NCBI GenBank assembly: GCA_001314545.1 | Contig: LIHN01000018.1 | Location: 1 to 64,000, forward strand | DNA length: 64,000 nucleotides | Reading direction: 5' to 3' | Source: Bacteroidetes bacterium HLUCCA01 | GTDB lineage: Bacteria; Bacteroidota; Rhodothermia; Balneolales; HLUCCA01 | Shown here: positions 1 through 64,000 of the stretch, one piece after another | Numbering within the stretch: position 1 is the first letter of the stretch | How the letters are laid out: the number at the start of each line of letters is the position of its first letter | Position numbers and translations under genes: made by a program | Notes under the pieces: generated by a model | Seen by the model: the letters and a program-made list of their open reading frames with translations, nothing else | Told to the model about the DNA's origin: nothing | Databases searched by the model: none

Positions 1-33
1 TTACTATTGTGCTTAATCTCATCTGCTTAGCCC

Positions 34-3000
34 TTATTTAATCACCGCAAATTTACCCGTATGCTCTCCGACCCCGGGCGCTTCCACATGGTAGATGTAG
101 ATCCCGTAGGCCAGGTCCAAATTGTCTTTGGTCAGCATATCCCAGACGTAAAGTCCGTTTTCAATTGAATTGTTGACCTGCAGCGTCTGAACCAGTTGTC
201 CCGCTACATTGAAAATGCGGATGGTCGACTGTGCCGGCAGGTTTATGAAATGAAGCTGGCGTTCCTGCTGCGGTCTCACCGGAGTAGGACGCTGCTCAGC
301 AATATTCGTTACGATGTATGGATTAGGTACAACACGGATGTCAGCAAGCCGTTCACGAGCCAGATCAGCATCTTCACTGGCAACATTTGCTGAAGCATCA
401 ATGGTGAACTCAAACACATCCTCGTTGGTGAAATTAACGGATTGCGTCATGTCTACCTGGTCGCCCGGCATAGGCCGGAAAAGCACATCCGATTCATGCG
501 GGTTCAGCGTCAACGTGTGTACCACCTGCGCCTGCTCATTCAAAATGTGTATGACGTCACTGAAATTCTGCTGCGACTCTCCGGCATACAGCGCAGAAAT
601 GGCGGTATTGCGATCAGGAATCTGCTGATTTCGCTGCAACGCGAATCCAACTTCCTCGCCGGTGTTCGCGTCCAGTATACGCAGGTTCGTTTGTGTAGCA
701 GGAATTCTTCGGGTCAACGGACCTTGCGTTAACTCGATTTCTTGCGTCGGCAATTGTTGGGTAGCAGCCCCGAAATACAACAGGTAACTGCGCATATCTT
801 CAATATCGGTGTTTTCAGCCGTAACAGTTGCCTGCACACCGATACCGGAATCGGTGGTCCACCGGGTCTGACGGAGCTTGCCAACAGACTCCGGATTCCG
901 GATAACGACCCTGAATCCTTCAATGACAGGCGAATCCTGCCCCTGCAACGATTCCCGCTCCTCAAGGAGAACCTCCCCGCTGGTTACGTTCGTAAGGGTG
1001 TAGGAGGTTGCATCCTGTCCGTCCGGACCGTTAAATGTGATTCGGTACGTACTGCCCGGATTCAACCGGCGGGGATCCACAATATCCACGAGCACGTCCC
1101 CATTGGCATCACCCGCGGTTTGTTGCACCACCGGGGGCTGAGGCCCTACGTATCCGGCAGAAATGGAGGCCGGTATCACAGACTGGACGTTGACTCCGGC
1201 AATCAGTGTTCCGTCCGGATTGATACTCAAGTTAATCGGCGACTCTGCCGGTGCAATACCTGCCAGCGGCGCACCATGATTATAGGCAACCACCGCGTAG
1301 TAGTACTGCCTGCCATTGATTACATCGGTATCTATATAATAGCGCTGCAACCCGGTATTATCGCCCAGATAAAAGTCTACACCGTTAATGTCAATCGGGT
1401 GATTTCCCGAAAATTCATTGACTCGGTCAAACTGTGCAATAGGTTTGAGGAACTGCAGATTCCCCCTCCCATCGGTAATCTTGCGCGCATCCAGCAGGGA
1501 AGGATCCGTAGCGCGATAAATTTTATACCCCTCAAAGTTATTGGGGTTTTGTCCCAGGCGCTCCAGATACCGGTCGAAAACAAACTCGGCCTCATCATCC
1601 CAGTACAGGGTGACCCTGCCATCACCTGGAACGGCCCGTAAAATGGGCGGTGGTGGCGCCGTCGCAAACTGGTAGTTGGCCTCATAGGCATTAAAGGCCT
1701 GACGCAGACTGTTTTGAACCAGTTCGATGTCCGCATCATTGGAGGAGGTATTGGCCTGGGCAATACTCACGGCAATGGCAAAGCGCTCTACCGCACCGGC
1801 ACGCAGCGGAAAGTAGGAAGACGTAATAAACTGATCGGTATCCTGAGAAGCGTCCGGAGCAGCGGTAAATCTACCGGGCGACATGTGCGTCTGCCACATC
1901 TCCAGGTTCGTCGTGGTATTCGAAAACGATCCTGCTGAACGGAATGTAGCCGATGTAATCCCGATGGCATCGGTTTCAGCTACGTCTGTTTTATCAATAT
2001 TCGATTCCCCGGGGAATCCGGTAAACGCACCGGAACTGGGTAATCCGTCACCTTCACCGCGGGACCCGGTTCCCTCTACTCCGTCAATACCCACATCATC
2101 CGCGCTGGCAGTCCAGTTGCCGTTATTGTCAAAGAAGTCATCTCTGGCTTCATCAATCATGGGCGCTGAAGTATGAAAATTCCGGAAATAGTCGGTAAAT
2201 GTAGATGCAGGCAACCGGTCCGCATACAATGTTACCAACATCTGCTGATAATCGCTCACGAGGGAGGCAAAGGCTGCGTCCGATTGAATTTTCTCCCGGA
2301 TCCAGGAATTTGGAACTACCAGACCCGTCTGAATCGTATCACGATCGGCAAACGATTGAATATCTTCGTAGAAACCGTCATACAGGTAATTGATGTAACG
2401 GACCGGTCGGGTCAATACGGTTCCATCGGGCTGCAGACGGGTCAGCGTGAGGTGATTGGGCTGATTTTCATCAATAATACCATCGAAGTCGTCATCAAAA
2501 AGGTTCTGATGACGAGCTTGCAGGGTATCTTCAACAACCGGGTTTACCGGGTTGGCTCCACCCGGGAATATCGGACCGTTTCGGGTCAGTGTGATTTCAC
2601 GCCCCTGGGTGCTGACGGTGACTTCCTCATCTGCGCCAAGATCCGGATAGCGTGTGAGGATACGGTTACCGTCTTCATCAATCAGAACGATGGGTGTTCC
2701 TGCCGTGAGAGTACGTGGCTGGAAATCTTCTGTCAAGAACAGTGGCGTTACTCCGGCGGGACCCGTGACAGAGGCGGTAGATGGGAAGAATCCGCCGTTT
2801 GGCTCCAGCAGCGGAGCAACCAGATCCTGATTCCGGGCATCGTAAAGGTCAGATGCCGGAATGTAGAAATCAGCATCACCGTCATTGTCAATTCCGTCAA
2901 TGGCGTTACCGGGGGTTTCCAGGAAACGGATACCTGCCACGCCGATTGCAGTTCCGTCAAATTCCGCCGGTGATGCCGTAGGTCGGATATCGGTATAAAA

Positions 3001-3876
3001 TGCAGTAGAACGTTGCTGGTCAAAGTAAGGACGGTCATCTTGTGGTGTTCCTACCCAATCGGCCGTCCAGAGCATGAATGACACTTTATCGTAATCATAG
3101 GAGGCATCATTCCGGATTTCAAAAATATTGAAATGAACATCGGCAATCAGATTTTGTGTCCAGGCCAGAATACGGCTATCCATTACCAAGCCGAGGCCTC
3201 CGCGCGTATTATCGGTTGCATCCGGGCGGTACAAACGGCTGGATCCATTCACATAACGTCCGTATAAATCATCTCCGGAACGGTAGAAGAATTCCTGATC
3301 TGCATTGAATATACCTTTGCCGAAATAGCCGTTCCACTGACCAGCCCATCCCGGATCACCCTCGTCATCCATTTTATCTGGCCAGGTAGCAGGCCAGGTA
3401 TTCATTTCTTCTCCAAAGCGTGGTCCACGGTCACTTCGGGCCAGCTCTTCACTGGTTTCAGCGGCATAGCCCGGGATGGGGTTATGCGTCCAGCTGTCAC
3501 CGGTAGGACTCTGCCCAACCAAAGGATCTACCACCACCGGGAAAACATTATCGCTTCCCTCCAGCTGATTCCGAACCTCAGCTCCGGTGAAAATGGAAAT
3601 AAAATAAATATACCGGCGGTTCGTGTTTTTGGGATATTCGTAATAGAGCTCATCCCGGTTACCCTCCCCTGTTCGACCACCAAAACCAAAGTTATGGTAG
3701 GTCGACCGGAGATTGTTGGCATCCAGTATGGATTTTCGGCGCTCTTCGAAGTCAGAACGCTCTTCGCTTGGACGTGCATCCGGATTGAAGGTAGTCTGGG
3801 CATTGACTATGCCTGGAACCGTCAATCCGCCCAACAGCAGAAGTCCCAATATTGCGTGTGGAAATTTTCTCATCAT
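34..3876 (-). CDS. Large secreted protein with T9SS C-terminal sorting domain
   Basis: This 1280-residue protein is probably exported and attached to or released from the cell surface by the type IX secretion system. A signal peptide is visible at residues 1-26, ending VNA before Gln. Several Asp/Asn-rich loops (for example GIDNDGDAD and FDDDFDGIID) look like calcium-binding thrombospondin-3 or EF-hand-type loops. A fibronectin-III-like segment starts near residue 742 (PPPPILRAVPGDGRVTLYW). The last 100 residues have the beta-rich sorting-domain pattern with IRIFNVAGQLV and end in GKFAVIK. The gene lies 26 bp after the TonB receptor gene on the same strand, so it is likely the last gene of that operon. 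The molecular function is unknown; no catalytic motif was recognised. Confidence 0.8.
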   Translation of the reverse strand: MMRKFPHAILGLLLLGGLTVPGIVNAQTTFNPDARPSEERSDFEERRKSILDANNLRSTYHNFGFGGRTGEGNRDELYYEYPKNTNRRYIYFISIFTGAEVRNQLEGSDNVFPVVVDPLVGQSPTGDSWTHNPIPGYAAETSEELARSDRGPRFGEEMNTWPATWPDKMDDEGDPGWAGQWNGYFGKGIFNADQEFFYRSGDDLYGRYVNGSSRLYRPDATDNTRGGLGLVMDSRILAWTQNLIADVHFNIFEIRNDASYDYDKVSFMLWTADWVGTPQDDRPYFDQQRSTAFYTDIRPTASPAEFDGTAIGVAGIRFLETPGNAIDGIDNDGDADFYIPASDLYDARNQDLVAPLLEPNGGFFPSTASVTGPAGVTPLFLTEDFQPRTLTAGTPIVLIDEDGNRILTRYPDLGADEEVTVSTQGREITLTRNGPIFPGGANPVNPVVEDTLQARHQNLFDDDFDGIIDENQPNHLTLTRLQPDGTVLTRPVRYINYLYDGFYEDIQSFADRDTIQTGLVVPNSWIREKIQSDAAFASLVSDYQQMLVTLYADRLPASTFTDYFRNFHTSAPMIDEARDDFFDNNGNWTASADDVGIDGVEGTGSRGEGDGLPSSGAFTGFPGESNIDKTDVAETDAIGITSATFRSAGSFSNTTTNLEMWQTHMSPGRFTAAPDASQDTDQFITSSYFPLRAGAVERFAIAVSIAQANTSSNDADIELVQNSLRQAFNAYEANYQFATAPPPPILRAVPGDGRVTLYWDDEAEFVFDRYLERLGQNPNNFEGYKIYRATDPSLLDARKITDGRGNLQFLKPIAQFDRVNEFSGNHPIDINGVDFYLGDNTGLQRYYIDTDVINGRQYYYAVVAYNHGAPLAGIAPAESPINLSINPDGTLIAGVNVQSVIPASISAGYVGPQPPVVQQTAGDANGDVLVDIVDPRRLNPGSTYRITFNGPDGQDATSYTLTNVTSGEVLLEERESLQGQDSPVIEGFRVVIRNPESVGKLRQTRWTTDSGIGVQATVTAENTDIEDMRSYLLYFGAATQQLPTQEIELTQGPLTRRIPATQTNLRILDANTGEEVGFALQRNQQIPDRNTAISALYAGESQQNFSDVIHILNEQAQVVHTLTLNPHESDVLFRPMPGDQVDMTQSVNFTNEDVFEFTIDASANVASEDADLARERLADIRVVPNPYIVTNIAEQRPTPVRPQQERQLHFINLPAQSTIRIFNVAGQLVQTLQVNNSIENGLYVWDMLTKDNLDLAYGIYIYHVEAPGVGEHTGKFAVIK

Positions 3877-3902
3877 GTTATTACTGTAATCGCACTGTTT
3901 TT

Positions 3903-6824
3903 CTAAAAGGAGTACTGAACACCGAGCTGAACTCTGCGGGGCTCACTGTACCAGGATGGGTTTTCATAGAAACCCCTGTCAAACTGAGCAGGCGGACGAA
4001 GCGGCCCCGTAGCCACACCGGAATCACCGTAAACAGCATTCACGTTTCTGCGGTCAAGCAGGTTGTAGACGTTGAGATTGACTCTGAGCGTGTTTCCGCC
4101 CAACCTGAAATTCGTATAGGCAGAGAAATCAAGTGTAAAGGAGGCCGGCATGCGCGTACTGTTGGTCAGCACTTCACCGGAGGCTGAAATACCGGTCCGG
4201 CGTGGAATATCCGTACCTGGTGTATAAGGCAAACCGGTGGCAAACCGCTGAATCAAGTTAAAACCCCAATTATCTTTGGCATAGAAAAGCGCAGAGTTGA
4301 ACACATGTGGCCGGTCCCAGTTGGCCGGAGTAAGGAATCGCGCCAGTGCCGCGCCGGTGGTATCCGCACGGTTAACCGCGGCAAAAAACTCCGCCGAAGG
4401 ATCTGAGTTGGAATCCTCCGCTACCGAATAGGTGTAGTCAAATCCAAACGTAAGATTACTGGAAAAGCGTTGGTTAAGCGCAACCGTCATACCCCGGATA
4501 TTCGCATAATCCCGGTTAACCCAGGTTCCATAGCGAACCGAAGGAACTGAAGTCAGGTTCAGCGGACCGGATGATACATAGTCGCGCTTATCTTCATAGA
4601 AAGCAGTCACATTCAGAGCAAAGCCCTGGAAGAGCTCTTGCTGCAGACCAATTTCATACTTTACACTGCGCTCCGGACGTAAATTCGGATTACCGTAGAT
4701 TCCCTGGGTACCCGATATGGCACTAATCACAAGCTGATCACCGTTATAGAGCCGGTTGTAATCCGGAATCTGGAAGAAATATCCGTACGAGAAATGGATA
4801 ACACCGCGGGAGCTGATCGGATAAGCCAGACCCAGTCGCGGACTCAATGCGTATTTAGGATCGGCCGCCGTCCAGAAGGATGCATCCCTGTTTGCCGGAC
4901 GCTGAAAGAGCTGAGGGTTCTGGGTATCTGACGGAACTCGGGCATTGGGCTGGAAGTAATCAAAACGGAGCCCAACATTAATAATCAGCGATTCATACTC
5001 AATGCGGTCCTGCACATAGGCCGCCATGAGTACCGGTTTTCGGGTCCAGGTTTCATGGCCTGGTATGTTTTCAATCGGGTAACCCAGCTCCGAATCTACC
5101 GAAGAGTCGCCGCTTAGATTGGGTGGCACAACCAAATCACCTTCCGAGGAGAGCGGCTGCAGTCCGAACGAACTGTAGGTCATTACGTCAGCCTGAAGTT
5201 CAACACCAGCCTTGATAAAATGCCGGTCGTTGAGCTGCGTAGAATACTCCGCTTTGGCTATGTAGCTGGTGGTTGATCGGTCGAAGAAACCATTATCTGT
5301 ACCATAGCGGGCGAAACGACCGTCGGTGTTATAGTAAAAATCCGATGGCAGCAGTGCCGGGTCATAATTGATGTAATTACCCACCCGCTCATAGTTAAAG
5401 TACCTCGGATCAAACGGACTGTCGTAGGTAGAACTGTTAAAAGCGTTATACCGTACGGCCAGGTTGGTAGTAATATAGGAGGAGTTTGACGGGGTGATGG
5501 TCGTCCGGAAATTCAGAAAGTAATTATCGCGCTCATACGAGCTGCGACCCTCAGGAACAAGTCTGTTAAAATGATCGTAACCGCTGCCCCATTCACTGCT
5601 TACATTCCCAATCAGGTTGAAACGGAACATGCGCGACAGGTTATACTGCAGATTCATCTGACCGCTGACCGTATTGAACGGATTCATCGCAACCAGCGCA
5701 CTGTCGCGCTTACCAGAATCGGTGTAGCGAATAAACTCCTCCCCGTCAATCAAGACACGCTCAACTTCGGTGTACCAGGGTTTGCTGAAATCGATCTCGT
5801 GACCAAACTTGTTGCGCATGCTGCTGGCCGGAATCTGCGTCACACCAGGCTCCCAGGTTCTGGAGCCATCGGGCAGATCTTCCGGGAAGAGTGGACCCAG
5901 GGGTGAGTAGGCATTCCTGCCAAAAAGCCATCCTGTATTCGTAAACCGCCGGCCACTTACAAAAAGCGTAAGCTTATCGCGAATAATCGGTCCGGACAGA
6001 CTCCCCTCAATATTATATTGGTGCATGGGATTGACCTCGCTGACTGAACCCGGAGCCCCCATATATAAGGTGCCGCCCTGCGTAGCGTAGTCGCCTCCCC
6101 AGATATTCAAACTTCCACGCCAGTCGTTGGTCCCGGAACGTGTGGCGATGTTCACAATACCCGACATGGCCTGACCATACTCAGCATTGAAGGTACCGGA
6201 TACTACCTGCAGTTCCTCAATCGACTGATTCTCAATTCGCAAACCGGATCCGCGGTCATAGTCATCCGTCACGCGGACACCATCCACGATGTACGCTACT
6301 TCAGAGGCCCGTCCTCCGCGGATGTGAATAGCTCCACCCGGACCCACCGTAACGCCGGCCTGCAGCTGAATAATATCACCCACCTCCTGCACCGGCATTC
6401 GCTCAATCTGGTCCCGGCTCACGCGCGACTCAGAACTCGTCAGATCCCGGATCACGACATCCTGAGTAGCCTGAATAACGACTTCTTCCCCTACAAAGGT
6501 CTCGGGGCTGAGGCGAACATTAACCTCGGTGTTCAAATCTGTGCGAACCTGCACATTTTCAACTACCTGAGTCTGATAGCCGATAAACCTGAATTCCAGG
6601 GTGTAGGTACCGGGACGTACATTCAGGATGCGGTATCCGCCGTCAAGATCGGCGGCAGCACCTTGCACGGTACCCGCAACCTGCACCGTAGCACCAGTGA
6701 GAGGCTCATTGGTACCCTCCTCCAGAATAGTTCCAACAATTCTACCCGACTGGGCATGGGCCGCCGTCAATCCAAGACTCAACAGGATTATGGCTGTCAG
6801 TAAAAAGCGATTTCGTAACATCAT
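3903..6824 (-). CDS. TonB-dependent outer-membrane receptor
   Basis: A 973-residue outer-membrane receptor that should take up an unknown ligand using TonB energy. After a signal peptide (1-24) comes a carboxypeptidase-regulatory-like beta domain (about 26-110, GRIVGTILEEGTNEPLTGA). A plug domain follows at about 120-235, with IHIRGGRASEVAYIVDGV and FNAEYGQAMSGIVNI. The rest is a 22-strand-type barrel with many aromatic-rich strands and a terminal LGVQYSF, ending in Phe as barrel proteins do. The start codon directly abuts the stop of the parvulin-like gene, so the two are almost certainly co-transcribed. No SusD-like partner is present, so this is not a classical SusCD pair. The substrate cannot be deduced. 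Confidence 0.92.
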   Translation of the reverse strand: MMLRNRFLLTAIILLSLGLTAAHAQSGRIVGTILEEGTNEPLTGATVQVAGTVQGAAADLDGGYRILNVRPGTYTLEFRFIGYQTQVVENVQVRTDLNTEVNVRLSPETFVGEEVVIQATQDVVIRDLTSSESRVSRDQIERMPVQEVGDIIQLQAGVTVGPGGAIHIRGGRASEVAYIVDGVRVTDDYDRGSGLRIENQSIEELQVVSGTFNAEYGQAMSGIVNIATRSGTNDWRGSLNIWGGDYATQGGTLYMGAPGSVSEVNPMHQYNIEGSLSGPIIRDKLTLFVSGRRFTNTGWLFGRNAYSPLGPLFPEDLPDGSRTWEPGVTQIPASSMRNKFGHEIDFSKPWYTEVERVLIDGEEFIRYTDSGKRDSALVAMNPFNTVSGQMNLQYNLSRMFRFNLIGNVSSEWGSGYDHFNRLVPEGRSSYERDNYFLNFRTTITPSNSSYITTNLAVRYNAFNSSTYDSPFDPRYFNYERVGNYINYDPALLPSDFYYNTDGRFARYGTDNGFFDRSTTSYIAKAEYSTQLNDRHFIKAGVELQADVMTYSSFGLQPLSSEGDLVVPPNLSGDSSVDSELGYPIENIPGHETWTRKPVLMAAYVQDRIEYESLIINVGLRFDYFQPNARVPSDTQNPQLFQRPANRDASFWTAADPKYALSPRLGLAYPISSRGVIHFSYGYFFQIPDYNRLYNGDQLVISAISGTQGIYGNPNLRPERSVKYEIGLQQELFQGFALNVTAFYEDKRDYVSSGPLNLTSVPSVRYGTWVNRDYANIRGMTVALNQRFSSNLTFGFDYTYSVAEDSNSDPSAEFFAAVNRADTTGAALARFLTPANWDRPHVFNSALFYAKDNWGFNLIQRFATGLPYTPGTDIPRRTGISASGEVLTNSTRMPASFTLDFSAYTNFRLGGNTLRVNLNVYNLLDRRNVNAVYGDSGVATGPLRPPAQFDRGFYENPSWYSEPRRVQLGVQYSF

Positions 6825-8564
6825 TTACAGTTCAAAGGATAGGGTATTAAGTCGTTGTAAATCCACGTAGGCATTGTACCGTGACTTTAACTCGGTAATT
6901 TTTGCGGTACGCTGCTGCTGCCGCCGGGTACGAAAAACATAATCCCGCACCTGCGGTTCAGCTTCCCGGAAGCTCAGTGCCCGGGACTCAGTCCGGCCCA
7001 GAACACGCAATACAAGGTAGTAGTCTTCAGCTATCTGAAATGGTCCGGCATACTCTCCGGCCTGCACGTCACGCAGGGCCGGACCGATGGCGCCAAATTC
7101 GGTTACAGGCAGATTTCCGATATACCCCTGCCGCCGCTTACTTTCAACCGGGGCACCGTATTCCTGCAGCTGCTCCTCAAAAGAAGCCCCTTGTCGGAGA
7201 CGCTCAGCTACCCGTTCGGCGGTCGATTCGCTGGTAAATACCATTTCTGCAACCTCAAGGTGCAACGGGGAGGCAAATTCTTCAGGGTATGAATCAAATG
7301 CGGCACGAACCTGCGCTTCATCCACGCGTACCTGCTGGTCGATGTAGCCTTCAAAACGCTCAAACAGATACCCATAGAAGGTTTCTTCGATGCTGCCCTG
7401 AATAAAGGCACGGTCCAGCGACGGGTAGTTATTAATGAGCCCCAACGCATAGGAACGATAGACCATCCCCTCTAACTGCTCCCGGAATTGATCAAAACCG
7501 GAAGCCTGTGCACGACGGGCAGGTGTGGTGTAGTAGGCCTCTGTGAGAAAATCGCCGACCGTGAACCGGAAACCCTGATACCGCGCCAGCACAACATCCC
7601 TGGCTCCATCATCAACCGGCAGCGGAAGCTCGTTGAGTTCGGGATTATGCGCCTGGTAAAGCGACGAATTCTCCGATATCAGCTCCCACAAAACATCAAT
7701 GCCTGCCTCGTTCCAATCCATAGCCGATGTAACCTGGCGAATGTCGGCCCGGGTGGCCAGCTCTTCCTGCTGCGCCCGCGCTACCTGCCTCAATGAAGAC
7801 CGTCGGCGTGCAAATTCGGTTTCAGTGAGCATCGGAGCCGCTGCAACTTCAGTTAATTTGATAATAGAGTAGCCTCGTGATGTTTTAACGGGTGCACTGA
7901 TTTGGCCGGGTTGCATGGAGTAGGCCTGCTCCTCAAAAGCGATGTCCATTTCATCGAGGCTGAAATAACCAAGATCGCCGCCCGACGAAGCCAGTTCGGG
8001 ATCACGAAATACCGAAGGGGCCAGCGAATCAAACGTTGCCCCGTTTTGCAGCAGATTGTACAACGAATCCGCTTCCCTACGGGTTTCGGCAAACAAGTGT
8101 GACGCCCGCAGTGTGGTGTTGTAGCGGCGGAAAACTTCCCGTTCGTGCGACTCCGTTACCTGCACCAGGTCATGAATAAAATGACGCTGATAGGCTTCCA
8201 TGAGTACTTTACGCTCAATAAGCGCACGATTGTACAACGCATCGGGCTCACGGTCCCACCCCTGTTCACGGGCATATTCAACAATAGCATAACGCTCAAT
8301 ACGGGCATCCAGAACACCCAGCCGTACTTCTTCATTCAGATTGACCGCCTGCCCGGTACGCAGATAAAATCGCTTGAGCTGATTGGTAAAGTGACGGTCT
8401 GATATCTCAAATGAACCCACCGTAGCAACAACACCATCACTTAGTAGCGGTTCATCTCGCTCTGCAACACAACTCAGCCCCCACATCGCCAACACCAGAG
8501 CGGTTACGGCAACACGAAATCCACGGCGTTGATCTTGATTACATTTTGGCATTCTGAAATTCAT
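6825..8564 (-). CDS. Parvulin-type peptidyl-prolyl isomerase, probable lipoprotein (SurA/PrsA-like)
   Basis: A periplasmic folding factor of the SurA/PrsA type, about 579 residues. The start at 8564 (MNFRMPKC) or 8552 is preferred over an upstream ATG at 8621 because it puts a basic stretch and the hydrophobic ALVLAMWGLSC lipobox at the right distance; Cys would be the lipidated residue. One parvulin domain is clear (ASHLF, then GGDLGYFS and GYSIIKL). A second, more diverged one lies near the C-terminus (YIGNLPVTEFGAI, YYLVLRVLG). It sits directly before the TonB receptor and the T9SS cargo gene, which suggests a chaperone dedicated to these large envelope proteins. The operon link is inferred from zero spacing. 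Confidence 0.85.
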   Translation of the reverse strand: MNFRMPKCNQDQRRGFRVAVTALVLAMWGLSCVAERDEPLLSDGVVATVGSFEISDRHFTNQLKRFYLRTGQAVNLNEEVRLGVLDARIERYAIVEYAREQGWDREPDALYNRALIERKVLMEAYQRHFIHDLVQVTESHEREVFRRYNTTLRASHLFAETRREADSLYNLLQNGATFDSLAPSVFRDPELASSGGDLGYFSLDEMDIAFEEQAYSMQPGQISAPVKTSRGYSIIKLTEVAAAPMLTETEFARRRSSLRQVARAQQEELATRADIRQVTSAMDWNEAGIDVLWELISENSSLYQAHNPELNELPLPVDDGARDVVLARYQGFRFTVGDFLTEAYYTTPARRAQASGFDQFREQLEGMVYRSYALGLINNYPSLDRAFIQGSIEETFYGYLFERFEGYIDQQVRVDEAQVRAAFDSYPEEFASPLHLEVAEMVFTSESTAERVAERLRQGASFEEQLQEYGAPVESKRRQGYIGNLPVTEFGAIGPALRDVQAGEYAGPFQIAEDYYLVLRVLGRTESRALSFREAEPQVRDYVFRTRRQQQRTAKITELKSRYNAYVDLQRLNTLSFEL

Positions 8565-8699
8565 CCGGCGAATTGCTACGTTCAATTTCCCATCAAATTC
8601 AACAAAAACAGGCTTTTCCACTTTTATAATCGCTCAGAAAAGCGGTATTCCATCCAACAATGACCTGTCGGCTATTTGCTTTCACTGAACGAAAGATAA

Positions 8700-8773
8700 T
8701 GAAAGCGCTTACATTGCACAAACTTTTTTTGCCTAATTCGAATTCGAACGTTGGATTTAAAAAGCGCTTTTAG
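8700..8773. promoter_or_regulatory. Two AAGCGCTT palindromes, LacI/GalR-type operator candidates
   Basis: TGAAAGCGCTTACA at 8700-8713 and the palindrome AAAAGCGCTTTTA around 8759-8772 are about 60 bp apart. Both lie upstream of the parvulin/TonB receptor operon. The first matches the shape of LacI/GalR-family operators such as cre sites (known from that family). A degenerate third copy, AAAGGCTTACATT, lies near 8838. Regulation is inferred from sequence only. Confidence 0.4.
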
Positions 8774-8949
8774 GATGTGAATAATGCGTATTGAGGATGA
8801 AACCAGCCAAAAAACACCCTGAACAAGGAAAAGCGTAAAGGCTTACATTCAAGTGGAAGAGCCGCGAAACACATCCTTACACGGGAAAATTCGCATACTT
8901 CTGCTTTGTAGCCAACCCGGTGTTCACCCAAGCCACAGATACGGAAAAA
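8774..8949. other. Non-coding spacer
   Basis: No gene or clear terminator was recognised here. It separates the receptor operon promoter region from the repeat array behind ispG. Short open frames run into the repeats and are not credible genes. Confidence 0.5.
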
Positions 8950-9124
8950 TGCCGGAGGTATCCGGGCAGATACCAGCCAAAATCAGGTGCCGTGATTGCA
9001 GATACGCGCACACGTTGGCAGGTATTCGGTCGGATACCAGCCAAAATCAGGTGCCGTAATTGCAGATACGCGCACATGCCGGAGGTATCCGGGCAAATAT
9101 CAGCCAAAATCAGGTGCCGTAATT
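8950..9124. repeat. Tandem repeat, three copies of 63-64 bp, overlapping the ispG stop
   Basis: Read on the ispG coding strand, copy 1 (9124-9062) begins inside ispG with AATTACGGCACCTGA, which encodes the last residues and the stop. Copy 2 (9061-8998) and the shorter copy 3 (8997-about 8950) repeat the same gene end followed by TTTTGGCTGGTATC and CCGGATACC-type sequence. Copies differ by scattered substitutions and one indel. The array therefore arose by duplication of the gene end plus downstream DNA. Confidence 0.9.
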
Positions 9125-10327
9125 CTTGATGATATAGTCGTCAAGCAGCTGCTTGAATTCCTTGCCGATGTGATCTCCGGCGAGGGTTACCGCATGCTGT
9201 CCGTCAATATAAACCGGCGCCTTCGGCTCCTCAAAGGTTCCGGGAAGTGATATTCCGATATTGGCATGTTTGGATTCGCCCGGTCCGTTGACAATGCAGC
9301 CCATAACGGCAACCTGCAGCTCTTCCACACCCGGATACACCTGACGCCAGATGGGCATCATATCCCGGATATACCCCTGAACATCATCGGCCAGCTCCTG
9401 AAAATAGGTACTCTTGGTTCTGCCGCAACCCGGACAGGCCGTTACCTGGGGAATAAAACTGCGGATCCCGAGCGACTGCAGGACCTGCTGACTGACCCGA
9501 ACTTCTTCCGCACGGTCGCCCCCGGGTTGTGGAGTCAGAGATACACGAATGGTATCACCAATCCCTTCCTGCAACAGAACCGATAAAGCCGCACTGCTGG
9601 CAACAATACCTTTCATACCCATCCCGGCTTCCGTAAGGCCCAGGTGCAGGGGATAATCCACCACGGCCGACATCCGCCGGTAGACGGTAATCAAATCCTG
9701 AACCCCGGAAATTTTGCAGCTGATCACAATTTTGTCATGCGGCTGCCCTACCTCCTCGGCCATTCTGGATGAGCGGATGGCGCTTTCAATCATTGTGTCA
9801 ATCATGACTTCCTTGCTCGACTTCGGATCGGGCAGGGCATTGTTGGCATCCATTTTTTCGGCCAGCAACTGCTGATCGAGCGAACCCCAGTTCACCCCGA
9901 TACGCACGGGTTTGCCCCATTTCACAGCCTGTTCCACAATGGTGCTGAAATTCTTGTCGCGGGCCTTGGTGCCGGTGTTGCCGGGATTAATACGATATTT
10001 CGAAAGCGCTCTGGCACATTCCGGAAATTCCGTCAGCAAAACATGTCCGTTATAATGAAAATCCCCGATTACCGGAACCTCAACATTTTTTTTGTCGAGG
10101 TAGTCCATGATGTAGGGCACAGCCTTGGCTGCATCCTTATTATTCACCGTAATGCGTACCAGCTCCGATCCGGCATCGTGCAGCTCTATGATCTGTTTAG
10201 CGGTGTCTTCGATGTCGGCCGTGTCGGTATTGGTCATACTCTGCACCACAACCGGGGCACCGCCACCGACCAGCACACCGCCTACATTAACCTGGACTGA
10301 ATTTCTACGGGGAAGCATGGAGCTCAT
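9110..10327 (-). CDS. ispG: 4-hydroxy-3-methylbut-2-en-1-yl diphosphate synthase
   Basis: IspG converts methylerythritol cyclodiphosphate to HMBPP in the MEP isoprenoid pathway, in the cytosol, using a [4Fe-4S] cluster. The start at 10327 ([10 protein letters not shown]) fits the family better than an ATG 17 codons upstream; the chosen protein is about 405 residues, the short bacterial form without the extra TIM-barrel insertion of plants. The N-terminal barrel has [17 protein letters not shown]. The C-terminal cluster domain has the cysteine motif [12 protein letters not shown] and a third cysteine just before [14 protein letters not shown]. It follows the two rhomboid genes on the same strand. 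Its 3' end is copied in the downstream repeats. Confidence 0.96.
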
Positions 10328-10381
10328 AATTAACCTGGAAGTATAAATTTGATAAACGTTAGCTGTCTCTACCCACAAACA

Positions 10382-11284
10382 TCACTTTTTCTTGCTGAGT
10401 TCAAACAGGATGCGTTTTTCTTCAGCGGAGAGACTGGCGTACCCTTTTTTGGAAATTTTATCGAGGATACGGTCCATTTCCGATTGCTGCTGCTCTTCAA
10501 TCTCCTCGATTATATCCGCATCGGTCACAACCCGCATATTGGGATTGCGGGCACGGCGGCTGCCGGTCGTGGAGGAAGTCGCGCCCGATTTGCCGCTGCC
10601 CGATGAAAACACGCCTGCGTACCGGGCTGCAAGAGAACCGATCCACGCATCGTAGTTGTAACCGCGCTGGTAACCGCGCATCAGCAGGTACCCCCACAAT
10701 GCCCCGCCGAGGTGTACCACGCGGGCAATATTATCGCCGGAATTCAGAAACAGCACATCCAGAATAATGAGTCCGGCTACCATGTATCGTGCCTGAATGG
10801 GCGGCAGGAACAGCAGCATAATCTGCTGATAGGGAAACAACATGGCAAACACCACCATCATGCCAAATACAGCTCCGGAAGCCCCAATTGTAGGGGCGTC
10901 GGCGAAACCGGAAAGCAGTACGTGAATGAGGCCGCCGCCGATCCCTGCGCCCAGATAGAGCACCGAAAAATTCCGCGGTCCCAGCGTGTCTTCCACCGGC
11001 TTGCCCATCCACCACAGCCACAGCATGTTGAACAGAATATGAAAACCGCCTCCATGCAGGAACATGTAGGTCACCAGTCGCCATGGCTGGTAGAGATTTT
11101 CAAGCCCGTCCGGCGACAGTCCGAGCCAGGTGATAAGGGCTGCGTTGACCACCGACAAACCGAAAAGGTCGGCCAGGGCCTGCAGCAAAAAAACCACGAT
11201 GTTAATCAATAACACCCATCGGAGCGCCGATGGCAGCCGCATAAACCCCTGTTTTACCGATTCAAAGAAAGACTCCTGATACAT
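10382..11284 (-). CDS. Rhomboid intramembrane serine protease with long cytosolic tail
   Basis: An integral-membrane serine protease that cleaves transmembrane substrates. The Ser-His dyad is visible as Ser136 in GASGAVFG and His191 in HLGGALWG. The oxyanion-type HxxxN is at His82 and Asn86 (FHILFNMLWLWW). Six hydrophobic segments fill residues 25-200. Residues 215-300 form a hydrophilic, charged tail (NPNMRVVTDADIIEEIEEQ, ending in KKK), a domain of unknown function found in Bacteroidota rhomboids. The gene is 6 bp after a second rhomboid gene and shares its catalytic layout, so the two look like a tandem duplication. Substrates are unknown. Confidence 0.9.
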   Translation of the reverse strand: MYQESFFESVKQGFMRLPSALRWVLLINIVVFLLQALADLFGLSVVNAALITWLGLSPDGLENLYQPWRLVTYMFLHGGGFHILFNMLWLWWMGKPVEDTLGPRNFSVLYLGAGIGGGLIHVLLSGFADAPTIGASGAVFGMMVVFAMLFPYQQIMLLFLPPIQARYMVAGLIILDVLFLNSGDNIARVVHLGGALWGYLLMRGYQRGYNYDAWIGSLAARYAGVFSSGSGKSGATSSTTGSRRARNPNMRVVTDADIIEEIEEQQQSEMDRILDKISKKGYASLSAEEKRILFELSKKK

Positions 11285-11290
11285 AGCCGT

Positions 11291-11926
11291 TTAGTACAGG
11301 TTGGTTGGCATTTTCCAGTAACGGATAAGGATGAAACCCACGATCATGCCCCCGAGGTGGGCAAAGTGAGCAACCCCGCTCATCGTAGAGGTGACCCCGT
11401 TGAACAGTTCGAAGGCACCATACCCGATTACAAGCCACTTCGCTTTAATGGGGATGGGCGGGAATAGCAGGAAGATCTCCCGGTTTGGAAAAAGCATCCC
11501 GAATGCAAGCAAGATTCCGAAGACTCCACCGGAGGCACCGATAACCGGATTCGGTGCTACCAGCATATGAAGGAGTGCCGCACCGATACCACACAGGAAA
11601 TAATAGGTCACAAACCTTCGCGTTCCCCAGATGGCCTCAATCTGCTGACCAAAAATCCATAAAGCAAACAGGTTGAAAAACAGGTGGCCGATGCTGCCGT
11701 GCAGAAACATATAACTGACAAGCTGCCAGGGATAAAACACACCGGGCTCCAGCGGGATAAACCCGATACCGCGGAAGGGCGGATATAACACGAACAGGCC
11801 TTCAAGAATGGAGCCCACCAACGGGGTAGTTTGTGCCACAAAAAACAGCACATTGACAATAAGTAAGTGTTTAACCCCGGGTGGAAAGACCGATGGCATC
11901 CCGAGTCCGCTTGATTGACCTAGCAA
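11291..11926 (-). CDS. Rhomboid intramembrane serine protease (short form)
   Basis: A 211-residue rhomboid protease. Catalytic Ser132 lies in GASGGVFG and His190 in FAHLGGMIVG; His81 and Asn85 are in HLFFNLFALW. The protein is essentially the six-helix core without extra domains and ends at MPTNLY. It is 12 bp downstream of the CrtI-like gene and 6 bp upstream of the longer rhomboid on the same strand, so the run is probably one transcript. Whether the two proteases share substrates cannot be told from sequence. Confidence 0.9.
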   Translation of the reverse strand: MLGQSSGLGMPSVFPPGVKHLLIVNVLFFVAQTTPLVGSILEGLFVLYPPFRGIGFIPLEPGVFYPWQLVSYMFLHGSIGHLFFNLFALWIFGQQIEAIWGTRRFVTYYFLCGIGAALLHMLVAPNPVIGASGGVFGILLAFGMLFPNREIFLLFPPIPIKAKWLVIGYGAFELFNGVTSTMSGVAHFAHLGGMIVGFILIRYWKMPTNLY

Positions 11927-11938
11927 AATGTGTAAAAG

Positions 11939-13447
11939 TTAGTGGGTGTGCAGTTTATCTCGATGTTGTGCAGTCTTATAATATACGTTGATTCCGCTTA
12001 AGGTCACTCCGGGAATTCCCTGTCCGGGATAAACGGTGTCGCCGCACATAAAAAGGCCCCGGAAGGGCGTCACCGCCGGACTCCAGTCCAGTACCGACCG
12101 CTGCATCTGCTGGGGGATGCCTCCAACCCGACCGTTTTTCCGGTACACCCAGTTCTGCCAGGTAACCGGGGTACTGGCAAATGCCGTAACCAGCTCCGCG
12201 GCATCAAAACCGGGCAGTTTGTTCCGCATGGCCTGCAGCAGAAAATCCTGCGAGGCCTGCTTGACCCGGTCGTAGCTGCCGTTAAGCAAGAACCAATCCT
12301 CGGCCGGGGTGTGTGTACTTACATTCATCGCCCTGTACCCTTCCGGCGCCCTGGCATGGTCGCCCCGTCTGGACATCGATACAAAAAAAGAACGCGCTCC
12401 GGTAAATGGCATTGGCTGGTCCAGATGAATCTGGTGATGCAGGGTCATATCCTCCGCATAGGAATCCGTCGTGACCACGCCCATGGTGAAGGCACCCCAG
12501 GCCCGGCTGTAGCGATCCGATTGTCCGGTAAAGTAGGCTTGCAACGCCCCCCCGGTAAGTTCTTTCATATTCCACACCGGCAGATTGGAATACACGAGTC
12601 TGGAGCGGTACACCCTGCCTGCAGCAGTGGTCACATCGTACAGGCCATCCGGTCGGCGGACCACGGAAGTCACCTTGTTTCGGGTAAGGACCTGCCCCCC
12701 TCTGGAGGTTATGTACTCCTGAAGCACCCGAATCATTTCGAGCAGACCGCCCTCCACATAATAGTTGGAGTAATTCGTGTAGGTAATTCCGGCGGCCCCG
12801 AACAAAAACGGCACTTCGCTTGCATCAGCCTGAGCGGTAATCATGAGCTGCTCGTCAATGAAGCGTCGAAACGGTTTGGTGTCAACGCCGTAATCCTGCA
12901 TCACCCGGGCCACGGACTTCCGGGCGAATCGCAGTACGGGAGCGTCCAGCGGCGAGTTGTGTACCGCCAGCCTGAGCCAGTCCACCACGCGCTGTGGGGG
13001 GAAGGTGGTGTTTTGCGATGAGACCTTCCAGACCGTATCGGCAACCTCGAAAGCACGGTTCCAGAATGAGCGCTGTCCGTCCGGATTGCCAAAAACACGT
13101 CCGGCCTCGGCAATCCATGCTTCGCGGTCCTGATAACGGATGCATTTTTTTCCGTCAATATGAACGCTCATTCCCGGACTGATCAGCGTTTTGGGGATGG
13201 TAATGCCCAGCATAGACTCCAGTCGGGCCAGCGGCTGATGCGTATCGAATCCGATAAGCGTGGTAGCGCCCGACTCAAATACATAGCCTTTGCGTTTAAA
13301 CGAGGAGCTGCACCCACCGGGTACGTGGGCGGCTTCCAGGACGATGGGATTCAGCCCGTCACGTGCCAGCAAGGACGCGATGGTCATGCCCCCCATTCCG
13401 GACCCGATGACCAGTGCATCGGTGGTAATAACATGTTCTTGATTCAT
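11939..13447 (-). CDS. FAD-dependent carotenoid desaturase/isomerase-family oxidoreductase
   Basis: A 502-residue flavoprotein of the CrtI/CrtISO/CrtD group, which desaturates, isomerises or saturates long polyenes. The N-terminal Rossmann motif is VIGSGMGGMTIASLLARDG, followed by the family motif VLEAAHVPGGCSSSF. The C-terminal FAD-binding signature is FMCGDTVYPGQGIPGVTLSG. These place it firmly in the superfamily, but the exact reaction (desaturase, cis-trans isomerase or retinol-saturase-like) cannot be assigned. No phytoene synthase is next to it. The same-strand ispG four genes on supplies isoprenoid precursors, so a carotenoid role is plausible but inferred. Confidence 0.8.
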   Translation of the reverse strand: MNQEHVITTDALVIGSGMGGMTIASLLARDGLNPIVLEAAHVPGGCSSSFKRKGYVFESGATTLIGFDTHQPLARLESMLGITIPKTLISPGMSVHIDGKKCIRYQDREAWIAEAGRVFGNPDGQRSFWNRAFEVADTVWKVSSQNTTFPPQRVVDWLRLAVHNSPLDAPVLRFARKSVARVMQDYGVDTKPFRRFIDEQLMITAQADASEVPFLFGAAGITYTNYSNYYVEGGLLEMIRVLQEYITSRGGQVLTRNKVTSVVRRPDGLYDVTTAAGRVYRSRLVYSNLPVWNMKELTGGALQAYFTGQSDRYSRAWGAFTMGVVTTDSYAEDMTLHHQIHLDQPMPFTGARSFFVSMSRRGDHARAPEGYRAMNVSTHTPAEDWFLLNGSYDRVKQASQDFLLQAMRNKLPGFDAAELVTAFASTPVTWQNWVYRKNGRVGGIPQQMQRSVLDWSPAVTPFRGLFMCGDTVYPGQGIPGVTLSGINVYYKTAQHRDKLHTH

Positions 13448-13485
13448 GACCGGTATAACAACCGGAGGCCACCTATTTGTTCCGC

Positions 13486-14274
13486 TTACCAGCGAATAGG
13501 CTCCTTATTCAGAAAAGCTGCAATGCCCTTTTTACAATCTTCGGTGCCGCGTGCCCGGGCGTTGACTTCCGCGGCGTACCGAAGAGCATCATTCCAGTTT
13601 TTGGCGGGCACCTCCCGCAGGACTTCCAGGGTCCGGGAAACCGCCTGAGGACTTACCTGATGGCGAAAAACCTCGCACCACCAGTCGACCCGCCCCTGAA
13701 ACGCATGTTCAGGTACACACTCGGTGACCAGTCCTATTTTTGCGGCCTCCTGTGCATCAATCAGAATCCCGGAGAGCAAGAGTCTGCGCGCCTGGGTCTC
13801 ACCAATTTTGGCAAGTACAAACCGGGACACCAGTGCCGGAACAAATCCGATTCGTGTTTCGGTGTACCCGAAACGGGCCGTATCCGCCGCGATGGTAATA
13901 TCGCACAGGGTCGCCAGTCCGCATCCACCGGCAATCGCGTGACCGTTGATAGCCCCGATTACGGGTTTCGAGCAACGGTAAACCTGCTGAAACATCGCCG
14001 CCAGAGCCTGGGAATCCTCCAGATTCTCCTGATAGGTGGCGGATTGCAGCTGTTTGAGTGCGGCGAGGTCGGCTCCGGCCGAAAATGCTTCACCGGCGCC
14101 GGTTAACAGCACCGCCCGGATATCCTCCCGGTTTTCTATCTCCTGAAATACGTTATGCAGCGCCTCAACGAGCCCACGCGAGAGCGCGTTCCGCTTCTCC
14201 GGACGGTTTAATGTGATGCTTGCGATGCCGTCATCAACATTAAAGAGCAGTAAGGGCGCAGCATCCACGGTCAT
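13486..14274 (-). CDS. Enoyl-CoA hydratase/isomerase family protein (methylglutaconyl-CoA hydratase-like)
   Basis: A 262-residue crotonase-fold enzyme. The CoA/oxyanion segments are [12 protein letters not shown] and [18 protein letters not shown]. Glu139 in [18 protein letters not shown] occupies the position of the second catalytic Glu (Glu164 of rat enoyl-CoA hydratase). The first catalytic Glu position is Gly119. That pattern, with GL before the CD and the PA after GF, resembles LiuC-type methylglutaconyl-CoA hydratases of leucine breakdown more than fatty-acid hydratases; this is inference from motifs. Its ATG overlaps the stop of the ABC ATPase gene (ATGA), so the two are translationally coupled despite unrelated roles. 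Confidence 0.85.
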
Positions 14275-14990
14275 ACCAGTGCCGTTGCCAGTCTGGGATT
14301 GGCGACCGGCGCGTCGCTTTCCAGAAGTCCGTCCCGCAGACGGACCACCCGTCGGGCATGCTCGGCGATGTCTTCCTCGTGGGTAACCAGAATAATAGTA
14401 TTACCCTGGGCATACAGGTCCTCAAAAAGCTCCATGATTTCATAGCCGGTTTTGGAATCGAGGTTTCCGGTGGGCTCATCGGCCAGCAGTATCGAGGGAT
14501 TGTTAATCAGGGCGCGGGCAATGGCCACCCGTTGACGCTGTCCGCCGGAGAGCTCATTGGGTTTATGGTGCATTCTGTCGGTCAACCCAACCTTTTCCAT
14601 CACGGCTTCGGCCCGCTCTCTGCGTTCTGAGGTCTTCACGCCGGCGTACACCAGCGGTAATTCAACATTGGCCAGGGCCGATGAACGGGGCAGCAGATTG
14701 AAAGTCTGAAATACGAAACCAATCTCCTTGTTCCGGACCGATGCAAGTTCATTATCGCTGAGGGTCTTTACATCATGGCCGTTCAGAATGTATTCCCCGC
14801 TGGTAGGTGTGTCCAGGCAGCCTACGATGTTCATCATGGTCGACTTTCCCGACCCTGAGGGCCCCATCAGGGCAACGTACTCATTACGGGAGATGTCGAA
14901 GGATACACCACGAAGGGCATGAACAGTCTGGGTGCCCATAACATAGGCTTTAGTAATGTCGGTACAGGAAATAACGGTCTGATGGTCCAT
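14271..14990 (-). CDS. ABC transporter ATP-binding protein, LolD/MacB type
   Basis: The ATPase subunit of a LolD/MacB/FtsE-class ABC system, about 239 residues from the chosen start. The ATG at 14990 (MDHQTVISC) is preferred because GGAG lies six bases upstream; longer open frame upstream runs into tolC. Motifs are Walker [10 protein letters not shown], the Q-loop [10 protein letters not shown], the signature [15 protein letters not shown], Walker [14 protein letters not shown] and the switch His in VTHEED. It is 43 bp downstream of a TolC-like channel gene, as in MacAB-TolC export. However, neither a permease nor a membrane-fusion protein gene is next to it. Confidence 0.93.
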
Positions 14991-15033
14991 AAACGTCTCC
15001 ATAGGTGTATGTTGCATTGGATACGGTGTACGG

Positions 15034-16404
15034 TTACAATTCCGTTGAGATACGTCCGAGGTAGTATTCCAGTAATTTTTCCTGAAATACAAAGCGGTAG
15101 ACCGCCTGAACGCGGTTTGAAGAGGCACTGACAAATTCCGCCTGGGCCTGGGTGAGCTCAATCAGGGTACTTGCCCCGACACGGAATCGCTCCTGCTCGG
15201 TTTCAAAGGCTTTGGTAGCTGCAATCAGACTCCGCTCGGTGGTTTCCAGCTGCTTGGCAGCGGCCGTATAATCGTTGTAGGCCTGTCGGACTTCCTGGAA
15301 AATTTCGAGTCGTTTGGTTTCCAGTTCAAGCACGGCATTTTTGTACTGAATCTGACCGATCTGGACCTGACGGGTGGTGTTAAAGCGGTTAAAAATCGGT
15401 ACCTGAATGCTGAAACCCAGTGAGCGGGAACGATTACGGTCTGAAAACTGGTCGAGGAAGTCGACGGTCTGACGGGTAATGGCACCGGTATTGGGATCCA
15501 GCGTTGTTTCACGGAACTGATCGGAATACCCGCTGGAAAGGGAAGCACTCAATGATACGGTAGGCAGGTAAGCACCGCGGGCGATGCGAAGGTTTTGGGA
15601 TGCGTTGGTAATCTCAATTTCCGTACTGCGCAAATCGCGGCGGGTTTCCATGGCCTGCTCAACCAGCTCGGCCAAGTCGAAGTCCTGCTGAACCAGCGAC
15701 TGATCACGAACTTCCGGAATTTCAAACTCATATTCCTGGAGCGGATCAACCGCCATGATACGAACCAGCTGGAGTTTGTTGATATTCAGAGAATTCTCCT
15801 GCTGCACGATTTCAAACTCATTGCGGGCAACCAATGCTTCCTGATTGTACTGGTCAACCAACGGTCGCATTCCCACTTCAACCTGGGCCTGAATCTGCTC
15901 GAGCTGTTGTCGGGATGATTCCAGGTTTTCCTGGGCGATGGTGAGCAGTTCCTCACCCAAAATCACATTCAGGTAAGCTACAGCGGTATTGAATATCACG
16001 TTTTCGCGCTGTCTTTCCAGCATTTCCTCAGCAGAAAGCCGGGCCGACTGCGTGGCACGCAGGTTGTTGATATTACGAAGTCCGTCAAAAATAACTACAC
16101 TACCACCGATAGAGCCGTTCATGGTGTTGGTCGTGAAATCATCAAACTGCAGGGTTTCCTGCACAAACTGCCGACCGGTTCGCCGGGTACCGCCGAAGTT
16201 GGCGTTCAAATTAGGAAGGAAATCCAGCTGGGCGCTGCGGACGTTGGCATCCTGAATTCCCATGTTGTTTTCAGCCTGTTTGAGTGCGGGATTATTTTCG
16301 AGGGCCAGGTCGATGGCCTGCTGCAAGGTAATGGTTTGTGCCTGTTGGGACTGACCCGCCACGGTGAGCCCGAAGATGAGGGTAACGAGAAGTGTAAATC
16401 GCAT
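15034..16404 (-). CDS. TolC-family outer-membrane efflux channel
   Basis: A 456-residue outer-membrane channel subunit that would form a trimer and export small molecules or proteins with an inner-membrane pump. A signal peptide is at 1-22. The protein shows the two-fold repeat typical of the family: [19 protein letters not shown] near the start and a second set of long amphipathic helices at about 230-440, each with an [19 protein letters not shown]-type strand entry. Length fits the family (about 450-490). It is first in a probable operon with the ABC ATPase and hydratase genes. The cargo is unknown. Confidence 0.9.
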
Positions 16405-16464
16405 AAAAAGATGGGTTACAAATGGGTTTTAAACGTAATGCTTTAGACGAACCGTAATTAGTAT

Positions 16465-16489
16465 GGTTGCATTCCATTGACTTGCAACC
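16465..16489. promoter_or_regulatory. Inverted repeat upstream of the tolC-like gene
   Basis: GGTTGCA (16465-16471) and TGCAACC (16483-16489) are perfect 7-bp arms around an 11-bp spacer, about 60 bp before the tolC start. On the coding strand a TTGCAA ... TACTAA pair with an 18-bp gap overlaps it, so it may be an operator on a sigma70-type promoter. There is no T-run, so a terminator is unlikely. Confidence 0.3.
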
Positions 16490-16517
16490 ACTAACAGAAA
16501 AGAATGAAATGATTGAA

Positions 16518-16871
16518 TCAGCGGGACTTTCCGGCGCCCACATCTTCCACAAAAGACACAATTTTATCAACGGCTTTGCGGGCGGCATAGGTTTTCAGGG
16601 CCGCCACCACCGAACCGATAACCGTGATTTTACCGGAGGCGGACCTGCCGTCATCCCGGTTTCCGGCCAGGAAACCGATTAAAACTGCCGCGCCAACCAG
16701 TTTCAGGGGGTGCTTTTGAACCCATTTTCGGGGATCAACCGTTTCGGTTACATCCTCCTGAATATCAGTTATATGGCCCGACAAATCCGATTCGAGTTTA
16801 TTCAGCTCGGCTTTCAATGCAGCCTTGCGGTCTTCCAGATCTTTTTTGAGTCGGGCAGTTCGTTCATCCAT
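16518..16871 (-). CDS. YqjD/ElaB-like small membrane-anchored protein
   Basis: A 117-residue protein with a long charged helix (residues 1-50, rich in Glu and Lys), then a short segment DPRKWVQKHPLKLVGAAVLIGFLAG. This matches the layout of YqjD/ElaB (DUF883) proteins, which anchor by a C-terminal hydrophobic stretch with a glycine pattern and have been linked to ribosomes and stationary phase in E. coli. Here a further hydrophilic tail follows the anchor. It is third in a trio with a YqjE-like and another YqjD-like gene (17421-17630), 8 bp apart. The assignment rests on architecture rather than clear identity. Confidence 0.6.
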   Translation of the reverse strand: MDERTARLKKDLEDRKAALKAELNKLESDLSGHITDIQEDVTETVDPRKWVQKHPLKLVGAAVLIGFLAGNRDDGRSASGKITVIGSVVAALKTYAARKAVDKIVSFVEDVGAGKSR

Positions 16872-16879
16872 AATTATTT

Positions 16880-17416
16880 TCAGCTTGTTTTCGACTTAGT
16901 GGGCGCAATGGGAGATTCAACAAGAACGGTTTCGTCGTTGTGCCGGGCAGGCGCCGATACGGTTGGATCGGCCATAACGGCTGCGCCGTTCGGACCGGCT
17001 GCGCCAGATACACCGGTTTCATCGCCGGAATCATCCACGCCGGACGAATCAGAACGGTTATCATTGAGAAATTCCCGGGCGATACGCTCCCTGACCTTGT
17101 CTTCAATGGCTTCGGGGGCCAGCAGATAAACCACAAGGGCAAAGACGGCGAGGAAAAGAGCGACTACCCCGAAACCCATCGCATAGCTGTCCAGCAGGTC
17201 GCCCAGGAAAAAGCCCGCAGCCAGCAGAAAAAAAAGCAGGGCCATCAGTGCAATCAGCGTAGTTGCAACCGTCGAGGCAGTCTTGGCGAAAATGTTCGCT
17301 ATTTTCTCCCCGGTTTCCAGGGCTACCAGTTCCAGGCGCTTTTCAACATAGGCCCGCATATCAACGGGAATTTGTTTGAGTCGGTCCAGGACGGAATGTT
17401 TGGGTAAGTCAGTCAT
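16880..17416 (-). CDS. YqjE-like phage-holin-fold inner-membrane protein
   Basis: About 178 residues from the ATG at 17416 (MTDLPKHS), chosen because the extra upstream codons overlap the preceding gene's end and add nothing conserved. An amphipathic N-terminal helix (VEKRLELVALETGEKIANI) is followed by two transmembrane helices (about 45-65 and 75-95: TLIALMALLFFLLAAGFFLG and FGVVALFLAVFALVVYLLA). This is the classic YqjE/Holin-X arrangement. The rest is a low-complexity, acidic and Ala/Pro-rich cytosolic tail. The neighbours on both sides are YqjD-like. Despite the family name there is no sign of a phage. Confidence 0.65.
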   Translation of the reverse strand: MTDLPKHSVLDRLKQIPVDMRAYVEKRLELVALETGEKIANIFAKTASTVATTLIALMALLFFLLAAGFFLGDLLDSYAMGFGVVALFLAVFALVVYLLAPEAIEDKVRERIAREFLNDNRSDSSGVDDSGDETGVSGAAGPNGAAVMADPTVSAPARHNDETVLVESPIAPTKSKTS

Positions 17417-17420
17417 GCAA

Positions 17421-17630
17421 TTAGTCTCTGCTGAAAAGACGACCAAGCAGGTAGCCCAGCGCCAGGCCTGCACCAATGGCAAGCAGGGGCTTCTGTCTGA
17501 TCAGCTCTTCGGCTTCGGATTTCAGGTCCTGTATGCGGGCCTGCAGGTCTTCGTTTTCAATATAATTTTTTCCGGCTTCGCTGAGCTCGTTTAACCGCCG
17601 GGTAAGGGTATCAAGCGTTGTTTGCTGCAT
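17421..17630 (-). CDS. Small YqjD-like membrane-anchored protein
   Basis: A 69-residue protein with a coiled-coil-like N-terminal half (residues 1-44). It ends in the hydrophobic glycine-patterned anchor QKPLLAIGAGLALGYLLGRL, as DUF883/YqjD proteins do. A strong ribosome-binding site, AGGAGG, lies six bases before the ATG at 17630. The stop is 4 bp before the YqjE-like start, so the trio is an operon. Function is unknown beyond likely membrane attachment of a cytosolic helix. Confidence 0.7.
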   Translation of the reverse strand: MQQTTLDTLTRRLNELSEAGKNYIENEDLQARIQDLKSEAEELIRQKPLLAIGAGLALGYLLGRLFSRD

Positions 17631-17749
17631 TTCCTGCCTCCTGTTATTTGTAACCGTAATATAGGGCTGCAGTTACAATTTTCGAACTGCTGCTTGCCGT
17701 TCAGGCAGTTATTTACACCTATTATCAACAAGGTTGTGGTACTGACAGT

Positions 17750-18859
17750 TCAGACCAGTGCAAACATGCGCCCGGGACGCTGTTTAACCCATCCGGCAAG
17801 TTCCATCTGCAATAAAACGGCCGAGACCTGCGGCAGCGGCAGACGGGTACTGCGAGATAGTCCGTCAAGATCCAGTTCCCCCTTGTTTGCCAGGGCATCC
17901 CAGCAGGCCGATGCTCCTGCTGACAGCCCCTCCGGCTTGACCAGCTTGCCGATTTTTCCATCGCTGAAGGCTTTGAACTGCATCCAGGGGAATTCGGAAA
18001 TGATGTCTTCGATGTGTTCAACAAGTTTGCCGCTGGCCTCCCGAATAAGCTTGTGGCAACCGGCCGCCCGGGTATTGGTCAGGTTATGGGGAACCACAAA
18101 AACCTCGCGATTCTGCTCCAGGGCGAGTCGGGCCGTGATCATACTGCCGCCTTCCGCGCCGGTTTCCACCACCAGAATACCCACCGACAGCCCGCTGACA
18201 ACCCGGTTGCGGGTCGGGAAGTTCATATAATCCGGCTTGGTACCCGGCGGGAACTCACTTACAACGGTGCTCCCCTCCCTGATCATGCGGTCGTACAGAT
18301 CGGTATTTTGCCGGGGATACACCACATCGATACCCGATCCCAGCACGGCGATGGTCTTCCCGCCTTTATCCAGTGCCTGCCGGTGCGACACCGTATCGAT
18401 GCCGTAGGCCAGTCCGGAAACAATGGTGATTCCCTGTTCCACGATTTTCCCGGTGAAATGACGGGCCATATCTTTACCATAGGGCGACGGGGACCGTGTT
18501 CCCACTACGGCGATACCGGCGTGGTTGAGCAGGTCCACGTTCCCCCGTGCCCAAAGTACAACTGGAGGGTCATCAATTTCGCGAAGTAGTTGCGGATAGG
18601 CCGCGTCTTCAGGAATCAGCAGCCGACAGCGAAGGGCTTCCGTACGTCGTACCACGGTGTCTACCATGGCCCAGTTCGAAAACGAACGGATCTGCTCGGT
18701 AACCACCTTCCCAAATCCGGGAATAGCCAGTAAATCGCGCTCCGACAGGCGGAAAATGTCCCGCGGGCGGTCAACACGTTCCAGCAGCAAACGGGAACGG
18801 TGTGCTCCCACCTTCGGAACCAGACTAAGCGCTATGCGGGTTCGGATATCTTCATTCAT
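17750..18859 (-). CDS. dprA: DNA-processing protein DprA (Smf)
   Basis: DprA loads RecA onto incoming single-stranded DNA during natural transformation. At 369 residues it has the full three-part form. A helix-hairpin-helix region lies at about 5-60 (LLAIPGFGKVVTEQI). The Rossmann-like core (about 70-290) carries GTRSPSPYGKDMA and GLAYGIDTVSHRQAL. A C-terminal winged helix spans about 305-369 (ACWDALANKGELDLDGLSR). Its start overlaps the end of obg by 8 bp, so the two are translationally coupled. No other competence gene is in the window. Confidence 0.95.
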   Translation of the reverse strand: MNEDIRTRIALSLVPKVGAHRSRLLLERVDRPRDIFRLSERDLLAIPGFGKVVTEQIRSFSNWAMVDTVVRRTEALRCRLLIPEDAAYPQLLREIDDPPVVLWARGNVDLLNHAGIAVVGTRSPSPYGKDMARHFTGKIVEQGITIVSGLAYGIDTVSHRQALDKGGKTIAVLGSGIDVVYPRQNTDLYDRMIREGSTVVSEFPPGTKPDYMNFPTRNRVVSGLSVGILVVETGAEGGSMITARLALEQNREVFVVPHNLTNTRAAGCHKLIREASGKLVEHIEDIISEFPWMQFKAFSDGKIGKLVKPEGLSAGASACWDALANKGELDLDGLSRSTRLPLPQVSAVLLQMELAGWVKQRPGRMFALV

Positions 18860-19832
18860 GAGCCTCCTGAATTCTGGACCACAGCAGGTCCTTTAATTCT
18901 TTCAAGTTATGGGAGGTGGCAGCTGACACAAGGATATAATCATCGGGAAGATCAGGGAGCTCTTCCAGTTCAAACCCGGGTTTGAGGTCCATCTGGGAGA
19001 CGACCACCAGCCGGGGTTTTTCAAGTAAATCAGCGCGGTATTCGCGCAGTTCATTCATCAGGATACGGTACTCTTCCTCGATGTTGCTCATGCAGCTGAT
19101 GACCAGCATGAGCACTTTATTGCGTTCAATGTGACGCAGAAAACGGATTCCGAGCCCCTTGCCCTTATGGGCATCCTCAATGATACCGGGGATGTCGGCC
19201 ATGACAAAACTGCGGTAGTCGCCCAGGGTAACCACCCCGAGATTGGGCTCCATCGTGGTGAAGGGATAATCGGCAATTTTCGGCCGGGCGTTGGACAAAG
19301 CGGCCAGCAGGGTGCTTTTTCCGGCATTCGGATACCCCACCAGCCCTACCTCGGCAATGAGTTTGAGCTCAATTTCAACGATGATTTCCTCACCGGGCAC
19401 GCCGGGCTGCGCATAGCGGGGGGTTTGATTCACGTCGGATTTAAAATAGGAGTTCCCTTTCCCCCCCTGCCCGCCTTTGGCGATAACCAGCTGCTGTCCG
19501 TCCTCGGTGACTTCCCCCAGCAGGCGACGCGTTTCAAACTCGTAGGCGATGGTTCCAAGGGGTACGTCCAGTATCACGGGCTCACCATCCCTGCCCGACT
19601 TATTCGCACCGCTTCCGTTCTCACCGTGGGTCGACTTGAGAAATTTCTTGTAGCGAAGATCCAGCAGGGTATTCAGATTGCGGTTACCCCGCAGCACGAT
19701 GTCGGCCCCGCGACCCCCGTCGCCTCCATCCGGTCCCCCCTTCGGAACGTACTTCTCCCTACGAAACGATACCGCTCCGGCGCCGCCGTTTCCGGCCGTA
19801 AGATACATCTTGGCATAATCAGCAAATCGCAT
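18852..19832 (-). CDS. obgE: Obg-family GTPase (CgtA)
   Basis: Obg is an essential GTPase acting in 50S ribosome assembly and stress control. The 326-residue protein has the glycine-rich Obg fold at 1-158 (GNGGAGAVSFRREKYVPKGG) and a G domain at 159-326, with G1 GYPNAGKS (166-173) and G3 DIPG (213-216). The base-specificity G4 motif reads SQMD (279-282) instead of NKxD, and SAAT fits G5. No C-terminal OCT domain is present, as is usual in Bacteroidota. Standard start; the following dprA overlaps by 8 bp. Confidence 0.94.
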   Translation of the reverse strand: MRFADYAKMYLTAGNGGAGAVSFRREKYVPKGGPDGGDGGRGADIVLRGNRNLNTLLDLRYKKFLKSTHGENGSGANKSGRDGEPVILDVPLGTIAYEFETRRLLGEVTEDGQQLVIAKGGQGGKGNSYFKSDVNQTPRYAQPGVPGEEIIVEIELKLIAEVGLVGYPNAGKSTLLAALSNARPKIADYPFTTMEPNLGVVTLGDYRSFVMADIPGIIEDAHKGKGLGIRFLRHIERNKVLMLVISCMSNIEEEYRILMNELREYRADLLEKPRLVVVSQMDLKPGFELEELPDLPDDYILVSAATSHNLKELKDLLWSRIQEAHE

Positions 19833-20149
19833 GGTGTTCCTGGGTTAAATCAACGGTAGGTGTGTGGGAGTTCCGACGGTCGGGCGATCCGGACCGGCAC
19901 GGGGTATTGCGCGCAGTATGAACCGGCATGATCTGCTCCGTAGCATACCGATCATCATCGCCCGGAAACCGATTGTTACTGCGTTCAAATTGACCGGCGG
20001 AATTCGTTTCCGATGCAAATCGACGCCGGAAAACTGCTCCGGGTGCGTATCAATCCGTCATCTATATATAGTAGAGTAGAAACGGACCGGATTATTACAA
20101 AAATAGTCCATTTTTCACAGTAAAACCTTACGCGATTGTCAAATGGGGC
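19833..20149. other. Non-coding spacer upstream of obg
   Basis: No gene is supported here. The stretch should hold the obg-dprA promoter on the minus strand; an AT-rich patch TCTATATATAGTAGAG near 20062 is the only promoter-like sequence. A 71-codon open frame on the plus strand has no recognisable content. No hairpin terminator for the usher gene was seen on the minus strand. Confidence 0.5.
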
Positions 20150-23100
20150 TTATTTCCGGCGGGAAACGACCAATACCTGCTCAAATCCATACTCATTCAG
20201 CAGCTCGTTGTACATCTGTATGGCATTACCCCATCGCGGAATATCGCGCACCGATACCGTGTACAAGCCGACACAACGATTGAAGGTTACCTCGAAGGGA
20301 AGGCCGGTTCGCCGGACGAAGTCATCACGCATACGATTGGCCATGCTCTCGCGTGCATACGCCCCCACCTGCACAATGAACAGGTATTCATCGGGTTTCA
20401 CATGACTGGGAACCACCACAAAGGCATCGGCGAATTCTGTCTCCTGCAGAATGCGTTCTAGCCGTTCACAGACATCCCGCCACTGTTGGGAGGGCACGGT
20501 CTGAATCTTGTACATGCTGTCGCGAAGATCTTCAACCACCTGAACCTGAAGTCCGTAGCGGTCGCGGGCCAGCTGCGCGTGCGCTTCCGCCAGCGAGCGG
20601 GTGTTCTGCGCACCAATCTGTACGGCAAACATAAGCTCGAAGGAGTCATATTCCTCATCGGTGATGACAAAGGCATCATCGAAATCGGTCCGGGTATGCA
20701 GGATGTGCAGGATTTCATCGACCTGCTCCTGAGAGGTCAGCTCGCTGCTGAACAGCCTGTACGTCTCCGTTTCCGGACTATACTGAAACTCAAACAGCAA
20801 TCCGGTTGCCTGTTCGGCCAGATAATGGGCCATGATGATGCGCGGCAAGGTGTTCATGACGGCCGTCTGAATGCGGAACGACTGCGGCTCGGGTTCGGGT
20901 TCGGGAAGAACGATTACCTCCGGCTCGGCAGAACGAAGTTCAAAATCCAGCCCTTCCACAAAATCCCCGAATTCGGTAGCTACGATGCTGACCTCACGAT
21001 ACGCCGGTTCGGCTGTCACGTTCAGCAGCGCCAGCTGGGTGCTGTCGGGCTGAAGGCGATACCGTCCCGGACGCACCTCCATTTTGTAGAACGAGCCGTC
21101 GAAGAAGGTTCGGATCGCATCCACCTGCCCGGTCTCCAGGTTTTCCAGTCGCATAGTCAGACCGCTCACGCCCTCGGGCTGGTCCCGGAGCATGCGGGTT
21201 ACCATTCCGTCAATGATACCGGTGCGGACAAAAGCCACATCGATGACTTTAAACTGATTGGGATCGGTGACAATGGAGAATTTTTCACGCACTGCAGTCA
21301 GACTCGGATCGCGGACCAGGGCCTCGTTGACCTCCACGTTGTAGGCGTCGTATTGGCGCAGCTGGGTGAAAATAGCGCGGTCTTTTTTGTAGAAGGAACG
21401 GGTTCCGGCGCCCACCAGACGAATGGCATTGTTGCCCAGGAGCTCATCGCCGGGTGAAAATCGGCCTGAGCCGTCGTTGTCTACGAAATTATTGGCTACC
21501 AGCGCGGCGCGACCCACCTGCTGGCGGTTGTCAAACACGAAGATATGGTCGTCATGGAAGTAGCCGATGGAGCCCCGTACGGCCTGGTTGATGACCTGAC
21601 TGCCCCCGGAGGACCGCACCGAGGTGTTGAAACGCGCCGAGGGGATGTCAAAACTCAGCGATATGAACAGGGCATTCTGGTTGTTCGGCACGAAGCGGGT
21701 GTAGGAAACCTGCAGCTGACCGGTACTCAGAATCCTGCGGGAGGCGGAAAACTCGACGCGCTCCATACTGCCGAGGTTTTGTCGCCACTCGATCAGGTTC
21801 CGGAAGAAGATACCGCGAAGCGGGGCCCACACGTCCGTGGTTCGGGGCGTGGAGTAGCTGGTGGTCAGGGTGTAGCGGTTTTGGGAGAGGGTTTGCCCGG
21901 CCACGATACGTTGCAGCGACCGAAATCCGCCGGAGACCGACAACGTCCGGAATCGGGTGGTGACGTTGGCGTTGTAACTGCGCAGACTCAGGTCGGTATA
22001 TTCGCTGTTGTCGACGCCGGCCCGCACGAACAGTGGGATGAACCGGTTGGGCAGGTTCACAAATCCGCTGAATCCGTACTGAAAATCCAGGTTGTTGTTG
22101 ATGGTGCGGTAGGTGCCGCGGTAGTTGTTGAAATAGCCGTTGAAAAAATTACTGTTCAGCGACTGATACGTCACATTGAACTGCTCGTATTTGGTGGGGG
22201 CTACCTGGATGTTGGTAATCACGTCGCGCAGCCATCGGGCACTGTGCTCAGCCACGATGAGCGACTCCTCCTGGGGGCCTTCCTGGTATTCGGCCCGCAA
22301 GCGCAGGGTGTGATTCAGGTTAATTCCGTACGAGGTAGTCAGCACGCCCAGCCAGTAGCCTTCGGGCTGCAGGTTGGTGGCCACACTGCGACCTACCGTG
22401 GCGGTGTAAAAGTACTCATCGGGCGGGGCGAAGTAGAAGGGGATGTTCAACCGGCGATTCAGCTCACTGACCTGCCCGTCCGGGGCGTAGACTACCACGC
22501 GGATGTCGTTGATTCCGTAGGTAATGGGCAGCCGGACGTTGTACTGCCCGGTTTCATCGACGGTGAAGAAATCAAAAAGGCGGTCGTTGATAAAAACCTC
22601 GACTTCTGAGTCGGGCGAGGCCATTTCAACGAGGTTGAACTCATCAATGACACGGGTGGGATACAGGGGTTCGTTGGTGACGGAGACGCCCCGGGTGCGT
22701 TGTCGGACCAGGTTACCGCGCGGGGCCACATCGCCCACGTAAATCTGTCGCACGAAACCTTTCGGACGGTAATAGCGCCAGCGGACGTTGCTGAAAACCG
22801 CTTCGTCAAAGCCGCCCTGCGACTGCCGCATGCTTACACTGCCCTGCACATCGCCGTGGAGGATTTCAACGCCGCCGGTGAAGGAGCCGGTTGCCGAGTA
22901 ATTTTCGAAGTCCTGGGTGTTGGCGTTCAGGTTGTAGTCCAGGAAGCCGCCGTTGAACAGTTTGGGCTGTCGTCCGATCTGCGGCTGGTAGATTTCGCGG
23001 CTGTTGGTTTGCGACTGAATCCGGGCGCGCAGGCGCTGGCGCTCCTGGCGGACCAGGATGGGAACCCGTTCGGAGGTAAAAAGGCGTACGCTGAGCAGTC

Positions 23101-23536
23101 CGAGGTCGACCCGGAATTCGAACTCGAAGATTTCCTGATAGATGGCCGGGGAAAGGTAGATATCGAACTGACCCACGATGAAATCATCGGCGGTGAAGGT
23201 CCCGGAGCGGTCGCGGTACTGCCAGGTCATGGCCGTGAAATCCAGGGCGAAGCTGCTGGCATCGGTGTTGATGTAGCCGGTAATGCGCAGGTTATCCCAG
23301 TCGGTTTCGTGGTAGATCAGCAGGGGGTCGAACAGTTCGGCGAAGGGCAGGAAGAAGGCATCGTTCTGGTAGATACCGACTATATTTGTGGCGACCAGCT
23401 GCATGTACCGGTATTCGAAGAATACCTCGTCGTAATCAGTTGCTGTCTGCGCGCTGGGCGTGGAAAGCGTACTGAAAAAAAACGCAATGAGTAAGGTGAT
23501 TAATTTCAGGGGGGTGCGCATCGGCCGAGGTTTCAT
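20150..23536 (-). CDS. Outer-membrane usher-like assembly protein with triple SPOR-like tail
   Basis: An 1128-residue protein that by context and architecture should assemble secreted subunits in the outer membrane. A signal peptide is at about 1-29. An N-terminal beta domain (about 35-160) follows, then YVGDVAPRG near 265. A plug-like beta-sandwich lies at about 310-355 (VEVFINDRLFDFFTVDETGQ, ITYGINDIRVVVY), as in fimbrial ushers. A long run of alternating aromatic strands (about 365-700) fits a barrel. An Asp-rich segment (DNDGSGRFSPGDE) and a carboxypeptidase-regulatory-like domain (about 770-830) precede a PEPEPEP linker. The last 243 residues are three 77-83-residue SPOR-like repeats (886, 969, 1052 onward; for example LFIVQVGAYARESMANRM). 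It lies 54 bp after the chaperone gene. Confidence 0.7.
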   Translation of the reverse strand: MKPRPMRTPLKLITLLIAFFFSTLSTPSAQTATDYDEVFFEYRYMQLVATNIVGIYQNDAFFLPFAELFDPLLIYHETDWDNLRITGYINTDASSFALDFTAMTWQYRDRSGTFTADDFIVGQFDIYLSPAIYQEIFEFEFRVDLGLLSVRLFTSERVPILVRQERQRLRARIQSQTNSREIYQPQIGRQPKLFNGGFLDYNLNANTQDFENYSATGSFTGGVEILHGDVQGSVSMRQSQGGFDEAVFSNVRWRYYRPKGFVRQIYVGDVAPRGNLVRQRTRGVSVTNEPLYPTRVIDEFNLVEMASPDSEVEVFINDRLFDFFTVDETGQYNVRLPITYGINDIRVVVYAPDGQVSELNRRLNIPFYFAPPDEYFYTATVGRSVATNLQPEGYWLGVLTTSYGINLNHTLRLRAEYQEGPQEESLIVAEHSARWLRDVITNIQVAPTKYEQFNVTYQSLNSNFFNGYFNNYRGTYRTINNNLDFQYGFSGFVNLPNRFIPLFVRAGVDNSEYTDLSLRSYNANVTTRFRTLSVSGGFRSLQRIVAGQTLSQNRYTLTTSYSTPRTTDVWAPLRGIFFRNLIEWRQNLGSMERVEFSASRRILSTGQLQVSYTRFVPNNQNALFISLSFDIPSARFNTSVRSSGGSQVINQAVRGSIGYFHDDHIFVFDNRQQVGRAALVANNFVDNDGSGRFSPGDELLGNNAIRLVGAGTRSFYKKDRAIFTQLRQYDAYNVEVNEALVRDPSLTAVREKFSIVTDPNQFKVIDVAFVRTGIIDGMVTRMLRDQPEGVSGLTMRLENLETGQVDAIRTFFDGSFYKMEVRPGRYRLQPDSTQLALLNVTAEPAYREVSIVATEFGDFVEGLDFELRSAEPEVIVLPEPEPEPQSFRIQTAVMNTLPRIIMAHYLAEQATGLLFEFQYSPETETYRLFSSELTSQEQVDEILHILHTRTDFDDAFVITDEEYDSFELMFAVQIGAQNTRSLAEAHAQLARDRYGLQVQVVEDLRDSMYKIQTVPSQQWRDVCERLERILQETEFADAFVVVPSHVKPDEYLFIVQVGAYARESMANRMRDDFVRRTGLPFEVTFNRCVGLYTVSVRDIPRWGNAIQMYNELLNEYGFEQVLVVSRRK

Positions 23537-23590
23537 TCAGGCCTGAAAATACGCAATATGGGCGAAATGGCCGCGATGTGTGAAAGGACT

Positions 23591-24415
23591 CTAATTTACG
23601 GAAACAGCGGCTGAAACCGTTAGGGGCGCCATAGGGAAGTTATTGGCGGCGGGTACATCTTGTCGGGCGGCCTGAAAATTCAGCTCTACGGTGTAATTAC
23701 CGTTAGGAACGAGGTCTTCAGGGAGGACAAAGTTCCGGAAACCATCCACATAGATACTGGTTACGGAGCGGTCTTCATGGACGGTTTGTCCGTTTGCGTT
23801 AAGGACTTTTAATGTAATGGTTCCCAGGAACGGGGCATTTCCGGTCATATCTACATTGTAGCGGAGCACGCGATTTCCGCGCTCTTCGTCGAACAGGTAG
23901 CCGATTTGGTTCACGTCCATTTCAACGGTGGCATCGCCGCGTTTGTACAGGGCCGCGATGACCTGACGGAATACAAAATTCAATTGGGCACCCACAGCGC
24001 CCTCTTCAACAGCGGTCACATCCGCGGCCTGGGGCGTAGCTACCACGGCCAGTCGCGTCCAGTAGCCGCCTTCCGGCATGGTATTCGGGGCACGGGCCTG
24101 GAGCCGGACTACTTGTCGTTGGCCGGGCTGGAGGGTAAAAGCGCGCGGAAAAGCGCGGACAATATCCGTTAAGGAGCGATCATTTTCGGTGGCATCCTCA
24201 TCGAACGCCATGGTCACATAGCCAAGCTCATCGGAAACCGGGTACCCGAACAGGGTTTCGATCTGGATATCCTGGGGCGTATTGGCGTTGTTGATGATCA
24301 TTACCGATGAGAAATTATTCTCGAAAAACAGCATCGTGGGCGAGATAGTCACCTGGGCCCGGGCCTGCAGGGCCAGTGCAAAAGCAAAGAATGCTACGAG
24401 GAAGATGCGTTTCAT
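23591..24415 (-). CDS. PapD-like periplasmic pilus chaperone
   Basis: A 274-residue periplasmic chaperone expected to cap secreted subunits by donating a beta-strand. The signal peptide is at 1-20 (ALALQARA before Gln). The first Ig-like domain (about 21-135) starts with VTISPTMLFF and carries the G1-strand motif PRAFTLQPGQRQVVRLQAR (90-108), the hallmark of PapD/FimC chaperones. The second domain runs from about 140 to 240 (LRYNVDMTGNAPFLGTITLK). A residual C-terminal strand follows. The length is slightly above the usual 230-250. It sits between the subunit gene with its terminator and the usher gene. Motif and context together make the call strong, although overall similarity is low. Confidence 0.75.
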   Translation of the reverse strand: MKRIFLVAFFAFALALQARAQVTISPTMLFFENNFSSVMIINNANTPQDIQIETLFGYPVSDELGYVTMAFDEDATENDRSLTDIVRAFPRAFTLQPGQRQVVRLQARAPNTMPEGGYWTRLAVVATPQAADVTAVEEGAVGAQLNFVFRQVIAALYKRGDATVEMDVNQIGYLFDEERGNRVLRYNVDMTGNAPFLGTITLKVLNANGQTVHEDRSVTSIYVDGFRNFVLPEDLVPNGNYTVELNFQAARQDVPAANNFPMAPLTVSAAVSVN

Positions 24416-24440
24416 AAAGGTAGACTCTGAATTACGGATA

Positions 24441-24472
24441 AAAAAAAAGGCTCCTTAATAATAAGGAACCTT
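24441..24472 (-). terminator. Rho-independent terminator between subunit and chaperone genes
   Basis: On the minus strand, AAGGTTCCTTA (24472-24462), a TTAT loop and TAAGGAGCCTT (24457-24447) form an 11-bp stem with one G-U pair. It is followed by eight T. It lies 24 bp after the stop of the subunit gene and about 26 bp before the chaperone start, so it should end most subunit transcripts and limit read-through into chaperone and usher. Confidence 0.9.
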
Positions 24473-24495
24473 TTTTGAAGAAACTAAAGTGGAGT

Positions 24496-25041
24496 TTAGA
24501 GGAAATCGACTGTTACTACTATGACGCCTGCGTATGAATTTCCTGTTTTGTCACCAAGTTCTGTGGCTGAAATAGTTCCACCGATATTTAAGGTATTTTC
24601 CTCAGCTGAAGACCCTCCTGTACTACTAGCAGCGCCAGGAGTATAACTAACTCGTGTAGTTTCACCTGTGTGATAGTTTAAGGTAATTTCTAGATCTTCG
24701 ACGGCAGAAGGAGCACTAGAATCTAAATTATCCAGTGTAAGGACATTTCCTGCAAGAGTTGCACCTGATCCCGCTGTAATTGTGTATGCGACTGGTGTTC
24801 CCGTGTTAACAGTAACTTGCGCTGCGGTTGCACCTGTTCCAACATTAGAGTTTGCAGTCGTTCCATCAGTATTAATAACTGCAGGGTCTGCTGTATCTGT
24901 AATGTTTCCAAATACCAAATCTGATACTTTCGTTAACTCCAATGATGCATTGATTGATGCTGATGCATTAACATTTTCATTGACTTGTGCAAAAGCCAAA
25001 ACTGGCAGTGCGAAGAGAAGGGTAAAGAGTAATTTTTTCAT
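24496..25041 (-). CDS. DUF4402-like secreted fibre subunit (probable major subunit)
   Basis: A 181-residue secreted protein. The signal peptide is at 1-18 (VLAFA before Gln). The mature N-terminus is a Val/Asn/Ala-rich strand (VNENVNASASINASLELTKV), then the LVFGNI motif seen in DUF4402 proteins. The rest is Thr/Ser/Ala/Gly-rich beta-sheet sequence, ending in YAGVIVVTVDFL. The gene is clearly AT-richer than its neighbours and prefers A/T-ending codons. It is monocistronic, with its own upstream region of 285 bp and a strong terminator. These points suggest a highly expressed major subunit, or a gene of different origin. Its role as a chaperone-usher subunit is inferred from the adjacent chaperone and usher genes. 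Confidence 0.72.
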   Translation of the reverse strand: MKKLLFTLLFALPVLAFAQVNENVNASASINASLELTKVSDLVFGNITDTADPAVINTDGTTANSNVGTGATAAQVTVNTGTPVAYTITAGSGATLAGNVLTLDNLDSSAPSAVEDLEITLNYHTGETTRVSYTPGAASSTGGSSAEENTLNIGGTISATELGDKTGNSYAGVIVVTVDFL

Positions 25042-25101
25042 GACTGTATTGTTTTGTTGTGTAAGTGTAAAGTCGTTTGTGGGTTTTGAACTAGTATTAA
25101 T

Positions 25102-25193
25102 TTAGGAGAGTAAATTCCTTAATAAAATTAGGTTTCGTTAACTCAAGGGGCATTTGGCGGGCAAATCGACCCATTTTGGTTAGGAACTCCTAA
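25102..25193. promoter_or_regulatory. Inverted repeats upstream of the AT-rich subunit gene
   Basis: TTAGGA-AC-TCCTAA at 25180-25193 is a 14-bp palindrome. A further TTAGGAG at 25102-25108 is in inverted orientation to its right half. They lie 60-150 bp before the subunit start in an AT-rich region and may bind a regulator at two sites. No convincing -35/-10 pair was identified. Confidence 0.35.
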
Positions 25194-25326
25194 TTAAGCT
25201 TGACATGGTTTCCAATGCATTGTTGGCGTAAACGCACCGCACACTACCGGGTTCCGGGAATGGAATGGCTACATTCAGACGTATGCTGCCCGGTTTAATC
25301 CATGAATTAAATGAACACACTGCCTA

Positions 25327-25857
25327 TCAATACGTTACTTCGAGGTTGAGCGTTCCCGTGTAGTTACCGCCGGGCACGTCGCCCACGGTGAGTTTGCCGA
25401 ACACGTTGATATTGATGTAGATGTATTCGGGTTCGCCGGTCAGTTGTCCGGGTTCGTTGACGCGAACGGCATTGAATCCTTTAGAGAGCGGCTGCATGGG
25501 TCGACCACCCTCTAATCTCGGTGTCTCGGAAATGTAATAGGCGAAGCCCAGCTCCATGTCGATTCCGCACAGGTCTTCCCCGCACATGATGCCCTCGGTT
25601 TCCAGCTCCAGCTGGTCGGGCGCATCCAGAAACAGTTGCACATCGCTGACATTCAATACCGCCACCTGAAACCAGCCGCTGCCGTTTTCATCGAGTCCGA
25701 CCAGGGCTTCGGAGTTCTGCAACATAGACCCGAAGTCCAGCTCCTGTATGGTCGCGGCACTGACTTCGGAGTCGATGTACACACTGAATTGCAGGAACTG
25801 GGCTTGTGCCGGCAGGGCCAAAAGCAGTGATGCTATGAGTATCAGGGCTACCCGCAT
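25327..25857 (-). CDS. Small secreted DUF4402-like subunit
   Basis: A 176-residue secreted protein, third gene of a coupled three-gene set. The signal peptide is at 1-19 (LALPAQA before Gln). The N-terminal strand QFSVYIDSEVSAATIQELDFGSM carries the LDFG motif of the family. A Cys pair in CGEDLC could form a disulfide. The end YTGTLNLEVTY matches the shared C-terminal strand of the other subunits. Its ATG overlaps the preceding stop (TGATG), which indicates coupled translation. It may be a minor or adaptor subunit of the fibre; that role is inferred from context. Confidence 0.65.
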   Translation of the reverse strand: MRVALILIASLLLALPAQAQFLQFSVYIDSEVSAATIQELDFGSMLQNSEALVGLDENGSGWFQVAVLNVSDVQLFLDAPDQLELETEGIMCGEDLCGIDMELGFAYYISETPRLEGGRPMQPLSKGFNAVRVNEPGQLTGEPEYIYININVFGKLTVGDVPGGNYTGTLNLEVTY

Positions 25858-26477
25858 CAGTTGTAGGTTACCTCAATGGTCAGAGTCGACTCATATGCGC
25901 CTGCTTGATTCGCCGGATCACTTGTTATGGTGCCATAGATGAACAAGAAGGTTGACACCGCAGCCGGAAGGTTAACCCCGGCAATTTCGGGCGTGGGGGG
26001 CGGACCGGGCGGAGCGCCGGCCGTGCGGCGGGTCATGGGATATAGCACAGGATTAATGGTAAAGTCGACCGCCTGGGTGGCATCGGGCATGGTACCGCCG
26101 GAATTATCAAAAGCGAAACCATAGGTGACCGGAATACGGCAATCGACGGTGGTACAGGCCGCGTCCCCGTCCAGGTAAAGAAATCCGTTGTTAATGGTCA
26201 GTCCGGCTCCGGTGATTTCGATGATCACATCCAAAAACGGAAGCCCTTCAATTTCGAGGATAGCAGCGTCACCGGAATCGATTTCAACTTCCTTAGGTGG
26301 CTGGCCTGCGATTACGGGTCCAAATAGCAGGTCGGGATTGATAGCGGTTATCGTTGCCGAGGTAGAATAATACTGTCCGAAATTAATATCCGGTCCGGAG
26401 GGATTGGGCGTAAACTGGGCCTGCATCGCCCAGGGCCATGAAAAAACAATCACCATAAAGAGTATGGTGCTGCGCAT
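25857..26477 (-). CDS. Small secreted DUF4402-like subunit
   Basis: A 206-residue secreted protein, middle gene of the coupled set. The signal peptide is at 1-20 (PWAMQA before Gln). The strand SATITAINPDLLFGPV has the LxFG motif. A Cys pair (CTTVDC), as in the next gene, suggests a disulfide. A Pro-rich loop (GAPPGPPPTPE) precedes the final strand YESTLTIEVTYN. Start and stop overlap neighbouring genes by one base on each side (TGATG). It is probably a minor fibre subunit, inferred from resemblance to its neighbours and from the chaperone and usher nearby. Confidence 0.65.
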   Translation of the reverse strand: MRSTILFMVIVFSWPWAMQAQFTPNPSGPDINFGQYYSTSATITAINPDLLFGPVIAGQPPKEVEIDSGDAAILEIEGLPFLDVIIEITGAGLTINNGFLYLDGDAACTTVDCRIPVTYGFAFDNSGGTMPDATQAVDFTINPVLYPMTRRTAGAPPGPPPTPEIAGVNLPAAVSTFLFIYGTITSDPANQAGAYESTLTIEVTYN

Positions 26478-27022
26478 CAGATAAAATCGATTTCGATGGT
26501 GAATTCCCCTTCGTACTGCCCGAGGATGTCGCCTTCGAGCTGCATGGTGCCTCCGACCCAGAAGAAATACTCGCCGTCTTCACTCATCTGCAGATCGCGG
26601 TTTTCCAGGGTAATGGGTTCGGAAAGAAATTGATTTTCGGTCTGGGCGCCGCTCACGTCGTAGAGAAAGACCAGCGGAGAGCCCCCTCCCACCCGGATCA
26701 GCTCGCGCTGTTCCTGAAATGATACCCGGAACAGCATGCCCGGACTTCCGGAAACGCGCAGTACACCGGCGCCCGGATCTTCGCGGGGGTTTACAGTAAT
26801 GGATTCCTGCCCGGGACTGACCCGACCCAGATTGATATTCGCACGGGTTTCGATGTCGACCGTAGTCTGGATCTGAGCGCTGACCGTGATATTGATAAAC
26901 TGACCGTTATTCTGCCCGTTTTGCCCGTTTTGTGCCATGGTTACACCGGCGGTGGTCAGCAGGAAGACCACAGCGATCAGCATCGCAGCCGGGGAGATAG
27001 CAGGAAGTCGGACAGCAGGCAT
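26477..27022 (-). CDS. Small secreted DUF4402-like subunit
   Basis: A 181-residue secreted protein, first gene of a three-gene operon. The signal peptide ends at about residue 30 (AGVTMA before Gln). It is followed by a short NGQNGQNNGQ repeat. The strand INITVSAQIQTTVDIETRA and the segment INLGRVSPGQESI form the family N-terminal part. It ends in YEGEFTIEIDFI, the common final strand. It has a promoter region with a large inverted repeat, and its stop overlaps the next start. A tip or adaptor role is possible but not shown. Confidence 0.68.
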   Translation of the reverse strand: MPAVRLPAISPAAMLIAVVFLLTTAGVTMAQNGQNGQNNGQFINITVSAQIQTTVDIETRANINLGRVSPGQESITVNPREDPGAGVLRVSGSPGMLFRVSFQEQRELIRVGGGSPLVFLYDVSGAQTENQFLSEPITLENRDLQMSEDGEYFFWVGGTMQLEGDILGQYEGEFTIEIDFI

Positions 27023-27048
27023 AAGATTGTAGGTTTTATCGCTGATAA

Positions 27049-27092
27049 TTTAGTCTAATGTAGGATTTTAACCGCGCATGACGCAGTTAAAA
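27049..27092. promoter_or_regulatory. Inverted repeat and GACTAAA motif upstream of the three-subunit operon
   Basis: TTTTAACCGCG (27066-27076) and CGCAGTTAAAA (27082-27092) are 11-bp arms with one mismatch around five bases. Next to it TTTAGTCTAAT (27049-27059) contains the GACTAAA motif (minus strand) that recurs before the adhesin genes. The element is 27-70 bp before the first subunit start, where an operator would act. Confidence 0.45.
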
Positions 27093-27252
27093 TTGATTAA
27101 TAAAGGCCCCGGGCCGTTAGAAAGTGCTAACCCGCCGGCCGGATTCATCAAATTTGTGCCTGTAGAGGTAACGCGGCGATGTACCCGACCATTGCCCGGG
27201 TCGGCCCGAAAGGCGATTGGTCCCGGGGAGGACGTACGGTAAGCCCCGGGTC

Positions 27253-30200
27253 TTACCGGATCAGTGTCATTTTCCGGGTGAAACTACCCTCGGGGGTGAT
27301 CATCCTATATATATAGATGCCGCTGGCAACCTGACCGGCATTCCAGCTGACCTCGTAGAACCCGGCCTGGCGAAATTCATCCAGCAGCACGGCCAGTCGC
27401 CGACCGGTGATATCAAAGACTTCCAACCGCACGCGACCGTCGGCGGCCAGTGCGAAGGGCACGGTGGTGGTCGGGTTGAAGGGATTGGGATAATTTTGCT
27501 GCAACCCGAACCCGGCGGGAATATCCGATGGCGGATTGGTCGGGGTGATGGTGATTATGAACCGGGCACGGGACGGGTTGGATTTCATGAGGGCGGGTCC
27601 GTCGGTGCGGTCTGCGATGGGGGCTTTGGGATAGGTCATAACCCAAAGGGAATCGGTGCCGGACGCCGATTGCTTGCGCAGGGTACCGCTGGTGGTCAGG
27701 GAAAGGCTGATACCGGCTTCCAGCGCGCTGCGATCGTACACCTCGCCGGTCTGACGGTCTTCCAGTTCGATGACCCAGTCTTCCGGAAGGTTCTGAAACC
27801 GGTTCAGGGCAAGCTCGACCGAACCGCTGAAGCCCTGTCCCTGAACGGTGGCATCCAGATCCATGGGGAGTTCCAGGGTTCGCGCGAAGCGATCCGGCAG
27901 GTTGTTGATGGCCAGGCGGTCGCCATCGGGATTCACGGAGAACAGGGTGATGTAGGTATCCGACAAGGACTCCAGGCGGTACGCGTCCAGCGGATCGATC
28001 CCGGTGCGGGCCTGGTCGGTGAACATGAACAGAGCCCGGCTGCTCAGCGAATCGGTGGTGGTCACCTGAAATTCAATTTCGGGGTGCGCGGGACGGCGGT
28101 AGAACGTTCCGGAAGTGGTGGTCGACCGGGCGGAGGTGTTCACCTGCAATTCGGGGTTATCAGCTGTGGCTTTGACCCAGAAGCCCTGGAAGGGTTTGAT
28201 GTAGCCGTTCCCCCATCCTGCTACCCCGTTCCATTCCAGGAAATCGCCGTTGCCGCCGTTGGCCTGCTGGTCCCACACGTAGATGGTCGGACTGATATTG
28301 GTTTTGGTCCATCCGGAGGCGTCGTTCCAGAAAATGGTTGACAGGTAAGGGTTGCCCACCAGGTTCCAGCCCTCATCGCCGGTGGCCGTATAGGTGACGG
28401 GCAGGCTGACATCGCCGGCGTTTTCCTGACCGATGACTTCCAGGGTGACGGCCGACTGATTATACCGGCTGTCGGTTGGGACGTCGCCGAAGACGTAGGT
28501 AAACAGACCGCGACCGGGGGTCAGGTCGTCGGTGGCGTTGTCCGGGGCCCGCCAGCGCTGGTTATCGGTGCCCTCAAAGGTTTCATCGTACCAGAGCACA
28601 CTGGGGATAAGGCTGGAGGAAACGCCGAGATCGCTTCCGGTGAATCCCTGGGTGGTGAGTTCGGAGAACAGGTTGGCGTAATCGGTATTGATGGGCGAGG
28701 AAAGCAGTCGCCAGCCGCCGGGTGTGCCGGAAGGCGGGACCCAGAGTTGTCGCAGAGCGCGCAGCAGTCCGCCGTTGTAGGCGATGTTCTCCGCCACGAA
28801 GGCCTGATCGGAGCTGACTGTGAGGTTGCCGCTGGTGAGGGTAGCGGTGCCGGTTACCTGCAGATTGTTGGTGAGGGTGACGCCCGCGGCGTTGCTGACC
28901 TGCAGATTCAGCACCGAAGCCGGGAGTCCGCTGCCGGTTATCTGGGCTGCCGCACCGTTGTAGCGGTAGGTGGCATCGGCGCTGAAGCTCCGGGATGCAG
29001 TGCGGATATTGCCGTTGGGGGTATTGGCCGCGATGCCATCTGGCGAGCCGATGCCCAGGGTTCCGCCCTCTTCAAGGGTGAAGGACCCGTCGCCGAGGAT
29101 AATCCGGGCGCCGGTGAGCAGGATGCCGGACCCGTCGCCGGTGTCGGTGACGGTGATGGTGCCGCCGGCGTTCAGGGTGACGTTGGCGGTGAGGGTTACT
29201 TCGTGGTCGGTTCCGGCGTTACCGCCGATGATCACGGTGCTGGTCGGACCGGGCGCTTCGCTGTGGGCCGGACCGTCGTGCCCGGTGACCGACCAGGTGG
29301 GGGCGTCCTCGTAGTTGCCGGAAGTCCGGCTATAATAAATGACGGTTCCGTCAAGGCGACCTACCGTGTAGTAGCCATTTTCCAGATCGTCTGCGTTTAC
29401 AGCGAACTGCACCCGGTTGACGGCGCTGAACGAAGCCGTTGCCGTGATCACCTGTACGCCGGCCGTCGCGAAGTCGCCATCGGTGGGATGATAGAGCAGC
29501 ACGAAGGTATCGTTCGGGTCGGGAACCGGCAGGTTGTAGTCGGTGAAATCAAAGTACACGGCCAGGGTGCCGCCGGTAGTGACAACCGATTTTTCCAGGT
29601 ACCACACACGGTTCCAGCGTTCATAGCTGGACTCCCCGATGGCCAGGGTCGATGCGGCCAGTCCGGTGAGGTTGTTGTGTGCGGCCATGAGGTAGCGCTG
29701 GCTTGCTGTCAGGAAGGTGAAGGCGCCGGTGGCGTTGAAACCGAGTCCGCCGGAGGTGAAGACGGTCTGATTGACCAGATCGGTGGAGGTGATACGACCG
29801 ATGCCGCTGAGCTGGTGGTAGAAATCGGGGTCGGGCGGGGTGAAATAGGTGATATTGGCATCGATGCCCACACCCCATCGCGCGGACAGGTAGTTCTGCA
29901 GGAGGATGAATTCGGTGGTGTTGAGCACACGGTCGTGCATGACGACCTCGCCTATCCGACCCCGGAAATAGTCGGTGGTGCGGAACCGGCCCAGCGCGGC
30001 GCCGTTCATGCTGGTGAGGGACTGGGCCGTGCCACCCGAACCGATTTGGGTTCCGTTGCGCCAGAAACGTCGGGATGGGGTGGGAATGGCGGTGTTCAGA
30101 TTGAAGGTGTGGAGCTCCCCGTCAATGCTGGTGGTGAAGGCGGGTACGGTGGCGGTGTAGTTATTGCCCCAATGGTGATGTTCGAAGGTGGTGTTGCCGT

Positions 30201-33200
30201 TCCAGAACAGGTGCAGGTTTTGATTGGCGCCTGAAGTGGCACCGCCGAAGTAGATGTTTCGACCAGTGAGCTGTTCGGAGCGGTCGACCATAAAGGTGAG
30301 GGTGTAATCGGTGCCGGTCAGCCAGGTTCCGTCAAAGGGCAGGAATTCGGCATTGTCAAAAATCAGGGATGGTCGACCTCCGAAGGCACCGGTGTTGCTG
30401 CGTACCGGTCGGCGCGCGGCATCCGCCTGTTCGGCATGACGGGCGTTGGGCGACTTATCGCGCAGCACGGCTACGGGGTCGCCGAAGGCGGCGGGGGTAG
30501 TGGCAGCCGCATCGCTGAAGGCATAGCTGTCATCGGCCACATCGAACCAGACCTGCAGGTCATCGTTGGCCAGTCCGGCCGGGTAGTAACGCAGGATATC
30601 GAAATCGACAAAGGTGACGGTGGCGGTGGCCGTTACCGGGTTGCCGTTCAGGGTGGCCGAAACGGTTGCGCTGCCGGGGGAAGCCGGCGCGGTAATCGGT
30701 ATCGTATAGGTGCCGTTGTTCAGATCGGTCACGGTGCCCAGCGTGCCGGAGGTGGTTGAAAATACGACGGTTTGTCCGCCGGAACCGACCAGGTTGCCGT
30801 TGGCATCGCGAACTTCCAGCACAATGGTCGACTGGGCGGTGCCGTTGGCGGTGATCTGATCGGGAACGGCCTGAAGGGTGGATTCGGCCAGGTCAGCCGG
30901 ACCGGCGGTGTAGTCGAATTCCAGGGTGGTGCCGGTCGGACTGCCGTTGACTGCAGCGGTCAGGGTGGCGGTTCCGATCTGGGTGGGCGCGGTCAGCGTG
31001 GCGGTGTAGGTTCCATCGCCGTTGTCGGTCACGGCGCTGAGGCTGCCGGAGGTGATGCTCAGGGTGACGACGGCCCCACCGGTGGTCAGATTGGCGCCGA
31101 AGGTATCGCGGAGCTGGACGGTCACGGTGGACTGATCGGTGCCGTTGGCAACCAGGGAGGTGGTGGTGGCGCTGAGCAGGGTCTCGGCCGGATCGGGCGC
31201 GCCGGACTGAAACGTAACCGTGGCCTGACTGGTAATCGGGTCGCCGTTGATGGTACCGGTGATGGTGGCCGTACCGGCCGAGTTGGCGGAGGTGAGTACG
31301 GCGGTGTAGGTACCGTCGCCGTTATCACTGACCGCACTCAGGGTGCCGGAGGTGGTCGACAGGGTGACCGCATCCCCTCCCACTGTGCGATTCGCGCCGT
31401 TTGCAAAGCGGGCCTGTACGGTGATCTGGGAGGTGGAGGCGCCGTCGGCTTCAATGACGGTGGGCTGGGCAGCAATCGTGGTTTCGGCGGGGTCGGCCTC
31501 GGCGGTCGACAGGAAAAAGCCCAGGGTGAGGTAACCGTCCTGCAGGTCGTCGGAGTCGATGGTGAAAGAGACGATATTCCCGGAGACGCTGGCGGCGCTG
31601 CTGAGTACCTGGTTGTCTTCAAAGATGCTGAAATCATCCTGCGAGGCGTTGAAAAGCAGGCCGTATTGACCGGTACTGACGCCGGGGGTGACATCCAGTA
31701 CGTCAAGGTCGAAGGAAATGGTAACCTCACCCCCGCTGCCCGGCTGGGTGATGTCTGCGTACCAGACGCGGTTGGGGCGCTCATACAGGGCGGTTGCGGT
31801 GAACAGGGTCTGGGCGTGGAGTCCGGTGGCGTTGTTGTGGGCACTGAGCAGGAAATGGCCGTCGGTACTCAGAAATTCGGCGGTTGTAGACTGCAGTCCG
31901 AGTCCGCCGGAGGTGAAGGCGGTGCTGAGAACGTGGTCTGTGGAGGTGGTTCGACCAATACCTGCCAGCTGATGGGTAAACGGGTTTGATCCGTTGTAAT
32001 AGTCGGAGGCGGGCGCGAGTGTTGTGCCCCATTTGGCGGCGGCGTAGTTCTCCAGGATGAGTCGCTCGGTGGTGTTGAGCAGCCGGTCATACATGTAGGT
32101 TTCCCCGAAGCGACCCCGGAAAAACTCGGCGTTCTGATAGGCTCCCAGGCTGGCACCTTCCATGGAGATGAGGGTGGCATTGGTGCCGCCGGTTCCCAGC
32201 AGGGCCCCGTTTCGCCAGGCCGAGCGGGCGTTGGATCCCAACGAGGTATTCAGGTTGAAAGTGTGGATTTCGCCGGCCAGATCGGGGGTGTAAGCGGGTA
32301 CCGTTACGTCAAAATTGTTGTTCCAATGATGAAATTCCAGGGTTGTGCTGTTGGCCCAGAACAGGTGCAGGTTGGTATTCTCCCCTCCTCCGGTTCCGCC
32401 AAAGTAGATATTTCTTCCGCCGGAATCGGTTGACCGGTCTACGAAGAAACCGAGCGTATATTCCGTTCCGGCCAGCCAGGTTCCGTCAAAGGGAAGAAAC
32501 TCAGCGTTGTTGAAAATCAACGAGGGCCGAGCGCCGAAGGCACCGGTGAGACTGAGTTCGGGACGGAGTGCGGAGGTGGGCTGGATGGCGTGCCGGCCCG
32601 CGGGCGACTTATCATTGAGTCGGGCGATGGTCTGCCCGTTGGTGGCCTGGGCTGTCCCGGAGGGATTTGAAAAACGGGTCTGAGGGTCGGCTGCATCGAA
32701 CCAGATCTGCAGGTTGGTATTATCGAGGCCGCCGGGATAGTAGTCCAGCACCAGGGGCTGCGGTACGGTAAAGCTGGCACCTCCGAAAAACTTGTAGTGG
32801 TTGGTACTGATCTGTCCGTTGGTGGTATTGTTTTCCTGGATGCGCAGGTTTTGTATCCAAAGGGTGTACTGGGTGTTGTCCTGGATGGTAAAAACGGCGG
32901 GATTGAACTCGATTTCAACGGTATTGGCGTTGATGAGGCTGGCTGTGGCGGGGGTTTCTCCGCTGCCGAGAACCTGGTAGTTGGCAGCTCGTTCAGCGGC
33001 GTTGGTTCCGGTTCCGGGGATCAGGGAGATGGGGTTGCCCTCGAATTCCGTGTTGAAAAATATGCGCAGACGGTTGGCTGTGACGACCTCGATGGAGACT
33101 ACATAGGGACGATTTACGTCGATTTCAGGTTCACCGGTGACCGTCCCGATGACGTTGAGGGTGGTTTCATTGACGTGGTTATAGTCGCCGGTGGGATCAA

Positions 33201-34275
33201 CAGTCATGTTGTTGGCTACGGTGACGTCAATGTCGGCGGTTACCGTAGTAGCATCGTCGATGACCAGGTTGTGGAAGGTTACGTCCTGGTTGGAGTTGGA
33301 CGACAGATTAACATCACCGCTGAGGGTGACGGTGCTGCTTCCGGCGTCAAAATCGCTGCCCCCATTCAGGGCCACATCGCCCTGGAAAAGAATCTGGCCA
33401 TCCCCGGCTGAGAAATCCCCGCCCCCTGTGAAGGTGGATGACCCATAGACGTTGAATGAGCCCTGATTCAGGAAGAATTCCGATCCGCCGGTCTGGATGA
33501 AATTACCGCCAACAACGGGCGGGCCCGGCGAGCCTACATTCACGGTACCGGTCTGGATTTCCAGCAGGGCGCTGGAGGTGTGGGTAAAGTTACCCAGGAT
33601 GGTGAAGGTGCCGTCATCCACCAGAATATCACCATCGTTCACAGAGGCGTTGGTCAGCGTGGCCGAACCGCTCTGTACGTTCAGGGTACCGTTGTTGTTG
33701 ATATTGATGGTGGCGGCGGTAAGGTCGGCGGTGTGCAGATTGATCTGGCCGTTGAGGCTGAGGGTTCCGCCGATGGTGACGGTTGCAAAACGGGCGTCAA
33801 AGGTTTTATTGTTGGCGACCGACAGGTTTCCGTCTACCGTGAGCGTACCGGGTGAGCCTCCGTCGGTTACGTTCAGGTCATTGCCCAAATCCATATTTCC
33901 ACCCACATCCAGGGAGAAGTCGGTTCCTACGATATTGGCGGAGTTGCCGGTGTTGAGGTTCCCGTTTACTGTGAGGGTTACGCCGGCGCCGATGGTCAGG
34001 GTCTGGTTGTTCGAACTCATGCTCAGGCTGCCGATGGTGGTGCTGGCATTGAGAACCGGTTCATCGCGGTTATTGTTGATGAAATTGATGTTCACCGCGG
34101 TGGATGGCCCCGGCACACCATTCGACCAGTTGGCCGGATTGAACCAGTTGGTGTCGGCGTTGCCGTTCCAGGTGGTAGACTGTGCCATTAGCGGAATGAA
34201 TGGTACCACGAGTACCACCAGGCTCAGCAATATCCTCCGGATGGATTTTTGATATGACGGGAATGGGGACAGCAT
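27253..34275 (-). CDS. Giant T9SS-sorted adhesin with lectin-like and Ig-like repeats
   Basis: A 2340-residue surface protein. The signal peptide is at 1-31 (IPLMA before Gln). The opening motif WNGNADTNWFNPANWSNGVP is typical of Bacteroidota adhesins and leads into a beta-solenoid-like region (about 50-380). A concanavalin/LamG-like module with a trailing domain fills about 505-922. Three bacterial Ig-like (Big-1/invasin) repeats of about 101 residues follow (922-1225). A second copy of the lectin-like module spans about 1225-1642. The C-terminal 700 residues match those of the neighbouring giant protein and end in the T9SS tail (NYPNPFNPTT near 2264, ending MTLIR). It is likely an adhesin exported by T9SS; the ligand is unknown. 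Confidence 0.85.
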   Translation of the reverse strand: MLSPFPSYQKSIRRILLSLVVLVVPFIPLMAQSTTWNGNADTNWFNPANWSNGVPGPSTAVNINFINNNRDEPVLNASTTIGSLSMSSNNQTLTIGAGVTLTVNGNLNTGNSANIVGTDFSLDVGGNMDLGNDLNVTDGGSPGTLTVDGNLSVANNKTFDARFATVTIGGTLSLNGQINLHTADLTAATININNNGTLNVQSGSATLTNASVNDGDILVDDGTFTILGNFTHTSSALLEIQTGTVNVGSPGPPVVGGNFIQTGGSEFFLNQGSFNVYGSSTFTGGGDFSAGDGQILFQGDVALNGGSDFDAGSSTVTLSGDVNLSSNSNQDVTFHNLVIDDATTVTADIDVTVANNMTVDPTGDYNHVNETTLNVIGTVTGEPEIDVNRPYVVSIEVVTANRLRIFFNTEFEGNPISLIPGTGTNAAERAANYQVLGSGETPATASLINANTVEIEFNPAVFTIQDNTQYTLWIQNLRIQENNTTNGQISTNHYKFFGGASFTVPQPLVLDYYPGGLDNTNLQIWFDAADPQTRFSNPSGTAQATNGQTIARLNDKSPAGRHAIQPTSALRPELSLTGAFGARPSLIFNNAEFLPFDGTWLAGTEYTLGFFVDRSTDSGGRNIYFGGTGGGENTNLHLFWANSTTLEFHHWNNNFDVTVPAYTPDLAGEIHTFNLNTSLGSNARSAWRNGALLGTGGTNATLISMEGASLGAYQNAEFFRGRFGETYMYDRLLNTTERLILENYAAAKWGTTLAPASDYYNGSNPFTHQLAGIGRTTSTDHVLSTAFTSGGLGLQSTTAEFLSTDGHFLLSAHNNATGLHAQTLFTATALYERPNRVWYADITQPGSGGEVTISFDLDVLDVTPGVSTGQYGLLFNASQDDFSIFEDNQVLSSAASVSGNIVSFTIDSDDLQDGYLTLGFFLSTAEADPAETTIAAQPTVIEADGASTSQITVQARFANGANRTVGGDAVTLSTTSGTLSAVSDNGDGTYTAVLTSANSAGTATITGTINGDPITSQATVTFQSGAPDPAETLLSATTTSLVANGTDQSTVTVQLRDTFGANLTTGGAVVTLSITSGSLSAVTDNGDGTYTATLTAPTQIGTATLTAAVNGSPTGTTLEFDYTAGPADLAESTLQAVPDQITANGTAQSTIVLEVRDANGNLVGSGGQTVVFSTTSGTLGTVTDLNNGTYTIPITAPASPGSATVSATLNGNPVTATATVTFVDFDILRYYPAGLANDDLQVWFDVADDSYAFSDAAATTPAAFGDPVAVLRDKSPNARHAEQADAARRPVRSNTGAFGGRPSLIFDNAEFLPFDGTWLTGTDYTLTFMVDRSEQLTGRNIYFGGATSGANQNLHLFWNGNTTFEHHHWGNNYTATVPAFTTSIDGELHTFNLNTAIPTPSRRFWRNGTQIGSGGTAQSLTSMNGAALGRFRTTDYFRGRIGEVVMHDRVLNTTEFILLQNYLSARWGVGIDANITYFTPPDPDFYHQLSGIGRITSTDLVNQTVFTSGGLGFNATGAFTFLTASQRYLMAAHNNLTGLAASTLAIGESSYERWNRVWYLEKSVVTTGGTLAVYFDFTDYNLPVPDPNDTFVLLYHPTDGDFATAGVQVITATASFSAVNRVQFAVNADDLENGYYTVGRLDGTVIYYSRTSGNYEDAPTWSVTGHDGPAHSEAPGPTSTVIIGGNAGTDHEVTLTANVTLNAGGTITVTDTGDGSGILLTGARIILGDGSFTLEEGGTLGIGSPDGIAANTPNGNIRTASRSFSADATYRYNGAAAQITGSGLPASVLNLQVSNAAGVTLTNNLQVTGTATLTSGNLTVSSDQAFVAENIAYNGGLLRALRQLWVPPSGTPGGWRLLSSPINTDYANLFSELTTQGFTGSDLGVSSSLIPSVLWYDETFEGTDNQRWRAPDNATDDLTPGRGLFTYVFGDVPTDSRYNQSAVTLEVIGQENAGDVSLPVTYTATGDEGWNLVGNPYLSTIFWNDASGWTKTNISPTIYVWDQQANGGNGDFLEWNGVAGWGNGYIKPFQGFWVKATADNPELQVNTSARSTTTSGTFYRRPAHPEIEFQVTTTDSLSSRALFMFTDQARTGIDPLDAYRLESLSDTYITLFSVNPDGDRLAINNLPDRFARTLELPMDLDATVQGQGFSGSVELALNRFQNLPEDWVIELEDRQTGEVYDRSALEAGISLSLTTSGTLRKQSASGTDSLWVMTYPKAPIADRTDGPALMKSNPSRARFIITITPTNPPSDIPAGFGLQQNYPNPFNPTTTVPFALAADGRVRLEVFDITGRRLAVLLDEFRQAGFYEVSWNAGQVASGIYIYRMITPEGSFTRKMTLIR
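29349..32760 (-). repeat. Duplicated lectin-like module inside the giant adhesin
   Basis: Two copies of a module of about 417 codons (32760-31509 and 30600-29349) flank the Ig-like repeats. Both have DYYPGGL/RYYPAGL at the start, then RPSLIF, NAEFLPFDGTWL, GRNIYFGG and HQL.GIGR..STD in the same order. They are diverged in the DNA but clearly derive from one internal duplication. Confidence 0.85.
30600..31509 (-). repeat. Three tandem Ig-like (Big-1) repeats
   Basis: Three units of about 101 codons each begin with D(P/L)AE(T/S) and share ANGT.QSTI.V, the strand TTSGTL..V.D.(N)NGTYT and a final A.V.F strand. This is the invasin/intimin Big-1 pattern, used to project binding domains from the surface. 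Confidence 0.85.
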
Positions 34276-34354
34276 GCTCTTTGTGGGTGTTATCCAAAAT
34301 ACCTACAAAACTGCTGGCAAGTAGGTTAAAGTATTCCATAACTGGCCGGAATCC

Positions 34355-34372
34355 GACTAAAATAGATTAGTC
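34355..34372. promoter_or_regulatory. Palindrome GACTAA-N6-TTAGTC upstream of the giant adhesin
   Basis: Perfect 6-bp arms (34355-34360, 34367-34372) lie 80 bp before the adhesin start. The sequence around the left arm, AATCCGACTAAAAT, matches AATCGGACTAATAT before the paralogous adhesin gene, so it is probably a conserved regulatory site. On the plus strand a T-run follows, but no gene there would need a terminator. Confidence 0.45.
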
Positions 34373-34460
34373 TTTTTTAACACTCTGACTTTAGTTGAAT
34401 CAGACAGGGAAGCGATTCAACAGGCTGCGGAGGGCGTACGAAAGGCCCCGGCACTAGTAC

Positions 34461-37400
34461 TTACCGGATCAGCGTCACTTTTTGCGTGAAGCTGCCTTCG
34501 AGGGTGGTCATGCGAATCAGATAAATCCCGCTGGCCAGTCCCGCAGCGTCGAAACGCACGTCATACCGTCCCGCCTGCAGGTAGTCATTGACCAGGGATT
34601 GCACCAGCCGACCGGTTACATCGAAGACCTGCAGCTGCACCGGTCCGTCTTCGGCGATGGCGTACGGTATGTTCGTGGTGGGATTAAAGGGATTGGGGTA
34701 ATTGGGGGAAAGGGCGAATTCGGCCGGGATTTCCTCGGAGGCCTCATTGGGAGTAATGCGAAGGGTGAAGCGGGCCGTTTCGGGGTTGGATTTGAGCAGA
34801 ACGGGACGGATTTCAGGTTGAACCGTGTCTTCAGGCCCGGTCCGGACTACGGCCTTGCTGAGTTGTCCGGCGGTTTCGGTCAGGTTGAAGGAAAATCCAT
34901 CGGCTGAAGCGGACAGAACCCGGGTGTCACCAGACTGATTATCGATGATTTCGAGGTCCCAGTGGAGCGGAATCCGGGTTCGGGCGCCCAGGCGAACCTC
35001 TACCCTGCCTTCCAGCGGTGCGTTGTTTTCCATTCCGTCGATGTTCAGGGGAATTTCCAGGGTACGGGCAAAGCGATTGGGCAGGTTGTTGATGGCGAGG
35101 CGCTCACCGTCGCGACTGACGGTGTATACATCCAGGTAGGTGCCGGCCAGCGACTGCAGCCGGTAGGCATCGTGAGCATCCAAGTCCGAGCGACCTTCAT
35201 CGGTGAACATGAGGAAGGTTCGTGCGTGCAGGTCTGAGGTTTCAAAAACCAGCTCGATTTCATCGTGGTTGGTCAACTGCCGGTAGAAGGTGGTCTGACC
35301 ACCCGTGGTTTTGGCATTTTGGTTGACGCTGAGTACTGGACTGGCGGCTTCGGCTTTGACCCAGAAGGCCTGGAAGGGCATAATGATACCGCTGCCGGTG
35401 GTATTATCCTGGTTGAGCGGATCGTTCAGGGTGCCGGTAGTACCGTTCCAGAAACGGAATTGGCCGGTGTTTTCATCCCAGACGTAGATGGTATTACCCA
35501 TATTGGTTTTGGTCCAGCCGGAGGCTTCATCCCAGTCGATGGCGGCCAGGAAGGGGTTGCCCACCAGGTTCCAGCCGTCGTCGCCGGTTGGGGTGTAGTT
35601 AACCGGGAGGGATACCGTTCCGGAGCTGCCCTCGTTTTGCTGTCCGGTCACTTCAAGCTGGGGACTGGACTGGTTGTAGCGCTGATCGCCGGTGATATTG
35701 CCGAAGATGTAGGTGAAGTAGCCTCTTCCGGAACTGATGGTATTGGCGGCATCGGCGAGGGTTCGCCAGCGCTGATTGTCGGTTCCTTCGATGGTTTCAT
35801 TGTACCAGAGTACGCTGGGCATGAGCGTGGCGTAGGTGGTATCCAGGGCAGTATCATTGAAGGTGTTGCCCAGGCTGGATCCGGTAAATCCCTGGGTAGT
35901 GATTCCGCTGAGGAAGTTGGCGTAGGTGGTGTTGATGGGACTGGAAAGCAATCGCCATCCCCCTGGCGTCACACCGTCTTGCGGTACGGTGATGGAGCGA
36001 AGGGCGCGGAACTGGCCGCCATTGTAGGTGGGATTGTCGGCCACCAGGCTTCGGTCGGAGCTGATGATGAAATCGCCCGCATCCAGCGTCAGCGTACCAT
36101 CTACAGCGGTATTGGCGGTGAGCGTCACCCCATTGGCGTTGTTGACGATGAGATTGTTCACCGAAACGGGCAGTCCGTCACCGGTATTTTGGGCTGCGTT
36201 GCCGTTGTAGGTATAGTTGGCTCCGATAGAGAACGTTCGGGTGGTGGTTTGCACGTTGCCGGATGCGCTGCCGGCAGTAATTCCATCCGCTGACCCGATG
36301 GAGATACTGCCTCCGCTTTGCAGGTCGAAGGCGCCGTCGCCGGTGATAATTTTATCCGAGGTAACAAGAGTGCCGCCATTGGCAACGGCCAGGGTTCCGG
36401 TGGCGTTGACGGTCACGGACTGCAGCGGGGCGAGGGCGACATTGGAAGCCACCGAAATCGTGTTGTTATTACCGATGACAACCTGGTCGCCGGACTGTCC
36501 GGGAATACGGGTGGCGGGGGTTCCGGTGTGCGAGCCGGTTGCCCAGCTGGAGGTTACATCCCAGTTACCGTTTGCGGCGCTGTAGAAAATAGGCGGACTG
36601 GCGTCCACGAAAAGCTTACGGTGGGGACTGCTGACCGAATTATTATCGGTGCTTGTCAGGTTTTGCACCCACAGGTAGTAATTTTTGTCTTCCTGGATGG
36701 TTCCCTGGAGCTGGATGATCACCGCGGCGGGGTCAGAGCCGTCCTGCACGGCGGAGGTTATGCCGGTTATATCGGTGGATCCGGCGTCAGTGAATGCGCC
36801 TGACAGCAGATCGCGCACCTTGTAGTTACCAATGGTTTCCAGCGGACCGGTATTCATAGCCTTACTGAAAACAGCTTTGATGGAAGACGCGCTGAGCACT
36901 TCGATGGAGAGCATATAAGGGGCAGGACCGAGAATCTGGGGGTCACCTGTAACATCCCCCACTACGTTCAGGGTGGTATTATTTTCGTTCTCATAGTTGG
37001 CATCGGGGTCTACCTCCATATTATTCAGTACCGTAACGTTCTGGAATGAGGTCACATCCGAATTTTCATCAATTTCAAGGTTATAGAACTCGATATCCGA
37101 GTTTGATCCGGTTACCGTCTGCGAGCCGTCACCGCTGAAAATAAACGTACTTTCATCCGGATTGAAGGTTCCGGAATTGTCGAACGTTCCGCCCTCAAAA
37201 ATAATCGTGCTGGTCCCGGCGTCCAATGTACCGCCTGACTGAGCCAGGGTTACGTCGCCGGAAAGGGTTACCGTTCCGCTGCCGGCGTCCAGGGTTCCGG
37301 AGTTCTGGAAAGTTGCATCGCCGCTCATGGTCAGGCTGCCACTGCCCACGCTCACGCTTCCTGAGTTCTGGAAGGTTCCGTTGCCTCCAACAAACATACT

Positions 37401-38630
37401 TCCCGATCCGGTTATTTCGATAGTAGTGGAGTTTGCGAATGTTCCGTCACCGAGGAATTCGACTGAACCGTCATCCACCGTAATAGTAGCGTCACCCTGG
37501 GTGGATATGTTTTGATGAAACGTTGCGCGACCATCGTTGACGTTCAGGGTTCCGTTGTTTTCGATCTCTGCAACGCCGAAGAAATCCAGCTCAGCGTCAG
37601 CACTGATGAGATTAATGACACCACCGCTTCGGACTCTTGTCTGGGAAGTTGCTGTGAATGTGGAATTTCCGCTGCCGAAATTAACCGTACCGTTGACTGT
37701 AAAGTCAGCCGTTAGGTTCAGCGGAGAGTTCACAAGTGTGGTGGTGGTACCGGATCCAGAGTTGAAATCTCCGCCTATGGTCATGTTCACGCCGGTGAGA
37801 TTTAGTACCGAGTTGCTGGAACCGAGCGACAAATCCTGGCCTACGTTGATTGAGCCGGAATCGGTTACAATCAGCTGGCCATCGGAGGCTATACTCAGAT
37901 TTCTGACTGTACTCAGGGTTAGCGTTTCAGCCTGAAGTCTGGCCGTTGATCCGATGACGATATCACGATTATTGCCATTGGTCAGCGGGTTGACTGCAGA
38001 GATAGTCTGCGCGTCAAGAACAGTGTTGGATTGCAGTTCCAGTTTACCGTTGAGTGTGACTGTTGAGTTGGGTGCGTTAATCTGATATCCAGACGAGATA
38101 TTCAGGCTGCCCGAAAAAGTTACGGTACTGCCATTTTCTGCCCGGATGTTACCATTCAGTGTAACCGATGACATGGATGTGCTGAAAGTAGCGCTGTTGA
38201 GCTGAATCAGATCTACGGCTGCAAACTGCAACAGCAGATTGTTACCGGTATGGGTTATGGTTGCATTGTTCTCTGCGATAAGCCTGCCGTTGGGCGTAAT
38301 TTCCAACGTATTGGTTACGGTAAGACTTCCACCATTGGTTACCGTAACGCTGCCGGCGTTGGTGTAGTTACTGATATCCAGGGTTGCAATCTGTACCCCG
38401 GTGGATATAACCGGATACAGCCGACCACCCGTAACTTCGGGTACCGTAACGGTGGCGTTGGTCGCCGGTATAGAGTTGGTACTCCAGTTAGCTGCCGTAT
38501 TCCAGTCGTTGGTAAAGGCGTTCCCCGTCCATGTCTGAGCTTCCAACCTGCTGAACATACCCATCCCCAGCACGAGAAATATCACAATCACATGTATGGC
38601 CGATTGGTTTTTAGCAAAGCGTTTCAGCAC
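34461..38630 (-). CDS. Large T9SS-sorted beta-solenoid adhesin
   Basis: A surface protein of about 1389 residues. A GTG at 38630 is preferred as the start over the ATG at 38690: it gives a normal signal peptide (KRFAKNQS, then IHVIVIFLVLGMGMF, cut after LEA) and places the GACTAA motif at the same distance as in the paralogue. The opening WTGNAFTNDWNTAANWSTNSIP is followed by about 500 residues of short repeating strands with GTVTLSGDVTL-type units, a likely beta-solenoid. The C-terminal half parallels the 2340-residue neighbour (GGWRLLSSPIN, GWNLVGNPFL, ASGWTKTN) and ends in the T9SS tail (NYPNPFNPTT, final VTLIR). It lacks the lectin-like and Ig-like insert. Confidence 0.85.
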   Translation of the reverse strand: MLKRFAKNQSAIHVIVIFLVLGMGMFSRLEAQTWTGNAFTNDWNTAANWSTNSIPATNATVTVPEVTGGRLYPVISTGVQIATLDISNYTNAGSVTVTNGGSLTVTNTLEITPNGRLIAENNATITHTGNNLLLQFAAVDLIQLNSATFSTSMSSVTLNGNIRAENGSTVTFSGSLNISSGYQINAPNSTVTLNGKLELQSNTVLDAQTISAVNPLTNGNNRDIVIGSTARLQAETLTLSTVRNLSIASDGQLIVTDSGSINVGQDLSLGSSNSVLNLTGVNMTIGGDFNSGSGTTTTLVNSPLNLTADFTVNGTVNFGSGNSTFTATSQTRVRSGGVINLISADAELDFFGVAEIENNGTLNVNDGRATFHQNISTQGDATITVDDGSVEFLGDGTFANSTTIEITGSGSMFVGGNGTFQNSGSVSVGSGSLTMSGDATFQNSGTLDAGSGTVTLSGDVTLAQSGGTLDAGTSTIIFEGGTFDNSGTFNPDESTFIFSGDGSQTVTGSNSDIEFYNLEIDENSDVTSFQNVTVLNNMEVDPDANYENENNTTLNVVGDVTGDPQILGPAPYMLSIEVLSASSIKAVFSKAMNTGPLETIGNYKVRDLLSGAFTDAGSTDITGITSAVQDGSDPAAVIIQLQGTIQEDKNYYLWVQNLTSTDNNSVSSPHRKLFVDASPPIFYSAANGNWDVTSSWATGSHTGTPATRIPGQSGDQVVIGNNNTISVASNVALAPLQSVTVNATGTLAVANGGTLVTSDKIITGDGAFDLQSGGSISIGSADGITAGSASGNVQTTTRTFSIGANYTYNGNAAQNTGDGLPVSVNNLIVNNANGVTLTANTAVDGTLTLDAGDFIISSDRSLVADNPTYNGGQFRALRSITVPQDGVTPGGWRLLSSPINTTYANFLSGITTQGFTGSSLGNTFNDTALDTTYATLMPSVLWYNETIEGTDNQRWRTLADAANTISSGRGYFTYIFGNITGDQRYNQSSPQLEVTGQQNEGSSGTVSLPVNYTPTGDDGWNLVGNPFLAAIDWDEASGWTKTNMGNTIYVWDENTGQFRFWNGTTGTLNDPLNQDNTTGSGIIMPFQAFWVKAEAASPVLSVNQNAKTTGGQTTFYRQLTNHDEIELVFETSDLHARTFLMFTDEGRSDLDAHDAYRLQSLAGTYLDVYTVSRDGERLAINNLPNRFARTLEIPLNIDGMENNAPLEGRVEVRLGARTRIPLHWDLEIIDNQSGDTRVLSASADGFSFNLTETAGQLSKAVVRTGPEDTVQPEIRPVLLKSNPETARFTLRITPNEASEEIPAEFALSPNYPNPFNPTTNIPYAIAEDGPVQLQVFDVTGRLVQSLVNDYLQAGRYDVRFDAAGLASGIYLIRMTTLEGSFTQKVTLIR

Positions 38631-38698
38631 TGTGGAGTCCGTTTCAAATAGTTTGTAGAGCAATATAACGTTACATCTTAACCAATGCATTGTTAAAT

Positions 38699-38728
38699 CG
38701 GACTAATATTGGTGTTATCGGCCAATAT
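38699..38728. promoter_or_regulatory. GACTAAT motif and inverted repeat upstream of the solenoid adhesin
   Basis: CGGACTAATATTGG is followed by an inverted repeat with arms ATATTGG (38706-38712) and CCAATAT (38722-38728). It is 70-100 bp before the GTG start chosen for the adhesin. The surrounding DNA is very AT-rich. It is probably a regulatory site related to that of the second adhesin. Confidence 0.4.
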
Positions 38729-38861
38729 CATATTAATATTACATAATAATTTACAGCAATAGCGACTATATTTTTATCGATAGCAACCAGACACCTCAAA
38801 CCGATGACTCTCAGACAGGGTTAACACAAATCGTTGAACGGGCCGGTTAGATGAGTTCCAT

Positions 38862-38897
38862 AAAAAAACGCCGGACCGCTGTCAACAGCCCGGCGTT
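38862..38897 (-). terminator. Rho-independent terminator after the small subunit gene
   Basis: On the minus strand AACGCCGG (38897-38890), an inner GCTG-TTGA-CAGC helix and CCGGCGTT (38874-38867) form a bulged stem followed by seven T (38868-38862). It ends the transcript of the subunit gene at 39016-39510 and keeps it apart from the adhesin gene. Confidence 0.88.
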
Positions 38898-38973
38898 AGA
38901 GAATGAACCACTTTAAGTCAAAAATCAGGAGCATCAGCGGTGGTTGGTGGTCAACCGGGCCGCGAATTTGAGA

Positions 38974-39004
38974 TTGCGGAACGGGGGGGTTTAATGTTCC
39001 GCAA
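38974..39004 (-). other. Stem-loop directly after the subunit stop codon
   Basis: Perfect 9-bp arms TTGCGGAAC and GTTCCGCAA surround a 13-base loop containing seven C on the transcript. There is no T-run, and a true terminator lies about 80 bp further on. This would be a 3'-UTR hairpin, perhaps protecting the mRNA from exonucleases; that role is inferred. Confidence 0.6.
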
Positions 39005-39015
39005 CCGGGTGAAAT

Positions 39016-39510
39016 TCAGTTGTAAACTGCGCTGACCAGGTACTGACCGGTGTACTGTTGTACAGCCTGCTCATTTTCACTTTCAAGTCGACCTTCAACC
39101 CATACGGAAGCGCGGGCTTGTCCGCCTTGTGCGCCGGCTTTCAGCTGAATCATCTGCTGGCTGCTCAGATAATCATTTCCGGAAACCAGCGAAGGGGTAA
39201 ACAAAACATTGCTTCCTTCAGCTTCATCCTGCTCAGTCGCCACAACACTTACGCTGATTTCAGCATCGGTAGTACCGGAAAGAACAAATTCAGCATTGCG
39301 ATCGGTTACGGATACATAGCGTTGATTGTCATAGGTGCCGTCAGAGAAACGAAGGTCGTTTACAGCCTGCAGAGAAGCCGATTCAACAACTGTTGCACGA
39401 ATGGTCATGGAAGCTACGGATGATCCCTGGGCAAGGACGTCGGCTGAAAGCGTAGAAAATACTGCTAAAGTGGCCATGGTAAGTATGATTTGAGTGATTC
39501 GGGTTTTCAT
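39016..39510 (-). CDS. Small secreted DUF4402-like subunit, strongly expressed
   Basis: A 164-residue secreted protein. The signal peptide is at 1-27 (TLSADVLA before Gln). The mature start SSVASMTIRATVVESASLQAV is followed by NDLRFSDG, in the position of the LxFG motif, and the end YTGQYLVSAVYN matches the shared final strand of the other subunits. GGAG lies six bases before the ATG. A near-consensus sigma70 promoter, a 3'-UTR hairpin and a terminator show a monocistronic, probably abundant product. It is 14 kb from the chaperone and usher, so it may be a subunit of that fibre or an independent surface protein. Confidence 0.65.
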   Translation of the reverse strand: MKTRITQIILTMATLAVFSTLSADVLAQGSSVASMTIRATVVESASLQAVNDLRFSDGTYDNQRYVSVTDRNAEFVLSGTTDAEISVSVVATEQDEAEGSNVLFTPSLVSGNDYLSSQQMIQLKAGAQGGQARASVWVEGRLESENEQAVQQYTGQYLVSAVYN

Positions 39511-39540
39511 AGGAGGCTCCTTTTCGTTAGAGCAGGTTCA

Positions 39541-39613
39541 TTTATTAAAATTCTCTAATGGATTATACGACTAATCCGAACCCGTGTCAATAGTTTTATT
39601 AAGATTCTTTAAT
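39541..39613. promoter_or_regulatory. Direct repeats flanking the subunit promoter
   Basis: TTTATTAAAATTCTCTAAT (39541-39559) and TTTATTAAGATTCTTTAAT (39595-39613) match at 17 of 19 positions and are 54 bp apart, about five helical turns. They bracket the -10 and -35 boxes exactly. Between them GGATTA-N6-TAATCC (39560-39577) overlaps the -10 box. A weaker copy of the direct repeat is at 39801-39819. Together they look like a multi-site operator. Confidence 0.55.
39562..39590 (-). promoter_or_regulatory. Near-perfect sigma70 promoter of the small subunit gene
   Basis: On the minus strand TTGACA (39590-39585) and TATAAT (39567-39562) are separated by exactly 17 bp. Transcription should start near 39555 and leave a leader of about 45 bases with a GGAG site before the ATG at 39510. 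Confidence 0.85.
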
Positions 39614-39929
39614 ACTTATTGGCGTGCCGAAGGCCGCATTATCGACAGAGCCACCTATTCCTTAAGCGCAAAATAAGGCTTTATTTGAATCTTTTAGCCG
39701 ATTATTGAATTTCCTACATCACAATACCCTCGTTTAGGCGGCATAAATATTTCTTAATTATTTTTAATATTAAATCAAAAACACCTTGCTGGCAGGAATA
39801 TTTATTAAGAAAAGCTAATAAATTGACAGCGATGCTTGTGCTCACGACCCTGGCCGGAGGCTAAGCGCAAAGTTGATGAGCTATAGCGTATGCCTGAACC
39901 CTTTCGTGGCAACAGGTGCAGGGCTTGCC
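39614..39929. other. AT-rich intergenic region
   Basis: No gene was recognised. The sequence is unusually AT-rich for this window (for example ATATTTCTTAATTATTTTTA near 39746) and contains a degenerate copy of the promoter-flanking repeat. It separates the sensor kinase's 3' repeat array from the subunit promoter. Confidence 0.55.
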
Positions 39930-40106
39930 GGTATCAGGGTCGCAAGGCTACGACCTTCTCTTCTGATGACAATATCTGCTGCGCTTACCAGTAGACCATC
40001 CTGCTGGTATCCGGGTCGCAAGGCTACGACCTCCTCTTCTGATGACAATATCTGCTGCGCATAGCAGTAGACTATCTTACCGTTATCCGGGTCGCAAGGC
40101 TACGAC
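39930..40106. repeat. Tandem repeat with exact 76-bp period behind the sensor kinase gene
   Basis: The core GGGTCGCAAGGCTACGACC starts at 39937, 40013 and 40089. The first two units also share the following TTCTGATGACAATATCTGCT segment; the third is truncated 24 bp before the kinase stop. The core contains a GGTCG...CGACC inverted repeat and could form a small hairpin. Confidence 0.9.
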
Positions 40107-40129
40107 CTTCCCTCCCGTTGGCGGTGTTA

Positions 40130-43100
40130 CTACGAAGCTTCCGGTTCGTAGTGAGCTGCCGGGAAGTGTACTTCAAATCGGGCCCCTTTACCGGCACCCT
40201 CGCTAAACACCAGTAACCGTCCGCCAAGTCCTTCGATCAGGTCCTTGACAATATGCAGCCCCAGACCCGAACTCGACTCCCCGTCGGTAGGTCGGGCCGA
40301 TAGTTTCTTGAACGGCTTGCCCACATCGCGCAGATCAGCCGGGGTAAGACCCTGTCCCTGATCCTGTACAGCCATTACCAGAAATGCATCTTTACGCGAT
40401 GCATGAATGCGTACGGTTGTCCCGGAGTGTGAGTATTTCAGGGCATTGCTTAAAAGATTGGAGATAATTACTCCGGCAACGGCCGCATCCGAATTCATAT
40501 ACAGCTCGTCTTCGAGGGGTTGGACCTCAACGGAAATCGATTTCTTGTCAGACCATGGCTTGAATTCGTGCACAATTTTGCGAATAAGCGTGTCAACTTT
40601 AACGCGGGTTCCCTCGCCCACTTCCGAACGAATCTTCTTGGCCCGGTCTTCCAGCAGGGTTTCGATGATATCCTGCATGCGATCTGCAGCATCGCGGATA
40701 AACCCGGTCAGCTCCAACATCTCCTCACGGGTATTCTCCGGATCTTCCACCAGCTCAGCGCTGCTTCGGATAATCATAAGCGGATTACGCAGATCATGGG
40801 CAACAACACTGAGGAATTTCTCGCGGTGCTCATCCTGCGTGCGCAGATCTTCGTTAATGATTTCAAGCCTGCGCTTTTCAACCTGTATGGAGGCCGTGTG
40901 GCGGGCAATGAGAATTTCCAGCTCCCGATTTTTACGGACTACCGAGCGGGTTCGGAGCCGAATCAGGGCGACCATCAAGCCGGCTGATCCCAGGGCATAG
41001 AGCAGATAGGCCCACCACGACTTAAACCACGGGGTTGCCACACGAATCTGGATGGTGTCTTCGGCTGAAACATTACCATACATATCTGTGGCTCGTACCC
41101 GGAAGCGATAGGTTCCGTCAGGCAGATTGGTATAGATTCGACGAGGGTCCGACGTTGTGGCTGTCCACTGTTCATCGAACCCTTCCAGTTTACTCTCAAA
41201 GGTAAGGGGGGCATAACGATGAAACCGTGCCGCACCGAAATGCAGCTCCACCTGGTACCGGCCGTAGTGCAGATCCAGCAGGGTCTCCTGTTCGGAAAAC
41301 CCGCCATAAATCAGTGAGTCCTGCCCGATGATGACACTGCCGATGACAGCCTGAAAATCCGCTCGCTTTGTCGGTCGATTCTCCATCGCATAGCGGTACA
41401 ATCCCTCAGAACCGCCAACCCAGATATGCGAACCGATTTGCGCAATGGCGTAAAACGAGGCTTCCGGTATGTCCCGCCCCGATTCATACAATACCTGCCA
41501 GCTTCCGTCATTCTCCTGATTCATGACGGCATATCCATCGTTAAACAAGACCAGCGTGCGACCCATTTCAACCGGAAACACATCCATGACGATGCGCTCG
41601 TGAAAGAGCGGATCAAAGGCCGGATCGTGGGCAGTAAACTTCTGTTCGGCGAGGTTCATCTGTGCAAAACCCGTATCGCCCGAAAAAAGCAATGTATCGC
41701 CAGCGGGATGCATGCCCATGACCACTGTTTCCTCAGCGGGGTCTGCCCAGTCATAGGTGAACGATGTCACTTCGGGCTCTTCTGCGCTCTCGAAGCCGGC
41801 CTGAACCATGAATATCCCGTTAAATCGTGCAAGCAGCCAGATATCACCACGGACATCTTCAAAAATTCCGCGCATTTCGAAGGGCGGGTCCAGATATATC
41901 GCTTCCCGTACAATGCGCAACCGGCCGGCGGAATCAACCTCCAGGTCTTTGAACCCCCATCCCTGCAGATAGCCGAAGTAGACCCGACCCGGAGTTTGTT
42001 TGCTGGCATAAAAGCTGCGCACGTTTTCAGCGGCCAGCGTGCGGTATTCCCGTCCATCCCAGTATGAAAGTTGATCGTTACCCCCTACCAGCAGGTAGGA
42101 ACGACCTTCAACCTCAATCGTTTCAGTCTGCCAGACCTGTGTAGAAACCTCGTTGAGTCTGTTCAGCTCCATCGATAATGAAGATGGATTGCCCAGATAA
42201 ACGCCGGAACTGGTTGCCGCAACCAGTTGATTATTGTAGGATGACAGGTTTAGTACCGTACCATCCACTCCGGTGTCTTCATTCCAGTAGCGCACATATT
42301 GTGGGTTATCGATGCGTGATATACCGTTGTTGAGCAGGGCCCAGATGGCCCCGTCGCGGTCTTCAAACACATTCAGCACCATGCTTACGCGCAAGCCGGA
42401 CACACGGTCAATCTGTTCGAGGGGCTGCAGGCGGGCATCGGTAATATGCACACCGGAACTTATGGTGGCGAAGGCATAATTTCCATTGCGCAGTCGCGTG
42501 GCACGATACGTCTCTGCGGGAACCAGAACGGGCCGGCCATCGGCATCCCGCAGTTGTTCTGCACTTCCGTCGCTCAGGCTGAGTGCGTAGACTTCACGGT
42601 TGCGTTTAATCAGATAGACGGTGTCGTCCCCCCGTTCAAGCATGGTGAAAACCATATCCCCGCCGAAGGTTTCCTGGTCAATGATGACATCAATGCCCCC
42701 GTTGCGGACAACGCCCACTCCCTGACCGGGAACCGAGACAAAAACGGAGCCGTGAAGCAGAAACGTTCTGGAAATGGAATAATCGGGCTGGATTTTCTGA
42801 CAGGTATTGCCGGAACACACGTAGATGGCTGTCCGGGTTGCAAACACAACACCCTCGTGGGTCACGTAGGTCTCCCATACATCGCCGATGGTCTGTTCAA
42901 AGTCCTCCGACAAGCTCTGGAACTGCAAGACCCCCACGGAGTCAGCCTGTAGATAGCCGAATTGCCCGACCGCGCCCACGTAGATACGGTCCTCGGCGGT
43001 GATGGCCAGCGAGCGCAGGGGTGTTGAAATCGGTAACGGTATGAGGTCCCACCGAAATCCGTCGTACACAAGCACGCCGTCACGGTTAGCGGCAATCAAC

Positions 43101-43303
43101 CTGCCTTTACTGTCCTGCACCATTTCCCAGTTCTGGGTTCCCGCACCGTAATCGGCCGGACTGTAATTGGTGACAAAATACTGTCCGCGTGACTGAAACT
43201 CTGCCTGTGCGACCCCGGAAATTGTGGCCATTATAGCTGTAAGCAGCAGGAAAGGCAGTTTTATAGCTATAAATCGGTTCAAATCAGACTCCGGGGTTGG
43301 CAT
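40130..43303 (-). CDS. Orphan sensor histidine kinase with periplasmic propeller
   Basis: A 1057-residue inner-membrane sensor kinase. A signal/anchor segment is at about 10-35. Residues 40-690 have the repeated W/Y-G-rich pattern of a two-component-regulator propeller (GLYRYA and DRDGAIWALLNNGISRI are typical). A Y_Y_Y-type beta domain (about 690-765, GTYRFRVRATDMYGNVS) is followed by a transmembrane helix near 775. The kinase has the H-box His836 (VAHDLRNPL), the N-box NLLSNALKYS, and glycine motifs DQGQGL and GLGLHIV. It lacks the receiver and AraC-type DNA-binding domains of classical hybrid sensors, and no response regulator gene is adjacent. It lies upstream of, and points toward, the adhesin/fibre island. 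Confidence 0.9.
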   Translation of the reverse strand: MPTPESDLNRFIAIKLPFLLLTAIMATISGVAQAEFQSRGQYFVTNYSPADYGAGTQNWEMVQDSKGRLIAANRDGVLVYDGFRWDLIPLPISTPLRSLAITAEDRIYVGAVGQFGYLQADSVGVLQFQSLSEDFEQTIGDVWETYVTHEGVVFATRTAIYVCSGNTCQKIQPDYSISRTFLLHGSVFVSVPGQGVGVVRNGGIDVIIDQETFGGDMVFTMLERGDDTVYLIKRNREVYALSLSDGSAEQLRDADGRPVLVPAETYRATRLRNGNYAFATISSGVHITDARLQPLEQIDRVSGLRVSMVLNVFEDRDGAIWALLNNGISRIDNPQYVRYWNEDTGVDGTVLNLSSYNNQLVAATSSGVYLGNPSSLSMELNRLNEVSTQVWQTETIEVEGRSYLLVGGNDQLSYWDGREYRTLAAENVRSFYASKQTPGRVYFGYLQGWGFKDLEVDSAGRLRIVREAIYLDPPFEMRGIFEDVRGDIWLLARFNGIFMVQAGFESAEEPEVTSFTYDWADPAEETVVMGMHPAGDTLLFSGDTGFAQMNLAEQKFTAHDPAFDPLFHERIVMDVFPVEMGRTLVLFNDGYAVMNQENDGSWQVLYESGRDIPEASFYAIAQIGSHIWVGGSEGLYRYAMENRPTKRADFQAVIGSVIIGQDSLIYGGFSEQETLLDLHYGRYQVELHFGAARFHRYAPLTFESKLEGFDEQWTATTSDPRRIYTNLPDGTYRFRVRATDMYGNVSAEDTIQIRVATPWFKSWWAYLLYALGSAGLMVALIRLRTRSVVRKNRELEILIARHTASIQVEKRRLEIINEDLRTQDEHREKFLSVVAHDLRNPLMIIRSSAELVEDPENTREEMLELTGFIRDAADRMQDIIETLLEDRAKKIRSEVGEGTRVKVDTLIRKIVHEFKPWSDKKSISVEVQPLEDELYMNSDAAVAGVIISNLLSNALKYSHSGTTVRIHASRKDAFLVMAVQDQGQGLTPADLRDVGKPFKKLSARPTDGESSSGLGLHIVKDLIEGLGGRLLVFSEGAGKGARFEVHFPAAHYEPEAS

Positions 43304-43312
43304 TAAACAGCA

Positions 43313-43401
43313 GGCAAATCATCGGTTACAGGGATGAAGCGACTTCAGCCATATAGAAAACGTATAGGCTAAGGGCAAATCATCGGTTACAGGGATGAAG
43401 C
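43313..43401. repeat. Direct repeat of 28 bp between accD and the sensor kinase gene
   Basis: Two identical 28-bp copies (43313-43340 and 43374-43401) contain ATCGGTTACAGGGATGAAGC and are 61 bp apart. They lie just behind the accD stop codon. The 33 bp between them is not repeated. Confidence 0.85.
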
Positions 43402-43420
43402 CCTGGAATCAACGGGAAAA

Positions 43421-44275
43421 TCAGGATTCAGCGTACTTATTCTGCAGCAATTTGAGCAGCCGGGTCAGCCGGCGCTTGAGCTTGGTACGTGGTACGATGA
43501 AATCCAGGAACCCGTGCTCCAGCAGGTATTCAGACGTCTGAAAACCCTCGGGAAGGTCCCGACCGATGGTCTGTCGAATGACCCGCGGACCGGCAAAGCC
43601 GATGAGGGCACCCGGCTCGGCCAGGTTGAAATCGCCCAGCATGGCATAACTGGCTGTTACCCCGCCGGTGGTTGGGTCGGTCATCAGAGAGATGTACGGC
43701 ACACCGGCCTCCGAGAGCTGTGCGAGCTTGGCCGAGGTCTTGGCCAGCTGCATAAGACTGAGTACACTTTCCATCATCCGTGCACCCCCCGATCGGGAGA
43801 TAATCATCAGCGGAGTATTGGTTTTGCGGGCGGTATCAATGGCCAGTCCGAGCCGCTCTCCCACAACCGATCCCATACTTCCCCCGATGAACCGAAAATC
43901 CATACAGGCTACTACGAGGTCCAGCTTATTCATTTTGCCGGTGGCCACCTTGACGGCATCGGTCAGCCGGGTTTTCTTCTGGGTTTCCGCCAGCCGGTCG
44001 CTGTACTTTTTACGGTCGGTAAATTCCAGGGGATCAACCGGAAGGATGTTCTCGCCAATGACCTCGTATTTTTTGTCGTCAAAGAGAATTTCAAAGTATT
44101 CGGTGCTTCCGATGCTGAAATGATACCCGCTGGACGGGTCAACCCAGTTGTTTTCGGCAAGTTCACGGCGGTGAACGGTTTCACCGGTGGTCGGGACTTT
44201 AATCCATACGCCTTCCGGCATTTCCTTCGGGGTGTCTGTCTGAATGTTAGAGCCTTGACGTTTGAACCAACTCAT
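43421..44275 (-). CDS. accD: Acetyl-CoA carboxylase carboxyltransferase subunit beta, zinc-free form
   Basis: AccD, with AccA, transfers carboxyl from biotin to acetyl-CoA to make malonyl-CoA, the first step of fatty-acid synthesis. The 284-residue protein has the usual start MSWFKR and the crotonase-like core (ISRSGGARMMESVLSLMQLAKT, SLMTDPTTGGVTASYAM, GALIGFAGPRVI). The four cysteines of the N-terminal zinc ribbon are replaced: V27 and T30 in KVPTTGE, D46 and S49 in VDPSSGYHF. This zinc-free form is known in Bacteroidota. accA is not adjacent. tsaB lies upstream on the same strand beyond a repeat-bearing gap. Confidence 0.95.
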   Translation of the reverse strand: MSWFKRQGSNIQTDTPKEMPEGVWIKVPTTGETVHRRELAENNWVDPSSGYHFSIGSTEYFEILFDDKKYEVIGENILPVDPLEFTDRKKYSDRLAETQKKTRLTDAVKVATGKMNKLDLVVACMDFRFIGGSMGSVVGERLGLAIDTARKTNTPLMIISRSGGARMMESVLSLMQLAKTSAKLAQLSEAGVPYISLMTDPTTGGVTASYAMLGDFNLAEPGALIGFAGPRVIRQTIGRDLPEGFQTSEYLLEHGFLDFIVPRTKLKRRLTRLLKLLQNKYAES

Positions 44276-44362
44276 ATTTTTTGATTAATCAGGATTTCGG
44301 GCACGAGACAACAAAATACAAAAAACTGTGCAACATGGTGCAGGCATCATCTCCGCGGGCGT

Positions 44363-44472
44363 GGTTTTGGATTTATCAGGCGTAAGCAAACCCCGGCAGC
44401 TGCATGAACCGGTGGATGACCCAAACGCCGCGGTTTTGGATTTATCAGGCGTAAGCGAACCCCGGCAGCTGC
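44363..44472. repeat. Direct repeat of 41 bp, 69-bp period, behind tsaB
   Basis: Two copies (44363-44403 and 44432-44472) begin with GGTTTTGGATTTATCAGGCG and end CCCCGGCAGCTGC, differing at one base. They lie in the 214-bp gap between the tsaB stop and accD. The gap holds no gene. Confidence 0.88.
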
Positions 44473-44489
44473 CCAGCCCGTCAGACAGC

Positions 44490-45167
44490 CTACCGGGCAT
44501 GATTCCAGGTACTGCCCGACATATAATCCGGCTCGAAGCTGCCAATATCATCCCTGCGCCAGAAGGTCCCCTGTGGATCCATGGTGTAGACGCGAAGGAG
44601 TCCTTCGGCTGAGAAGTCCGCTTCCGGTTGCACCTCGGCCAGCTCCAGGGCAGCCGGTGACAGCCGGGAAAGTCCGGTCCCCGCCACGTGGTGCCCCTGC
44701 TGAATCATCGGGTCAATTGCACTCAGCTCACGAATAGCCGGTTCGCACACGGCCTGCAGGCGCCCCTCCCTGAGGCGAAACATCTGATGATAGGCGTGCC
44801 GGCGGCGGGCATCGATGAGGGCGTGCACGGTAACCTCGTGCGCTGTGCGAACGCCTGCTGCGATGGCGGCCAGCGTGGAAACCGACCGAAACGAAACGCC
44901 CGGACGGGCAAAAAGCAATCCTTTCAACGCACTGGCTCCCACCCTAAGTCCGGTATACGAACCGGGACCGGCGCTGTAAAGCACCCCGTCAACGCCACGG
45001 ATATCGGTGCCGGATTCCAGGAAAACCTGTTTCAACTGCTCGAAGAGCACCGTCGAGTGCCGGCCTGTCACCGATTGGGATTGCACATAGGTCTTCCCTT
45101 CCCGGCGAAGGGCCACCGAGCACCAATGGGTTGAAGTATCTACTGCCAGCAGCGTTGATTCAGCCAC
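44490..45167 (-). CDS. tsaB: tRNA threonylcarbamoyladenosine biosynthesis protein TsaB
   Basis: TsaB is the scaffold partner of TsaD and TsaE in making t6A37 on ANN-decoding tRNAs. The 225-residue protein shows the actin-like/ASKHA fold with LLAVDTSTHWCSVALRREG at the start, then GVLYSAGPGSYTGLRVGASA and LKGLLFARPGV. The catalytic metal ligands of TsaD are absent, as expected for TsaB. The C-terminal half is diverged. It starts a minus-strand run towards accD and is divergent from the M16 peptidase genes. Confidence 0.92.
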   Translation of the reverse strand: MAESTLLAVDTSTHWCSVALRREGKTYVQSQSVTGRHSTVLFEQLKQVFLESGTDIRGVDGVLYSAGPGSYTGLRVGASALKGLLFARPGVSFRSVSTLAAIAAGVRTAHEVTVHALIDARRRHAYHQMFRLREGRLQAVCEPAIRELSAIDPMIQQGHHVAGTGLSRLSPAALELAEVQPEADFSAEGLLRVYTMDPQGTFWRRDDIGSFEPDYMSGSTWNHAR

Positions 45168-45362
45168 GTGTGTTATGTAAAGGTTATTGATTCGACCGCA
45201 AGCGCATCCGGTTGAACGGATTGCTCCGGGATTGCATTAATTTATCTTGTATGAAAAATACAGTGTACCTTGCAACCATTCCAACCAGTAAATCGTACCA
45301 AGGTCGAATGACCACTTTTTAACGTCATCACTCTGAAACCCCCAAAAAAACACCAATCCCCT

Positions 45363-46862
45363 ATGAGAAAACTCTATATCACTGCGGGACTATGCCTTAG
45401 CCTGTTTCTTGGAAGCACGGCGCTGCAGGCACAGGACCTCAATGCATTTGAGCAGCAGGTTACCGAACACACCCTTTCCAACGGTATGAAATTCATTATT
45501 GTTGAGCGCGATGTAGCTCCGGTAGCTACATTCATGACCTTTGTCAATGCCGGTGGTGTTGACGAACCGGTAGGTCTCAGCGGTGTGGCCCACATTTTTG
45601 AGCACATGGCCTTCAAGGGAACCTCCCGGATCGGGACCAACAATATTGAAGCTGAAATGGCGCTCATCCCTGAAATTGACGCTACCTACACGCAGTGGAT
45701 ACGCGAACGCCGTAACCCCAATGCAAGCCAGGCAACGCTGGACTCCCTGTGGACCCGCTTTCAGGAACTGGAGGAGCAGGCCAAAAACTACGTCGTAAGC
45801 AATGAATTTTCACAAATTATTGACCGCCAGGGCGGTGTGGGACTGAACGCCGGCACCGGCATGGATTTTACCATCTATTTTTATAGTCTGCCCCAAAACA
45901 AGGCCGAACTGTGGTTCTCGCTGGAGTCTGAGCGCTTCAAAGACCCGGTAATGCGTGAGTTTTACGTGGAGAAAGAAGTCATCACCGAAGAACGCCGGCA
46001 GGTTGTAGAATCCAACCCCATCCGCCGGATGCTCGAGGAATTCACGGCTGTTGCCTACACTGCGCTGCCCTACCGCGACGCGCTGATCGGCTGGCCCTCG
46101 GATATTGAGTCGGTTACAATTGAAAGTGCCCTGGAATTCTACAATGATTTCTACGTGCCTTCCAACATGTTTGTAGTTATTGTGGGCGATGTGGATCCGC
46201 AGGAAATGATTGCCCACGCCGAGACCTATTTCAGTGACATGCCCGGCGAAGGCGTAGAACCTCCGCTGATGATGGTGGAAGAACCTCGTCAGCGTGGTGA
46301 ACGTCGTTTTGTAATTGAAGACCCGGCACAGCCTATGCTGGCCATCGGCTACAAAACCGTCCCTGCATCACATCCTGACGCCCTCGCCCTGGATGTACTT
46401 TCCGGAATTCTTTTTGAAGGTCGAACCTCCCGCATGAACCGGTCGCTGGTTGACGAGCAGGAACTGGCCCTGGCAGCCATCAGCCTGAACGGGTTCCCCG
46501 GCGATAAGCACACGACCTTGTTTGGCGCCGTTGCTCTGCCAAATCAGGATGTGACCCTGGAAGACCTTGAAGAAGCTGTTCACGTGGAAATCGACCGGCT
46601 GAAAACCGAACTGGTCAGTGAAGAAGAGCTGCGCCGGGTTATCACGCAACGACGCGCCAGCCTGTTACGACAGCTCGGCAACAACACCGGCATCGCCAAC
46701 CTGATATCGTTTACCCAGGGGAAAACCGGCGACTGGCGGACTATTTTTACCGACCTAGACCGGATGATGGAACTCACCCCGGAAGACCTGCAGCGGGTTG
46801 CAAACCTGTACTTTGAACCCTCGCAGCGAACCGTAGGGTATCTGGTCAACGCAACCGAATAA
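45363..46862 (+). CDS. Secreted M16 zinc peptidase, active subunit
   Basis: A 499-residue periplasmic or outer-membrane-associated insulinase-family peptidase. A signal peptide is at 1-23 (STALQA before Gln). The inverted zinc motif HxxEH is present as His77-Glu80-His81 (GVAHIFEHMAFKGT). A distal Glu, probably Glu204, is in VEKEVITEERRQ. A 40-residue charged insertion (RERRNPNASQATLDSLWTR) lies between the two zinc-binding parts. The second, non-catalytic half ends in RTVGYLVNATE. The next gene encodes the inactive partner 30 bp downstream, as in bacterial heterodimeric M16 enzymes. The substrate is not known. Confidence 0.92.
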   Translation: MRKLYITAGLCLSLFLGSTALQAQDLNAFEQQVTEHTLSNGMKFIIVERDVAPVATFMTFVNAGGVDEPVGLSGVAHIFEHMAFKGTSRIGTNNIEAEMALIPEIDATYTQWIRERRNPNASQATLDSLWTRFQELEEQAKNYVVSNEFSQIIDRQGGVGLNAGTGMDFTIYFYSLPQNKAELWFSLESERFKDPVMREFYVEKEVITEERRQVVESNPIRRMLEEFTAVAYTALPYRDALIGWPSDIESVTIESALEFYNDFYVPSNMFVVIVGDVDPQEMIAHAETYFSDMPGEGVEPPLMMVEEPRQRGERRFVIEDPAQPMLAIGYKTVPASHPDALALDVLSGILFEGRTSRMNRSLVDEQELALAAISLNGFPGDKHTTLFGAVALPNQDVTLEDLEEAVHVEIDRLKTELVSEEELRRVITQRRASLLRQLGNNTGIANLISFTQGKTGDWRTIFTDLDRMMELTPEDLQRVANLYFEPSQRTVGYLVNATE

Positions 46863-46892
46863 CACCGTCATCCACCTATAAAAAAACGTATT

Positions 46893-48935
46893 ATGAAACG
46901 ATTTTTGATGCTAACTGCGCTGATGGTGTTTGCAACCTCAGCCGCATTCTCCCAGAAATTTCACGATGAAATTGATTTTCCTGAAATCAACCGGTTTCAG
47001 ATGCCCGATGTAACCACGTTTGAACTGTCCAACGGCATTCAGTTTTACCTGGTTGAGGACCCCGAACTCCCGCTTATCAATATGACGGCGCTGGTACGGG
47101 GAGGATCCTACATGGATCCGGAAGGAAAAACAGGCCTGGCAAGTTTCACCTTCTCACAGCTTCGTAACGGCGGAACCCGCTCTATGAGTTACGACGAGCT
47201 GAATGAACTGCTTGAAAGCAAGGCAGCCAGTATGGAGTCGGGCATGGGCCTGACCAGCGGATCGGCAAGCATGAACATTCTGAAGGAAGATTTCGATGAA
47301 ATGCTACCGCTGTTCATTGAACTTATGCGACATCCTGCCTACGATGAAACCCGCTTCAATCTGGCCAAAACCCAGAGTGCATCGGCAATTTCAAGAAGAA
47401 ATGACGATCCCGGCTCCATCGCCGCCCGCGAGTTCCGCCGGCTGATCTATGGCCCGGAGTCGGTTTATGGTCGCATGCAGGAATACACCGACATCGATAA
47501 CATCACCATCGATGACATGCGTGCGTTCCATGAGCAGATTATGGTAGGTCAGAACCTGAAAATTGCCGTCATCGGCGACTTCCGGACACGGGATATGCGT
47601 CGCGCCCTGCAACGCGCTTTTCGCGACTTTCCGGAAGGAACCCGAAATCCGCTGGAGCTTCCTGAAGTAGACTACACCTTCGCCCCATCGGTTCACTTTG
47701 CCAACAAAAATGATGCGCAGCAAAGCTTTATCCGCATCGGTCATATTGGCGGACTGCGCGATAACCCTGACTACGCCGCACTCCAGCTCATGAATGAAAT
47801 CCTGAGTGGTGGATTTTCAGGTCGACTCTTGCAGATCATCCGTACGGATATGGGTCTTGCCTATTCGGTAGGCGGAGTCTACCAGAGTCTGACCCAATAT
47901 GAAGGTACTTTCTTTGTAACCCTGTCAACGGCCAATGAGAACACGGCCGAAGCGGTTCGGGCCACCATCAACGAAATCCGACGGCTTCAGGATGAGCAGG
48001 TAACACAAAAAGAGCTCACCGATGCGCGCGACCGCATCCTGAACAGCCTGGTATTCCGATACACCAGCCGGGCTTCTGTGCTTAATGAGCGGGTTAGCAA
48101 TGAATATAACGGTCTGCCTGCGGATGCGTTCAACCGATACATTGAAGAGCTGGCCGAGGTCAGCGTTGATGACATTCAGCGTGTTGCACAACGATACATC
48201 CGTCCGGACGACCTCCACGTTATGATTGTCGGCAGCCGCGAAGCGCTGGCTGACCAGCTGGCAGAACTGGGTGAATACACCGAAATCGATATCACCATTC
48301 CACGTCGGCCGGTAGCTGAAGTAGATGGCGAAGACGGCAGTGCCTACCTGCAGTCCATGAGCCAGGCGCTGATTACCGAAGGTGGAGCGCCCGGTGAGGT
48401 CAAGTATGCTGCCACCCTGAATCAAGGTGGCATGAACCTGCAGGTTGAGGCAACCATGGGATTCCCGGATGCCCTTACGCAGGTCATCCAGGCACCGCAG
48501 GGAACGGTAACCATTACCTATGCCAACGGATCGGGCAGTATGGCGATGGGACCCAATGAGCAGCCGCTTCCGGGCGCTCAGATTGAAGCCCTGCAAAATG
48601 AGGTTGCCCGACATTATCTGAGTCTGGCAACGGCAGAAACCCAACCCGAAGCCGTTTTGGTGGGTGAAACCGAGCTGGCTGGTCAGGATGTGGTTGAGCT
48701 CTTCCTTCCTGAGCTGAATATGACACTGTTCATCAGCAAAGAGACCAACCTACCGGCCGGAACCCGTGTCAAGGAGTTCAACCCGATGGCTGGACAGGAA
48801 ATAGAAATGACAACCCTGTTTTCAGATTGGACCGTGGTTGATGGTGTGGCTATGGCTTACACCAGCGAGTCGCTGATGGGTGAAAACAGTGTGGGCAAAG
48901 TGACGGTCAGTTCACATACCGTCACCCGTCCTTAA
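46893..48935 (+). CDS. Secreted M16 peptidase-like protein, inactive partner subunit
   Basis: A 680-residue protein with a signal peptide (1-20) and two M16 halves (ELSNGIQFYLVEDPELPLIN; later GGFSGRLLQIIRTDMGLAYSVGG, the glycine-rich substrate loop). Where HxxEH should be, the sequence reads GLASFTFSQLRNGGT, so the zinc site is lost. An extra domain of about 200 residues follows the second half (about 480-680) and resembles lipoprotein-like beta sandwiches. It very likely forms a heterodimer with the active peptidase encoded just upstream. It ends at a strong terminator. Confidence 0.9.
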   Translation: MKRFLMLTALMVFATSAAFSQKFHDEIDFPEINRFQMPDVTTFELSNGIQFYLVEDPELPLINMTALVRGGSYMDPEGKTGLASFTFSQLRNGGTRSMSYDELNELLESKAASMESGMGLTSGSASMNILKEDFDEMLPLFIELMRHPAYDETRFNLAKTQSASAISRRNDDPGSIAAREFRRLIYGPESVYGRMQEYTDIDNITIDDMRAFHEQIMVGQNLKIAVIGDFRTRDMRRALQRAFRDFPEGTRNPLELPEVDYTFAPSVHFANKNDAQQSFIRIGHIGGLRDNPDYAALQLMNEILSGGFSGRLLQIIRTDMGLAYSVGGVYQSLTQYEGTFFVTLSTANENTAEAVRATINEIRRLQDEQVTQKELTDARDRILNSLVFRYTSRASVLNERVSNEYNGLPADAFNRYIEELAEVSVDDIQRVAQRYIRPDDLHVMIVGSREALADQLAELGEYTEIDITIPRRPVAEVDGEDGSAYLQSMSQALITEGGAPGEVKYAATLNQGGMNLQVEATMGFPDALTQVIQAPQGTVTITYANGSGSMAMGPNEQPLPGAQIEALQNEVARHYLSLATAETQPEAVLVGETELAGQDVVELFLPELNMTLFISKETNLPAGTRVKEFNPMAGQEIEMTTLFSDWTVVDGVAMAYTSESLMGENSVGKVTVSSHTVTRP

Positions 48936-49039
48936 TCACGGAGGTTGCCGGGGGGGCAACCGGACCTCCCCGCATTGCAGCCAATCCGGGTTTCGTGTCA
49001 GCTGAAGCCGGCATTGGGCAATGGGCCACGCCCGGACAT

Positions 49040-49076
49040 AAAGAAGGCCTGTTACCGACGGTAACAGGCCTTCTTT
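49040..49076. terminator. Bidirectional Rho-independent terminator
   Basis: AAAGAAGGCCTGTTACC (49040-49056), loop GAC, and GGTAACAGGCCTTCTTT (49060-49076) form a perfect 17-bp stem with A and T runs at its foot. It lies between the convergent M16 pair and pyrC and should stop both. Confidence 0.95.
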
Positions 49077-49106
49077 CGTTTAATGCTGATGAGACGGACC
49101 GGTATG

Positions 49107-50399
49107 TCAATCGTTGCGTACCAGCTGTCCTTTATTGAACACCGCAAGGGCCTTGCCGTGCATCATGGTTCCGGTGTACGGTGTATTGACCGACTTGCTG
49201 CGGATGTGATCTGCGGTAAACTCCCATCGGGCATCCGTATTGAAAATCGTCAGATTGGCACGGGCTCCCAAAGCAACTTCGGGCACGTTCAGCCGGAGAA
49301 TTTCCCGTGGTTTAACACACAATTTATCAATGAGCTGGTTGAGGCTCAGCGCTCCCGAATCCAGCAACCGCCGAACGCTCACTCCCCAGGCAGTTTCCAG
49401 CCCCAAAATGCCATTGGGTGCGTAAATAAACTCCACTTCCTTTTCTTCAACGGCATGGGGAGCATGATCGGTACAAATTACATCAATAGTACCATCGGCC
49501 AGCCCTTCAATCATCGCCTGAACGTCATCCGCCGTACGCAGCGGAGGGTGCATTTTGCAGTTGGTATCAAAGTGACGCCTTTCAATTTCTTCTTCGGTCA
49601 GATCGAAGTGGTGCGGACACACTTCGGTAGTCACAGGGATGCCCTTCTTTTTGGCCTGCCGCACGAGGTCGACCCCGTTACGGGTACTGATATGCGCAAC
49701 ATGTACATGTCCGCCAGTCAGCTCAGCCAGCAAAATATCCCGGGCAATCATGACTTCCTCGGCAATAGACGGTGTGCCGGCCAGACCGAGCCGGGTGGCG
49801 ACCCTTCCTTCATGCATGTGGCCCGGGCGCGACAAGGCCAGGTCTTCCTCGTGATTTATAATAGGCATATCAAGCATCGATGCGTAATCAAGGGCAATCC
49901 GCATGAGCTTGGAGTCGAACACCGGATCACCGTCATCGCTGAAGGCCACAGCACCGCCTTCTTTGAGGTCTGCCATTTCGGTAATGGAATGCCCTTTTCG
50001 CTCTTTGGAAACACAGGCTATGGGATACACATCCACCGGCAGGGCCGCGGCTTTTTTGATAATGTACTCAACCACATCGCGGGTGTGAATGGGCGGATTG
50101 GTATTCGGCATGCAGGCAACTGCCGTAAAGCCCCCGAAGGCCGCCGCGCTGCATCCCGATTCGATGGTTTCCTTGTGCTCAAAACCCGGCTCGCGAAGGT
50201 GCACGTGCATGTCCATCCATCCCCCGGAGACATAGGCTCCGCTGAAATTGTGAACTTCTTCATCCGGGGCAGGCTGCAGTGATGAGGCGATTTCGGTGAT
50301 AATTCCATCGACAATGCGAATGTCAACGGGAGACGTTGCTGTTGTTGCCGCATCTACGGGCAGCAGGTTCTGAAGCAGGACGCGGGAAGGCACAGACAT
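49107..50399 (-). CDS. pyrC: Dihydroorotase
   Basis: Dihydroorotase makes dihydroorotate from carbamoyl-aspartate in pyrimidine synthesis. The 430-residue enzyme is the class I (PyrC of Gram-positive/multifunctional type) form. The metal motif is GWMDMHVHLREPGFEHKETI; further metal and substrate residues lie in INHEEDLALS, HVAHISTRNGVDLV, TEVCPHHFDL and ICTDHAPHA. The N- and C-terminal strands of the small domain (NLTIFNTDARWEF) are present. It is a single gene, convergent with the M16 pair and divergent from xseA with a 73-bp gap. Confidence 0.94.
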   Translation of the reverse strand: MSVPSRVLLQNLLPVDAATTATSPVDIRIVDGIITEIASSLQPAPDEEVHNFSGAYVSGGWMDMHVHLREPGFEHKETIESGCSAAAFGGFTAVACMPNTNPPIHTRDVVEYIIKKAAALPVDVYPIACVSKERKGHSITEMADLKEGGAVAFSDDGDPVFDSKLMRIALDYASMLDMPIINHEEDLALSRPGHMHEGRVATRLGLAGTPSIAEEVMIARDILLAELTGGHVHVAHISTRNGVDLVRQAKKKGIPVTTEVCPHHFDLTEEEIERRHFDTNCKMHPPLRTADDVQAMIEGLADGTIDVICTDHAPHAVEEKEVEFIYAPNGILGLETAWGVSVRRLLDSGALSLNQLIDKLCVKPREILRLNVPEVALGARANLTIFNTDARWEFTADHIRSKSVNTPYTGTMMHGKALAVFNKGQLVRND

Positions 50400-50472
50400 G
50401 GTTCAGTAAATTTGTCCGGATTGCATTCCGGAGCGGTGAAAATCTGTTTTTTTCGAGAGAAAATGAGCGGTT

Positions 50473-51870
50473 ATGATTACCTTCGAAGATATGCGAAAAC
50501 CCAGTGAAATACCAAGCGTCAGCGCCTTTACCCGACAGATAAAGGACCTGCTGGAAGGTACCTTTTCAGCCATTACAGTTGGCGGAGAAGTCAGTCAGCC
50601 GGTGCGCAGCCGTAACGGACACCTGTACTTCACCCTCAAAGATGAAGGAGCGCAGATTTCCTGCGTTGTCTGGAGAAGTACGCTTGAGCGAATGCGGGCC
50701 GACCTGCAGCATGGTCAGCAAATCAATGTACACGGTGATGTGGTTGTATATGCACCCGCCGGCCGGTATCAGATTGTGGTCCGCAGTATTGAACAGGCTG
50801 GCGAAGGTGCCCTGCAAGCCGCTTTTGAACGACTCAAAGCTCGCCTGGCGTCTGAAGGGTTGTTCGAACCGCAGCGAAAACGCGCGCTTCCGGAGTTTCC
50901 GAAGGTCATCGGGGTGGTAACCTCCGAATCCGGTGCCGCCTTTCAGGATATCCGCTCTACCTTGCAGCGACGTTATCCCCTGGCCCGGGTTCTGCTCTAC
51001 CATGCCGCAGTTCAGGGTGTGGGAGCTGCGGCTCAGATTGTACAGGGAATCCAATGGTTTTCCGGGCATCGCAATCCGCCTGATGTGCTCATTGTAGGTC
51101 GCGGAGGCGGGTCACTGGAAGACTTGTGGCCCTTTAATGAGGAAGCCGTAGCACGGGCTATTGCCGGGTGTACCATTCCGGTGGTCAGTGCGGTTGGACA
51201 CGAAACCGATTTCAGTATTGCTGACTTCGTGGCTGACGTACGCGCCGCCACACCAACCCAGGCAGCCGTTCTGGTGTGCCCGGACGTGCAGGACCTGAAA
51301 TTTCAGAACGAAGCGTTGTCGGCCCGCGCTGAGCGGTCTGTCAGGCAACGGGTAATCAGCGGCAATGAAACCATCCGGAAAATGGTTAAAACACACGCAC
51401 TGCTGGCAATCCGCGACAAGTTGACGGTCAACCGGGAACGCATTAAACGGTATCGCGACCAGATTACAGGTTCAGTTACCCGCCAGCTGCAGACATCCAC
51501 AGATCGGCTCGAACGCGCAGGTTTGACCCTGAAACCCACCCTGCAAGCCCGCATTACCAGGCTCAATGAAAACCTTACAGGCAAACAACGCGCCCTGAAA
51601 CCAGCGGTATCCATGCAGTTGATTCGCGGACAGCAGTCCCTTATGAAATGGTCGGCCATGGCAGCTCCCCTGGTGCAATCCGGCAGGCAACAACGGTTCA
51701 ACGCCTGGCAAAATCTTCATTACCGCCTGGGCGCATTGAACCCGACGGAACCCCTCGAGCGGGGCTTTGCACGCATTATGCAGGGCGATCAATGGATTCG
51801 CCGCAGAGAAGCGCTGAACGAGAACGAACCGTTGACCGTTGAGTGGAAAGACGGTCGTATCCGTCGGTGA
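50473..51870 (+). CDS. xseA: Exodeoxyribonuclease VII large subunit
   Basis: XseA is the catalytic subunit of exonuclease VII, which degrades single-stranded DNA. At 465 residues it matches the family length. An N-terminal OB-fold (about 10-110) has SAFTRQIKDLLEG and GHLYFTLKDEGAQISCVVW. The catalytic middle domain starts at LPEFPKVIGVVTSESGAAFQDI and includes DVLIVGRGGGSLEDLWPFNEEAVARAI and VSAVGHETDFSIADFVAD. A long coiled-coil region (about 270-400) binds the small subunits. The small-subunit gene xseB is not found after it; 183 bp of apparently non-coding DNA follows. Confidence 0.95.
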   Translation: MITFEDMRKPSEIPSVSAFTRQIKDLLEGTFSAITVGGEVSQPVRSRNGHLYFTLKDEGAQISCVVWRSTLERMRADLQHGQQINVHGDVVVYAPAGRYQIVVRSIEQAGEGALQAAFERLKARLASEGLFEPQRKRALPEFPKVIGVVTSESGAAFQDIRSTLQRRYPLARVLLYHAAVQGVGAAAQIVQGIQWFSGHRNPPDVLIVGRGGGSLEDLWPFNEEAVARAIAGCTIPVVSAVGHETDFSIADFVADVRAATPTQAAVLVCPDVQDLKFQNEALSARAERSVRQRVISGNETIRKMVKTHALLAIRDKLTVNRERIKRYRDQITGSVTRQLQTSTDRLERAGLTLKPTLQARITRLNENLTGKQRALKPAVSMQLIRGQQSLMKWSAMAAPLVQSGRQQRFNAWQNLHYRLGALNPTEPLERGFARIMQGDQWIRRREALNENEPLTVEWKDGRIRR

Positions 51871-52053
51871 CCTACCCCTGGTAAGCCTGCCCACCTGCAA
51901 GACGGCCGCATTCCGGGCTGTACTGCAGTCACCAGGCTCACAATCGCGCAGCTCCGGACTTGCTGAAAATGGCATGAATCAACAGCAACCGGTGTTAAGC
52001 CGAAACGATCTGCCTCGCCCAATTTGTCAATAATCACTTCAAATCACATCTGA

Positions 52054-53238
52054 ATGTCTCTGTCAACCGACCTGTTCAGCCGGAGTCTGGCCCGGCACTA
52101 CAGCCACTTCGACGTTGAAAACCGCCTTCTGTTCACGGGTCACTCTCACCAGGCCTGGCCGGATGCAGCCCTCGAAGGCCTTATCGAGTCGTTTGATGCA
52201 GCGGCCCGTGCTGTAGATACCAAGTGGGATATCGTTTTTGAAAAAGTTGACATCATGCGCCAGTATCTCAAAGACTTCTACGACGACCCTTACGGATTAT
52301 ACACGCATGGCGAAAACACCCATAATCTGTTTGTACGATGGTTGTCCGGACTGGATGTGACCCGCAAAAAGACCATCGTGATTACAGACACCGAATTTTA
52401 CAGCATAGCGCGACAAATGGATCGCCTTCAGGAGGAGGGTTTTACCATCAAAAAAGTACCGGCACTTCCGCTGAACGGATTCGCATCCCGACTGGAAGCG
52501 GCGCTTGACGATGACACCCTGGCCGTGATGCTCTCCAGGGTGTATTTCGAGACGGGATTAATCAACCCGGAGCTTACGCAGAGTGCATCGGTATGCAGGG
52601 AGGCGGGTATTCCGCTCATGATAGACGACTATCACGGGACCAATGTGGTTCCGTTGTCGCTGCGCGAAGCCGGTCTTCAAGACGCCTTTGTGTTGATCGG
52701 CGGCTACAAGTATCTGCAGTGGGGCGAGGGGAACTGCTTTTTGCGCTTCCCCGCTGACTCGATCATGCGACCGGTCATAACCGGATGGTTTTCGGGGTTT
52801 TCCAGCCTGCGGGAAGGTCGTGCTTCCGGCAGGGTTTCCTATGACGATGCAGACCTGCGCTTTGCCGGAGCGACCTTCGACGGAGCTTCCGCTTTCAGAG
52901 GAGCTGCTGTGGTTGATTTTTTCCGCTCGCAGGGTCTTACACCGACGCTGCTGCGACATTTGTACCTGGAACATACCGCATATATGAAGCGGCGGTTTCT
53001 GAGTCTGCACCTGGACCCGGGGGTGCTGCAGCTGACGCACCCATATCCTGTAACCGCAAACGGAGGCTTTTTATCGCTGCGAGGGCCGCGGGCACAGCAA
53101 ATCTGGGAAGCTCTCAGGCAGGAAGGAGTACTCACCGATTGCAGGGGGGACCTGCTGCGGTTCGGGTCGGCGCCCTACATGGTTTCTTCCCAGATAGACG
53201 AGGCTTTTGGGATTCTGGGTAAGGTGGCCGGAGGCTGA
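52054..53238 (+). CDS. Kynureninase-like PLP enzyme (class V aminotransferase fold)
   Basis: A 394-residue PLP enzyme. The signature DDYHGTNVVPLSL followed by GGYKYLQWGEGNCFLR, with Lys219 as the PLP-binding lysine, is the kynureninase arrangement. GHSHQAWPDAALEGL at the N-terminus also fits. Kynureninase cleaves kynurenine to anthranilate or, from 3-hydroxykynurenine, 3-hydroxyanthranilate on the NAD route. No other gene of that pathway is nearby, so a related C-C lyase or desulfurase activity is possible. The last seven codons and stop are copied in the downstream tandem repeat. Confidence 0.75.
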   Translation: MSLSTDLFSRSLARHYSHFDVENRLLFTGHSHQAWPDAALEGLIESFDAAARAVDTKWDIVFEKVDIMRQYLKDFYDDPYGLYTHGENTHNLFVRWLSGLDVTRKKTIVITDTEFYSIARQMDRLQEEGFTIKKVPALPLNGFASRLEAALDDDTLAVMLSRVYFETGLINPELTQSASVCREAGIPLMIDDYHGTNVVPLSLREAGLQDAFVLIGGYKYLQWGEGNCFLRFPADSIMRPVITGWFSGFSSLREGRASGRVSYDDADLRFAGATFDGASAFRGAAVVDFFRSQGLTPTLLRHLYLEHTAYMKRRFLSLHLDPGVLQLTHPYPVTANGGFLSLRGPRAQQIWEALRQEGVLTDCRGDLLRFGSAPYMVSSQIDEAFGILGKVAGG

Positions 53239-53325
53239 CCGGACCAGGTTACGGCTCTTCCGGGTAAGGCGGCCGGAGGCTGACCGGACCAGGTCACGGC
53301 TCTTCCGGGTTAGGTGGCCGGAAAC
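53217..53325 (+). repeat. 45-bp tandem repeat containing the end of the kynureninase-like gene
   Basis: Units start at 53217, 53262 and 53307 (exactly 45 bp apart), about 2.4 copies. Each begins GGGTAAGGTGGCCGGAGGCT or a close variant. In the first copy this encodes GKVAGG and the stop, followed by GACCGGACCAGG and ACGGCTCTTCC. The period is a multiple of three, so the copied ends stay in frame. Confidence 0.92.
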
Positions 53326-53414
53326 TTTCGTTGTGAAATTTGTGCAGAAAAATGAAATAAATCCGCTTGCAGACACTCAATACTATATAGGTTGGATTAA
53401 GTGAAAATAAACGC

Positions 53415-53442
53415 TTGACAACTTAATTTTTATACATATTTT
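53415..53442 (+). promoter_or_regulatory. Probable recA promoter
   Basis: TTGACA (53415-53420), a 16-bp AT-rich spacer and TATTTT (53437-53442) lie 38-65 bp before the recA start. The box positions and the strong AT content fit a sigma70 promoter. No clear LexA-box palindrome was recognised, so SOS control is open. Confidence 0.6.
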
Positions 53443-53479
53443 ACACATATAACAAAATAACCTTAACTACTCAGATTTT

Positions 53480-54550
53480 ATGGCAAATGTTAACGGGAAT
53501 CCCGACAGACTGAAAGCAATTGAGCTGGCCCTCGGGCAGATTGAAAAACAGCATGGCAAGGGTACCATTATGCGGCTGGGCGACCGGCCGGTGGTTCAGG
53601 TAGATACGATATCAACCGGGTCCATGGCAATTGACTACTGCCTGGGTGTGGGCGGAGTACCACGTGGCAGGATCATCGAAATTTACGGTCCGGAGTCCAG
53701 TGGTAAAACGACCATGGCGCTGCATGTAATTGCCGAAGCGCAAAAAGCCGGTGGTCACGCAGCATTTATCGATGCTGAGCACGCATTTGATGCCAAATAT
53801 GCCAAAAATCTGGGTATCAACACCGATGAAATGCTTATTTCCCAGCCCGACAGCGGAGAGCAGGCACTTGAAATTGCCGAGGCATTGATCCGGTCGGGCG
53901 CCCTTGATGTGGTAGTCATTGACTCGGTTGCGGCTCTGGTCCCCCGTGCTGAACTGGAGGGTGAAATGGGTGATTCCCATGTGGGTTTGCAGGCGCGGTT
54001 GATGTCGCAGGCACTTCGAAAGCTCACCGGTGTAGTTAACAAAACACGAACGGCCGTTATTTTTATCAACCAGATTCGTGAGAAAATCGGGGTTATGTTC
54101 GGCAGTCCGGAAACAACGACCGGTGGCCGTGCACTGAAATTTTACTCTTCGGTTCGAATGGATATACGGCGTATTGGTGCCATTAAAAAGGGCGATGAAG
54201 TCATCGGTAACCGAACCAAGATTAAGATTGTCAAGAATAAGGTGGCTCCTCCATTCAGGGAAGCTGAGTTTAATATCATGTACGGTAAAGGGGTTTCCCG
54301 AATAGCCGAATTGCTTGATATGGCAGTAGATCTGGAAATTATCGAAAAACGAGGAAGCTGGTATCGTTACGAGGGTGAACCGATAGGACAAGGGGCCGAT
54401 TCCGCTATGCAATTCCTGGAGGAGGATCCCGAACTCAATAAGAAGATCGAAGGCATGGTTCGGGCACACCTGTTCCCCGACCTTGCGGAGATCGCTGCAG
54501 AAGACGGCAAAGAGTCGAAGAAAGAAAAAAACGTTGAAGCGAAAGCCTAA
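53480..54550 (+). CDS. recA: Recombinase RecA
   Basis: RecA pairs homologous strands and activates the SOS response. The 356-residue protein has Walker [10 protein letters not shown] (70-78), the linker FIDAEHAFD, Walker [23 protein letters not shown], loop regions [32 protein letters not shown], and a short Lys/Glu-rich C-terminal tail ([10 protein letters not shown]). Length and order match the family closely. It is the first gene of an overlapping run with recX, a transporter-like gene and purine genes. Confidence 0.98.
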
Positions 54551-55241
54551 AGCTCAACTTTTTGATGATGATGACAGGCAGGAGATCCTGGATCTTCTGC
54601 CTGTCGCTGTTTCGGAAATTCGTGTACAGATCCGGGATGCAACCCGTGTATCTGTCTTTGCCAATGATGACTTCCTGCTGGGCCTGCCGGTCCATGTTTG
54701 TAATCGCCTCGGCCTGGTCAAAGGCTGCATCATTGATACCCACCTGTTCAGGCAAATTGAGGGTGAAGTGCAACGGGACGCCATTCGCTCCTGGCTGCTG
54801 GGCTTGCTGGCTAAAAAACCATATGCCCGGTCGCAACTCGTCCGAAAGTGTCGAGAGGCCGGATATGACATGCAGGTCACCGATGCAATTCTTGACGACT
54901 TTGCTTCCAGAAAGTGGATTGACGATGAGGCCTTTGCCAGCAGCTTCGCCCGCGACAAGGCAACGTTTCAGCGTTGGGGTCCGGCAAAAATCAGGCAACA
55001 ACTGCGTTTACTGGGAATACCGGACCGTGTAGCAGAGGATGCCGTAAAACAGAATCTTCCTGCAGAAGACCAGCGCGTAGTGATACGGAATCTGGTAATG
55101 AAACGAAAGCTGCATTTTTTGCGCGAGGAAAATCCCCAAAAAAGAAAGAAAAAAATCGTTGATTACCTCCTGCGAAAAGGATATGATGCAGATAATATTT
55201 TCGGTAGTATTGATGCCGTCATTCGCGAACTGAACACATGA
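54534..55241 (+). CDS. recX: Regulatory protein RecX
   Basis: RecX binds RecA filaments and limits their activity. No in-frame ATG exists near the start; TTG at 54534 inside the last codons of recA is the best choice (a TTG at 54483 is possible), giving about 235 residues and a 17-bp overlap. The three-helix repeats of the family are visible at [40 protein letters not shown] and [21 protein letters not shown] further repeat near the end has [15 protein letters not shown]. The 60-residue N-terminal extension is also common in this group. Overlap with recA and the next gene (ATGA) indicates coupling. Confidence 0.88.
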
Positions 55242-56302
55242 GAAAATTTACAGTTGAAGGTTTCTTCAGGGGCTTGCTGATACTGATTGTACTGGTTCTG
55301 GTAGGGCTGGTCCTGTATCGCTTTTCAACCCTGGTGGGCTATGTCCTGATCGCTCTGGTATTCTCGTATTTATTCGGTCCCATCGTCAATCGAATGGAAG
55401 TAGCGGGATTCAGGAGAACCACGGCCGTAACCCTGGTAGTATTGTCGTTTGTATTATTGCTGGTTTGGGCATCCACTTCTCTGGCTCCGACCATTGGCAG
55501 TCAGGTCCTTTTGCTGGCATCTCAGCTGAATGCCGAAACCATCAACAACATTGCCATTCAGGTTGAAACCGAGCTTTTATTCCGGATTCCATTTATTGCC
55601 GAAGGACAAATAACTGAATTCATCAACAACCTGTCCTATCGCATCTTTGACACAGGGAATTTTCAGTCAACAATAACCAACCTGTTCGGTATATTCGCCA
55701 ATATATTCACCGCAGCGCTTATCATACCCTTTGCAACGTTCTTCTTTCTTAAAGATGGCAGCAAACTGCGCAGACAAATATTGGAGCTTGTACCCAATAA
55801 ATTCTTTGAAACTACGCTCACCATCATCAATAAAATTGAAACCCGGTTGATTCTGTACTTTAAAGGGGTACTTATACAATCAACTCTGGTAGGTCTGATT
55901 TCATGGTTGCTGCTCTCAGCTATCGGATTAAAAAACGCACTGGTCATCGGGGCCGCAGTGGGCATTGCCAACACCATCCCCTACTTCGGTCCGATTATCG
56001 GTTACACCCTGTCACTGATCGTAGCAATTTTCGAGACCGGAGATTTCAGCCTGGTACCCTACGCGCTAGGCGCTATTGCCATAGCTCAGCTTGTTGACAA
56101 CCTCGTACTGCAACCCCTCATCTTTAGCAAATCCTCCGGCTACCACCCTGTTTACGTCCTTTTGATTATACTCGTGGGTGCCGAAATGGCGGGTCTGCTA
56201 GGCATGCTCGTGGCCATACCGGTTGCCACCATACTCAAAATCACCTTCACCGAAATTAACTGGAGCCTGAATAACTACCATGTTTTCAAGTCAGACAGCT
56301 AA
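55238..56302 (+). CDS. AI-2E family membrane transporter
   Basis: A 354-residue inner-membrane protein of the AI-2E/UPF0118 family (PerM-like). Seven to eight hydrophobic segments are visible, with the conserved LYRFSTLVGYVLIALVFSYL at the N-terminus, FATFFFLKDG before the central loop, and IGAAVGIANTIPYFGPIIG and LVDNLVLQPLIFSKSSGYHP towards the end. The family includes ion/proton antiporters and YdgG; despite its name most members do not carry AI-2. Its ATG overlaps the recX stop (ATGA), and its end overlaps the next gene by 23 bp. Confidence 0.9.
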   Translation: MRKFTVEGFFRGLLILIVLVLVGLVLYRFSTLVGYVLIALVFSYLFGPIVNRMEVAGFRRTTAVTLVVLSFVLLLVWASTSLAPTIGSQVLLLASQLNAETINNIAIQVETELLFRIPFIAEGQITEFINNLSYRIFDTGNFQSTITNLFGIFANIFTAALIIPFATFFFLKDGSKLRRQILELVPNKFFETTLTIINKIETRLILYFKGVLIQSTLVGLISWLLLSAIGLKNALVIGAAVGIANTIPYFGPIIGYTLSLIVAIFETGDFSLVPYALGAIAIAQLVDNLVLQPLIFSKSSGYHPVYVLLIILVGAEMAGLLGMLVAIPVATILKITFTEINWSLNNYHVFKSDS

Positions 56303-57227
56303 GCTCATCAAGCCCAAACCACTACCCAAAAAAGGAACCATCGCCGTAACCGCCCCGGCCACCACACCGGACGCATCACAGCTGAATCTGGGCGTATCCT
56401 ACCTCGAAAAGCTTGGCTATTCGGTGATTGTCGGGGAAACCTGCAGTTCAACATTAAACTATCTGGCTGGTGACGATGAACTCAGGGCCCGTGAACTTAC
56501 CGGGTTCTTCGCTGACCCCGCCGTTGATGCCATATTCTGCGCCCGAGGCGGTTACGGAGGAATGCATCTGCTGCCACTGCTTGATTTCAACGTGATTGCT
56601 AAGAATCCCAAACTTTTTATCGGTTTCAGCGATATTACCTCACTGCAATGGGCTATTTTAGCCAAGTGCAACATGGTTACAATTTCAGGAGGAATGGTGG
56701 CCTCCGATATGGGATACACTGACATCGACCCCGTATTCGAGTCGAAATTCTGGGACCTTCTGGATACCGGACTCATCGACATCTCCCTGCCCGGTCAGCA
56801 TGAACAGCCCAAACGCTACGTGGAAGGAACGTTGCTTCCGGGAACACTGGCCGTAGCTGCCAAACAAATGGCCTCACCCTACTTTCCTGACCTTACCGAC
56901 CGGATTCTGGTCTTTGAAGATGTGGATGAACCCATGCACAAAGTTGAAGGCTACCTGAGACAATTTGCACTCTATGGAGCGTACCAAAAAGCGGCCGGCG
57001 TCATACTGGGCGAATTCAGCAAGCCCAAAGCAGAGGCAAACGATGACGTTCCGAGCCTTGAAACCATTTTTAAGCGTGTTTTCGATGCCTACGAATTTCC
57101 CTACGCCACGGGACTGAACTACGGTCACATCGATGCGAAAATTTCCCTGCCCGTTGGTGTACCGGTATCCGTATCTTACGGTCCAGTCACCACCGTAAGA
57201 TCCACCGGCTCTATCTTCGAAAATTGA
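56280..57227 (+). CDS. ldcA: LD-carboxypeptidase (S66 family)
   Basis: A muramoyl-tetrapeptide LD-carboxypeptidase that removes the terminal D-Ala from peptidoglycan tetrapeptides during cell-wall recycling in the cytosol. The Ser-Glu-His triad is visible as Ser117 (FIGFSDIT), Glu213 (VFEDVDEPMHKVEGYL) and His283 (NYGHIDAK). ARGGYGGMHLLPLLD is the family's substrate loop. The 315-residue length is normal and there is no signal peptide. Start overlaps the transporter gene by 23 bp, and its TGA overlaps the purN start. Confidence 0.93.
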   Translation: MFSSQTAKLIKPKPLPKKGTIAVTAPATTPDASQLNLGVSYLEKLGYSVIVGETCSSTLNYLAGDDELRARELTGFFADPAVDAIFCARGGYGGMHLLPLLDFNVIAKNPKLFIGFSDITSLQWAILAKCNMVTISGGMVASDMGYTDIDPVFESKFWDLLDTGLIDISLPGQHEQPKRYVEGTLLPGTLAVAAKQMASPYFPDLTDRILVFEDVDEPMHKVEGYLRQFALYGAYQKAAGVILGEFSKPKAEANDDVPSLETIFKRVFDAYEFPYATGLNYGHIDAKISLPVGVPVSVSYGPVTTVRSTGSIFEN

Positions 57228-57808
57228 AACCCCATATTGTGGTTCTGGCCTCCGGCTCAGGATCCAACTTCCAGGCCATTCTCAACGCCATTGATTCGGG
57301 CAGTCTCGATGCCTCTGTATCACATCTGATAGCCAGTAAACCCGGAATCGGAGCCATCCAAATTGCCTCAGGGGCCCGAATACCCGTCAGCATCATGTCC
57401 GCACGCCTGTGTGGAAGCCCGGCTGAATTCGAAAAACAGCTTCTGCAGCTGCTTAAAGATCAAAATCCGGCCCTGATTGTTCTTGCCGGCTGGCTGCTCA
57501 AAATTCCGTCAGGGGTAATACAGCACTTCGAAGGCAAAATCATCAACATCCACCCATCGCTGCTTCCCGATTATGGCGGACAAGGATTTTATGGCATCCG
57601 TGTACACCAGGCTGTGATATCTGATCGACGCAGGATATCAGGATGCACGGTTCATCTGGTGACCGAAGAATTTGATGAGGGGCCTGTCATTGCCCGCAAA
57701 CAGGTTCCCGTTTATCCAGAAGATTCCCCCGAAACACTGGCTACCAGAGTACTGGAACAGGAACATCAATTATTACCCGCAACCATCCAAAAGCTTCTAC
57801 ATCCATGA
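57224..57808 (+). CDS. purN: Phosphoribosylglycinamide formyltransferase
   Basis: PurN transfers formyl from 10-formyl-THF to GAR in purine synthesis. No ATG is available; the TTG at 57224, overlapping the previous stop as TTGA, gives the canonical start KPHIVVLASGSGSNFQAILNA. The formyl-transfer residues are in KIINIHPSLLPDYGGQGFYG (Asn, His) and FDEGPVIARKQV (Asp). At 194 residues it matches the family. It is coupled to purH by ATGA overlap. Confidence 0.95.
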   Translation: MKPHIVVLASGSGSNFQAILNAIDSGSLDASVSHLIASKPGIGAIQIASGARIPVSIMSARLCGSPAEFEKQLLQLLKDQNPALIVLAGWLLKIPSGVIQHFEGKIINIHPSLLPDYGGQGFYGIRVHQAVISDRRRISGCTVHLVTEEFDEGPVIARKQVPVYPEDSPETLATRVLEQEHQLLPATIQKLLHP

Positions 57809-59382
57809 CTACCGCTACCATTACGCCATTTTTCACAGAACCTGTCCGACTTAAAACCGCACTCCTTTCGGTTTCCGACAAAACGGGGATTACTGAACTG
57901 GCCACAGCTCTCAGTGCAAACGGAGTACGGATACTCTCAACAGGTGGCACTTACAAAACGCTCACAGAAGCGGGAATAGCCGTCACGGAAGTTTCACAGG
58001 TAACCGGCTTTCCGGAATGCCTTGACGGTCGCGTGAAAACGCTGCACCCTGCCATTCACGCCGGTATTCTGGCCCGGGTCAGCCATGCAGCAGATAACCA
58101 GGCGTTACAGGATCTGGGCATAAGCCCTATCGAGCTGGTTGTAGTCAACCTGTATCCTTTTCGCCAGACCATAGCCCGTCCGGACACAACATTCGAAAAA
58201 GCTGTTGAGTTTATTGACATCGGTGGTCCGACCATGGTGAGGGCCGCTGCCAAAAACTTTCCCCATGTTGGCATCCTGACCGATCCGTCTCAGTATGGAC
58301 CATTTATCAGTGAGCTTAGTCGTAACGGGGGTTCTATAACCTTTGAAACCCGAAAAGCCCTCGCGCGGGATGCATTTCAGCACACGGCCGATTATGACGC
58401 TCATATTGCCGGATACCTCACACAGGCCACCGGACAGCAGCCTCCCGCCCAGTTCAACACCTCACTCCCATTGGCACAATCGCTGCGCTACGGAGAAAAT
58501 CCACATCAGAAGGCAGCAGTTTACGGTGAACAAACCAGCCACATAGACTGCTTCCACGGCAAACAACTCAGCTACAACAATTACCTCGATACCGATGCCG
58601 CCCTGCAGATTATCCGTGAATTTCCGGCCGACACCCCGGCGTGCGTGATCGTAAAACATACCAACCCCTGTGGTGTAGCTGTTGGTAAAACACTCACAGA
58701 AGCCTGGGAAAGAGCATTTCAAACCGATAGCGTATCACCTTTTGGCGGCATTATTGCAGTTAACACTACCCTGGATGAGGCGGCGGCCCGCGCCATGGAC
58801 GGCCTTTTCACCGAAATCATCATCGCGCCCGACTTCACCCCGCAGGCGGAGACGCTCCTGCAGAAAAAATCGAACAGAAGACTTATCCGGGCAAAATTTG
58901 ACCAGAATACCAGCGCAGCAAAACAAGTCCGCAGCCTGTTCGGAGGTCTGCTGGTTCAGGATGCCGACACCGCAGGATTGGATACCGCCGACTGGAACGT
59001 CGTGACCCGTCGCAAGCCCACCACCCAGGAACACCTGGATATGGTCTTTTCCTGGCGAATCGTTCGTCACGTAAAATCCAATGCCATTGTTTTTGCCCGA
59101 AACGGACAAACCCTGGGTATTGGAAACGGTCAAACCAGTCGGGTGGATGCATCCGAACTGGCCGTGGCCAAGGCGATGAAAAACAAACTGGATTTGAATG
59201 GTTCTGCGGTAGCGAGTGATGCTTTTTTCCCATTTGCTGATGGTGTAGAGGCCGCCGCACAAGCCGGTGCAACGGCTATTATCCAGCCCGGAGGCAGTGT
59301 TCGTGATCAGGAGGTCATTGATGCGGCAGACCAACTGGGGCTTACTATGATTTTTACCGGAATCCGGCATTTCAGGCACTGA
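57805..59382 (+). CDS. purH: Bifunctional AICAR transformylase/IMP cyclohydrolase
   Basis: PurH carries out the last two steps to IMP. The cyclohydrolase domain (about 10-200) has [18 protein letters not shown] and [18 protein letters not shown]. The transformylase domain (about 205-525) has [29 protein letters not shown]-like sequence ([18 protein letters not shown]) with the catalytic Lys-His, and [20 protein letters not shown], ending in the usual FTGIRHFRH. Length 525 is standard. It is the last gene of the recA-to-purH run; no terminator hairpin was seen before mreB. Confidence 0.97.
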
Positions 59383-59476
59383 AAAAAGCAAGATTTAACA
59401 TTCGCAAGTGCATCAACAAAATTGTAAATTATTACCTTGTATTAACTATTTTTTTATCGCCCCATAAAACGCCGAC

Positions 59477-60532
59477 ATGCCCAACAGTACTGAATTGAAT
59501 TCACGAAAAAGAAACAGCCCGAGCGGACTGCTCGACTGGTTATACACCGATATTGCAATTGATTTAGGTACTGCAAATACATTGATTTACGCAAAGGGAC
59601 AGGGTATTGTACTGAATGAGCCCTCCATCGTAGCACTTAATTCCCAAAATCAGGCAGTAGCCGTTGGTCACGAAGCACGGCTGATGCACGAAAAAACACA
59701 CAAAGACATCCGTACAGTTCGTCCGTTGCGTGACGGTGTGATAGCCGATTTCGAGGTAGCTGAGCTTATGATCCGGGGCATGATCAAAAAAGTCAAACTG
59801 AAATGGTTTTCATCCACCCGCAAAATGGTCGTCTGCGTGCCCAGCGGTATCACCGAGGTTGAAAAACGCGCCGTACGCGACAGTGCCGAACGGGCCGGAG
59901 CCAAAGATGTTTACCTGGTAGACGAGCCCATGGCTGCAGCCATTGGTATCGGGTTGAATGTACATGAACCCGTAGGTAATATGATTGTTGATATCGGCGG
60001 GGGTACTACTGAAATCGCCGTCATCGCACTGTCTGGTATCGTTTATTCTCAGTCGGTCCGACTGGGCGGGGATGAGCTCAACGACGATATCATCAACTAT
60101 TTCCGTCGAAACCATAATCTGCTGATTGGTGAGCGCACAGCCGAACAGGTCAAGTGCATGATCGGTTCTGCAGCTCCGCTGGATGAAGAAATTGAAATCC
60201 AGACTAAAGGTCGTGATCTGGTTAACGGTGTACCTAGAATACGAACCGTCTCCAGCGTTGAGGTACGCGAAGCCATTGCTGAGTCTGTCAACACCATTAT
60301 CGAATCGGTCAACCAGAGTCTGGAGCAGACGCCACCTGAACTCTCGGCCGATATTCTGGACCGTGGCATCATGCTCACGGGTGGGGGCGCCCTGCTCAAA
60401 AACCTTGACAAGCTCATCCGGGACACTACAGATCTGCCTGTCCATATTGCCGAAGACCCCCTGACAGCAGTGGTACGGGGCACCGGCGATGTTCTGGAAA
60501 ACCTAAACTACTACCGCTCTGTAATCAGCTAA
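59477..60532 (+). CDS. mreB: Rod-shape-determining actin homologue MreB
   Basis: MreB forms membrane-bound filaments that guide lateral cell-wall synthesis. The 351-residue protein has phosphate-1 motif DIAIDLGTANTLIYAKGQGI, the connecting and adenosine motifs DEPMAAAIGIGLNV, DIGGGTTEIAVIAL and MLTGGGALLKNLDKL. A short N-terminal hydrophobic/amphipathic stretch before the actin core may bind membrane. The 94-bp upstream gap is AT-rich and probably carries the promoter of the mreBCD-pbp2-rodA operon. Confidence 0.98.
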   Translation: MPNSTELNSRKRNSPSGLLDWLYTDIAIDLGTANTLIYAKGQGIVLNEPSIVALNSQNQAVAVGHEARLMHEKTHKDIRTVRPLRDGVIADFEVAELMIRGMIKKVKLKWFSSTRKMVVCVPSGITEVEKRAVRDSAERAGAKDVYLVDEPMAAAIGIGLNVHEPVGNMIVDIGGGTTEIAVIALSGIVYSQSVRLGGDELNDDIINYFRRNHNLLIGERTAEQVKCMIGSAAPLDEEIEIQTKGRDLVNGVPRIRTVSSVEVREAIAESVNTIIESVNQSLEQTPPELSADILDRGIMLTGGGALLKNLDKLIRDTTDLPVHIAEDPLTAVVRGTGDVLENLNYYRSVIS

Positions 60533-60548
60533 AGGGAATTCGCCGCGA

Positions 60549-61391
60549 ATGCCGTTCCTCCTGGGAAAACTTGAGAATGCACGAGATCACATACTCACCG
60601 CAATATTTCTGGTAACTGCCATTGCCCTGATGGTGGCACGTCACGACGGTGGACTTCAACATACCCGGATTATGGCCATGACGGCCCTGAGCTACATGGA
60701 AAAGCCCCTGGCTTCCGTGCGCGTCTATCGCACCGCCCTGCAAACCAATCAGGAACTCCAACGCGAAAACATTCGACTGCGCGATGAACTCAGCCGGCTA
60801 CGTTCAGCCAACGAAGAAATTACCCAGCTCAGAAGTCTCCTGAATTTCCGCGATAACGGCGCTCCGGAGTATCCCCTGCTTTCGGCACGTATAACCGGGA
60901 AAAGTCTGACCGGACTACGAAATATGCTTACGGTTGACCGTGGAAGCTCACACGGTGTTCAAACGGGCATGCCTCTGGTCAATGCCAGTGGCCTGATCGG
61001 ACGTGTTGTCATCGCCGGGTCATCGTACGCCCAGGTTATGCCGTTGCACAACAATCTGTTCCGGGCCAGCGCACGGATACAAGGCTCCCGATCCTACGGC
61101 ATGATTTCCTGGAATGGCAGCGATGATACCCTCATTTTGAACTACGTCCCCCAGACCGTCCGCGTTGAACCAGGGATGATTGTAGAAACAAGCGGACTGA
61201 GCAACACCTTTCCGGCCAACATCCCCATAGGGACCATCACCGGAAGCCAGCCGGAACCGGGTCGTGATACTCAGATAATATTCGTTGAACCTTTTGTTAA
61301 TCTGAATAGTCTGACCGAGGCATTTCTTATTTTGTATCAACCCAGTACGGAAGTTGACAGCCTGGTTCAGGAGTATGAGGTGCTCTTCTGA
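60549..61391 (+). CDS. mreC: Rod-shape-determining protein MreC
   Basis: MreC is a periplasmic bitopic protein that links the elongasome parts. The 280-residue protein has an N-terminal transmembrane helix (about 18-40), a coiled coil (about 58-100, NQELQRENIRLRDELSRLRS), and the beta-barrel part with GKSLTGLRNMLTVDRGSSHGV and GVQTGMPLVNASGLIGRVV. Seventeen bases separate it from mreB, and its stop overlaps the mreD start by one base. Confidence 0.93.
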   Translation: MPFLLGKLENARDHILTAIFLVTAIALMVARHDGGLQHTRIMAMTALSYMEKPLASVRVYRTALQTNQELQRENIRLRDELSRLRSANEEITQLRSLLNFRDNGAPEYPLLSARITGKSLTGLRNMLTVDRGSSHGVQTGMPLVNASGLIGRVVIAGSSYAQVMPLHNNLFRASARIQGSRSYGMISWNGSDDTLILNYVPQTVRVEPGMIVETSGLSNTFPANIPIGTITGSQPEPGRDTQIIFVEPFVNLNSLTEAFLILYQPSTEVDSLVQEYEVLF

Positions 61392-61867
61392 TGCGGACCA
61401 GTATCTTCAAGTATTTAATCACCGGAATCCTGTTGCTCATAGGGCAGGTCATTATTTTCAGGCACCTTCAGATTTTTGGCAGTGAACCGGATATGGTTTT
61501 CATCTTTGTTTTGTTCTTTGCCCACTACTTCGACCGCACCCGAAGCCTGATTATAGCTGCTGTTTTCGGACTGGCATACGACGCCTTTCTGGATTTGTGG
61601 GGGCTTCATATGTTTGCTAAGGTTCTGACTGTAATGCTCTTCTACCAGCTTATACCAAGACCGGAAGAATCAAAACCGCAGGCCGCCCAGGTTCTGCTGA
61701 TTATGCTGGTACTGACTTTTTTTCATAACGGTGTATTCCTGGGAGTTTCAGCTTTTGTTCAAAGCCTTTCTACAATGGCACATTTTTGGGAAATTCTGAT
61801 AGGAAACACCGTTTTTACAACAATTGTTGGCACATTTCTTTACTTTTTCAAGTCCGAACAAAATTAG
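61391..61867 (+). CDS. mreD: Rod-shape-determining protein MreD
   Basis: A small (158-residue) membrane protein of the elongasome. Five hydrophobic segments are visible (for example YLITGILLLIGQVIIF and FIFVLFFAHYF; LWGLHMFAKVLTVMLFYQLI later). Family similarity is low, as usual for MreD, and the call rests on size, topology and its position between mreC and the pbp2 gene. Confidence 0.85.
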   Translation: MRTSIFKYLITGILLLIGQVIIFRHLQIFGSEPDMVFIFVLFFAHYFDRTRSLIIAAVFGLAYDAFLDLWGLHMFAKVLTVMLFYQLIPRPEESKPQAAQVLLIMLVLTFFHNGVFLGVSAFVQSLSTMAHFWEILIGNTVFTTIVGTFLYFFKSEQN

Positions 61868-61887
61868 GCCGGCCCACCACTACGTAC

Positions 61888-63720
61888 ATGACCCATCCTG
61901 AAAGCTCCCGCAGGTTACGAACGTCACTCCGCATCATCCAGGTTATCATCGCCCTGGTATTTGTACTCTTCCTGGGTCGACTGGTTCAACTCACTGTATT
62001 TGAATATGATACGTACAATCCCATATCGGAGCGTAACAGTATCCGCCGGGAAACCGTGAATCCCTCCCGCGGACTGATTTACGACAGGAACGGGGTTTTG
62101 CTTGTTGAGAATACCCCGATTTTCAGCATCTATGTTACACCAACTGACTTCGACAGAAGCAATATTCCCCTGCTTGCAAGCCTTATGGAAACGAGTGAGG
62201 AAAACATTCAGGATGCCCTTCAGCAAGCCCAAAATTTTTCCTGGCATCGTCCATCACGTTTGTTTTCAGAAGTTGAATTCGATGTTTTTTCGCGTATTGA
62301 AGAAAATATCTGGCGCTTGCCGGGTATTACGCATCAGATTGAAAGTAAACGGGTTTACCCCGCCAATGTAAAAGCAGCCCACGTACTCGGATATCTTCGT
62401 GAAGTCAGTGATGCAGACTTCCGTACCACAAATATCTATCGCCTCGGCGACAAAGCGGGGCGAACCGGCATTGAAAGAACCTATGAATCGTATCTGCGCG
62501 GGGAAACCGGTGTCCAGCTTCGACGTGTCAATGCGTTCGGACAAGGTATCGGAAACTATAGCGAGGGTATATTGGATCTGGCACCCGTAAAAGGTGCGAA
62601 TCTCGAGGTTACCCTGGACGCCGACCTTCAGCGTATTGCCGAACAACTGATGGTGGGCAAAACCGGTGGTTTGGTCGCACTGGACCCCAACAACGGAGAA
62701 ATCCTGGCCCTGGTCAGCTCACCGGATTTCGACATCGCCCGCATGTCGGGCCGGGTCGATCCGGAATATCTTGCCTATGTGACCAGCGACAGTACACGAC
62801 CAATGTTCAACAGAGCTATTGCCACCCGACAGCCACCCGGCTCTACCTTTAAGCCCATCATGGGACTCCTCGGTCTGCGTACCGGTCTTATAACACCTGA
62901 AACCACCATTTTCTGTAATGGGGGTTACGTACGTGGCAGGCTGTACCGGTGTACTGCCATACATGGAAACCAGGATCTGGAGGAAGCCATCATGAATTCA
63001 TGTAATACCTACTTCTTTCACATGATGAACCGGGTTGCCAATACCATCGGACTCAATGAGTGGCATCGACTTATCCGTGAAATGGGACTTGGCAGAATTA
63101 ACGGAATTGATATACCATCGGAGCAGGCGGGCATTTTACCTGACAGTACCCAGATGGACCGGATTTTTGGAGTACGTCAATGGGGCCTGGGTGATCAGAT
63201 TAACCTGGGTGTGGGCCAGGGTGTGGTATCGGCCACCCCGCTACAAATGGCCTTGTCAACTGCTGAGATAGCCAATGGCGGTTACTGGGTTCAGCCACAT
63301 CTTGTACGGGCTATACACTATGATAGCGGTGAAACGGAGTTCGCAAATCCCGGCAGGCAACGTATTGAATGGATCCGTGATGAAGACCTGGAACCGGTTC
63401 GGGCAGGAATGCGGAGAGCTGTGACCGAGGGAAGCGGACGGTTTTATGCGAATCTCGCCTCGGTACCCACGGCTGGCAAAACCGGGACGGCACAAAATCC
63501 GCACGGACGCGATCACGGCTGGTTCATAGCCTATGCACCTTATGATAATCCACAAATAGCTGTCGCAGTTATCATTGAAAATGGAGGTTTTGGGTCTGTA
63601 TCAGCCGCACCCGTGGCGTCCCTGCTGATTGAACAGTACATGAATGGAGAAATTCTACGATCCAATCTGTTTGATATGATGCTCAACTTTGTACCCCGAG
63701 ACAGCGATATTGAACGATGA
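61888..63720 (+). CDS. mrdA: Penicillin-binding protein 2 (elongasome transpeptidase)
   Basis: PBP2 cross-links peptidoglycan during rod elongation, with RodA as glycosyltransferase. The ATG at 61888 (MTHPESS) is preferred over 61786, which lies inside mreD; the product is 610 residues. A transmembrane anchor is at about 15-35 (IIQVIIALVFVLFLGRLVQL). The transpeptidase motifs are Ser319-Lys322 (PPGSTFKP), Ser371-Asn373 (NSCN) and Lys531-Gly533 (AGKTGTAQNP). The dimerisation domain contains NPSRGLIYDRNGVLL. The gene overlaps rodA by ATGA. Confidence 0.96.
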   Translation: MTHPESSRRLRTSLRIIQVIIALVFVLFLGRLVQLTVFEYDTYNPISERNSIRRETVNPSRGLIYDRNGVLLVENTPIFSIYVTPTDFDRSNIPLLASLMETSEENIQDALQQAQNFSWHRPSRLFSEVEFDVFSRIEENIWRLPGITHQIESKRVYPANVKAAHVLGYLREVSDADFRTTNIYRLGDKAGRTGIERTYESYLRGETGVQLRRVNAFGQGIGNYSEGILDLAPVKGANLEVTLDADLQRIAEQLMVGKTGGLVALDPNNGEILALVSSPDFDIARMSGRVDPEYLAYVTSDSTRPMFNRAIATRQPPGSTFKPIMGLLGLRTGLITPETTIFCNGGYVRGRLYRCTAIHGNQDLEEAIMNSCNTYFFHMMNRVANTIGLNEWHRLIREMGLGRINGIDIPSEQAGILPDSTQMDRIFGVRQWGLGDQINLGVGQGVVSATPLQMALSTAEIANGGYWVQPHLVRAIHYDSGETEFANPGRQRIEWIRDEDLEPVRAGMRRAVTEGSGRFYANLASVPTAGKTGTAQNPHGRDHGWFIAYAPYDNPQIAVAVIIENGGFGSVSAAPVASLLIEQYMNGEILRSNLFDMMLNFVPRDSDIER

Positions 63721-64000
63721 ACAAGACCTGGTACAAAGAATTTGACTGGTTAACCATCCTGATCTGGATGAGCATTACGGCATTCGGTCTGGCGGGTATT
63801 TATTCGGCTACTCTTGGACCGGTATCCCAGTTTCTGCCAGCCCATATCCAGGATAATTTCGCCCGACAACTAACCTGGGTCACGCTATCTGTGATTGTGA
63901 TTGTTTTTATACAGTTCACATCGCCACGCAGTTTTCAGCAGCTGGCGTATCTGATTTACGCGATAGCCCTTCTGCTGACGGTAAGTACGCTGTTTTTCGG
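63717..64000 (+). CDS. rodA: Rod-shape-determining glycosyltransferase RodA, N-terminal part
   Basis: The first 94 codons of a RodA/FtsW SEDS-family glycosyltransferase, cut by the window edge. The start MNKTWYKEFDWLTILIWMSI overlaps the pbp2 stop (ATGA). The first two transmembrane segments are visible, with the family-typical DW before helix 1 and GIYSAT at its end. Position after mreBCD-pbp2 is the standard elongasome order, and supports RodA rather than FtsW. Confidence 0.9.
   Translation, partial: MNKTWYKEFDWLTILIWMSITAFGLAGIYSATLGPVSQFLPAHIQDNFARQLTWVTLSVIVIVFIQFTSPRSFQQLAYLIYAIALLLTVSTLFF

What the first reader, a model, noticed from the sequence alone, without database searches (positions are those of the whole stretch)
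20150..27022. A chaperone-usher-like fibre system in a T9SS-bearing Bacteroidota-group genome
The minus-strand order is three coupled small secreted subunits, one AT-rich subunit, a PapD-like chaperone and a large usher-like outer-membrane protein. Chaperone-usher pili are best known from Proteobacteria; surface fibres of Bacteroidota are usually lipoprotein-type (FimA/Mfa) pili or T9SS cargo. The chaperone motif (PRAFTLQPGQRQVVRL) is visible directly. The usher assignment rests on a plug-like domain, a barrel-like middle and context. That the subunits polymerise by strand exchange is inference.
Basis: partly seen in the sequence, partly recalled or inferred. Interest (0 to 1): 0.85.

Follow-up and report, generated by a model that had tools for sequence, protein, structure and literature searches.

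The report
Wall-anchored usher fibre operon, motor-linked relatives
This stretch encodes a real chaperone-usher machine for building surface fibres in a Balneolales bacterium, with an outer-membrane pore that carries its own predicted cell-wall-binding tail; in many relatives that tail is replaced by a helper domain and the operon continues into the parts of a flagellum-like ion-driven motor, a pairing we did not find described.

Summary
Six minus-strand genes at 20150-27022 encode four pilin-like subunits, a PapD-type chaperone and an usher. The 1128-residue protein matches E. coli K-12 ushers by profile comparison (E 2e-16). Its AlphaFold model has an N-terminal domain, six strands, a plug, 18 more strands and a C-terminal domain; its best 17 Foldseek hits are all FimD or PapC (E down to 1.5e-30). 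The chaperone matches K-12 chaperones (E 8e-7) but lacks the classical Arg anchor, so it is of the non-classical type. Subunit 1 folds like CfaB, FimA and CsuA/B. All 39 related ushers with enough upstream sequence have the chaperone upstream.

The window's usher ends in three SPOR-like (peptidoglycan-binding) domains. In 21 related operons the usher instead ends in a TPR tail and is followed by a FliF-FliG fusion and, where covered, usually a TPR lipoprotein, MotA and MotB. Tail type and motor genes agree in 42 of 42 ushers, across six independent switches. The window's genome has no such motor. I read the window's system as the wall-anchored form of a family that elsewhere appears coupled to a flagellar-type motor. 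The coupling is inferred, not shown.

The parts
26477..27022 (-). Subunit 1 (pilin-like, DUF4402), signal peptide, C-terminal strand YEGEFTIEIDFI
   Evidence: Pfam DUF4402 E 1.1e-5, above cut-off; AF2 model pLDDT 84.9; Foldseek hits CfaB, FimA, CsuA/B, Caf1
25857..26477 (-). Subunit 2 (pilin-like)
   Evidence: Homologues at the same operon position in relatives; C-terminal YESTLTIEVTYN strand motif
25327..25857 (-). Subunit 3 (pilin-like, weak DUF4402)
   Evidence: DUF4402 E 0.0023, below cut-off; homologues at the same position
24496..25041 (-). Subunit 4 (pilin-like, in the AT-richer stretch; possibly the major subunit)
   Evidence: Pilin profile match 41 bits; composition; role is inference
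23591..24415 (-). PapD-type periplasmic chaperone, non-classical anchor
   Evidence: PapD_N in 17 of 36 family members; hhalign with K-12 chaperones prob 91.7, E 7.8e-7; anchor residues
20150..23536 (-). Outer-membrane usher, 1128 aa
   Evidence: hhalign with K-12 ushers prob 98.7, E 2e-16; AF2 pLDDT 82.6; Foldseek FimD/PapC E 1.5e-30
23075..23431 (-). Usher N-terminal domain (residues 36-154)
   Evidence: Secondary structure of the model; boundary approximate
21557..22957 (-). 24-strand barrel region (residues 194-660, six strands before and 18 after the plug)
   Evidence: Strand count in the model, made by eye; FimD and PapC translocation-pore hits
22442..22651 (-). Plug domain inside the barrel (residues 296-365)
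   Evidence: Strand-rich insert between strands 6 and 7 of the model; Pfam Usher stretch in relatives
20930..21544 (-). Usher C-terminal beta domain(s), CarboxypepD_reg-like (residues 665-869)
   Evidence: Model; CarboxypepD_reg in 23 of 34 members
20153..20878 (-). Tail with three SPOR-like domains (residues 887-1128), predicted peptidoglycan binding
   Evidence: Three alpha/beta repeats in the model; Pfam SPOR E 2.2e-6 on the tail

Best explanation
The operon is a non-classical chaperone-usher fibre system. Four single-domain subunits are exported to the periplasm and capped by the PapD-like chaperone, which lends a strand and holds the subunit's C-terminal strand. The usher's N-terminal domain receives the complexes, the plug is displaced, and subunits are polymerised by strand exchange and threaded out through the barrel. 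The usher's three SPOR-like domains bind peptidoglycan, so the pore and its fibre are held fast to the wall. In related operons the same usher core carries a TPR tail in place of the SPOR tail, and the operon goes on into a FliF-FliG fusion, a TPR lipoprotein and a MotA/MotB stator, which may act on the usher or its fibre. Shown by computation: homology, fold and synteny of chaperone, usher and subunits; SPOR tail; tail-motor association. Inferred: strand exchange, wall binding, coupling to a motor. The confidence given is for the chaperone-usher identity and mechanism with a SPOR-tailed usher, not for the motor coupling (see the section on the most novel reading).
For: Usher: hhalign E 2e-16 over residues 135-744, Pfam Usher in 5 members, AF2 model with 6+18 strands around a plug, best 17 Foldseek hits all FimD/PapC. 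Chaperone: with unrelated profile pairs at prob 0.4 and 1.1 as controls. Subunit: Foldseek top hits CfaB, FimA, CsuA/B, Caf1. Synteny. SPOR tail. Tail-motor link: 42 of 42 concordant, six independent pairs, sign test p 0.031; the TPR tail is homologous to the motor lipoprotein, E 1e-24.
Against: The single window chaperone is below Pfam's cut-off for PapD_N (16.5 vs 23 bits), and the single usher hits no Usher model. The pilin profile gave only a weak match to K-12 pilins (prob 17). No two-domain tip adhesin is visible in the operon. No chaperone model was made. Tail and motor lie side by side, so one recombination can swap both without any functional link. The window's own genome has only ordinary flagellar FliF, FliG and MotA, on another contig.
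Confidence: 0.88

Rival explanations
1. A chaperone-usher system that is no more than an ordinary archaic (sigma-type) pilus, with the SPOR tail a minor local addition and the downstream motor genes of relatives an unrelated neighbour cluster.
For: Archaic systems are already reported in many phyla (PMC9452303). SPOR is a common domain. A paralogous motor cluster (FliFG, ~360 aa predicted barrel protein, TPR lipoprotein, MotA, MotB) exists in some of the same genomes without an usher, so the motor may work alone.
Against: Motor genes follow the usher in 21 of 45 loci, the usher's own tail switches with them in six independent pairs, and that tail is homologous to the motor's lipoprotein.
Confidence: 0.3
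2. The large protein is an outer-membrane exporter of another kind, such as a T9SS-linked barrel, and the small proteins are its surface cargo and not pilins.
For: The genome has a T9SS and the gene upstream encodes a T9SS cargo protein.
Against: Plug between strands 6 and 7, strand count of 24, FimD/PapC as best hits by many orders of magnitude over other barrels, constant PapD-like partner, pilin fold; no T9SS sorting domain was found on the subunits.
Confidence: 0.03
3. The SPOR tails of motor-less ushers arose by deletion of the motor genes, fusing the usher core to the SPOR tail of MotB (or the motor inserted in between), so the window's operon is a relic of a motor-bearing one. This is about history and can be true together with the best explanation.
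For: In the Balneola-like family (f4) the triple-SPOR tails of motor-less ushers align nearly end to end with the SPOR-bearing tail of MotB (E down to 1.6e-19), and in several loci the flanking downstream genes are the same.
Against: For the window's own tail the match to MotB is weak (E 2e-5), and SPOR tails also occur on motor-less ushers outside the order (L059), which suits an ancestral SPOR tail. Within f4, most motor-less tails are nearer to each other than to MotB tails.
Confidence: 0.25

Closest known systems
Archaic (sigma) chaperone-usher pili, type Csu of Acinetobacter baumannii
   Same: Subunit, chaperone, usher operon; non-classical chaperone without the classical anchor Arg; subunits ending at a terminal beta strand; Csu structures among the Foldseek hits of subunit 1
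   Different: No two-domain tip adhesin seen; the conserved Arg of the corresponding strand lies two residues away from the Arg of the deepest family members L070 and L071; usher has a SPOR or TPR tail
Classical FimCD/PapCD pili of E. coli
   Same: Usher architecture of N-terminal domain, barrel with plug, C-terminal domains
   Different: About 12% identity; classical chaperone anchor Arg absent; extra tail on the usher
Flagellar rotor and stator (FliF, FliG, MotA, MotB)
   Same: Relatives carry FliG_M and FliG_C domains, a FliF-like stretch, MotA with invariant prolines, MotB with the membrane Asp
   Different: FliF part short and fused to FliG; an usher as neighbour in place of flagellar genes. 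Not present in the window
FimA/Mfa1 (type V) pili of Bacteroidales
   Same: Surface fibres in the same phylum, strand-based polymerisation
   Different: Type V pili are lipoprotein-derived and use neither a PapD chaperone nor an usher (general knowledge, not tested here)

Membership tests
Chaperone-usher pathway | Outer-membrane usher with a 24-strand barrel and a plug between strands 6 and 7 | tested here: met
   AF2 strand order and Foldseek hits; profile match to K-12 ushers
Chaperone-usher pathway | Two-domain PapD-like periplasmic chaperone | tested here: met
   hhalign E 7.8e-7 over domain 1 and PapD_N in 17 of 36 members; no structure model of the chaperone was made, and domain 2 was not matched on its own
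Chaperone-usher pathway | Pilin-fold subunits | tested here: met
   Subunit 1: Foldseek hits CfaB, FimA, CsuA/B, Caf1. Subunits 2-4 by homology and motif only
Chaperone-usher pathway | Donor-strand complementation and exchange | not testable with these tools
   N-terminal alternating stretch after the signal peptide is compatible; no co-fold was possible
Chaperone-usher pathway | Chaperone, usher and subunit genes in one operon | tested here: met
   (same-strand clustering; transcription not tested)
Classical chaperones | Basic anchor residues (Arg8, Lys112 of PapD) | tested here: not met
   Position of Arg8 is A, N, M or I in most members; hhalign puts a non-basic residue at Lys112
Archaic/alternative chaperones | Conserved Arg in strand F of domain 1 (Arg89 of CsuC; PMC4654587) | tested here: inconclusive
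   Arg121 in 31 of 36 members, but two residues beyond the Arg of the deepest members
SPOR domain proteins | SPOR fold that binds denuded peptidoglycan | tested here: inconclusive
   Pfam SPOR E 2.2e-6 and three repeats in the model; binding not testable here

The most novel reading that the evidence does not exclude
Bacteroidota hold a family of motor-driven chaperone-usher fibres: an usher whose TPR tail plugs into a FliF-FliG rotor with a MotA/MotB stator, so that ion flow turns or pulls an outer-membrane usher or its fibre. The window's operon is the parked version, in which the usher holds the wall through its own SPOR domains.
Probability: 0.45. Interest if true: 0.92.

Novelty: new variant of a known kind. 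Interest (0 to 1): 0.74.

Why it matters
Chaperone-usher assembly is understood to need no energy source at the outer membrane (general knowledge). An usher operon that carries, in many relatives, the rotor and stator of a flagellum-type motor, with an usher tail that changes in step, would be a new way of bringing inner-membrane energy to an outer-membrane fibre, and perhaps a new kind of movement. The window's SPOR-tailed usher suggests a second answer to a simple mechanical problem, namely how a fibre pore is held in place under load. The isolate Balneola sp. EhC07 carries the full operon, as does the complete Balneolaceae MAG chromosome CP051242.1, so the idea can be tested.

Tried and rejected
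Single-sequence searches of the PDB with the usher and the chaperone gave nothing; only profiles and structure did. The pilin profile against K-12 pilins was too weak to count. A first scan of genome contigs with the usher found nothing; the MotA profile found named Balneola genomes. I looked for the FliF-FliG/MotAB module in the window's own genome: only ordinary flagellar genes are there, so the motor is not claimed for the window. Promoter and terminator scans were at chance level. Literature searches for chaperone-usher together with Balneola, or with FliG and MotA, found nothing relevant; the library is incomplete. The ~360-residue partner of the usher-free motor cluster matched no family convincingly. 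An unrelated-barrel reading of the usher was considered and dropped.

Full report
The observation. Subunits 1 to 3 overlap by one base each; subunit 4 stands 285 bp apart, in the AT-richer kilobase, and is followed by the chaperone and the usher. The genome carries a T9SS component (SprA_N), and the gene just upstream (27253-34275) encodes a 2340-residue T9SS cargo protein with Invasin_D3 domains. The order is probably Balneolales: the same-order genome G010 has a contig of the same length (441607) as JAEPNB010000003.1, a record named Balneola sp., whose MotA is identical to that of G010.

The usher. The window protein alone hits no usher model in Pfam, NCBIfam or the PDB. The family does: five of 34 members match Pfam Usher and three TcfC, and a genome search with the Usher family lands on these same genes. 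Against an alignment of six E. coli K-12 ushers the profile scores prob 98.7, E 2e-16 over residues 135-744. The AlphaFold model (34 sequences, pLDDT 82.6, pTM 0.55) shows an N-terminal domain, six strands, a strand-rich plug at 296-365, eighteen further strands, a C-terminal beta region to about 869, and then three alpha/beta repeats. Foldseek ranks seventeen FimD and PapC chains first (E 1.5e-30 to 8e-16); the best unrelated barrels come at about 1e-6.

The chaperone. PapD_N matches 17 of 36 members, and the profile aligns with K-12 chaperones at prob 91.7, E 7.8e-7. Two unrelated profile pairs scored prob 0.4 and 1.1. The classical anchor Arg8 is replaced by A, N, M or I in most members, while Pro26, Asn42, Pro90, Gln101 and Arg104 are kept. 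An Arg in what should be strand F of domain 1 is kept in 31 of 36 (Arg121). [quoted passage not shown] the two-residue offset leaves the equivalence open.

The subunits. DUF4402 is above its cut-off for subunit 1. Most subunits of the family end at a strand of the form YxGxxxxxVxY. The model of subunit 1 (pLDDT 84.9) finds CfaB, FimA, CsuA/B and Caf1 in the PDB, with modest TM-scores (about 0.35-0.45). None of the four subunits is long enough to be a two-domain tip adhesin.

Conservation. Relatives of the usher occur in 28 of 41 near genomes and 63 of 296 across the phylum. All 39 ushers with enough upstream sequence have the chaperone upstream, 37 with pilin-like genes.

What lies behind the usher. 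In the window the next gene, 317 bp on, is an Obg-like GTPase (named from its sequence). In 21 of 45 loci the genes downstream include a fusion with FliG_M and FliG_C domains (E to about 1e-11; TIGR00207 to 1e-17, below its curated cut-off) and a shorter FliF-like part (YscJ_FliF_C E 2e-4, just under cut-off). The same profile also lands on ordinary FliF-sized genes next to fliG. Where the contig goes on there usually follow a TPR lipoprotein, MotA (to 6e-34 against MotP, below the curated cut-off) and MotB with an OmpA domain and the membrane Asp. The order is the same in the isolate Balneola sp. EhC07, in the complete MAG chromosome CP051242.1, and in part in two records named Bacteroidales (L137, L139). 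The genus Balneola is reported to lack genes linked to flagellar assembly (PMC9909488), though flagella were seen in B. vulgaris (PMC5167729).

Tail and motor go together. Motor-linked ushers end in a 110-135 residue TPR tail (TPR_2 in 20 of 21, SPOR in none), homologous to the motor's TPR lipoprotein (prob 99.6, E 1e-24). Of 16 motor-less tails scanned 12 have SPOR and two OmpA, both peptidoglycan-binding families. Across 42 ushers presence of the TPR tail and of the motor match completely, and on the usher tree the motor changes at least six times, each time with the tail (sign test p 0.031). Limits: a quick tree, six events, and the tail is DNA next to the motor genes, so one exchange can carry both. 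In family f4 the SPOR tails of motor-less ushers align with the SPOR-bearing tail of MotB (to 1.6e-19), which points to gene fusion or splitting when the motor was lost or gained.

Reading. The window holds a chaperone-usher system of the non-classical kind in its wall-anchored form. The motor is not in this genome: only ordinary flagellar FliF, FliG and MotA are found, on contig C16. For the relatives a motor acting on the usher or fibre is the reading I find most interesting, at somewhat under even odds, because a paralogous motor cluster without an usher exists in some of the same genomes and because nothing here tests contact or movement.

Noticed in passing
L045, L050, L051, L058, L097-L106, L134: Operon pilins-chaperone-usher-FliF/FliG fusion-TPR lipoprotein-MotA-MotB, complete in about 14 genomes; not found described in the library searched
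   Followed up: yes
L091-L096, L124-L127, L129, L130, L132, L136, L138: A second motor cluster without usher: FliF-FliG fusion, ~360-400 aa protein that looks like a periplasmic domain plus small barrel, TPR lipoprotein, MotA, short MotB; also in a record named Fibrobacteria (L138)
   Followed up: partly
L107, L108: A related motor cluster in another Bacteroidota family with another gene order (barrel-like protein, TPR, MotA, MotB, FliF-FliG fusion)
   Followed up: no
window 27253-34275 and 34461-38690: Two giant T9SS cargo genes upstream of the operon; a similar Invasin_D3/T9SS gene precedes pilin 1 in L045 and L061, so the neighbourhood may be functional
   Followed up: partly
L053:3055-4398 and neighbours; similar genes in L048, L051, L076: Several relatives have a cluster of small genes with a DUF4900 protein directly before pilin 1
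   Followed up: no
L058, L057: Two chaperone genes in one operon, separated by a small pilin-like gene
   Followed up: no
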